In this document: positions 1-32,080 of the stretch, one piece after another
How the letters are laid out: the number at the start of each line of letters is the position of its first letter
How positions within the stretch are numbered: the stretch's first letter is position 1
Assembly: GCA_012033205.1 (NCBI GenBank)
Contig: JAAUSO010000074.1
Span: forward strand, 1 to 32,080
DNA length: 32,080 nt
Direction: 5' to 3'
Source: Richelia sp. SL_2_1
GTDB taxonomy: Bacteria > Cyanobacteriota > Cyanobacteriia > Cyanobacteriales > Nostocaceae
Position numbers and translations under genes: made by a program
The notes under the pieces: model-generated
Told to the model about the DNA's origin: nothing
Seen by the model: only the letters and a program-made list of their open reading frames with translations
Database searches by the model: none

Positions 1-1459
1 GTTGATTGCCTTCACCGATAATATTTAAAACAAACTTACTTCCAGGATACAGCAGGTTTTCCACCGCTCTATCCTTGGCGATCGCCAAGCTAATTCCTGG
101 TGGATCAAAAGTGGCTTGTGAAACCCAAGAACCAAGCATTCCGGTAGAAACTTCTCCAAGTTTCGCTGTAAGTACACAAACAGAACCAACGATACGTCCC
201 ACGGCTTGTTCCATTGGAGTTGCAGCGGGTTGAGTTAAACGTAATTTGCGGGCTTTTCTCAAAGTTTGAGCGAAATCAGTTGCTGTTTCTTCGCATTCCT
301 TGAGGGTTTTATCGGATGGTTTAAATCTAGCTTTAAAGGTGTCGAAACCAAATTTAAATCCTGCATCCCTTAGCTTACCTTCAATTAAATCAAATGCTTC
401 ACCACTCCAACCATAAGAACCAAATACACCAGCAAGTTTACCTATATCACCAACTGTAAGTACAATACCCAAAGCAGTATGAATCGGAGTCGGTGCATTA
501 CCGCCGATAGTGGGAGAACCGATGATAAAACCATCTGATTTTTCAATAGCAGCCCGAATTTCATCTGGTTGAGCAAATTCGCAGTTAATCGACTCTACAG
601 CTACCCCACCTTTAGTTAAACCCAAACCGAATGCTTGAGCCAAAGTTGAAGTATTTCCGTATGCTGAAGCGTAAAGTAAAGCAACGGTAACTTCACGCTC
701 AGTTTGAGAAACACTCCACTGTTGATAAGCTTTGTTGAGTTCGATTAAACCGTAACGTACCAAAGGTCCGTGAACACTAGCATACATTCTTACAGGTATA
801 TCTGAAAGTTTTTCCAGAGCCGCTTTCATATGAGATGCATGGGGAGCCATCAAGCAGTCATAGTAGTAGCGCTGGTCTTCTTTTAAAATGTCCCAGTCTT
901 CATCAAATACTTCTTCACCGCAGACATGAGCGCCAAATAATTTATTCGAGTAGAGAATTTGGGTTTGTTGGTCATAAGTAGCAAGTCCGCTTGGCCAGCG
1001 CGGACTCGGAATCGGGATAGCTTTTAAAACGTGTCCCTGCCCTAAATCCAGGGTTTCTTTACCCCGCATTTCCATCACTTGTATCTGTTCACCAACAGCA
1101 GTACGCAGATTCGCAGCAGCGGGAACCGAACAAACAAAAGTTAACTGTGGAGCGCGTTCTAAAAGTGCTTTGAGAGTAGCGACACGGTTGGGATTAAAAT
1201 GTCCGATAATTACATAATCTAATTTTTGAAAATCCAAAACATTCTGCAACGCTTCGATATAAATTTGCGTAAAAGTTTCCGGAGGTGGGTCAATAATTGC
1301 GGTTTGATCGCCTTCAATTAAATAACAATTAGAAGTAGTTCCTTTAGCCAAAGCATATTCAATTTCAAATCGCAGCCGCATCCAACTGCGAGACCTAATC
1401 AACGTCGTATTGGTCGCAATCGATGCAATCTGCACGTCGCGGGGATTGGAATTTCTCAT
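1..1459 (-). CDS. flv1: Flv1-type flavodiiron protein (partial, runs off left edge)
   Basis: The minus strand is open from an ATG at 1459 to base 1, giving about 486 residues and lacking the C-terminal end. The order is metallo-beta-lactamase-like domain (about 30-250), flavodoxin domain (about 260-400) and the start of the flavin-reductase domain typical of cyanobacterial Flvs. The diiron ligand motif HxExDH is degenerate (H87-F-N-P-N-R92), and the later His and Asp ligand positions read PRWPS and NKLFG. Loss of ligands is characteristic of Flv1/Flv2-type subunits, which pair with an Flv3/Flv4-type partner to reduce O2 to water with photosynthetic electrons. It lies 190 bp downstream of an flv3-type gene on the same strand. 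From memory, adjacent flv3-flv1 genes match the heterocyst pair flv3B/flv1B of Anabaena, so that assignment is inference. No strong ribosome-binding site is seen before the ATG. Confidence 0.88.
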   Translation of the reverse strand, partial: MRNSNPRDVQIASIATNTTLIRSRSWMRLRFEIEYALAKGTTSNCYLIEGDQTAIIDPPPETFTQIYIEALQNVLDFQKLDYVIIGHFNPNRVATLKALLERAPQLTFVCSVPAAANLRTAVGEQIQVMEMRGKETLDLGQGHVLKAIPIPSPRWPSGLATYDQQTQILYSNKLFGAHVCGEEVFDEDWDILKEDQRYYYDCLMAPHASHMKAALEKLSDIPVRMYASVHGPLVRYGLIELNKAYQQWSVSQTEREVTVALLYASAYGNTSTLAQAFGLGLTKGGVAVESINCEFAQPDEIRAAIEKSDGFIIGSPTIGGNAPTPIHTALGIVLTVGDIGKLAGVFGSYGWSGEAFDLIEGKLRDAGFKFGFDTFKARFKPSDKTLKECEETATDFAQTLRKARKLRLTQPAATPMEQAVGRIVGSVCVLTAKLGEVSTGMLGSWVSQATFDPPGISLAIAKDRAVENLLYPGSKFVLNIIGEGNQ

Positions 1460-1505
1460 AATATGTGTGAAAAATTAAGGATTAAGAATCAAAAGATTAA
1501 TCAAA

Positions 1506-1530
1506 AAAAAAGGATGTAGATGCCTTTTTT
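1506..1530. terminator. Small A/T-armed hairpin between flv3 and flv1
   Basis: An 8-bp stem (aaaaaagg at 1506-1513, cctttttt at 1523-1530) encloses a 9-nt loop. With flanking A and T runs it could act as a weak intrinsic terminator or attenuator between the two flv genes. The stem is AT-rich, so the call is tentative. Confidence 0.3.
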
Positions 1531-1536
1531 AAAAAA

Positions 1537-1568
1537 GATGGGAAGATGGGAAGATGGGAAGATGGGTA
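1537..1568. repeat. Octamer tandem repeat (gatgggaa x4)
   Basis: Three perfect gatgggaa units and a fourth reading gatgggta lie in the flv3-flv1 gap. This is a simple tandem repeat with no coding role visible. Confidence 0.8.
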
Positions 1569-1609
1569 GTAAGTAAGAAGTAAGAAATTCTAACTCCTAA
1601 CTCCGGTAC

Positions 1610-1630
1610 AGACGTAGCATTGCTACGTCT
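1610..1630. repeat. Interspersed palindrome, copy 1 (agacgtagca/tgctacgtct)
   Basis: A perfect 10-bp inverted repeat around one central base. The same agacgtag.../...ctacgtct core recurs near 6286, 16319 and 28398, always between genes, so it is a dispersed repeat family of this genome. Confidence 0.8.
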
Positions 1631-1649
1631 CTACAAAACTAACTACTAA

Positions 1650-3368
1650 CTAATAATACGTTCCTACCTTACGGTGACGAACTGCTGTTACTCCATCGGG
1701 ATCGGAAATACGACCCTCGGATACAGTACAGTACAATAACCAATGGTCACTGCATTCCATACTGGTCTTGACTTCGCATTCCATATATGCTAGTGCATCT
1801 GCAAGAATCGGACTGCCGTTTTTGGCTGTGTGAGTTTTGACTCCTTCAAATCGGTCAACACCGGGAAGTAAGCGCTTAAGGAAATGCTTTTTGAGTTCTT
1901 GATAGTTACCTTCTTCAAGAACGTTCAGCACAAACTTATCACCTATCTGCAATGAAGACTCAATTCCTCGGGTTTTACCAACAGCTACGGTAAATCCTAA
2001 AGGTTGTAGACTTGCTTGAGCAATCCAGGAAGCAACCATTGCACCTTTTACGTCACCTTTTTTGGTGGTAACGACATAAAGTCCGTTGCTAATCCGACCT
2101 AATGCTTTTTCCAAATCGGCATCGATGGATTTAAGATGCTTGATATTGCGTTCGCGTACCAGCAACTGTCCCATTTGATTACCAGCTTCGTCGCAGGTAT
2201 TAAATGTCTCTTTGGTGGGGTCTTCTTTGATACGGATTGCTGGGAAACCTTCTCTGACACCATGTTCGAGGAATTTTCTCCGCAAGGTGTCAATGGGTTC
2301 GTCATCTCCACCGTAGGACTCATAAAGTCCGATGACTTGCTTATTTTTGACTACTGCTAATAAAGAACTAATAGCAGCTTGAGCCGCAACGTTAGCAGAA
2401 GGAGGCATCCCGATGATGATACCTGCTGATCTGTTTGCTAATTCTTGGATTTCTTGGAGGTCGGTAGTAGTTAAATCTAACATTTCGACACCAACCCCGG
2501 TTTTTTGGATACCGTGACCAATTGATTGCGCTAGGCGATCGCTATATCCATATTCGGAAACGTAGTACAAACCAATAATTGTTTCAGTTTTGGCTTGTTT
2601 TTGGCTCCAACTTTGATAACACTCTGTAAGAGTATCTAAATTGTGATACAGCAATGGACCGTGACCGTTGGCAATAATTTTAATTTTGCCCAAGTCACCC
2701 ATTCTCTTCATTGCATTCAATAAAGAGCGAGCATTCGGTCCCATCAAACAATCGTAGTAAAACTTAAAGTCAGGTTCAATCGCCTCTAAATTGACATCAA
2801 AGGTATCATCGGAGCAAAAATGCATACCGAAAGCGTCACAAGTAAAGAGGGTTTGGGTTTTTTTATCGAAACTGAAAATAGTATCGGGCCAGTGCAAATT
2901 AGGTGCGCTGACAAATTCAATTTCGTGTCCGTTACCTAAATCAACAGTATCACCAGTTTTCACAATTCGCTTGGAAAACGGTTCATGTACCAAGTTCTCT
3001 AGAAATTGTAATGCTACTTTCGACGCTAATACAGTCGCTCTAGGAGCGATTTGTAAAACATCTTCCACCAAACCGCTATGATCTGGTTCAGTGTGGCTAA
3101 CAATTACATAATCAATCGCTTTGGGATTAACCAGGCTTTTGAGAGTTTCTAAATATTGTTCGCGGAACTTGGTGTGAGACGTATCAATTAGAACTGTACG
3201 CTCACCTTGAATTAGATAGGAATTGTAAGTTGTACCGTTTTGCAATCCAAACTCAATATCAAAGCGATCGCGGTCCCAATCGAGACTGCGAATCGCGGTT
3301 GTGTTAGGAGCAATTTCAACAGTTTGTATAGTAAGCCGTTTTTGAGGGTTCTCTTTGACCGCTACCAT
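1650..3368 (-). CDS. flv3: Flv3-type flavodiiron protein (catalytic subunit)
   Basis: A 572-residue protein, the usual length of cyanobacterial A-type Flvs. The order is metallo-beta-lactamase-like diiron domain (about 35-250), FMN-binding flavodoxin domain (about 265-405) and C-terminal flavin reductase domain (about 425-572). All diiron ligands are visible: H92, E94, D96 and H97 in SHTEPDHSG, H159 in NLHWPD, D178 in TCDAFG and H236 in NGHGP. It should reduce O2 to water using photosynthetic reductant, protecting photosystem I or, in heterocysts, nitrogenase. The ATG at 3368 is preceded by a GGAG-type ribosome-binding site. The flv1-type gene lies downstream on the same strand, and the pair probably works as a heterodimer. 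The B (heterocyst) assignment rests only on gene adjacency. Confidence 0.93.
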   Translation of the reverse strand: MVAVKENPQKRLTIQTVEIAPNTTAIRSLDWDRDRFDIEFGLQNGTTYNSYLIQGERTVLIDTSHTKFREQYLETLKSLVNPKAIDYVIVSHTEPDHSGLVEDVLQIAPRATVLASKVALQFLENLVHEPFSKRIVKTGDTVDLGNGHEIEFVSAPNLHWPDTIFSFDKKTQTLFTCDAFGMHFCSDDTFDVNLEAIEPDFKFYYDCLMGPNARSLLNAMKRMGDLGKIKIIANGHGPLLYHNLDTLTECYQSWSQKQAKTETIIGLYYVSEYGYSDRLAQSIGHGIQKTGVGVEMLDLTTTDLQEIQELANRSAGIIIGMPPSANVAAQAAISSLLAVVKNKQVIGLYESYGGDDEPIDTLRRKFLEHGVREGFPAIRIKEDPTKETFNTCDEAGNQMGQLLVRERNIKHLKSIDADLEKALGRISNGLYVVTTKKGDVKGAMVASWIAQASLQPLGFTVAVGKTRGIESSLQIGDKFVLNVLEEGNYQELKKHFLKRLLPGVDRFEGVKTHTAKNGSPILADALAYMECEVKTSMECSDHWLLYCTVSEGRISDPDGVTAVRHRKVGTYY

Positions 3369-4041
3369 TAGTCGTCTCCGAGGACAATTTTATAGTTCAC
3401 TTTTCTATCTTTATTTTGCTCATAAATACTTTTGTAAAGTTGTTTAATACTTGATATTTTATAAAAAACTTTTTGTAGCAAATGTTGCTGTTTGTAAGGG
3501 TTGTAAATTACGAAAAAAAACAAATAATTTCAACTTATTTCTTTTTTCCAAGCCGGATTATATCAAAAAATCTCAGATAAAAAAAATATTTGAATTTTTA
3601 AAATATAGAGAATCATTAATTGAAATTAGTTTATATCGATGATGATTTAGAGGTTACTTGAATCTATCTTGATTATTTGTTACCAACAATAAAATGTTTT
3701 TTGATTTATTCTTCTTAAGAGCAATTTTATCGGAATATTTTAGTTAAGTGATAATACTGAAGACACTTGAATAAGAAAAGTTTAAAAAAGACAATGAACC
3801 GGCTAATCTATTTCTTAGATTTAAGTTGTTTGATTCAACCAACTCGGTTAGATTAACTAAGTTTTTTGCAGCGACTTGACGCTATTAAAATCAGGTTTAT
3901 AACAAAATCAAAGCATAAAAGTTGAAAAAATCAGGGTAAGAAAGTTAATTTATCGGAAATTACATACAAGAAAGATTTTAATAAATATTTTAATTGAGCT
4001 TGTATTTTGATTGTAAACATTTAAATATTTTGACCTTGATA
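3369..4041. other. Intergenic region between divergent flv3 and a secreted-protein gene
   Basis: About 670 bp of AT-rich DNA that must hold the promoters of both divergent genes. A TATAAA on the minus strand about 25 bp before the flv3 start is a possible -10 element. I saw no NtcA-type GTA-N8-TAC palindrome. A 63-codon frame at 3451-3642 has low-complexity composition and no recognisable features. Confidence 0.5.
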
Positions 4042-5205
4042 ATGCATACAGAAAAAACACCTAATCATACTGCTAGTTCATTTTTACATTTATGCTGGAT
4101 GATAAATCTATCAGCCTTCCTATTCGCTATCATTAGCTTCTGGGAAAAACCTGCATTAGCTACAACAAATCAAGACAATTATTTATCTGAAATTAACTTA
4201 ACTACTGATAATTCCAGGTATACAGCATCAGATGTTAACCCTGATTTAAAACTAGCTGCTCGTAAAATCACTGAACAGGAAAAACAACAACTATTAAAAC
4301 CTGTTGATTTATCTTCGGAATTATTGTTAGGAGAAATTCAAGCAAAGGAAGAGAAATTAGAACTATCTTCAGATTTTTGCTGTAACAATATTCATAATCA
4401 TAAAAGTCAACAAATTGCTCAAACAGATTCCTCTGAAGTTATAGGTGATACTTTGGGAGAAGCGAATAAATTACGTCAAGAGCTTTTAATTGAGCAAATT
4501 ACTGTAGAGGTAACTACTTCTGGTGGTGCAGCACCGGGTTCTACAGCGGGTACACCTTCGGCTTATGGTGCAAGTTGGGGACAAGCTTATGTCGGTGGTG
4601 GATTGTTTTTCCCTTTGGATAAAGGACGTACTGACGGTTCTTTAGCAGTTGGATTTGGGTTGGGAGACACAGTTAAAAGCGTTGGGGTGGAAGTCAATGC
4701 CAATATTACCAGTGTCGGTGGTGGTAACAGTAATTTTGACTTTGGAGACAGTGGTTCTTTAGGGTTTAAAGTACATAAGTATCTTGGTGATGGTGCAGCT
4801 GTTGCGGTTGGTTTTGCAAATCCCATAACCTGGGGAGATTCCAATCGAGCGAAAGATACTATCTATGGAGTAGTTACCAAGTCATTTAATTTGCAACCGA
4901 ATGACACAGACAACAAAATGCCTTTAACTATTTCCTTGGGAGTTGGTAGTGGTAGTTTTCGTTCCAAAGGTGCAATTGAAGCCGATGATAATCCTGCCAA
5001 TATTTTCGGTAGTATCGGTATCAGAACTGCTCCAGAAGTCGCTTGGGTAACTAGTTGGACTGGAAATCGCTTAAATATAGGTGGTTCTTTTGTTCCCTTC
5101 AAACAAACTCCCATAGTTTTTAACGCTATATTTACCGATGTCACTAACAATTTTGGTGATGGACTTGGTATCAGTTTGAGTGCAGGTTATGCAATTAGAT
5201 TTTAG
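4042..5205 (+). CDS. Secreted protein with C-terminal beta-barrel-like domain, function unknown
   Basis: I do not recognise a named family. From the ATG at 4042 the product is 387 residues. A longer frame reaches a TTG at 3994, and a later ATG at 4099 would also keep the signal peptide. A hydrophobic stretch (MINLSAFLFAIISFW) ends in PALA before TTNQD, a plausible signal peptidase site. Residues of roughly 60-165 are a polar linker. The C-terminal ~220 residues are rich in Gly, Ser, Asn and alternating hydrophobics (GQAYVGGGLFFP, SVGVEVNANITSVGGG) and end in AGYAIRF. A terminal Phe after an amphipathic strand is the signature of outer-membrane barrels. A second secreted-protein gene follows 254 bp later. 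Secretion is well supported; the barrel is inference. Confidence 0.7.
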   Translation: MHTEKTPNHTASSFLHLCWMINLSAFLFAIISFWEKPALATTNQDNYLSEINLTTDNSRYTASDVNPDLKLAARKITEQEKQQLLKPVDLSSELLLGEIQAKEEKLELSSDFCCNNIHNHKSQQIAQTDSSEVIGDTLGEANKLRQELLIEQITVEVTTSGGAAPGSTAGTPSAYGASWGQAYVGGGLFFPLDKGRTDGSLAVGFGLGDTVKSVGVEVNANITSVGGGNSNFDFGDSGSLGFKVHKYLGDGAAVAVGFANPITWGDSNRAKDTIYGVVTKSFNLQPNDTDNKMPLTISLGVGSGSFRSKGAIEADDNPANIFGSIGIRTAPEVAWVTSWTGNRLNIGGSFVPFKQTPIVFNAIFTDVTNNFGDGLGISLSAGYAIRF

Positions 5206-5266
5206 TTACTTATGGGGACGGGTAAGAAGTATTTTCATGATTGGTTGTGGAATTTTTCGTGGGGTA

Positions 5267-5331
5267 AGAAGTCGGGTTTTTATGACTGTTTTCTGGTATT
5301 ACGGATAAAAAATCGTAAAAACCCGACTTCT
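5267..5331. terminator. Long hairpin after the barrel-like gene
   Basis: A 16-bp perfect stem (agaagtcgggttttta at 5267-5282 with its complement at 5316-5331) extends by three further pairs including one wobble; the loop is about 27 nt. It lies 60 bp after the stop codon and could serve as a terminator in either direction. No U-tract follows directly, so it could also be a dispersed repeat. Confidence 0.5.
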
Positions 5332-5459
5332 ATGATTATCGTCGAACTCACTAATCATCCGAACTTGATATGAAAAGTTTATCTACTAACTGTTAAGAGT
5401 TGCCCCCAACCCTGTTACCTAGCCCCTACAACACCTTTTAAAATACAAATAGGACAGTC

Positions 5460-6155
5460 ATGAAACAAAAATTATCTTTCAATTTGAGTTTGGCATTAAT
5501 TATCATAGCTTCTTCTATTAACGCTACGGCTATCAAAGCTTATGCTGGTGCATTCAATGCTCAGGGAAGCACGGAAGATTCATCTAGTTCTGCTGGTGGG
5601 AGTTTCAACCCTGATAGTCAAACAACGCCACAATTAGCACCTGGTATTGAAAATTCAATACAATTAGACAACGGTCAACTTAGTATTTCCTTAGAATCTC
5701 AGGAACGACTCAATCAAGAAGTTACTAAGATAATCAGCAATTTGAGTTCTACCGGCGGTGACGAGACTCAGATCAATACTGTGATTAATTTATTACGTGG
5801 AAGTAATCCAATTCAAGCTCGCGATGCCGTTGAAAAGTCTTTAAGTCAAATGGGAATCAGTAAAGCTGATGCTGTGCAACTTATTGAGTCTGTAGTAAAT
5901 TTATTTGCAGGATTTGATTCAGCATCTAGACAAGGTATTCCTGTAGCTAGCAACAAAAGTTTAACAACAAGTTATTTATTAGCACAAAATAATTCACAAA
6001 ATGTCGATATTAATAAATTGAATACTGCTGTTAATGCTTACAATAAAATAGTTAAGAAAAGCAATGCCAAAACTCTCAAAAAACTGGCTGCAAATCCAGA
6101 ATTTATGGAAATTCGCAATATTCTCAATCAATTAAGAACTGCTTTGAATGAATAA
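5460..6155 (+). CDS. Secreted small protein, function unknown
   Basis: A 231-residue product with a clear signal peptide (K-Q-K then SLALIIIASSINATA, and an AYAGA-type cleavage region near residue 29). An AGGA ribosome-binding site stands just before the ATG. The mature part is polar, Gln/Ser/Asn-rich and mostly helical in character, with short segments such as INTVINLLRG, ADAVQLIESVVNLFAG and LNTAVNAYNKIVKK. It has no cysteine, no transmembrane segment after the signal peptide and no motif I can name. It probably works in the periplasm or outside the cell. It follows the barrel-like gene on the same strand, but a long hairpin lies between them, so co-transcription is uncertain. Confidence 0.7.
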   Translation: MKQKLSFNLSLALIIIASSINATAIKAYAGAFNAQGSTEDSSSSAGGSFNPDSQTTPQLAPGIENSIQLDNGQLSISLESQERLNQEVTKIISNLSSTGGDETQINTVINLLRGSNPIQARDAVEKSLSQMGISKADAVQLIESVVNLFAGFDSASRQGIPVASNKSLTTSYLLAQNNSQNVDINKLNTAVNAYNKIVKKSNAKTLKKLAANPEFMEIRNILNQLRTALNE

Positions 6156-6266
6156 GTACTTAGAAGTTGGGTTTTTAGAATAATTATCTGGTTAGTAGGT
6201 AGGCGTAATTAAAACCTCATAGCAGGATACGGGAGAAATTCCAACAACCTGAGCAGTTTCAATCAT

Positions 6267-6359
6267 TAGACATCTCCGGAAAAGATGTAGAGACGGGGCG
6301 TATTGCTACGTCTCTACAAAGGTTTTGCACAACGCATAATTAATTTCCGGAGATGTCTA
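6267..6359. mobile_element. MITE-like element with 16-bp terminal inverted repeats
   Basis: Perfect inverted repeats tagacatctccggaaa (6267-6282) and its complement (6344-6359) bound a 93-bp stretch with no gene. The outer two bases at each end are TA, as expected for a TA target duplication of the IS630/Tc1-mariner type, which gives 14-bp inverted repeats plus TA. The inside carries copy 2 of the dispersed palindrome. Element and family are inferred from structure only. Confidence 0.6.
6286..6318. repeat. Interspersed palindrome, copy 2, nested in the MITE-like element
   Basis: Ten-bp arms tgtagagacg (6286-6295) and cgtctctaca (6309-6318). The right half (ttgctacgtctctacaaa) matches copy 1 closely, while the left half has diverged to gggg. 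Confidence 0.65.
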
Positions 6360-6410
6360 TTTGTTGCCAATGAGATGGAAATCAATCCCTTAAACTTACA
6401 AGACATAACC

Positions 6411-6501
6411 TATTCCCTACTCCCTATTCCCTACTCCCTATTCCCTATTACCTATTCCCCATTCCCTATTCCCTATTCCCTATTCCCAATTCCCTATTCC
6501 C
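6411..6501. repeat. Heptamer tandem repeat, 13 units of tattccc
   Basis: Thirteen consecutive 7-bp units, mostly tattccc with single-base variants (tactccc, tattacc, cattccc, aattccc). This is the short tandemly repeated (STRR) class known from filamentous cyanobacteria. The last unit overlaps the 3' end of the photolyase gene and supplies its stop codon. Confidence 0.9.
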
Positions 6502-7933
6502 TTTTTGATTTTTGATTTTTATACATTTCTTTAAAAGTCTTTTGTTGCTGTTTATGCTCTACAATTGGTTCGGGATAACCAACAGCTTGACGTTCTAAAG
6601 GAGTAATTTTTCCTGTTACTAAATATTCCGTATCTATTGAACGTAATTCGGGCAACCATTGCCGAATATATTCCGCTTCCGGGTCAAATTTTTGTGTTTG
6701 AGATGCAGGATTAAAAATCCTTACTGGTTTGGGATCCATTCCACTAGAAGCACTCCATTGCCAACCACCATTATTAGCAGACAAATCCCCATCAATTAAT
6801 TTTTGCATAAAATATTTTTCGCCTAATTGAGGATTAATTAATAAGTCTTTAGTTAAGAAACTAGCAACAATCATTCGACAGCGATTGTGCATCCAACCAA
6901 TTTGATTTAATTGTCGCATTGCAGCATCAACAATTGGATATCCAGTTTTTCCTTCACACCAAGCTTGAAAATGTGTTTCGTTAGTTTCCCAAGGAAAGTT
7001 TTTAAAAGCATCACGATAAGCACCTTTTTCTAATTGCGGAAAATGATACATTGCGTGTTGATAAAATTCTCTCCAAGCTATCTCTTTTTGCCAAGTACGA
7101 ATATTTGTTTCTAATTCTTCACTACGGCTATTTTGGAGTGCATCTTCGGTGGCTTTCCATACAGTACGAATTCCAATTACACCAAATTTTAAAGCCGCAC
7201 TTAATCTTGATGTACCATCAATTGCCGGAAAATTTCTTTGTTCTTGATATTCATTAATATTCGTCAAACAAAATTCTTCTAATCTTTCTTGTGCTGCTTC
7301 TTCCCCAGGTTTAATAATTAATTCTCCATCCCAATTAAATCCTAAATCCTTCGCTGTGGGTAATTCAATAACTCCTGCTTTGGTTGTAATTTCTTGTTCT
7401 TCTGTTGTTAATCCCTCGAATTTATCAACAATTTCTATTGGATCATCTTTAGGTTTACTAATCCAATTTTTCCAAAATGGAGTATATACTGTATAGGGAT
7501 TATCTGAACCAGTACGAATCAAATCTGGTCCATTTAATAATTGATCCCAATTCTTTTCTAAATACTCAATACCTTGCTCTTGTAGCGCATTAATCACATT
7601 TGTATCTCGCTCTTGGGAATAAGGTTCCACATCCCAATTCCAAAATACAGCTTTCACCTGCAAAGCTTTTGCTAACTTGGGAATCGCTATAAGCGGATTA
7701 TCTTGTACAATCAATAGTTGACTACCCATTTGGGCATATTTTTCTTGGAGTTTTTGCAAACAGCCAATCATATAAGTCACCCTGACAGCTGCAACATCAT
7801 CGCCTTTGAGAATATTTCGATCGAGACAGAAAACACCCACCACTTTACGAGTTTTTTCTAATGCTGCGGCAATTCCGCTATTATCAGAAATCCGTAAATC
7901 GCGACGATGCCAAAACAAAATTAAATCGGACAT
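6494..7933 (-). CDS. phrA: Deoxyribodipyrimidine photolyase (class I CPD photolyase)
   Basis: A 479-residue flavoprotein that splits cyclobutane pyrimidine dimers using blue light. The N-terminal antenna domain begins LILFWHRRDLRISDN (residues 4-18). The C-terminal FAD domain (about 205-460) contains WQKEIAWREFYQH (281-293), the GYPIVDAAMRQL motif (331-342), GWMHNRCRMIVASFL (346-360) and GDLSANNGGWQWSASSG (382-398), all hallmarks of class I CPD photolyases rather than DASH cryptochromes. By homology the antenna is probably an 8-HDF-type deazaflavin, which the sequence cannot prove. The last residues (KNQKSKRE) and the TAG stop lie in low-complexity and heptamer-repeat DNA, so the original C-terminus may have been slightly altered. 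Heptamer arrays flank the gene on both sides. Confidence 0.95.
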   Translation of the reverse strand: MSDLILFWHRRDLRISDNSGIAAALEKTRKVVGVFCLDRNILKGDDVAAVRVTYMIGCLQKLQEKYAQMGSQLLIVQDNPLIAIPKLAKALQVKAVFWNWDVEPYSQERDTNVINALQEQGIEYLEKNWDQLLNGPDLIRTGSDNPYTVYTPFWKNWISKPKDDPIEIVDKFEGLTTEEQEITTKAGVIELPTAKDLGFNWDGELIIKPGEEAAQERLEEFCLTNINEYQEQRNFPAIDGTSRLSAALKFGVIGIRTVWKATEDALQNSRSEELETNIRTWQKEIAWREFYQHAMYHFPQLEKGAYRDAFKNFPWETNETHFQAWCEGKTGYPIVDAAMRQLNQIGWMHNRCRMIVASFLTKDLLINPQLGEKYFMQKLIDGDLSANNGGWQWSASSGMDPKPVRIFNPASQTQKFDPEAEYIRQWLPELRSIDTEYLVTGKITPLERQAVGYPEPIVEHKQQQKTFKEMYKNQKSKRE

Positions 7934-7986
7934 ATTTCTGAATTTAATAGTTCTCTTGTACTAAAATCTCATTGTACCAATAATTA

Positions 7987-8081
7987 GGTCAAAGGTTAGA
8001 GGTTAGAGGTTAAAGGTTAGAGGTTAGAGGTTAAAGGTTAGAGGTTAAAGGTTAGAGGTTAGAGGTTAAAGGTTAGAGGTT
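7987..8081. repeat. Heptamer tandem repeat, 13.5 units of ggttaga/ggttaaa
   Basis: Thirteen full 7-bp units and a final ggtt, mixing ggttaga and ggttaaa. It lies about 50 bp upstream of the photolyase start, a mirror position to the tattccc array at the other end of that gene. Confidence 0.92.
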
Positions 8082-8083
8082 CA

Positions 8084-8111
8084 ATTACCAATTACCCATT
8101 ACCATTTACCA
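8084..8111. repeat. Short heptamer tract, 4 units of attacca
   Basis: Four 7-bp units (attacca, attaccc, attacca, tttacca) almost directly after the ggttaga array. This is a third heptamer type within 1.7 kb. Confidence 0.7.
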
Positions 8112-8202
8112 ATTTCTTGTTATACGACTTTAGATAGTTAGAACTAGGTACTAAATATTGTTAACATTTGTAAGGTAGTTAACAACTTATATATTAATCA
8201 AA

Positions 8203-8982
8203 ATGCCAACAGCCTTAATTACTGGTGCTTCCGGTGGTATCGGTAAAAGCTTTGCGATAAAACTTGCTGCACAGAATACAAATCTGATTATTGTTGCACG
8301 TTCCGAAGATAAATTGAATGCTCTGGCTCAACAGTTACGAGAGCAATACAATGTTCAAGTTGATGTGATTGTCAAAGACTTAACTCAACCATCGGCGGTT
8401 CAGGAAGTATTTGACGCTACTATTACCAAAGGATTGACAGTAGATTTACTGATTAATAATGCTGGTTTTGGGGACTATGGTGAATTTGCTCAAACTGATG
8501 GCGATCGCCAAGTGCAAATGGTGCTATTAAATAATGTAGCGCTGATCGATTTAACCCACAGATTTTTACCACAAATGCGCGATCGACGTTCGGGAAGCAT
8601 TATCAATGTGTCTTCGATTGCAGCATTTCAACCAATACCATATTTATCAGTTTACGCCGCTAGTAAAGCTTTTGTTCGCAGTTTCAGCGAAGCATTATGG
8701 GCAGAAAATCGCCAATATGGAGTAAAAGTTTTAGTAGTTTGTCCTGGCCCTACAGAAACAAACTTTTTCAATGAAGCCAATTTTCCTCCTGCACTAGCAC
8801 GTAATGCTCAAAGTATGTCTACCCCTGAAGAAGTAGTAGATCAAGCATTGAAAGCTTTAGAAGAAGGACGTGCAACCGTTGTAGTTGGAGGTATTGCCTC
8901 TCATTTTATCACCAAATTATCCTCAATATTTCCTAGAGAAGCCTTATTGAATGTATTAGAAAAACAGTTTAAGGGCAAATGA
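8203..8982 (+). CDS. Short-chain dehydrogenase/reductase
   Basis: A 259-residue classical SDR. It has a TGASGGIG nucleotide-binding loop (7-14), NNAG (85-88) and a catalytic Ser138-Tyr151-Lys155 set in INVSSIA and YAASK. The family reduces or oxidises carbonyl/alcohol groups with NAD(P)H, and the substrate here cannot be told. It resembles DltE/YqjQ-type SDRs in length and in the C-terminal PEEVVDQALKALEEGRATVVVGG region, but I do not assign a name. Three bases after its stop a second, truncated SDR frame begins, and an Old Yellow Enzyme gene follows, so this was probably a small oxidoreductase cluster. Confidence 0.92.
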   Translation: MPTALITGASGGIGKSFAIKLAAQNTNLIIVARSEDKLNALAQQLREQYNVQVDVIVKDLTQPSAVQEVFDATITKGLTVDLLINNAGFGDYGEFAQTDGDRQVQMVLLNNVALIDLTHRFLPQMRDRRSGSIINVSSIAAFQPIPYLSVYAASKAFVRSFSEALWAENRQYGVKVLVVCPGPTETNFFNEANFPPALARNAQSMSTPEEVVDQALKALEEGRATVVVGGIASHFITKLSSIFPREALLNVLEKQFKGK

Positions 8983-8985
8983 ATT

Positions 8986-9129
8986 ATGTCCGACATCAAA
9001 AATAAAGTAGTGATTATTACAGGTGCAAGCAGTGGTATAGGGGAAGCTACAGCCCATAGGTTAGCGAAAAATAAAGCGAAGTTAATGCTTGCTGCCAGAA
9101 GAAAAGAGCGTCTTATTAAAGAACTTTGA
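8986..9129 (+). pseudogene. Truncated second SDR (N-terminal remnant)
   Basis: A 47-codon frame from ATG at 8986 starts [20 protein letters not shown] and ends in [10 protein letters not shown] before TGA at 9127. It contains the complete SDR dinucleotide-binding start but nothing of the catalytic half, against a family length of about 240-260. The Old Yellow Enzyme begins 57 bp later, so the remaining ~600 bp appear to have been deleted. The remnant is too short to be an enzyme. Confidence 0.75.
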
Positions 9130-9186
9130 TCGAGATACTCTACTACGACTAAATCAATTTACCTTCATCTGATAAACTATCAAAAT

Positions 9187-10287
9187 ATGACTTCTACAAC
9201 AAATCTTACCCATCTTCTGAGTCCTTTCAATATCACGGATTTATCGTTAAAAAATCGCGTGGTAATGGCTCCACTGACTCGCTCTCGTGCAGGCTCCGAA
9301 AGAATACCTAATGCTTTAATGGCAGAATACTATGCTCAACGAGCAGGTGCGGGTTTAATTATTACCGAAGGCACTACTATTTCCCCACAAGCAAATGGTT
9401 GGCGGCATACACCTGGTATTTATACGGAAGCTCAAATAGAAGCTTGGAAACAAGTAGTTGATGCAGTACACGCTAAAGATACGCCGATTTTTTTACAGCT
9501 TTGGCACACCGGAAGAGCTTCTCACAGTAGTTTTCAGGAAAATAATCAGTTACCAGTTGCACCTTCAGCGATTAAAATTGAAGGTTCAGAAGCTCATACA
9601 GCTAAGGGTAAACAGCCTCATGAAACTCCTAGAGCTTTAGAAACACAAGAAATTCCTCAAGTTGTGGAAGATTATCGTCAAGCCGCAGCAAATGCTAAAC
9701 AAGCTGGTTTTGATGGAGTAGAAATTCACGGCGCTAATGGCTATATTATTGATGAATTTTTACAATCAAAAACTAATCATCGGACTGATAAATATGGTGG
9801 TAGTTTAGAAAATCGCTATCGTTTTTTAAAAGAAATTGTTGAATCGATTCTTACCGTCTGGGATGCACCAAGAGTAGGAATAAGACTTTCTCCTAATGGT
9901 AATTATAACGATATGGGTTCACCAGATTTCCGAGAGACTTTTACTTATGTAGCGCAACAGCTGAATCAATATGGACTAGGTTATTTACATATGATTGACG
10001 GTTTGGAGTTTGGTTTTCATGAATTGGGAGAACCAATGACTTTAGCCGAAATTAAAAAAGTCTATCACGGCACTTTAATGGGTAACTGTGGTTACGATCG
10101 CGAATCAGCAGAAAAAGCGATCGCTATTGGTGATGCGGATTTAATTGCTTTTGGCAGAGCCATAATTAGTAATCCCGATTTAGTTGCTCGGTTTGTGAAT
10201 AATTGGCAACTTAATCCCGATCCAGAGCCGGCTATTTGGTATTCTTTTGAAGCGAAAGGATATACAGATTTTCCTACCTATGAATAA
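9187..10287 (+). CDS. Old Yellow Enzyme family alkene reductase (NemA/OPDA reductase-like)
   Basis: A 366-residue FMN-dependent TIM barrel that reduces activated C=C bonds of enals, enones or related compounds with NAD(P)H. Family signs are NRVVMAPLTRSRA (23-35), LQLWHTGRASH (104-113 region), the active-site H181-x-x-N184-x-Y186 in HGANGYIIDEFLQ, NHRTDKYGGSLENRYRF, and the C-terminal FMN phosphate-binding region NCGYDRESAEKAIAIGDADL-IAFGRA. Length and motifs fit the classical His/Asn OYE subclass. It follows SDR genes on the same strand, so a shared detoxification role is possible but not shown. The end (YTDFPTYE) is normal for the family, so the gene looks intact. Confidence 0.94.
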   Translation: MTSTTNLTHLLSPFNITDLSLKNRVVMAPLTRSRAGSERIPNALMAEYYAQRAGAGLIITEGTTISPQANGWRHTPGIYTEAQIEAWKQVVDAVHAKDTPIFLQLWHTGRASHSSFQENNQLPVAPSAIKIEGSEAHTAKGKQPHETPRALETQEIPQVVEDYRQAAANAKQAGFDGVEIHGANGYIIDEFLQSKTNHRTDKYGGSLENRYRFLKEIVESILTVWDAPRVGIRLSPNGNYNDMGSPDFRETFTYVAQQLNQYGLGYLHMIDGLEFGFHELGEPMTLAEIKKVYHGTLMGNCGYDRESAEKAIAIGDADLIAFGRAIISNPDLVARFVNNWQLNPDPEPAIWYSFEAKGYTDFPTYE

Positions 10288-10339
10288 CCAGTGTGGCAAA
10301 AGTAGAACCAGCTAATTGGAGAAAATGACGGCGTTTCAT
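10274..10339 (-). pseudogene. Leftover twin-arginine signal peptide fragment
   Basis: The minus-strand frame from ATG at 10339 encodes MKRRHFLQLAGSTFATL and then runs into a stop at 10274 inside the 3' end of the Old Yellow Enzyme. The RR-x-F-L-Q-L-A-G pattern is a typical Tat signal start. From memory, similar starts occur on cyanobacterial caspase-like proteins, so it may be the N-terminus of such a gene whose body was deleted. At 21 residues, chance similarity cannot be excluded. Confidence 0.35.
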
Positions 10340-10385
10340 CGAATTTTCGGCTGGAACTTTCTGTTTATTTATATTTCTAGGAGTT

Positions 10386-10412
10386 GTGGGGGTATGTAAA
10401 AATTACCCCCAC
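10386..10412. repeat. CATACCCCC-type palindrome upstream of the first TPR-CHAT gene
   Basis: Nine-bp arms gtgggggta (10386-10394) and taccccc-ac (10404-10412) form a strong hairpin with a 9-nt loop. It shares gggggtatg and an A-run with elements at 24960 and 28329, and CATACCCCC with 13295. It may act as a terminator of the upstream gene or as a dispersed element. Confidence 0.6.
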
Positions 10413-10469
10413 GATTCAAATATAGTTCATCTTCAATTTACATAGGGGAATTTTGCTCAAGCTGAACCT

Positions 10470-13262
10470 TTGTATTTGCGAGCGATCGCAATTCGAGAAA
10501 AAGCGGTGACAGGAGAATATGGCAAGGTTAACTATAGTCAGCGAGATTTAGCTTACGCTCTAGGTCATCTGGGAGGGCTTTACCAAGCACGGGAAAACTA
10601 CAGCAAAGCAGAAACTGTTTATCTACGAGCGATCGCTATCTTAGAAAAATCATTAGGTCGAGAGCATCCCGACTTGGCAGGTAGTCTGGATAGTTTGGGT
10701 GTATTGTATGAAAAACAAGGAAATTATAGTAAAGCAGAAGCAGTTTACCTGCGATCATTTACCATTCGGGAGAAAAAATTTGGTCGAGAACATCTAGATG
10801 TCGCTAGTAGCTACAATAATTTAGCATCGTTTAACCAATTACGAGGAAATTATAGTTCCTCTGAATCTTTTTATTTAAAATCGCTGGCGATTCGTGAGAA
10901 ATTATTAGGTAAGAACCATCCCTATGTAGCATCCAGCTTGGGTGGCTTAGCTGATCTTTACCGAGAACAAGGAAATTATACCTCATCTGAATCTTTACAC
11001 CTGCGTGCGCTAGCAATTCGAGAAAATGCATTCGGACAAGAACATCAAGATGTGGCTTTTAGCTTGAATAACTTAGCAGAAGTTTACCGAGAACAGGGAA
11101 AATATACTCAAGCCGAACCATTGTTTATGCGATCGCTCGGCATTTTTGAGAAGATATTTGGTCAAAAAAATCAATACGTCGCAATTAACCTGAATAATTT
11201 GGCAGCTATTTACCAAGAAACAGGTAATTTTTCTCAAGCAGAAAACTTTTTTTTACGTGCGCTCAACATTAACGAGAGAATACTTGGTTCGGAACATGAT
11301 TTAGTCGCAATGGGCTTGAATAATTTGGCTGGACTTTACAACTCCCAGGAAAATTATGGTAAAGCTGAACCTTTGTATGTGCGATCGCTCGCTATTTTTG
11401 AGAAAGTTTTTGGTCGAGAACATCCAAATGTGGCAGTTAGCTTGAGTAATTTGGCATTATATTATTGGGGAAAAGGTGATATCAACCGCGCTACTGATTA
11501 TCTCAACCGTGGGGTTGGTGTTGAAGAGAAAAACTTACAACTGATTTATGCTGTGGGTTCGGAACAAAGAAAGCAAAATTATGCCCAAACCTTCACTGCA
11601 AGAACCAATACTGTTGTTTCCCTGGCTTTACAGCAATCAAACAAAAACCCCACCCTTGGCAAATTAGCCCTAACTACCGTACTCCGTCGCAAAGGACGGG
11701 TAATGGATGCGATGACTGACACAGTGCAAACATTACAAGCTCAGTTAGCAGACAACCCAGACACCAAAAAATTATTTGATGAATGGTTAAATATTCAACA
11801 ACAACTAGCAAACCTAGTATATCGGGGAGCAGGAGAGCAAAAATTTGAAAATTATCAACAGCAAATCAAAAAATTAGAAGCGGAAAAGGAAGAACTAGAA
11901 AATCGAGTTAGTGCCAAAAGCGCCGAGTTCCGTCAGGAAATAAAACCTGTTGAATTAACTGATATCCAAGCCCAAATACCCAGCGATGCGGCAATGGTGG
12001 AGATTGTTCAGTACAGTCCATTTAACCCCAAACCTAAAAAAAACAGCGAAAAATTGAGTCAACCCCGTTATGCTGCGGTAGTATTACGTAGAACTGGGGA
12101 ACCGAAGTGGGTTGATTTGGGTGATGCTGCAAGTATTGATAAATCGGTTGCGAGTTTCCGTCAAGTATTGGCAACTGCTCCAGGTACAAGCGAACGGGGA
12201 ATTGATGTAACACCTGTGGAGGGAAAAAGCCAGATATCGAAACTCCAAGAACTTGCTCGCAACTTAGACAAGCAAGTTATGGCTCCCATTCGTCCTTTGT
12301 TGGGGGATGCCCGTCACTTGCTATTATCACCTGATGGGCAATTAAACTTGATACCTTTTGAAGCACTCAAGGACGATCGCAATAAATATCTCGTTGAAAG
12401 TTACGCTTTTTCCTACCTCACCACTGGTAGAGATTTACTGCGCTTGGAAACCACAGCCAAACAACTTTCCAATCCCGTCGTGTTTGCAGATATCAATTAC
12501 GATCGCCAGGAAACGACTATTGCCGCAAATCCTCCGGTAAGTTCCACTGCCATTTCCCGTGGTTCCCAAAATCAACGTTCTGCCGACTTTACGACTTTAA
12601 CATTTGGCAAACTTAAGGCAACTTTAGCAGAAGCTGAAGAAATCAAAAAAATCTTTCCCAACACAAATGTAATTACAGGTGAAAAAGCCACAGAAACCGC
12701 TATCAAACAATTAAAGACACCGAGTATTTTACACTTGGCTACTCACGGTTTCTTCTTGCCTAATAAAGAAATTAAACCCGATACTCACAATAATAATCAA
12801 CTAGAACAACCCAAATATTTAAATTTAGAAAATCCCCTCTTACGTTCGGGTTTAGCATTAGCAGGATTTAATAACCGTCAAAATAAACAAAGTAACAATA
12901 CAGAAGATGGAGTGCTTACAGCCTTAGAGGTTGCCGGGTTGAATTTACGAGGAACCCCATTAGTCATATTATCTGCTTGTGAAACGGGTTTAGGTAACGT
13001 AAAGTTAGGCGATGGTGTCTACGGTTTGCGACGTGCTTTAGTCATCGCAGGAAGCCAAGCTCAGCTATTAAGTTTATGGCAAGTTGATGATAATGGTACG
13101 AAAGATTTGATGGTGAAATATTACGAGAGAATAAAAGCCGGAAAAGGTAGACACGCAGCATTGAGGGAAGTGCAATTAGAGTTTTTAAAAAATCCCAAAT
13201 ACCAACATCCCTACTATTGGGCTAGTTTTATTCCTTCTGGTAATTGGCAACCGATGAAGTGA
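10470..13262 (+). CDS. TPR-CHAT protein, apparently 5'-truncated
   Basis: About 930 residues from the first possible TTG. The N-terminal 370 residues are 42-residue kinesin-light-chain-type TPRs (LGxEHPDVAxSLNNLAxLYxxQGNY pattern, eight to nine copies). A coiled-coil-like linker follows (about 440-490), then a C-terminal CHAT domain, a caspase-like protease fold, with catalytic His759 in LHLATHGFF and Cys837 in LSACETG. No ATG exists in frame near the start. Repeat-like coding (GNFAQAEPLYLRA) begins immediately after an in-frame TAG at 10443, and there is no signal peptide, unlike the second TPR-CHAT gene here. The original 5' end therefore seems lost; the rest has no stop or shift. In other systems CHAT proteases cut protein targets when TPRs sense a partner. 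The partner here is unknown. Confidence 0.82.
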   Translation: MYLRAIAIREKAVTGEYGKVNYSQRDLAYALGHLGGLYQARENYSKAETVYLRAIAILEKSLGREHPDLAGSLDSLGVLYEKQGNYSKAEAVYLRSFTIREKKFGREHLDVASSYNNLASFNQLRGNYSSSESFYLKSLAIREKLLGKNHPYVASSLGGLADLYREQGNYTSSESLHLRALAIRENAFGQEHQDVAFSLNNLAEVYREQGKYTQAEPLFMRSLGIFEKIFGQKNQYVAINLNNLAAIYQETGNFSQAENFFLRALNINERILGSEHDLVAMGLNNLAGLYNSQENYGKAEPLYVRSLAIFEKVFGREHPNVAVSLSNLALYYWGKGDINRATDYLNRGVGVEEKNLQLIYAVGSEQRKQNYAQTFTARTNTVVSLALQQSNKNPTLGKLALTTVLRRKGRVMDAMTDTVQTLQAQLADNPDTKKLFDEWLNIQQQLANLVYRGAGEQKFENYQQQIKKLEAEKEELENRVSAKSAEFRQEIKPVELTDIQAQIPSDAAMVEIVQYSPFNPKPKKNSEKLSQPRYAAVVLRRTGEPKWVDLGDAASIDKSVASFRQVLATAPGTSERGIDVTPVEGKSQISKLQELARNLDKQVMAPIRPLLGDARHLLLSPDGQLNLIPFEALKDDRNKYLVESYAFSYLTTGRDLLRLETTAKQLSNPVVFADINYDRQETTIAANPPVSSTAISRGSQNQRSADFTTLTFGKLKATLAEAEEIKKIFPNTNVITGEKATETAIKQLKTPSILHLATHGFFLPNKEIKPDTHNNNQLEQPKYLNLENPLLRSGLALAGFNNRQNKQSNNTEDGVLTALEVAGLNLRGTPLVILSACETGLGNVKLGDGVYGLRRALVIAGSQAQLLSLWQVDDNGTKDLMVKYYERIKAGKGRHAALREVQLEFLKNPKYQHPYYWASFIPSGNWQPMK

Positions 13263-13294
13263 TTAATACAACAAGCAAGTCGATTTTCAAGTTC

Positions 13295-13305
13295 TGCATA
13301 CCCCC
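13295..13305 (+). repeat. CATACCCCC element downstream of the first TPR-CHAT gene
   Basis: tgcataccccc stands 33 bp after the stop codon, in the same orientation relative to the gene as the copy after the second TPR-CHAT gene. Confidence 0.5.
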
Positions 13306-13704
13306 TTTCCTTCTGTTTTAGCTATTTTTGGTGGACCGATATTAGGATTTATTAAATTCTTGCCGATGAAAGATTATTATCTATAAGCAAACAGGACATA
13401 AATATTTTACTTATTATCTCAAATCTCTAGTAATCCTATTTTTATAGTGTACTGCTAGGCAGAAGTAAGTTAAAGTGTAGCTCTTAAATTTCCATAGCCG
13501 AAACTCAGCATTTTTAAACAAGTCGGGGATTTAATACCTATCCAAAACTCTGTGTGTTTTCTGTTGCTGATTTCTATAGATGAATTAAGAACCAAATTGT
13601 ATTTATTTTGTCACTTTAGTCTTTGAAAAGTTATTGAAATCATCAATATTATCATGCAATATGAATATATTGTCAGTATCAATTGATATCTAAAACAGAA
13701 AAGT
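13306..13704 (+). other. Upstream region of the Nif11 precursor genes
   Basis: About 400 bp, AT-rich, without a gene. It should contain the promoter of the peptide locus. I could not pick a convincing -35/-10 pair, and the start at 13705 has only a weak purine-rich stretch (acagaaaag) in front of it. Confidence 0.4.
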
Positions 13705-14049
13705 ATGTCACTCGAAAATGTGAGAGGTTTTCTCAAACAGTTAGCACATAACGAAGCTTTATTTGCTCAAATTAAAGCTGCAAAAAGTAAAGAGGAATGT
13801 AGTCAGATTGCCCAAGCTACTGGTTATGATTTCACTGCGATGGAACTGGAAGAATTCACTACCCAGTTTTTAGAATCAGAAGGTAATGATAGCGAACTGC
13901 GTGATTTAAATGAGCAAGAATTAGAAGCTGTTTTTGGGGGAATTAATTCTATTGCTTCTACGATTGGCATAATTGGTATTTTACCAATACTAATATATGG
14001 GTTATCTCCATTGGGTCAAAGAAATCCATTGAATCAAGACCTATATTAA
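13705..14049 (+). CDS. Nif11-leader peptide precursor with an IYG core motif
   Basis: A 114-residue precursor. Residues 1-79 are a Nif11-type leader: FLKQLAHNEALFAQI, AKSKEECSQIAQATGYDF and LRDLNEQELEAVFGG. They end in a double glycine at 78-79, the expected C39-peptidase cut site. The 35-residue core is hydrophobic with few charged residues and contains I97-Y98-G99 followed by LSP. XYG is the motif acted on by PlpX-type radical SAM spliceases, which excise a tyramine unit from the backbone and leave an alpha-keto-beta-amino acid residue (knowledge from the Pleurocapsa Plp system). The paralogue 39 bp downstream has the same 79-residue leader length, and the radical SAM gene follows it. Splicing of this core is inference from motif and context. 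Confidence 0.88.
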   Translation: MSLENVRGFLKQLAHNEALFAQIKAAKSKEECSQIAQATGYDFTAMELEEFTTQFLESEGNDSELRDLNEQELEAVFGGINSIASTIGIIGILPILIYGLSPLGQRNPLNQDLY

Positions 14050-14088
14050 TGTTTTATCAATTTAAATTTAATTACTGGAGCAAAGATT

Positions 14089-14454
14089 ATGTCTATAGAA
14101 CATGTGAAAGCCTTTTATGAAAGGCTAGAAAATGATGAAGCTTTCCGCACTCAAATTCAGCAGGTGCAAAGCAAAGAAGAATGCAGTCAAATAGTCAAAA
14201 AAGCTGGCTATGAATTTACTCAAGATGAATTAGAAGAATATACACTTTTAATTTTGGAGTCTGCTAATGATGAGGGCGAACTTCAAGATTTAGATCAAAA
14301 AGAATTAGCTGGTGTCATTGGTGGTGCGATGAACTCCATTATCGGAATTAAACCCATAATACGACCAATGTATGGTCTGATTCCCCCTGATTATTTTGAT
14401 TTACCTATAGTACAACCTCTGTATGGAGTGATTAGGGTAGACGAGATTATGTAA
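14089..14454 (+). CDS. Nif11-leader peptide precursor with MYG and LYG core motifs
   Basis: A 121-residue paralogue of the preceding gene. The leader (1-79) keeps VKAFYERLENDEAFRTQI, QSKEECSQIVKKAGYEFT and LQDLDQKELAGVIGG, with the Gly-Gly site at 78-79. The 42-residue core carries two X-Tyr-Gly sites in similar settings: PMYGLIP (M94-Y95-G96) and PLYGVI (L111-Y112-G113). The ribosome-binding site (ggag, 10 nt before ATG) is better than that of the first precursor. Two hairpins follow before the radical SAM gene. Two XYG motifs in one core suggest two modification events on one peptide, if the enzyme is a splicease; this is inference. Confidence 0.9.
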   Translation: MSIEHVKAFYERLENDEAFRTQIQQVQSKEECSQIVKKAGYEFTQDELEEYTLLILESANDEGELQDLDQKELAGVIGGAMNSIIGIKPIIRPMYGLIPPDYFDLPIVQPLYGVIRVDEIM

Positions 14455-14468
14455 TACAAAATTTGAAT

Positions 14469-14530
14469 AACTCGGTTTCTCGAAAAAAAAATTCTTATTT
14501 AAAAGTTGATTTTTGCAAAGAAACTGAGTT
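14469..14530 (+). terminator. First hairpin between precursors and radical SAM gene
   Basis: Arms aactcggtttct (14469-14480) and agaaactgagtt (14519-14530) pair over 12 bp with one G-U, followed by a T-containing stretch (ttcattcat). It lies 15 bp after the second precursor stop, where an attenuator would make precursor mRNA exceed enzyme mRNA. Confidence 0.5.
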
Positions 14531-14592
14531 TTCATTCATAGAGTACAACATCCATATTTTTGATGCTTTAGTTAATACCTTGCACCATTATG

Positions 14593-14659
14593 ATAAACCG
14601 GATTTTTTGAGAATAAACAAATTCCCAAAACTTAAATTATGTTGATTAATCCGGTTTAT
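14593..14659 (+). terminator. Second hairpin between precursors and radical SAM gene
   Basis: Perfect 12-bp arms ataaaccggatt (14593-14604) and aatccggtttat (14648-14659) with a 43-nt loop, followed by ttgttct. It is a second partial-terminator candidate before the enzyme gene at 14803. Confidence 0.5.
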
Positions 14660-14802
14660 TTGTTCTAGTTTAAAATCATGCAAAATCTCAGTCTTTTGCT
14701 AAAAAGATTTCTAAGAGATAAGACACCATAATCAAGATTTTACTTTTCAGTAATTGTTATTTATTCACTAACAAATCACTTCATTTTTATGAGGATATTT
14801 TT

Positions 14803-16056
14803 ATGACTTATCGCCGAATTAGTTACGCAGTTTGGGAAATTACCTTAAAATGTAATTTAGCCTGTAGTCACTGTGGTTCTCGTGCAGGACATACAAGAAC
14901 TAAAGAACTTTCTACGGAAGAAGCGCTGAATTTAGTCAAACAACTTGCAGATGTGGGAATTACTGAAGTTACTTTGATTGGTGGGGAAGCTTTTTTACGT
15001 CCTGATTGGTTAGAAATCGCCAAAGCAATTACAGATGCCGGAATGCTTTGCGGTATGACTACGGGTGGTTTTGGTATCACTATAGACACTGCACGCCGGA
15101 TGAAAGAAGCGGGTATCAGTGTAGTTTCTGTATCCGTTGATGGCTTAGAAGCAACTCATGACAAGCTGCGAGGAAAACCAGGTTCTTGGCAATGGGCATT
15201 TAAAACCATGAGTCATCTAAAAGAAGCTGGTATTCCTTTTGGCTGCAATACTCAAATTAACCGCCTATCTGCTCCGGAATTTCCCAGTATATATGAACAC
15301 GTCCGTGATGCTGGAGTTTTTGCTTGGCAGGTTCAGCTAACAGTACCAATGGGGAATGCCGCCGATAACAGCGAGATGCTCCTGCAACCTTACGAACTTC
15401 TGGATATTTACCCAATGATTGCCCGTGTTGCTCAAAGAGCAAAAAGAGAAGGTGTACAATTACAACCAGGGAATAATATTGGGTATTACGGACCCTATGA
15501 AAGATTGTTACGGGGAGGAAATGCTTGGTCATTTTGGCAAGGATGCAGTGCAGGGTTATCTGCGTTGGGTATTGAAGCAGATGGTGCAATTAAAGGTTGT
15601 CCCTCCCTGCCGACTTCTGCATACACAGGAGGTAATATCAGAGACTATAATTTACGTACAATTATTGAGGAAACTGAGGAATTGCGGTTTAATATGGGAG
15701 CTGGAACTCCTCAAGGTACTGAGCATTTATGGGGATTCTGCAAGACTTGCGAGTTTGCAGAACTCTGTCGCGGTGGTTGCAGTTGGACTGCCCATGTTTT
15801 CTTTGATAAGCGGGGTAATAATCCTTACTGTCATCACCGTGCTTTAACGCAAGCAAAACAGGGTATTAGAGAGCGAGTATCTTTGAAGCGGAAAGCAGGT
15901 GGAAACCCTTTTGATAATGGAGAGTTTGCTTTAATTGAGGAAGCAATCGATACTCCTTGGATCGAGAATGATCCTTTACATTTTACTGCTGACAAAATTC
16001 AATGGTCAAAAAGTTGGGAAAAAGAAGCAGAATTAGAAGTTTCTGTTGTTAGTTGA
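14803..16056 (+). CDS. Radical SAM/SPASM peptide-modifying enzyme (PlpX/splicease-like)
   Basis: A 417-residue enzyme. The radical SAM cluster motif is C17-x3-C21-x2-C24 (CNLACSHC), with G60-G61-E62 for SAM binding. The C-terminal SPASM region has seven cysteines (C248, C266, C313, C316, C322, C326, C343; QGC, KGC, CKTCEFAELCRGGC and PYC), expected to hold auxiliary Fe-S clusters. A gaggat ribosome-binding site precedes the ATG. It lies 348 bp downstream of two Nif11 precursors with XYG motifs and 21 bp upstream of a tiny conserved-looking gene, the gene order I recall for the plpA/plpX/plpY type. It probably modifies the precursor cores before leader removal. The radical SAM/SPASM call is certain; splicing chemistry rather than thioether or epimerase chemistry is inference from the XYG substrates. 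Confidence 0.9.
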   Translation: MTYRRISYAVWEITLKCNLACSHCGSRAGHTRTKELSTEEALNLVKQLADVGITEVTLIGGEAFLRPDWLEIAKAITDAGMLCGMTTGGFGITIDTARRMKEAGISVVSVSVDGLEATHDKLRGKPGSWQWAFKTMSHLKEAGIPFGCNTQINRLSAPEFPSIYEHVRDAGVFAWQVQLTVPMGNAADNSEMLLQPYELLDIYPMIARVAQRAKREGVQLQPGNNIGYYGPYERLLRGGNAWSFWQGCSAGLSALGIEADGAIKGCPSLPTSAYTGGNIRDYNLRTIIEETEELRFNMGAGTPQGTEHLWGFCKTCEFAELCRGGCSWTAHVFFDKRGNNPYCHHRALTQAKQGIRERVSLKRKAGGNPFDNGEFALIEEAIDTPWIENDPLHFTADKIQWSKSWEKEAELEVSVVS

Positions 16057-16077
16057 TATTTACAAAACATAAATCAT

Positions 16078-16263
16078 ATGACTAATTATAGACCTGAAAA
16101 AAAGACGATGATGGTTGAATCTCAATCTGAAGATAATTCTATTTCTCCTTTATTACCACGTTTATCTTGGGGCAGTCAAATTGCTTATATGAAAGCGCTT
16201 TTTAGAGCGAAAAAGGCTTTAGATAGGATAGAGAAGGAAGCTGGATATTTAATCAGTAATTAA
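16078..16263 (+). CDS. Small protein paired with the radical SAM enzyme (PlpY-like candidate)
   Basis: A 61-residue, soluble, basic and helix-prone protein (SQIAYMKALFRAKKALDRIEKEAGYL) starting 21 bp after the radical SAM stop. No Gly-Gly site, signal peptide or cysteine is present, so it is unlikely to be a precursor. Its size and position fit the small accessory protein PlpY needed by PlpX in the spliceotide system, but I recognise this from context, not from sequence. A strong intrinsic terminator lies about 130 bp downstream, closing the operon. Confidence 0.6.
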   Translation: MTNYRPEKKTMMVESQSEDNSISPLLPRLSWGSQIAYMKALFRAKKALDRIEKEAGYLISN

Positions 16264-16318
16264 TTGGTAAGTTGCAATTCCATTTAGGATGACTTAATGG
16301 ATAACCGTAACCCCTGTA

Positions 16319-16341
16319 GAGACGTAGCACTGCTACGTCTC
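16319..16341. repeat. Interspersed palindrome, copy 3
   Basis: A perfect 11-bp inverted repeat (gagacgtagca / tgctacgtctc) around a single C; it matches copy 1 almost base for base. Confidence 0.8.
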
Positions 16342-16392
16342 AAAATCTAGATTCATACCCGGATTCAGCAACGTCCAAATAATTATGATTTT

Positions 16393-16426
16393 TCACTCCA
16401 ATAATTTTATTGGGGTGATTTTTTTG
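16393..16426 (+). terminator. Strong intrinsic terminator after the radical SAM operon
   Basis: A stem from tcactccaat (from 16393) pairing with attggggtga (to 16418) is followed directly by a run of eight or more T. This is a textbook rho-independent terminator for the plus strand. Confidence 0.82.
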
Positions 16427-16481
16427 TTTGTTAATATCTCAAATGGAGGAAAGTTTTGTACCCATAACCAGAGGATTATAT

Positions 16482-16523
16482 TCCCTGTCTGAAAGCATAA
16501 GTCCTCTGCAAGAGGACTGAAAA
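16482..16523 (-). repeat. Long interspersed repeat with agtcctct/agaggact hairpin, copy 1 (minus)
   Basis: It contains tccctgtctgaaagc and then a hairpin gtcctct-gca-agaggac. Its reverse complement matches 19038-19081 over about 42 bp with few differences. Confidence 0.7.
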
Positions 16524-16857
16524 TAGAGTGACTATAGTTTAATAAACTGACTAGGAATTTGTCAGTGTTTATCAAGGGTGATATTTGAGTATAGTAATTT
16601 TTATCAATGGATGAATTGTGACTATAAAATTGATGCATTTAACACAATATGAGGTTTAAATAGGATAATTATGTCTCTAAAAACGGTGATATACGATGAC
16701 AAATAGCAGAAAAATATCCACAAACTTGATGTCAATTTAAATAGATTCAGCATATTAATTGATAATATATTTTGACAATAAAATACATTAATTATGTCAC
16801 TATTTAGAATCAAAAAATATTGCACTTTAATAATTAATTAGAGATGATAGTAACAGG

Positions 16858-16891
16858 AAGAGGAAATTAAATTAAACCTCTAACCGCAAAC
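16858..16891 (+). promoter_or_regulatory. Conserved 5' leader element, copy 1
   Basis: A 34-bp stretch starting aagaggaaattaaattaa is identical to 17529-17562. It can form a small hairpin (agagg / cctct) and sits 27 bp upstream of the start codon of a Gly-Gly peptide gene, as the other copy does. Identity across copies suggests recent duplication, a regulatory role, or both. Confidence 0.6.
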
Positions 16892-16918
16892 GAAATCATT
16901 TTATTAGGAGTAATTACA

Positions 16919-17143
16919 ATGTCTAAGATTCAGATAGTTGATTTAAATGTTGAACAGATTGCTGCATTAACTGAGAATGAAGCGGCTACAATTCAAGGTG
17001 GATTAGATCCTACAACAGGTTCAGCTGCGCTTCTTTTCTTGGCGGTAGCAGGAGTAGCTTTAGCATCTCCTGTAGTAATAGTTGCAGGTGCAGCTGCTTC
17101 TATAATTGCATCTGGAATTGCTATCTCTAATGCCATCGAATAA
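16919..17143 (+). CDS. Gly-Gly leader bacteriocin-like peptide 1
   Basis: A 74-residue precursor. The leader MSKIQIVDLNVEQIAALTEN...IQGG ends in the double glycine at 27-28 (bacteriocin-type secretion leader, not Nif11). The core is very hydrophobic and rich in Ala, Val, Ile and Gly, with repeated AGVA/AGAAAS segments, and ends SNAIE. It has no cysteine and no XYG motif. A good ribosome-binding site (taggag) precedes the ATG. It is expected to be cut and exported by the C39-peptidase transporter encoded convergently downstream. It could be a membrane-active bacteriocin or a signal; function is unknown. Confidence 0.82.
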   Translation: MSKIQIVDLNVEQIAALTENEAATIQGGLDPTTGSAALLFLAVAGVALASPVVIVAGAAASIIASGIAISNAIE

Positions 17144-17323
17144 AAAGGCTTAAATCTTAATTAAAGATACCTAAAAGCTATCTGAAATTGTCAGAAAAAA
17201 TTTTGATTTAGGGCTTAAGAAATGTGCCTGTTGGCTATATTTTTTTTGCAAAATCAGGGTGCTTTCTATCAAAATATTGCTTTCTATTCTCAAAGAAAAT
17301 CATTATCTTAGGAGTCACTAAAA

Positions 17324-17488
17324 ATGTCTAGTATTGTTATCTCTGACTTACACCAAGAAAGCATATTGACAGATTTATTGGATGAAAAAATTGGTGCTAT
17401 ACAAGGTGGTTCTGCCGTTGTTATAGTAACAATAGGTCCGATAGTAGCTAGTTTGGCTGGGATTGCTACCTCTAATGCTATCAAATAA
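17324..17488 (+). CDS. Gly-Gly leader bacteriocin-like peptide 2 (54 residues)
   Basis: ATG at 17324 follows taggag at a normal distance. The product begins MSSIVISDLHQESILTDLLD and has a Gly-Gly site at residues 28-29 (AIQGG). The 25-residue core ends AGIATSNAIK. The leader is nearly the same as that of peptide 3, whereas the core end resembles peptide 1 (AISNAIE). The gene looks like a recombinant or shortened copy. It is short but clearly real given leader, ribosome-binding site and paralogues on both sides. Confidence 0.8.
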   Translation: MSSIVISDLHQESILTDLLDEKIGAIQGGSAVVIVTIGPIVASLAGIATSNAIK

Positions 17489-17528
17489 AATTCCTTAAAT
17501 CCTGATTTTAAGAGAGTTAAAAAAGAGA

Positions 17529-17562
17529 AAGAGGAAATTAAATTAAACCTCTAACCGCAAAC
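17529..17562 (+). promoter_or_regulatory. Conserved 5' leader element, copy 2
   Basis: Identical over 34 bp to 16858-16891, and again followed by a taggag ribosome-binding site and a Gly-Gly peptide gene. The middle peptide gene (17324) lacks this element and keeps only the cttaggagt part. Confidence 0.6.
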
Positions 17563-17591
17563 AAAACACTATTTTCTTAGGAGTACTTAAA

Positions 17592-17777
17592 ATGTCTAGT
17601 ATTGTTATTTCTGATTTAAATCAAGAAAGCATCTTAACAGATTTATCTGATGAACAAATTAATGCGATACAAGGTGGTATTACACCATTAGCAGCAGCAG
17701 CAGCAACAGCAGCAGTAGTATTATTAGTTGTTTATGTAAAAGGTTATGTAGATGGAGCTAAAAGTTGTAAGGCGTAA
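17592..17777 (+). CDS. Gly-Gly leader bacteriocin-like peptide 3
   Basis: A 61-residue precursor with leader MSSIVISDLNQESILTDLSD...AIQGG (Gly-Gly at 28-29). The 32-residue core is an alanine run (LAAAAATAAVVLL) followed by VVYVKGYVDGAKSCKA, with one cysteine near the end. The core differs strongly from peptides 1 and 2 although the leader is shared, as expected for a leader recognised by one exporter. It is the last plus-strand gene before the convergent secretion cassette. Confidence 0.82.
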   Translation: MSSIVISDLNQESILTDLSDEQINAIQGGITPLAAAAATAAVVLLVVYVKGYVDGAKSCKA

Positions 17778-17791
17778 ATAATTAAAGGTAT

Positions 17792-17827
17792 GTAGTAGGC
17801 GCTGTCTTCGCACTCAGCGCTTACTAC
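17792..17827. repeat. Intergenic inverted repeat (gtagtaggcgctg / cagcgcttactac)
   Basis: Thirteen-bp arms with one G-T mismatch (17792-17804 and 17815-17827) and a 10-nt loop. It lies 15 bp after peptide 3. There is no U-tract, so it is more likely a dispersed repeat than a classical terminator, though it could stabilise the mRNA end. Confidence 0.55.
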
Positions 17828-17991
17828 AAGCGACTTTTCAAGCTTTACTTTATCTAATGAACAAAACTAACAAGTTTATGGGAGCAACGCGAAAAAGTGA
17901 GATTGAGCTTTAGTTCTCAATTAAACCCCTATATTCGCAATAAAGCTAGGTAATATTAGTTTCCATTTAATTCCACCCAATCAAAATACTC

Positions 17992-18024
17992 AGAACCCCC
18001 ACTTATTTAATAAGTCGGGGTTCT
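17992..18024. terminator. Hairpin between convergent peptide and secretion genes
   Basis: agaacccc and acttat-type arms pair with ataagt and ggggttct, with one C-C mismatch and a 5-nt loop. On the minus strand it is followed by gagtatttt and would end the isomerase transcript; it lies 37 bp after that stop codon. Confidence 0.6.
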
Positions 18025-18060
18025 AGTTGTTCATAAATGATTTAAAACTGCTATATTACC

Positions 18061-18816
18061 TTACCCTTCTTGAACAGCCAAATTAAAATTATGCACAACT
18101 TCTACTTGCTGAACTTGCTGTTTCAACCATGCAGTATACAAATCTGATAAAATTTTAAAACGTAATTGATTATCCAATTCCTGTTGAATAATTTCTTCAA
18201 CAAAAATCAAATGAGCGCCTTTTGAAGTAATAATAGGTTTTAAAAGCTGTGGTGCTTTACTTGCAAAAACAGCAGGAGAAATTTCTGGTTTTAAATCTTT
18301 ACGATGTACTATACCTAAATATCCCCCCTTACGACGTAACTCTTTATCCTGAATATATTGACGAGCCACATCATAGAAGCTCATTTCTTCTTCTTTAATT
18401 GCATAATAAAGTTCCAACGCCAAATCTTCGTCATCCACAATCACCTCGTAAATAACTGCGCTGGTAAATTCAAGTTGATTTTCATAAAAATATTGTTCAA
18501 CTTTATTGCCAAAAAGATGATTCGCTAGTTTTGCAGAAATGACTGTATTTTGAACAATTTTTTCAAATTCATCTAAGGAAAGTCCTTGTTTTTCTAACCA
18601 TTTCCAAGTATCCGCAGCGCTATTTAGTTGATTTACTAAACGCAAGGTATCTGCTGTTTTCTGAAGTTCTTCTGTCTCTGCTTGGATACCAAATTCAACA
18701 GCAGCATTTTCAATAATTTTGCGATTGACAATTCCTTCAATAATATCTGGAATTTTGGAAGATAACTTGACTTGTTGAAGAATTTCTTTGTTGGTAATGC
18801 TAATAGATTGTGACAT
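18061..18816 (-). CDS. Parvulin-type peptidylprolyl isomerase of the peptide secretion cassette
   Basis: A 251-residue protein without a signal peptide. The N-terminal ~115 residues are a helical SurA-N-like segment (IPDIIEGIVNRKIIENAAVE, TWKWLEKQGLSLDEFEKIVQ). Residues about 120-210 form a PpiC-type rotamase domain (YYAIKEEEMSFYDVARQYI, KGGYLGIVHRKDLKPEISPAVF, APQLLKPIITSKGAHLIFVEE). An aggaaa ribosome-binding site precedes the ATG. Such isomerases are commonly found beside HlyD and C39-ABC exporter genes of cyanobacterial bacteriocin loci, where they probably help hold or fold the cargo in the cytoplasm. It is separated from hlyD by 372 bp that contain a dispersed repeat. Confidence 0.85.
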   Translation of the reverse strand: MSQSISITNKEILQQVKLSSKIPDIIEGIVNRKIIENAAVEFGIQAETEELQKTADTLRLVNQLNSAADTWKWLEKQGLSLDEFEKIVQNTVISAKLANHLFGNKVEQYFYENQLEFTSAVIYEVIVDDEDLALELYYAIKEEEMSFYDVARQYIQDKELRRKGGYLGIVHRKDLKPEISPAVFASKAPQLLKPIITSKGAHLIFVEEIIQQELDNQLRFKILSDLYTAWLKQQVQQVEVVHNFNLAVQEG

Positions 18817-19037
18817 GATATTTTCCTAAGTTATGAACTGATTTATCAATTTTCGAGTATTTCAAGTTTTACCCATCGTAAATTCTCAACCTTGGTAGGT
18901 TGATTTTGTCTGTGCAAGTATGGTGATTTAAAAAGTTTGCTCAGAGGTTGTTTTCCCTGTCTTACTTATTACCCAAAATGGTTGTAGATTCTCTCAGGTA
19001 AAAGCATCCCAATTTTTAAAAAAGGCTTTTTCAAGAG

Positions 19038-19081
19038 TTTTCATAGTCCTCTATTAGAGGACTCTAGCTTTCAGGCAGGGA
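19038..19081 (+). repeat. Long interspersed repeat with agtcctct/agaggact hairpin, copy 2 (plus)
   Basis: Contains agtcctct-att-agaggact and then ctagctttcaggcaggga. It is the inverted counterpart of 16482-16523. It lies in the gap between hlyD and the isomerase; the rest of that gap (18817-19188) shows no gene. Confidence 0.7.
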
Positions 19082-19188
19082 TTTACAATTCCTGCTTATT
19101 CATGTGAAATTGCTATACTCCTTTTCAAGCATTCTCTAAGAGGAATCTAACATATTTTGGATAATAAATATGACTTTTAAAACATCAA

Positions 19189-20709
19189 CTAAAGCTTTAA
19201 ATCTCCCTCTTGTAACTTCTTAAATGGGTCTAGTAGAAAATCAATAATCCGACGTTGACGTACTATTACTTCTGCTGTTGCTGTATCACCAGGACGCAAG
19301 GGAATACATTTATCTTTACTAGGAATACAATCACTTTTCAGGGAAATTTCTAAGTTATATGCAGCAACTTTTCCATTAGGTGTATCCACCTGTGAGGTAG
19401 TAGGAGAAATTTCTAATAATTCCCCTTCAATAATTCCATAATCTTGAAATGGATAGGCATCAAATTTAATTTTTACTGGTAATCCTTTGCGTAGAGAACC
19501 ACTTTCTGTAGTAGCCATTTGAGCGCGAATAATTAGCGGTGAACCTGCGGGAGCAATTTCTGCTACTCTTGTACCAGCTTGGACAACAGAACCGGGACGT
19601 TGAATTGGTAGTTGAAAAACTCTACCTGGAATGGGTGATTTTATCACTCGCTGCTGTGATTGCAACTGCAAGCTATTTATTTGACTCTTAGTTTGAGCAA
19701 TTTCTGATTGTAACGTTGTCATTTCTGTTTCTAAATTTTTTAATTGCTCCTCGCTTTTGAGTAAAGCAATTTTTCCAGAATGAGTTAAGGTTTGAGAACT
19801 TCTTTGTTGTTCTTTTAAACGTAAATAAGCTTGTTCAATTTCTGCCTTTGCTTGGCGAATTGTGCGCTGATAGCTGCTTTTCTGTTCTGCTAAACGGAGA
19901 TGTGCTTGTTTAATATCCGATTTACTTTGTTCGTATAATTTCTGTCTTTCTTTGGCTATATCTCGCTTATCTACAACATTAATTTCTGCAACAGCACCTT
20001 CTTGTTTAAGTTTGCTATAGCGTTCTACCTCTCTTTGGGCGCTTTCTAAACTATTTTCTAATAATTTATTTGCAGTTTGGGTTTCCTCAATACTTTGCTG
20101 TGCTTGATTAACTTGTGTTTGCTTTTCTTCTTGTTTTACTTCATAGGAATTTTTGAGCGCGAGAAAATTTTGTTGTGCTTGTTCAATTTGTGCTTGTTTT
20201 TCTAGCTCTTGAGCTTGATTCTGTTGACGCTGCGTAGCTAAAGATACTACTAGCTGGTTTTTCAAAATATTTAATTGCGATCGCCTGTTAACTTGTCCTT
20301 CTAATTTGTCTTTTCCCTGACGTAATTCTGCCTGAACTAATTCTGAATCTAAAATTAATATTGGCTCTCCTGGTTTGACTAATTCGCCTTCTTTTACGGG
20401 AATAGCTGCAACAGTTCCTGCAACTGCACTATCTAATTTTGTTGTTTTACCTTTTGGTTCTAATTGTCCTCTGGCTGTTCCTGTTTCATCTACTTTTGAT
20501 AACATTGCCCAAGGTAATGTGATGGAAACAAAGATGAATAAAAAATATAGTATTCCTCTTGTCCAAACTATAGGTAAACTATCAAGTAATTCTTTGCTAG
20601 CTTCAGACCAATCTTCAGATAATGTCGTTACTTTCTGCGGATAAATACTAGTTGATATATTGTTATTTTCGTATGGTATTTGTACTTGATTATTAGATGA
20701 ATTAGACAT
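19189..20709 (-). CDS. HlyD-family membrane fusion protein of a type I secretion system
   Basis: A 506-residue periplasmic adaptor. It has a cytoplasmic N-terminus, one transmembrane helix (about 51-70, RGILYFLFIFVSITLPWAML) and a lipoyl/barrel-sandwich half (VAGTVAAIPVKEGELVKPGEPILIL). Long Gln/Glu-rich coiled coils follow (about 125-345), then the second lipoyl half (IKSPIPGRVFQLPIQRPGSVVQAG) and a beta-barrel region ending RPGDTATAEVIVRQRRIIDFLLDPF. It should link the inner-membrane C39-ABC transporter, encoded 117 bp upstream on the same strand, to an outer-membrane TolC-type channel that is not in this window. The length is normal and the frame is intact. Confidence 0.93.
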   Translation of the reverse strand: MSNSSNNQVQIPYENNNISTSIYPQKVTTLSEDWSEASKELLDSLPIVWTRGILYFLFIFVSITLPWAMLSKVDETGTARGQLEPKGKTTKLDSAVAGTVAAIPVKEGELVKPGEPILILDSELVQAELRQGKDKLEGQVNRRSQLNILKNQLVVSLATQRQQNQAQELEKQAQIEQAQQNFLALKNSYEVKQEEKQTQVNQAQQSIEETQTANKLLENSLESAQREVERYSKLKQEGAVAEINVVDKRDIAKERQKLYEQSKSDIKQAHLRLAEQKSSYQRTIRQAKAEIEQAYLRLKEQQRSSQTLTHSGKIALLKSEEQLKNLETEMTTLQSEIAQTKSQINSLQLQSQQRVIKSPIPGRVFQLPIQRPGSVVQAGTRVAEIAPAGSPLIIRAQMATTESGSLRKGLPVKIKFDAYPFQDYGIIEGELLEISPTTSQVDTPNGKVAAYNLEISLKSDCIPSKDKCIPLRPGDTATAEVIVRQRRIIDFLLDPFKKLQEGDLKL

Positions 20710-20826
20710 AAAATATTTTAGATTTTAGCTTTGAGGGTGTGAATTACAAGAAGAGATTTATCAGATATTTATCAGATATTTATAAAAAATTATGACGATA
20801 CTTTTATCTTTTCATCTCTTGGTTAA

Positions 20827-21105
20827 TTATGCAGCGTTATCTAACTGCTGTTGATTCAAATAATAATAATGTCCGCGTTTTGTCATTAACTCTTGATGAT
20901 TTCCAGTTTCAATTAACACACCTTTATCTAACACTAAAATTAAATCAGCATTCCTGACTGTAGAAAGGCGATGGGCTATTATTAATGTGGTTCTTCCTTG
21001 CAAAATTGTGTTGAAATTATTTTGAATGATTCTTTCCGATTCAGTGTCTAAATGAGAAGTTGCTTCATCTAAAATAAGTAACTTGGGATTACCTAATAAA
21101 GCCCT
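20827..21105 (-). pseudogene. Detached 3' end of the C39-ABC exporter gene (Walker B, switch His)
   Basis: This minus-strand frame continues the exporter after a one-base shift. Just after the point where the main frame reads IAIAGLY-stop, it reads [20 protein letters not shown] (Walker B and D-loop), then [20 protein letters not shown] (switch His) and a normal ending QQQLDNAA. All these are required for ATP hydrolysis. Restoring one base at the GCGATCGCA-GGG junction (about 21102-21107) rejoins the two parts into a 905-residue protein. Confidence 0.85.
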
Positions 21106-23543
21106 GCGATCGCAATTCTTTGTCTTTGTCCTCCAGATAGCATTCCTCCACCTTCTCCTATTTGGGTTTCATACCCCATTGGCAATTTTTTAATAAAATC
21201 ATCTGCACCTGCTAATCGTGCTGATTCGATAATTTCTTCTAAGCTAGCACTGGGATATCCTAAACTAATATTTTCCCGAATTGTGCCACCAAATAAAAAT
21301 GTATCTTGGTCAACTACTCCTATCTGTTGACGCAGGGAACGTAGAGATATACTACTAATATCTTGTCCGTCAATTAAAATTTTGCCATCGGTGGCAGGAT
21401 ACAAGCCCAAAACTAATTTTGAAATTGTTGTTTTACCAGAGCCACTACGCCCTACTAGTGCTACCATTTGTCCGGGTTTGATTGTAAAAGTTAGATTTTC
21501 AATAATATTCAAATCGCTTTCTGGATGATAGCGAAATGTCACATTCTCAAAGCAAATTTGACCCTGGATTGGTGGCAGAGATTGTCTCACTTGGTGCTGT
21601 AAATCTTCTTCTGGTTCTGCATCTAAAACATCGTTAATTCTTTCTACAGCAATCATGACTTCCTGCAATTCGTTCCATAACACTGTTAACCGTTGGAAGG
21701 GTCTGATAATATTCCCTACTAACATATTAAATGCTACTAATTGACCAATCGTGAGTTGATTTTGAATCACCAACCATGCACCATACCACAATAAAGTAGT
21801 TGTAACTATCGCTTCAATTGTATTACTAAATATTTGCAGACGATTACCGATAACTTGTCCAGAAAAATTGGTTTTAACTTCTTTATTTAGTAGTTCTTCC
21901 CAATGCCAGCGTACTGTCTGTTCTATTGCTGTAGCTTTCACTGTTCGCACACCAGAAAGAACTTCAATCAGATAACTACTTTCCTTCGCTACAGCATTAA
22001 ATATTTCTCGCGAAATTTTCTGTAAAAATGGGGTGGCAATTAATGCTAATAATGCAAAAGGTGGCACGATTATCAATGACAATAAAGCCATTTTCCAACT
22101 GTACCAAAACATTAATCCTAAATAGATAACTACAGTTACTAAATCTAAGAGAATGGATAGTGCTTCTCCAGAGAGAAAGCGTTGAATTTTTCTGTTTTCT
22201 TGTAGTCTGGAAATAATATCTCCGACATAACGAGATTCAAAAAAATCTAAGGGTAAACGTAAAGTATGGCGAATAAAACCAATAATTAAAGCAACATCTA
22301 TACGGTTTGCTGTATGGTCGAGAAGATATTGCCGTAACCCAGTCATTGCCACCCGAAATAAGCTAAATATGAGTAATCCTAAACCAACTGCTGTTAAAGT
22401 TAATTCTGAACGTTGAACTACTACTCTATCTAAAATCAACTGAGTAAATAAAGGTGTAATTAATCCAAATACTTGAATAAAAATGGAAGCCATAAATACC
22501 TCAAACATTACCAAACTATGAGGTTTGATTAACTCAAAAAATTGCCAGAATGGAGTAGTTGTTTCTTTCGCTTCCTTAAAAAATACTGTAGGTTGTAGTA
22601 ACAATGCGTATCCAGTCCAATCTGCTTGAAATTCCCGATGAGTTAGGTTGCGCTGACCGATCGCAGGGTCTGCAACTATGACATACTTTTTGGTAATCTC
22701 GTAGACAACAATGTAATGTTTGCCTTCCCAATGTGCGATCGCAGGTAATTTTTGCTTGGCTAACTGGTTGAGACTGGCTTTGACTGGTCTGGTGTTAAAT
22801 CCGATACTTTCTGCTGCTGTTGATAATCCCCGCAGAGATGCACCATTGCGATCGACGTTGGCAATATCTCGGATACGATTGATACTAAAGTTCTTACCCC
22901 AATACTTGGATACCATCACCAAACAAGCTGCTCCACAGTCGGATGCACTTTGTTGAGCAAAGAATGGATACCTTTTAGTTACACGCTGCCATAAATGCCC
23001 TACCTGTTGTGAGGGGTTGGGAAAGTAAGCTTTGCTGACTTTTTTCTCTAGCTTCGATGTTGCTGGAGGAATTTGAGGAGATGGGGAAATAGGAAGAGCA
23101 GAAGATGGAATTATGGTATCAGATTTTACTACTAGAGAATTGAGCTTTTGTGCTTGTGTTTGTAAGTAGTCGTAAATTTGCGGATACTTTGTTATCAAGG
23201 GTGACAGTGTTTCCTGCGAAATAAAGGCAAGATGTAAGTTGACACTAGCTCTTGCTGTATAAGCTTTAAAAGCAGTTTCCTTAAACAAGGTAAATTCACC
23301 AAATGACGCTCCTACCTCCAAGGTTGTAATCAGTTCACCTGCATCATCAAGTAATCTGACTTTACCTGCAAGCACAATATAAATACCTGCTTCAACATCC
23401 GTACCTTGCCAAAATTTTCCTACCTTGGGAGTAAGAGATTTAACTTGTTTAAGACAGTGCTGCAAGTCTTCTGGGGAGAGAGCAGAACCTAATGTAGTGC
23501 TTAATTGCTGCGAAGACAGCGAATCTGATAAATATTGCGTCAT
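21093..23543 (-). CDS. cNMP-binding/C39-peptidase/ABC peptide exporter, frameshifted near 3' end
   Basis: The main frame encodes 816 residues. A cNMP-binding (CAP-ED-like) domain at about 30-140 is followed by a C39 peptidase at about 185-320, with catalytic C203 (SDCGAACL), H276 (GKHYIVV) and D292 (ADPA). A six-helix ABC membrane domain follows (about 340-620), and then a nucleotide-binding domain with Walker A (GRSGSGKTT, 698-706) and signature LSGGQ (802-806). The C39 domain would cut Gly-Gly leaders such as those of the five precursors at 13705-17777 while exporting the cores. The frame then stops early at 21093 through a one-base loss. As written it lacks Walker B and would be inactive. 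The defect may be a real mutation or a sequencing error. It lies 46 bp downstream of a DNA-binding protein gene and upstream of hlyD. Confidence 0.9.
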
Positions 23544-23589
23544 AAAATTCTAAATCTCGAATGAATTTGGATATGTCTTAGATGTGGAA

Positions 23590-24189
23590 TTATTTTTCCG
23601 GTTCCAAAAGAAAAAATTCGTTATAATCTGGTGAATTCTCAACTCTAAGGTCGGAGATGGAGATTTTTGCTCCTGAAGTTTTCTCCGTATTTTCACTTTC
23701 CGATTGATTGGGTTTGGGAATTGTCGATAATCCCATCTGTTTGAGAACTCGTTTGAGATGGCGATCGCTAACTTCAATTCCCAATTCTTTGGCTAAGTGT
23801 TTTCTTAACCAGCTAACTGTCCAACGTCTAAATCCATAACCACAGTCACGGGGACTTTGGGAAAGCAATTCTTGCAAACGTTCTACATATTCCTGATTAA
23901 TTGCTTTCGGACGACCTAAAGGACAATCTTGCCATTGATGAGCCATTCCAGTTCGAGCAATGTGCATCCAATGTCTGACCGTTGCCGGACAACAACCTAA
24001 TATTTGACAAATTTCCGTTTGGGTTTTACCTTCATCTGCTAACAACATAATATTTATTCTCTGATGATAGGAGTTGGACAAATTTTCTTGTTGTTTTTGT
24101 TGCAAGAATTTGCGTTGAAATGCTGTGAGGTATTTACCTGTTGAAATATTGATAGTATTCACTTCTGTTTGTTCAAAATTGTTGGACAT
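23590..24189 (-). CDS. IS630-type winged-helix DNA-binding protein leading the secretion operon
   Basis: A 199-residue protein from the ATG at 24189 (a GTG one codon earlier is also possible). Residues about 20-145 resemble the N-terminal helix-turn-helix region of IS630-family transposases: FQRKFLQQKQQ, MLLADEGKTQTEICQILGCCPATVRHW, a GRPKAI linker, and the second winged helix GYGFRRWTVSWLRKHLAKELGIEVSDRHLKRVLKQMGL. There is no DDE catalytic domain. A unique acidic/polar tail ends SPDYNEFFLLEPEK. It is 46 bp upstream of the exporter gene, with intact frame and no inverted repeats nearby. It therefore looks like a domesticated regulator of the cassette rather than a broken transposase, but that role is inference. 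Confidence 0.78.
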   Translation of the reverse strand: MSNNFEQTEVNTINISTGKYLTAFQRKFLQQKQQENLSNSYHQRINIMLLADEGKTQTEICQILGCCPATVRHWMHIARTGMAHQWQDCPLGRPKAINQEYVERLQELLSQSPRDCGYGFRRWTVSWLRKHLAKELGIEVSDRHLKRVLKQMGLSTIPKPNQSESENTEKTSGAKISISDLRVENSPDYNEFFLLEPEK

Positions 24190-24603
24190 CACAGTCTCAT
24201 CTGTGTATTTTTGGTTAGGCTTATATCTTGTAAGTTGATAACTTTTAATGCAGCCTATAGTCTGGAGTGAAGATATTTACTAAGCTCATTTTTAACTAAT
24301 TTAGTTTGATACATTTTGATTGTAAAAACAACTTTTAAGCATCAAATAAATCACAAAAATTTTACATTTAGTACTTCACCTTAATCACTACACTGGGAAT
24401 AAGTATATTTCCGTATTGGATAAGCACAAATGACCAATTGTAAATCCAAAAGGAATAGAGTATAAAAAATTATAAAACATCTGCATATACTTAAGTAGGT
24501 ATAAACAATAAATGCGATACATTATTAGACATTTATGGATTTGACAAGCTTGTGTAGGATGGTAATGGGTATAACGAAAACGAAATTGCTTCCATCCCAA
24601 CCA
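24190..24603. other. Upstream region of the secretion operon
   Basis: About 410 bp, AT-rich. It should contain the promoter of the minus-strand operon starting at 24189. A 70-codon minus frame (24388-24600) has no ribosome-binding site or recognisable features. No convincing promoter boxes were singled out. Confidence 0.4.
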
Positions 24604-24690
24604 TCACCACAAACCGATTGATGTAAAATCAGCCCAATATAAAGAATTGAGCTACTTTTTATTGTCTCCGAGATAGCTTTGCATCATGCG
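24604..24690 (-). pseudogene. Decayed CHAT-protein 3' end, remnant 1
   Basis: The minus strand encodes KAISETIKS-like sequence and, after a frame change, WADFTSIGLW-stop (24636-24604). These match the C-terminus of CHAT proteins (compare LKTMKQHPNPVDWAAFTMIG of the intact gene and LETMKKYPNPQDWAGFTSIG of remnant 2). DNA similarity to remnant 2 continues across the indel. Only the last ~30 codons survive. Confidence 0.65.
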
Positions 24691-24699
24691 ATTGCTTAA

Positions 24700-24843
24700 T
24701 TATATAGGTGCTTTTACAGAAGGTTCTGTTCGCAAATTACTTCTACTATCTAAGGTTGCGGGACGAGCGATCGCTGGCAATACTCCAGTCATCAATGTTC
24801 CTAAAGTCAATAATCCTGCTGTCAATTTTGTTGTTAAACGCAT
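24700..24843 (-). pseudogene. Truncated secreted SH3-type protein
   Basis: ATG at 24843 follows a good aggaga ribosome-binding site. The product is 47 residues: signal peptide MRLTTKLTAGLLTLGTLMTG...AIARPA, then SRSNLRTEPSVKAPI, the start of a bacterial SH3 domain (pattern N-x-R-xx-P-S-xx-S/A-P-I/V). It stops at once where the CHAT remnant begins, so a deletion seems to have joined the start of an SH3-protein gene to the end of a CHAT gene. A longer frame from 25035 overlaps the next gene and is not needed. Confidence 0.6.
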
Positions 24844-24959
24844 AAATTCTCCTGAAAATAGTTGAGAGATCAAGAATAAAATTAGACTTAAATAATAGTA
24901 GATGCACTTAACAATGAACTGGGTGTGATGTTCTAATGATGTATATTTCTCAGGCATCC

Positions 24960-24979
24960 GGGGGTATGCAATTTTTGCA
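24960..24979 (-). repeat. CATACCCCC element downstream of the intact TPR-CHAT gene
   Basis: Reads gggggtatgcaatttttgca on the plus strand, giving tgcaaaaattgcataccccc in the direction of the gene, 40-60 bp after its stop codon. Confidence 0.6.
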
Positions 24980-25018
24980 GGAGTAAATCCAGGAAAGTCA
25001 ATTTTTACCGATTTTTTC

Positions 25019-28000
25019 CTACTCCGCTTCCCCAATCATAGTAAAAGCTGCCCAATCCACAGGATTTGGATGTTGTTTCATCGTCTTCAACATCGCCTGT
25101 CGCAGTGCTTGGGCTTTGTCGGGACTTTTTTGCAGATTTTGATAGAATTCCGTCATTAACTCGGCTGTCGGGGCATCTGGAACCGCCCAGAGCGATACTA
25201 AGACACTGGGTACACCCGCAGTAATTAGGGAGCGGGATAAACCAATTACCCCATCTCCAGAAATTCGTCCCCTTCCAGTATCGCAAGCGCTTAACACGAC
25301 TAATTCGGCATTCAATTTTAAATCGAGGATTTCCCCCGCTGTTAACAAACCGTCACCACCCCCCTCTTGTCCCCCCTTGAAAGGGGATGAAGGGGGGTCG
25401 GGTGCTAGAGCTATACCACTATTTAAACCTTGGATATCATCAAATAAACCGTGGGTGGCTAAGTGGATTAATCTGGCTTGGGATAGACGTTTTGTTACTT
25501 CGGTTTCCGTGGCTTGATTGCCTGTGAGAGATTGGGTTTTGAATAATTTAGCGATCGCCTTTGCTTCTAGTTCTGCACCAGGTAAGGGAGTTAATTGTTG
25601 TGGTGCTTCGCCAATTTTTGGGGATACAGCAGGCATGGTAGGATTACCGACAATTAATGTATTATTTGCCTGGATGGGTTTGTTACCGATGCGTTGTTTC
25701 TGTTTGCGGGTTAATTCTAAAACTTGAATTGATGGGGAGGTGAGAATGGTGTGTTTCTCAATTAAATATTTGCCGTCTTTGTCTTGAAGTGCGGGAAAGG
25801 GAACCAAGAATAAACTACCTTGGGGAATGAATGTAACTCTAGCGCTAGGGTTTTTGGGTAACAAATCGGCGATAGGGTTAATTAATAATTCGTGGAGACG
25901 TTTTAGTTTGTTTTTTGCTTTGGGTGTGTCGGGATTGTAGGACACATCAATACCACGAAAAGCTGTACCTCTGACACCGATAGATTCACGACTGGTGGTG
26001 ATGAGGTCGTTTAAATTTGTGTTTTCTTTTTGCCACAATGGTTTTAAATCAACTGTGCGGAAGGTGATTTGTCCGGTGGATTTGATAACCCAAATATATA
26101 ATTCCGATTCTTTGACTTTGTATTGATTATTGATTTTTAATTCGTCGTAAATAATCGAATATTGTACGAGAGTTGTATTTTGTTGTTGAGCGATTTGCTT
26201 AATCTCTGCAATATTTGGTGGTGTGGGGGATTGGAATTTAGAATTAGTTGATATACGGGAAGCCAGTAACTCTACAAATGCACGCGCTCTACCGCGTTCG
26301 GAAATTTCTAAAGCTGTATCGGTTTTATTTTGGGCAATCAGAACTTGCTGCAAAGTATTGTAGGTACCGCGTTGCGTTTCAAAAATTGAGATTTTATTGT
26401 TATCCTTTAGTTCTCGACTCCGCAGGGATTCCCAAACTTTTATGCCTTCGATTAAGGTACTCTCTGCTAAGGGGAATTTTCTCTGCCTGTAGAAAGTGAG
26501 TCCGAGATTGTTGAGTGCATTGCCTTCACTGCGAAGGTCTTTAATTTCACGGGCAATTTTTAAACTTTGCTGTTGATACTCAATTGCTTTGGGGTAATCT
26601 CCTAAATTACTATAGGCATTACCAAGATTGAAGAGGGAAATACCTTCCCCTTGACGGTCTTTTATTTTTCGTGCGATCGCTAATCTTTGTTGTTGGTATT
26701 CAATGGCTTTGGGATATTCCCCTAAAGCATTGTAGACATTTCCGATATTATTGAGGGCATTACTCTCACTTTTGGGGTCTTTAATTTCCCGCGCGATCGC
26801 TAACCATTGTTGTTGATATTCAATTGCTTGCCGATAATCTCTCAGTTCATAATAAGCAAGACCGAGATTTCCTAAAGCTCTACCCTCACCGGAACGGTTT
26901 TTAAACTTGCGTGCGAGATTTAGGAATTGTTCTTGGTACTTGACACTTTCAAGGAAATTACCGACAGAAAAATAAGCAAGACCCATATTACCTAAAGCAT
27001 TACCTTCTGTTTGATGGTCTTTGATGTCCCGCGCAGTCTCTAAACTTCGTTGGGAGTAATCAATAGCTTTGGGGTAATCTCCCAAATAAAGATAGTCAAG
27101 ACCGAGATTTAAGAATGCTTGACCCTGACTTCGACGGTTTTTCATCTCCGTGGCGATCGCCGCAAATTGCTGATGGTATTCCACGGCTTTAGTGTAGTCT
27201 CCCAAGGAATGGGAAGCATTTCCTAGATTATTAAGTGCATTACCTTCACCGTCGCGGTCTTTAACTTCGCGAGAAATAGCCAAATGTTGTTGGTGGTAGG
27301 CGATCGCTTTTTGGTATTCTGCTAAGGAATGGTAGACATTTCCCAGACTACCGAGAACACCCCCCTCCAGGTCACGAGCTTGAATTTTGCGGGAAATGAC
27401 TAAGCTTTGTTGATAGTTTTCGATAGCTTGAGAATAGTTTCCCAAGGCTGCATAAGCAAGACCGATATTGATCAGGGTGACAATCTCGCTTTTGGGGTCT
27501 TTAATTTCCCGCAGTATTGCCAAATTTTGTTGGTGGTACTCAATTGCTTTCGAGTAATTTCCCAAGGACTCATTCGCCAAACCAAGATTTCTCAAAGCAT
27601 TACTCTGGGCTTTAGGGTCTTTCATTTCCCTGCCAATTACCAAACTTTGTTGGTAGTACTCAATGGCTTTATTATATTCTCCCAGGGCGCGGTAATTATT
27701 TCCCAAATTATTAAGTGCATTACCCTCTCCCCAACGGTCTTTGATTTCTCTCGCAATTATCAAGCTTTGTTGTTGATACTCAATTGCTTTGGGATAATCT
27801 CCTAAATAATCATAAGCAATACCCAGATTACCTATCGCTTTACCCTCACCTAAACGGTCTTTAATTTCCCGGTATATTTCCAGCGCTTGTTCCCAAGATT
27901 TTATAGCTGCTTGTAAATTTCCCGTTTGAGCTTGTTGTATACCTTGATTTAAAATTCTATCCGCTTCTACCTTTTTTTCGGCTTTGCTTTGCGCTAAAAC

Positions 28001-28117
28001 CTTTGATGTATTACTTAAAATAGGCAAATTTGGTACGAAGGAAGTAGAAAAAATAGCCAAGCAACAAACAAAGACACTTAGACCAACTTTATTTAATCCA
28101 ACTTTATCAAAACGCAT
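25019..28117 (-). CDS. TPR-CHAT protein with signal peptide (intact)
   Basis: From the ATG at 28117, which has gaggag about 9 nt upstream, the product is 1032 residues. A longer frame from 28150 overlaps a remnant and lacks that signal. An N-terminal signal peptide (GLSVFVCCLAIFSTSFV...VLAQ, cut near residue 42) is followed by 12-13 near-identical 40-residue TPRs to about residue 560 (pattern GNALNNLGxAYxxLGDYPKAIEYQQQSLxIAREIKD). A helical linker precedes the C-terminal CHAT domain, with catalytic His889 (IHLATHGLF) and Cys945 (LSACDTG). CHAT domains are caspase-like cysteine proteases. A secreted or periplasmic location follows from the signal peptide. Target and trigger are unknown. A G/C-rich palindrome is inserted in frame between the catalytic residues. 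Confidence 0.92.
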   Translation of the reverse strand: MRFDKVGLNKVGLSVFVCCLAIFSTSFVPNLPILSNTSKVLAQSKAEKKVEADRILNQGIQQAQTGNLQAAIKSWEQALEIYREIKDRLGEGKAIGNLGIAYDYLGDYPKAIEYQQQSLIIAREIKDRWGEGNALNNLGNNYRALGEYNKAIEYYQQSLVIGREMKDPKAQSNALRNLGLANESLGNYSKAIEYHQQNLAILREIKDPKSEIVTLINIGLAYAALGNYSQAIENYQQSLVISRKIQARDLEGGVLGSLGNVYHSLAEYQKAIAYHQQHLAISREVKDRDGEGNALNNLGNASHSLGDYTKAVEYHQQFAAIATEMKNRRSQGQAFLNLGLDYLYLGDYPKAIDYSQRSLETARDIKDHQTEGNALGNMGLAYFSVGNFLESVKYQEQFLNLARKFKNRSGEGRALGNLGLAYYELRDYRQAIEYQQQWLAIAREIKDPKSESNALNNIGNVYNALGEYPKAIEYQQQRLAIARKIKDRQGEGISLFNLGNAYSNLGDYPKAIEYQQQSLKIAREIKDLRSEGNALNNLGLTFYRQRKFPLAESTLIEGIKVWESLRSRELKDNNKISIFETQRGTYNTLQQVLIAQNKTDTALEISERGRARAFVELLASRISTNSKFQSPTPPNIAEIKQIAQQQNTTLVQYSIIYDELKINNQYKVKESELYIWVIKSTGQITFRTVDLKPLWQKENTNLNDLITTSRESIGVRGTAFRGIDVSYNPDTPKAKNKLKRLHELLINPIADLLPKNPSARVTFIPQGSLFLVPFPALQDKDGKYLIEKHTILTSPSIQVLELTRKQKQRIGNKPIQANNTLIVGNPTMPAVSPKIGEAPQQLTPLPGAELEAKAIAKLFKTQSLTGNQATETEVTKRLSQARLIHLATHGLFDDIQGLNSGIALAPDPPSSPFKGGQEGGGDGLLTAGEILDLKLNAELVVLSACDTGRGRISGDGVIGLSRSLITAGVPSVLVSLWAVPDAPTAELMTEFYQNLQKSPDKAQALRQAMLKTMKQHPNPVDWAAFTMIGEAE
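25359..25397. repeat. G/C-rich palindromic repeat inside the CHAT coding sequence
   Basis: Runs of C and G (cccccc at 25359, cccccc at 25371, gggg at 25383, gggggg at 25392) form nested inverted repeats and encode PPSSPFKGGQEGG (residues 908-920). The flanking protein sequence is normal for CHAT, so the repeat seems to have entered a surface loop without breaking the frame. Confidence 0.65.
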
Positions 28118-28136
28118 AATCAATAACTCCTCACCA

Positions 28137-28300
28137 TTACAACAAACCAATTGACGTAAAACCAGCCCAATCTTGCGGATTTGGATATTTTTTCATTGTT
28201 TCCAAGATAGCTTTGCGGAATGCACTAGCTTTATCCGGATTTTTACTGAAATTTTCCTAAAATTTAACCATTAAAAATGACGTTGCCTGATCACCAATTC
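28137..28300 (-). pseudogene. Decayed CHAT-protein 3' end, remnant 2
   Basis: The minus strand reads DQATSFLMVKF-stop-ENFSKNPDKASAFRKAIL and then ETMKKYPNPQDWAGFTSIGLL-stop (stop at 28137). This matches the C-terminus of the adjacent intact CHAT protein (NLQKSPDKAQALRQAML, HPNPVDWAAFTMIG) with one internal TAG at 28259-28261. Everything upstream, including the catalytic residues, is missing. Its end lies 20 bp before the start codon of the intact gene. Confidence 0.85.
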
Positions 28301-28328
28301 CTATTGTTTTATATCTCTGGCTACTTTA

Positions 28329-28346
28329 GGGGGTATGCAAAAATGG
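28329..28346 (-). repeat. CATACCCCC element upstream of the TPR-CHAT region
   Basis: gggggtatgcaaaaatgg on the plus strand, i.e. tttttgcataccccc on the strand of the CHAT genes, just upstream of remnant 2. It has the same orientation as the copy at 24960. Confidence 0.6.
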
Positions 28347-28397
28347 TTTTGAACGAATTTGCATAAATATGTGCTGAATAAATAAATCACATAAAAA

Positions 28398-28418
28398 AGA
28401 CGTAGTATAGCTACGTCT
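28398..28418. repeat. Interspersed palindrome, copy 4
   Basis: Arms agacgtag and ctacgtct around tatag; a shorter-armed version of the palindrome at 1610 and 16319. Confidence 0.7.
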
Positions 28419-28656
28419 AGATGATTTATGATTTGCAATTTCTATTTACTCCCACGAAAAATTAATGTTTTAAAACTTCTTTTCTTGGAAAACAGTATTC
28501 GTAACAAATATTTTAACAATTAATCACCGGTAAAAAATAAAAATCAGTATATACACTAAATTAACACCGCGAAAATATCAAATTTATATTTTTTCAATGT
28601 CTTTAAAAAAACTAAAAAATATTTTGATTAAATAATAAAGGCTTCGAGAGACAATC

Positions 28657-28684
28657 CAAAATCTCAAATTCAAAATCTCAAATT
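28657..28684. repeat. 14-bp direct tandem repeat
   Basis: caaaatctcaaatt occurs twice in a row just after the end of the histidine kinase gene. The rest of the 28261-28697 gap holds the elements listed above and otherwise AT-rich DNA without a gene. Confidence 0.7.
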
Positions 28685-28697
28685 CCATCACTCCTGA

Positions 28698-30002
28698 CTA
28701 GTCACTATTTAACACCCCATTGATAGTATTCAACAAATCCGACTTGGTAAATGGTTTGGCTAAAAACCCTTGAATTCCAGTACCTGCGGCTTGAGCTAAA
28801 GCTTCAGTAGACGCTAATCCACTCATGGCAATAATTTGAACTTGTGGATTTAGCTGTTGTAAAGTCATTATGGTTCTTGCTCCGTCCATTTCTTGCATCA
28901 TCATATCTATTAATACAAGGTGAATTTTCTTTTGATTTTGAACATATGTTGAAATCGCTTCAATACCATCGACTGCTGTAAACACATTAAAGTTATGACT
29001 TTCCAAGGTAGTTTTAATAATTTCACAAATTGCTGGTTCGTCATCTACTACTAAAATCAGTTCTGAGTTGCCGATTTGCACTGCATTTTCTTGTGCTGCT
29101 TCGACTGTGGTTTCCTGGGTGCTAGGCAAATATACTTTGAATTGACTACCTTTTCCCAACTGGCTGCTTACTTCAATAAAACCACCGTGGTTTTTAACGA
29201 TGCCGATGGCAGTTGATAAACCCAATCCTGTCCCTTTTCCTGGTTCTTTGGTGGTAAAAAACGGTTCAAAAACACGCTCGATGATTTTTGCAGGAATACC
29301 CGTTCCGGTATCGGTAATTATGACTACAACGTAGTTACCAACTTTTGCCTCGATGTTCATTCTGGTGTAGCTTTCATCAATATACTGGTTTTGCGCCGCA
29401 ATAGTTATTGTTCCACCATTCGGCATTGCGTCGCGAGCATTGACAACCAAATTCATCAATACTTGATATATTTGAGTTGGGTCTGCGGAAATTGTCAATA
29501 GGTCTTGCGGTAGATTTCTTTGAATTGCAATTGATTTGGCAAATGTTCCTTTGGCAAACTGTTCGATATCTTTTAAAAGGTGTTTGACTTGTAATACCGT
29601 GCGCTTACCTTCATTACCGCGAGCGAATGTGAGGATTTGCTTAACTATGGAGGCACCGCGTTTAGCACTGTTTTCTAACATCACCAGCATTTCACTACAA
29701 TCTGGCTCTTGACTGCTCAATTTTAACGGTAGCAGTTGCGCGATCGCTAAAATCGGTGTGAGTATATTATTCAAATCGTGAGCGACACCGCTTGCTAAAG
29801 TTCCCAGGCTTTCTAAGCGCTGGGTACGGAGAAATTGATTTTCCAGTTGCTTTTTCTGGGTGATATCGGTGTCTACAGTCAATATTGCTTCGGGGTTTCC
29901 AGCTTCGTCACGAACCAGCGTCCAACGGCTAGCAACGATAATATTTTTTACCTGTTTTAGTAACTTTGTGCAATTCTCCTTGCCACGAACCAGTTTCAAC
30001 AA
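28698..30002 (-). CDS. Histidine kinase and receiver half of a split hybrid sensor kinase
   Basis: About 434 codons of open frame. True homology begins near IIVASRWTLVRDEAGNPEAILTV, the end of a PAS domain. The phosphoacceptor H-box follows (GTLASGVAHDLNNILTP, His75 in this frame), then the N-box (LMNLVVNARDAMP), G-boxes (DTGTGIP, GKGTGLGLSTAIGIV) and a C-terminal receiver domain (VVDDEP, phosphoacceptor D366 in VLIDMMMQEMDG, conserved Lys in LAKPF). The usual start of this frame (MLKLVRGKEN) is only an artefact of the shifted frame, and the half belongs to the PAS-containing frame upstream. On its own it would lack sensing domains, although the catalytic core is complete. Confidence 0.88.
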   Translation of the reverse strand: MLKLVRGKENCTKLLKQVKNIIVASRWTLVRDEAGNPEAILTVDTDITQKKQLENQFLRTQRLESLGTLASGVAHDLNNILTPILAIAQLLPLKLSSQEPDCSEMLVMLENSAKRGASIVKQILTFARGNEGKRTVLQVKHLLKDIEQFAKGTFAKSIAIQRNLPQDLLTISADPTQIYQVLMNLVVNARDAMPNGGTITIAAQNQYIDESYTRMNIEAKVGNYVVVIITDTGTGIPAKIIERVFEPFFTTKEPGKGTGLGLSTAIGIVKNHGGFIEVSSQLGKGSQFKVYLPSTQETTVEAAQENAVQIGNSELILVVDDEPAICEIIKTTLESHNFNVFTAVDGIEAISTYVQNQKKIHLVLIDMMMQEMDGARTIMTLQQLNPQVQIIAMSGLASTEALAQAAGTGIQGFLAKPFTKSDLLNTINGVLNSD

Positions 30003-31419
30003 CTTTGTGAAGTGCTTCTTCTAATTCTAATGAAATTTCTGCATATAAAAGCGCGTTGGCTGTCTTGCCAATGATTTCTTGTTTCTTCCAGCCATATATT
30101 AGCTCGGCGCTGCGGTTGCAATATGAAATATATCCGTCTAAATTTGTAACTAAAATTGCATCTGTAGTTATATCGAGTAATTGCGCTTGTTGGGCAATTT
30201 TTTCTTCGGCTAGCTTGCGTTGGGTAATATCAGAAAACGAAGTAACTGCACCACTAGGAATAGTTTCTCCTGGTAAAAATAGCGGTTCGGAATTAATCAA
30301 AATCCACGTGAGTTCTCCATTTGGTTTGTGAATTCCCATCACCGTATCCGAACAAGGTTTACCCGTATGCAAAGCAATCATTGCTGGATGATTTTCACCG
30401 GGAAAGGGAGAACCGTCTTCATGGATTGTCTTCCAGCAGGGTTCTACAGAAGTACGTCCCTTTATTTGTTCGGCTGATAACCCTAAAATCTTTTCTGCAC
30501 TGGCATTACAGGAAATTATAGTACCATCAGCTTGGTGAATTACTATACCTTCATGCATCGATTTGACAACAGAACAATAGCGTTCTTTATTCTCACGCAG
30601 TTCTAATTCTATTTGCTTATATTCGCTAATATCTTGAGTAATGCCATAGTAACGACGTAAGTTTCCTTGAGAATCCCGTTCTACCCTGCCACACATAAAT
30701 ACATAACCAATGGTATCATCGGCACGTAAAAGCCGAACTTCAGTTTCGTAAGGGATACCCTGCTCAATGCAAGCCATTACCAGCTGATAAATGCGATCGC
30801 GGTCTTCTGGATGTACAATTTTATCGATCAGAGTTGCCACATCAGGAATTGCATCGCCGGGATTCAAATTAATGATTCGATAGTATTGCTCAGACCACCA
30901 TTTTTCATTTGTAGTCAAATCAGTAGACCAACTGCCCATTTTAGCGATTCTTTGCGCTTCTTGCAGCAGCATTTCGGTGCGTCTTAATTGTTCTTCTACC
31001 TGCTTGCGTTGGGTGATATCGGTGATAGTTCCTAAATACCCCGTAATCTCTCCGATTTGATTATAAATTGCCACAGCATTTCCAAACACCCAAGTTACTT
31101 TACCAGACGGCGTACAGAAACGATATTCCATGGCAAACTCTCGTCCTTGGGCTGCTGCATCATACCATTGGCGAAAAACTTCTTCTTTGTCTTCAGGATG
31201 TAAAGTCTTAGCCCAACCTTCTCCCATCGCTTCTTCTGAAGAAATTCCCGTAATTTCTGACCAGCGCGGGTTGACAAATACACATTTTCCTTGATTATCA
31301 GTTTGAAATATTCCTACAGGTACGTGATTGATCAACAATCGAAAACATTCTTCGGCTGAAGTTGTATTGATTACTTTATTCAAGGCAAGCAAATCAACAT
31401 TGTCGGCATTAAAATGCAT
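29929..31419 (-). CDS. Multi-PAS sensor half of a split hybrid histidine kinase
   Basis: A 496-codon frame from ATG at 31419 with four PAS/PAC modules in tandem: about 20-145 (VGIFQTDNQGKCVFVNPRW to LGTITDITQRK), 150-270 (GSWSTDL to YYGITQDISEYK), 275-405 (SMHEGIVIHQADGTII to TSFSDITQRK) and 410 onward (DAILVTNLDGYISYCN). It breaks off in TKTGKKYYRC-stop. One base less in the A6 run (T6 on the plus strand, 29944-29949) gives TKTGKNIIVASRWTLV and joins the kinase half in frame. The full protein would be about 900 residues, a soluble signal-sensing hybrid kinase. No transmembrane segment is seen; the signal is unknown. Confidence 0.88.
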   Translation of the reverse strand: MHFNADNVDLLALNKVINTTSAEECFRLLINHVPVGIFQTDNQGKCVFVNPRWSEITGISSEEAMGEGWAKTLHPEDKEEVFRQWYDAAAQGREFAMEYRFCTPSGKVTWVFGNAVAIYNQIGEITGYLGTITDITQRKQVEEQLRRTEMLLQEAQRIAKMGSWSTDLTTNEKWWSEQYYRIINLNPGDAIPDVATLIDKIVHPEDRDRIYQLVMACIEQGIPYETEVRLLRADDTIGYVFMCGRVERDSQGNLRRYYGITQDISEYKQIELELRENKERYCSVVKSMHEGIVIHQADGTIISCNASAEKILGLSAEQIKGRTSVEPCWKTIHEDGSPFPGENHPAMIALHTGKPCSDTVMGIHKPNGELTWILINSEPLFLPGETIPSGAVTSFSDITQRKLAEEKIAQQAQLLDITTDAILVTNLDGYISYCNRSAELIYGWKKQEIIGKTANALLYAEISLELEEALHKVVETGSWQGELHKVTKTGKKYYRC

Positions 31420-31521
31420 AGCTTAAATGCCTTAGTACAAATTTAGGGGAAAATTAATACAGTGATTATACTGGAAATTTTTCATCTAATCATAACTTAT
31501 ATTATTTTTAAATATTTTTAG

Positions 31522-31953
31522 TCACAAAAAGAGCGTTGCAGAATCCGAGTATGAATTTAGATTTTGAGATGTTTCCGTAGTTGAAAAAGTCGGTGCTTGG
31601 ATTGTCATCACAGAACAAGGTGCATGATGCAGTACATAATTACTGACACTACCTAAAAAGAATTCGCTCAAACCACGATGACCTCGACGACCGATTACAA
31701 TCAGTTCAGCATCCCAACTACGAGCAACCTCACAAATCATTCGACTTGGTTCACCTGTATTGAGAATAAATTCAGTTTTGGCACCAGAAGAATTTGCTGA
31801 ATCACACAAAGAACGCAACCAATTTTCTCTACTTTGCTTGAGTTCTGCCCAATTTTTCAAATTTTTATGGTAAGGGTAAGTTTCAGTTTGCAATTCTGCA
31901 ATAAATAAAGGTTCAATATAATCTTCATCTACTTCATCTGATGGAAATAGAAC
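31522..31953 (-). pseudogene. Universal stress protein (UspA family), 5' end cut off by an IS element
   Basis: The frame is open from just after a TAA at 31956 to TGA at 31522. It reads LFPSDEVDEDYIEPLFIA, TYPYHKNLKNWAELK and then the Usp core LNTGEPSRMICEVARSWDAE and LIVIGRRGHRGLSEFFLGSV, with the nucleotide-binding G-xx-G-x9-G(S) pattern. The first beta strand and helix (usual start like ILVAIDGS) are absent, and no ATG exists in frame at the left; a TTG at 31893 would give 123 residues. Upstream DNA changes abruptly to an IS200/IS605 right end. The missing 5' part probably lies beyond the window, on the other side of the element. Confidence 0.8.
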
Positions 31954-31955
31954 TT

Positions 31956-32080
31956 AAGCTTCCCCGCTCTAAAGAGACGGCGATTTCTGAAGAGTCCAAA
32001 TACGAACTTTCGTAGGCGCACTTAAAGCACCTCTACTTACTCCACTTAAACTTAATTTAAGTTTTGTAGCTACTTTACGA
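31956..32080 (-). mobile_element. Right end of an IS200/IS605-type insertion sequence (partial)
   Basis: A short imperfect hairpin (ccgtctc-ttta-gagcgg on the minus strand, 31964-31980, one bulged T) overlaps and follows the end of a TnpB frame. This is the usual structure of the right end of IS200/IS605 elements, which move as single strands and make no target duplication. The exact end, near 31950-31956, is estimated from where Usp coding resumes. Confidence 0.7.
31969..32080 (-). CDS. tnpB: TnpB-like (IS605 OrfB) C-terminal tail, partial
   Basis: Thirty-six codons enter from the right edge: KVATKLKLSLSGVSRGALSA then PTKVRIWTLQKSPSL-stop (TAG at 31969). This resembles the C-terminal tails of cyanobacterial IS605 OrfB/TnpB proteins, which often end in a short PSL or APSL. 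The RuvC and zinc-finger regions lie outside the window. TnpB proteins are RNA-guided nucleases whose guide (omega RNA) usually covers this 3' end and the right-end hairpin. Whether this copy is complete cannot be seen. Confidence 0.65.
   Translation of the reverse strand, partial: RKVATKLKLSLSGVSRGALSAPTKVRIWTLQKSPSL

Follow-up and report, generated by a model that had tools for sequence, protein, structure and literature searches.

Genes and features of the locus

The window (the whole stretch analysed, 32,080 nucleotides of Richelia sp. SL_2_1) carries two peptide precursor genes, a radical SAM enzyme gene and a small partner gene on one strand; further small peptide genes follow, and an export-type module faces them from the opposite strand.

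13705..14049, plus strand: precursor 1; 79-aa Nif11 leader ending in GG, then a 35-aa hydrophobic core with one IYG
14089..14454, plus strand: precursor 2; 79-aa Nif11 leader ending in GG, then a 42-aa core with MYG and LYG
14465..14536, plus strand: stem-loop between the precursors and the enzyme gene, candidate attenuator (RNA fold z -4.1)
14592..14660, plus strand: second stem-loop in the same gap, candidate attenuator (RNA fold z -4.9)
14803..16056, plus strand: radical SAM/SPASM enzyme, 417 aa, PlpX homologue and putative splicease (TIGR04103 score, PlpX identity, tree)
16078..16263, plus strand: PlpY homologue, 61 aa (homology to the reference PlpY)
16393..16418, plus strand: intrinsic terminator-like hairpin, 11-pair stem then a T-run (z -6.5)
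16919..17143, plus strand: GG-leader small peptide, class II bacteriocin-like, no YG (ORF; weak TIGR03949 match, E 0.8)
17324..17488, plus strand: GG-leader small peptide, no YG (ORF; no family match)
17592..17777, plus strand: GG-leader small peptide, no YG (ORF; TIGR03949 22.5 bits, cut-off 21.5)
18061..18816, minus strand: PpiC/SurA-type rotamase, possible export module (PF00639, E 1e-10)
19189..20709, minus strand: HlyD-type membrane fusion protein (TIGR01843 235 bits, cut-off 208.65; PF13437)
21093..23543, minus strand: C39-peptidase ABC exporter with an N-terminal cNMP-binding domain (PF03412, PF00664, PF00005, PF00027)

An earlier note, made from the letters alone, had placed two precursors, a radical SAM/SPASM enzyme and a 61-residue gene within 13705-16263, and all four open reading frames are present there. 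The transcription unit probably extends beyond 16263 and closes at the hairpin at 16393-16418; terminator-like sites number five in the region, against 2.0 in shuffles. The two stem-loops upstream of the enzyme gene are possible attenuators, with z values that come from 200 shuffles of stretches picked after being seen. A dispersed repeat was considered for the 143-base stretch 14520-14662, inside which the second hairpin lies, and was set aside: the stretch has one match in the genome. Promoter-like sites show no excess (20, against a shuffle mean of 17.2, sd 3.9); an Rfam search gave no matches and ARAGORN no genes.

The enzyme and its small partner

The plp cluster (PlpA2, PlpA3, PlpX, PlpY and PlpD) was reported from Pleurocapsa sp. 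PCC 7319. Locus L094, located through the published tag sequence, is taken here to be that cluster and serves as the reference; both of the cores expected are found there, along with a gene of PlpY size and a PoyD-type epimerase. The window enzyme is 77% identical to the L094 PlpX over 405 residues, and the two fall in the same curated equivalog family, NCBIfam TIGR04103 (842 bits for the window enzyme, 824 for PlpX; cut-off 725). A genome-wide profile search gave a single TIGR04103 match above the cut-off.

The cysteines of the enzyme, 12 in total, include a C17-x3-C21-x2-C24 motif and seven more at 248, 266, 313, 316, 322, 326 and 343; all ten are conserved without exception across an alignment of 30 sequences. 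The seven downstream cysteines fit the 7-Cys SPASM spacing, CX9-15GX4C-CX2CX5CX3C-C, in agreement with the seven-cysteine SPASM enzyme of the earlier note. Confidence in the predicted structure is middling overall (mean pLDDT 71.8) and low around the cluster motif (below 50 at residues 17-32); in the PDB its fold comes closest to SkfB, PqqE, BlsE and anSME, with SuiB also among the matches.

The 61-aa gene begins 22 bases downstream of the enzyme gene, and its product is a PlpY homologue, 37% identical to the 56-aa L094 PlpY over 51 aa (E 2e-8); it has no NCBIfam and no Pfam match. A PlpY-like ORF lies downstream of 90 of the 91 enzyme ORFs compared, and the residues L, P, R, W, K and L are invariant in all 90 when aligned (window protein and PlpY included, repeats kept). 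Published descriptions of this partner diverge: PlpY is termed a truncated RRE (RiPP recognition element) in a 2024 review (PMC11002830), and is described as too small for a strict RRE fold in a 2025 paper (PMC12710340), the strict criterion being a winged-helix fold of three strands and three helices.

Precursor cores, related loci and competing readings

Splicease systems use leaders of Nif11 or nitrile hydratase type, and both precursors have the former, with PF07862 at E 7e-15 and 3e-19 (each passing its cut-off) and TIGR03798 at 49 and 60 bits (cut-off 32.3) for precursors 1 and 2, respectively; genome-wide there are two TIGR03798 matches, both inside this locus. The leaders were earlier called matched, with a terminal Gly-Gly, and are identical at 39 of 79 residues; that of precursor 2 is also related to the leader of the L094 PlpA2-like ORF (37 of 82 alignment columns identical). 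The X-Tyr-Gly motifs claimed for both cores are likewise there, once in core 1 and twice in core 2, where IIRPMYGL is similar both to PIRPLYGLPI, the splice tag, and to the FPIRPLYGLPI core of L094. Neither core contains cysteine; the single cysteine of each precursor sits in the leader.

The motif recurs far more often than composition would supply. Among 129 distinct cores (window, L094 and loci L005-L092), 126 contain YG; the 212 sites compare with a mean of 25.9 and a maximum of 43 in 1000 composition-keeping shuffles, a statistic to be read as a guide rather than as 129 independent trials because the cores are related. Residue X is Leu at 99 sites, Met at 57 and Ile at 18 (the window IYG included), and the residue before X is most commonly Pro (138 of 212), with Leu at 27; core 1 departs from the commonest context in having Leu instead of Pro. 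A YG tag alone is insufficient: according to Table 1 of PMC10533398, splicing occurred in just 2 of the 16 FtsZ constructs that carried a tag. Homology cannot prove the use of each individual YG site.

One could suppose that this is a splicease cluster with precursor 2 as its sole real substrate, precursor 1 being unmodified or a decaying copy. Precursor 1 does combine Ile at X with a preceding Leu, a less common context, and the natural sites of PlpXY are given as MYG and LYG (PMC10533398). However, both residues are found at these positions elsewhere in the counts above; hydrophobic single-site cores accompany proline-rich ones in several relatives (L014, L015, L022 and L037, for example); and the leader and reading frame of precursor 1 are intact. 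We consider this alternative distinctly improbable, and take both precursors as candidate substrates in what follows.

Relatives are plentiful. In 79 cyanobacterial loci of TIGR04103 type, from Nostocales and other groups (L005-L083), the enzyme is 76-88% identical to that of the window (at least 80% in 66), and these loci share with the window a Nif11 ORF (75 of 79) and a PlpY-type partner; the core sequences vary from locus to locus. Even the locus with the closest enzyme, that of Nostoc sp. NMS2 (L006, 88%), has cores different from those of the window. A Nif11 ORF with YG after residue 60 occurs in 72 of the 79. Seven gave none by that test: a Nif11 ORF is missing from four, among them two loci whose start lies no more than 361 bases from the enzyme gene; in one the ORF is truncated; in another the YG falls in a short ORF; and the locus with the most distant enzyme (L083) has a Nif11 ORF that lacks YG. 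An upstream TPR-CHAT protein was tried as a conserved neighbour and dropped, with just weak matches in 4 of 80 loci.

At the genus level, the enzyme scores above the cut-off in three of eight genomes, the window genome counted; therefore, the locus is patchy. This patchiness, with a helix-turn-helix gene at 23590-24192 that reads as transposase type from its Pfam matches, might be taken to mean that the locus is of splicease origin but silent or non-working in this strain. The four ORFs are intact, the ten cysteines are conserved, and the residues invariant among PlpY-like proteins are present in the window protein, all of which speak against this and make a silent or non-working locus very improbable.

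The earlier note named a clear placement of the enzyme in another SPASM clade, such as a thioether or epimerase type, as grounds for refuting its reading; the comparison did not bear this out. The nearest other family by score is TIGR03913 (rad_SAM_trio, GDL-motif peptide maturase); membership was rejected, as the enzyme reaches 421 bits against a cut-off of 591.75 and, in the tree, stands with PlpX in one 100/100-supported clade, apart from the two TIGR03913-type enzymes, which form a separate branch. The two TIGR03913 loci sampled have neither a PlpY-like ORF nor a Nif11 ORF, unlike the window locus. A maturase of sacti- or ranthipeptide type was also rejected, since it requires core cysteines; with none in either core, Cys thioethers there are impossible. 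A PoyD-type epimerase was likewise rejected: TIGR04517 (cut-off 325) is absent among the best 25 of the enzyme's 88 matching families, and the last of those 25 scores 54 bits. That the enzyme performs some different SPASM chemistry (thioether, epimerase or cyclophane), the YG motifs serving another use, is thus scarcely credible: the shared SPASM architecture brings weaker matches to many families and folds such as SkfB and SuiB, but the best 24 of the 87 other families all stay below their own cut-offs while TIGR04103 is passed, and the identity to PlpX, the separate clade, the cysteine-free cores and the recurrent YG all point the other way.

With these alternatives weighed, we are confident in assigning the locus to the splicease (spliceotide) RiPP clusters of PlpXY type, as the earlier note proposed from the sequence; the assignment draws on the TIGR04103 score, the PlpX identity and common clade, the PlpY homologue and the MYG and LYG sites. 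The order of precursors, X and Y is also that of the reference. There are differences. In L094, a PoyD-type epimerase gene adjoins the precursors (TIGR04517 618 bits), whereas a search with that profile gave no match in the window genome, a negative of limited weight because all 14 control genomes gave none either; the two Nif11-type precursors of L094 have one site each, whereas precursor 2 of the window carries two within a single core; and the X residue of precursor 1 is Ile, where the L094 sites are MYG and LYG. Both the class and its chemistry have been described before, and the class is widespread: PMC10533398 reports 27 other systems that have been characterized and 939 that are predicted, so the window locus is an addition to a known class.

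Proposed pathway and export

The peptides of this cyanobacterial cluster very probably have a tyrosine piece enzymatically excised from the backbone. That is, both Nif11-leader precursors would be made by the ribosome; the radical SAM/SPASM enzyme, working with its small partner of PlpY type, would convert SAM to a 5'-deoxyadenosyl radical; a tyramine equivalent (C8H9NO, 135.068 Da) would be excised at each X-Tyr-Gly; a C39 exporter would then probably cleave the modified peptides after Gly-Gly, followed by secretion. By calculation, splicing would shift core 1 from MH+ 3750.12 to 3615.05, and core 2 from 4770.58 to 4635.52 with one site used or 4500.45 with both. An alpha-ketoamide group in the product would be consistent with a role as protease inhibitor. 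Ketoamide peptides are described as protease-inhibitor groups and labelling handles (PMC11002830, PMC10533398); therefore, every new cluster supplies natural core sequences and X residues, and those of the window, one with two sites and one hydrophobic with Ile at X, are concrete substrates for probing the contexts that a splicease accepts.

The simplest exporter candidate is the protein encoded at 21093-23543, together with its partners, HlyD and PpiC; it is a possible agent of leader removal at GG and export, and the module as a whole may export the products of the locus. The exporter lies 5 kb away on the opposite strand, and the genome holds several further C39-ABC and PpiC genes. Cyanobacterial bacteriocin clusters of groups I and II, as set out in a survey (Wang et al. 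2011, PMC3140520), combine a long C39-ABC protein with N-terminal CAP_ED, an HlyD protein and a SurA/rotamase, like the window at 18061-23543; the term ‘radical SAM’ does not occur in the survey's main text, whereas the window module faces a splicease unit.

The peptide at 16919..17143 is perhaps further cargo of the exporter. A broader reading would have a single exporter secrete two spliced peptides (with Ile, Met and Leu ketoamides) along with three unspliced GG peptides, a combined protease-inhibitor and bacteriocin weapon, the module being a regular component of many splicease loci; we think it unlikely. The leader of the ORF at 17324 is nearly identical to that of the ORF at 17592. A rotamase homologue is found in 40 of the 70 relative loci that have at least 3 kb downstream, and in 29 of those 40 it is downstream and antiparallel, as in the window.

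Precursors and enzyme of the window

The stretch from 13705 to 16263 was read in the earlier note as a spliceotide-type RiPP locus, and the four reading frames named there are all present and all intact. The leaders of the two precursors are matched as described, with 39 of 79 residues identical, and their assignment to the Nif11 type holds against the family cut-offs; the seven-cysteine SPASM set reported for the enzyme is likewise found, together with C17, C21 and C24.

13705-14049: precursor 1; 79-residue leader ending in Gly-Gly, above the Nif11 cut-off; core 1, INSIASTIGIIGILPILIYGLSPLGQRNPLNQDLY
14089-14454: precursor 2; 79-residue leader ending in Gly-Gly, above the Nif11 cut-off; core 2, AMNSIIGIKPIIRPMYGLIPPDYFDLPIVQPLYGVIRVDEIM
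14803-16056: enzyme (PlpX homologue), 417 aa; C17, C21, C24 and the seven-Cys SPASM set
16078-16263, forward strand: 61-aa protein (PlpY homologue)

All ten of these cysteines are invariant in a 30-sequence alignment. Confidence in the AlphaFold model of the enzyme is middling (mean pLDDT 71.8, with residues 17-32 below 50); the closest PDB folds to it are SkfB, PqqE, BlsE and anSME, and a PDB sequence search returned 14 matches, none a chain named splicease.

The enzyme and the two Nif11 precursors most likely belong together, because the window genome (7.55 Mb in 359 contigs, 98% complete) contains a single match above the cut-off of TIGR04103, the PlpX family, which is the window enzyme, and two matches to the Nif11 leader family TIGR03798, both within this locus. 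The splicease trait is patchy, since the enzyme is above cut-off in 3 of 8 genomes of the genus (the window's own counted) and in 14 of all 60 searched.

A probable plp cluster and other relatives

A reference cluster was located through a published tag. PMC10533398 gives an engineered tag, AVAAGYGVVFP, and a mutant name, PlpA3-M5G; from these the natural core AVAAMYGVV was inferred, back-translated and scanned over 388 genomes of the order, with one match, at locus L094. One precursor there carries AVAAMYGVVFP and another ends in FPIRPLYGLPI (PIRPLYGLPI is one of the tags in the same paper); the locus also has genes for an enzyme of 419 aa, a protein of 56 aa and an epimerase of PoyD type (TIGR04517, 618 bits). 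Because this gene set fits the plp set as described in PMC11002830 and PMC10533398, L094 is taken to be the plp cluster, and its genome would be that of Pleurocapsa sp. PCC 7319. Over 405 residues, identity between the window enzyme and the L094 PlpX is 77%, and against TIGR04103 (cut-off 725) the two score 842 and 824 bits respectively; the 61-aa protein is 37% identical to the L094 PlpY over 51 residues (E 2e-8).

A scan of genome contigs found 218 relatives of the window enzyme, and the best 80 were kept, making 79 loci (records from the window's own genome possibly omitted); among these best of the 218, identity to the window enzyme is 76-88%, and at least 80% in 66 of the 79. The maximum-likelihood tree (87 rows) pairs the window with L006 (100/92), within the clade holding PlpX. 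Two outgroup enzymes separate at 100/100, their exact position being unsure because of long branches; TIGR03913, the nearest other SPASM family, is the best family for both (one above cut-off, the other just below), and neither PlpY-like nor Nif11 ORFs were found in their loci (7,977 and 12,001 bases).

A profile seeded with the window 61-aa protein and PlpY, applied from -200 to 1500 bases downstream, found a PlpY-like ORF at 90 of 91 enzyme ORFs; these include the window, L094 and the further loci L084-L092, some of them duplicates of named loci (L087 and L024, for example). The remaining enzyme ORF is a fragment, 278 aa long, situated at the edge of its locus. Locus L017 of Microseira wollei probably holds a second, cut-off splicease unit: an enzyme ORF of 278 aa lies on its opposite strand where the locus ends (1-834), and the same strand encodes a Nif11 precursor (1230-1598). 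In Hyella patelloides (L056:2884-5952), seven tandem Nif11 precursors with differing YG cores precede one enzyme.

YG sites in the cores

A Nif11 ORF is present in 75 of the 79 named loci, and YG (the Tyr-Gly of X-Tyr-Gly) follows residue 60 in 72. No Nif11 ORF was found within L041, L048, L051 or L053, the last two of which start at most 361 bases from the enzyme gene; that of L038 is truncated, and in L064 the YG sits in a short ORF and hence outside the residue-60 rule. L083, whose enzyme is the most distant in this set at 76%, encodes a PlpY-like protein, and the only Nif11 ORF found there is without YG.

The window, L094 and L005-L092 together supplied 144 Nif11 ORFs, of which an automatic rule gave cores for 138; five of the six dropped do contain YG, and in some cores, such as window core 2, the cut retains a small number of residues from the leader. 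YG occurs in 126 of the 129 distinct cores, those without it coming one each from L058, L071 and L083. The sites number 212, whereas shuffled cores hold 25.9 on average and 43 at most; this comparison is a guide and not a probability because the cores are related. X is Leu at 99 sites, Met at 57 and Ile at 18; the residue preceding X is Pro at 138, Ala at 28 and Leu at 27. By these counts the window's three YG sites are ordinary for the family. The cores of L006, the nearest locus by enzyme (88%), are quite unlike the window's, yet YG is kept.

Proposed function and surroundings

We infer with high confidence that the window enzyme carries out the splicease reaction, removal of a tyramine equivalent at X-Tyr-Gly. 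Use of all three YG sites is less sure than the reaction itself, because Table 1 of PMC10533398 has 14 of 16 tagged FtsZ constructs as not spliced. The locus adds to an already described kind: the same paper counts 27 other characterized splicease systems and 939 predicted ones, and the window locus is possibly among the latter.

Two strong stem-loops (14465-14660; z of -4.1 and -4.9 by RNA folding, for stretches picked after inspection) lie in the 348-base gap separating precursor 2 from the enzyme gene, and the stretch around the second has one match in the window genome. The two stem-loops could keep enzyme expression lower than that of the precursors; the unit probably ends at a terminator-like hairpin (16393-16418). 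Downstream lie:

16919-17777: three small peptides, each with a GG leader and no YG, encoded in the gap that separates the splicease unit from the exporter
18061-23543, opposite strand: PpiC-type rotamase, HlyD and cNMP-C39-ABC exporter, facing the splicease unit

The latter module matches in composition the cyanobacterial bacteriocin groups I and II of PMC3140520. For 70 relatives the downstream flank is 3 kb or longer; of these, 40 have a rotamase anywhere in the fetched stretch (downstream and antiparallel, as in the window, in 29), 21 have HlyD, 18 the C39 exporter and 45 at least one of the three, all lower bounds because flanks stop at 6 kb. Because the counts cover splicease loci only and the window genome carries several other exporter- and rotamase-type genes, this linkage is suggestive and no firmer. 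The nearby C39 exporter would remove the leader and export the product, which may act as a protease inhibitor.

The GG-leader peptides at 17324 and 17592 have nearly identical leaders and different cores. TPR-CHAT proteins flank the region on both sides (10470-13262 and 25019-28150), with a CHAT domain in each.
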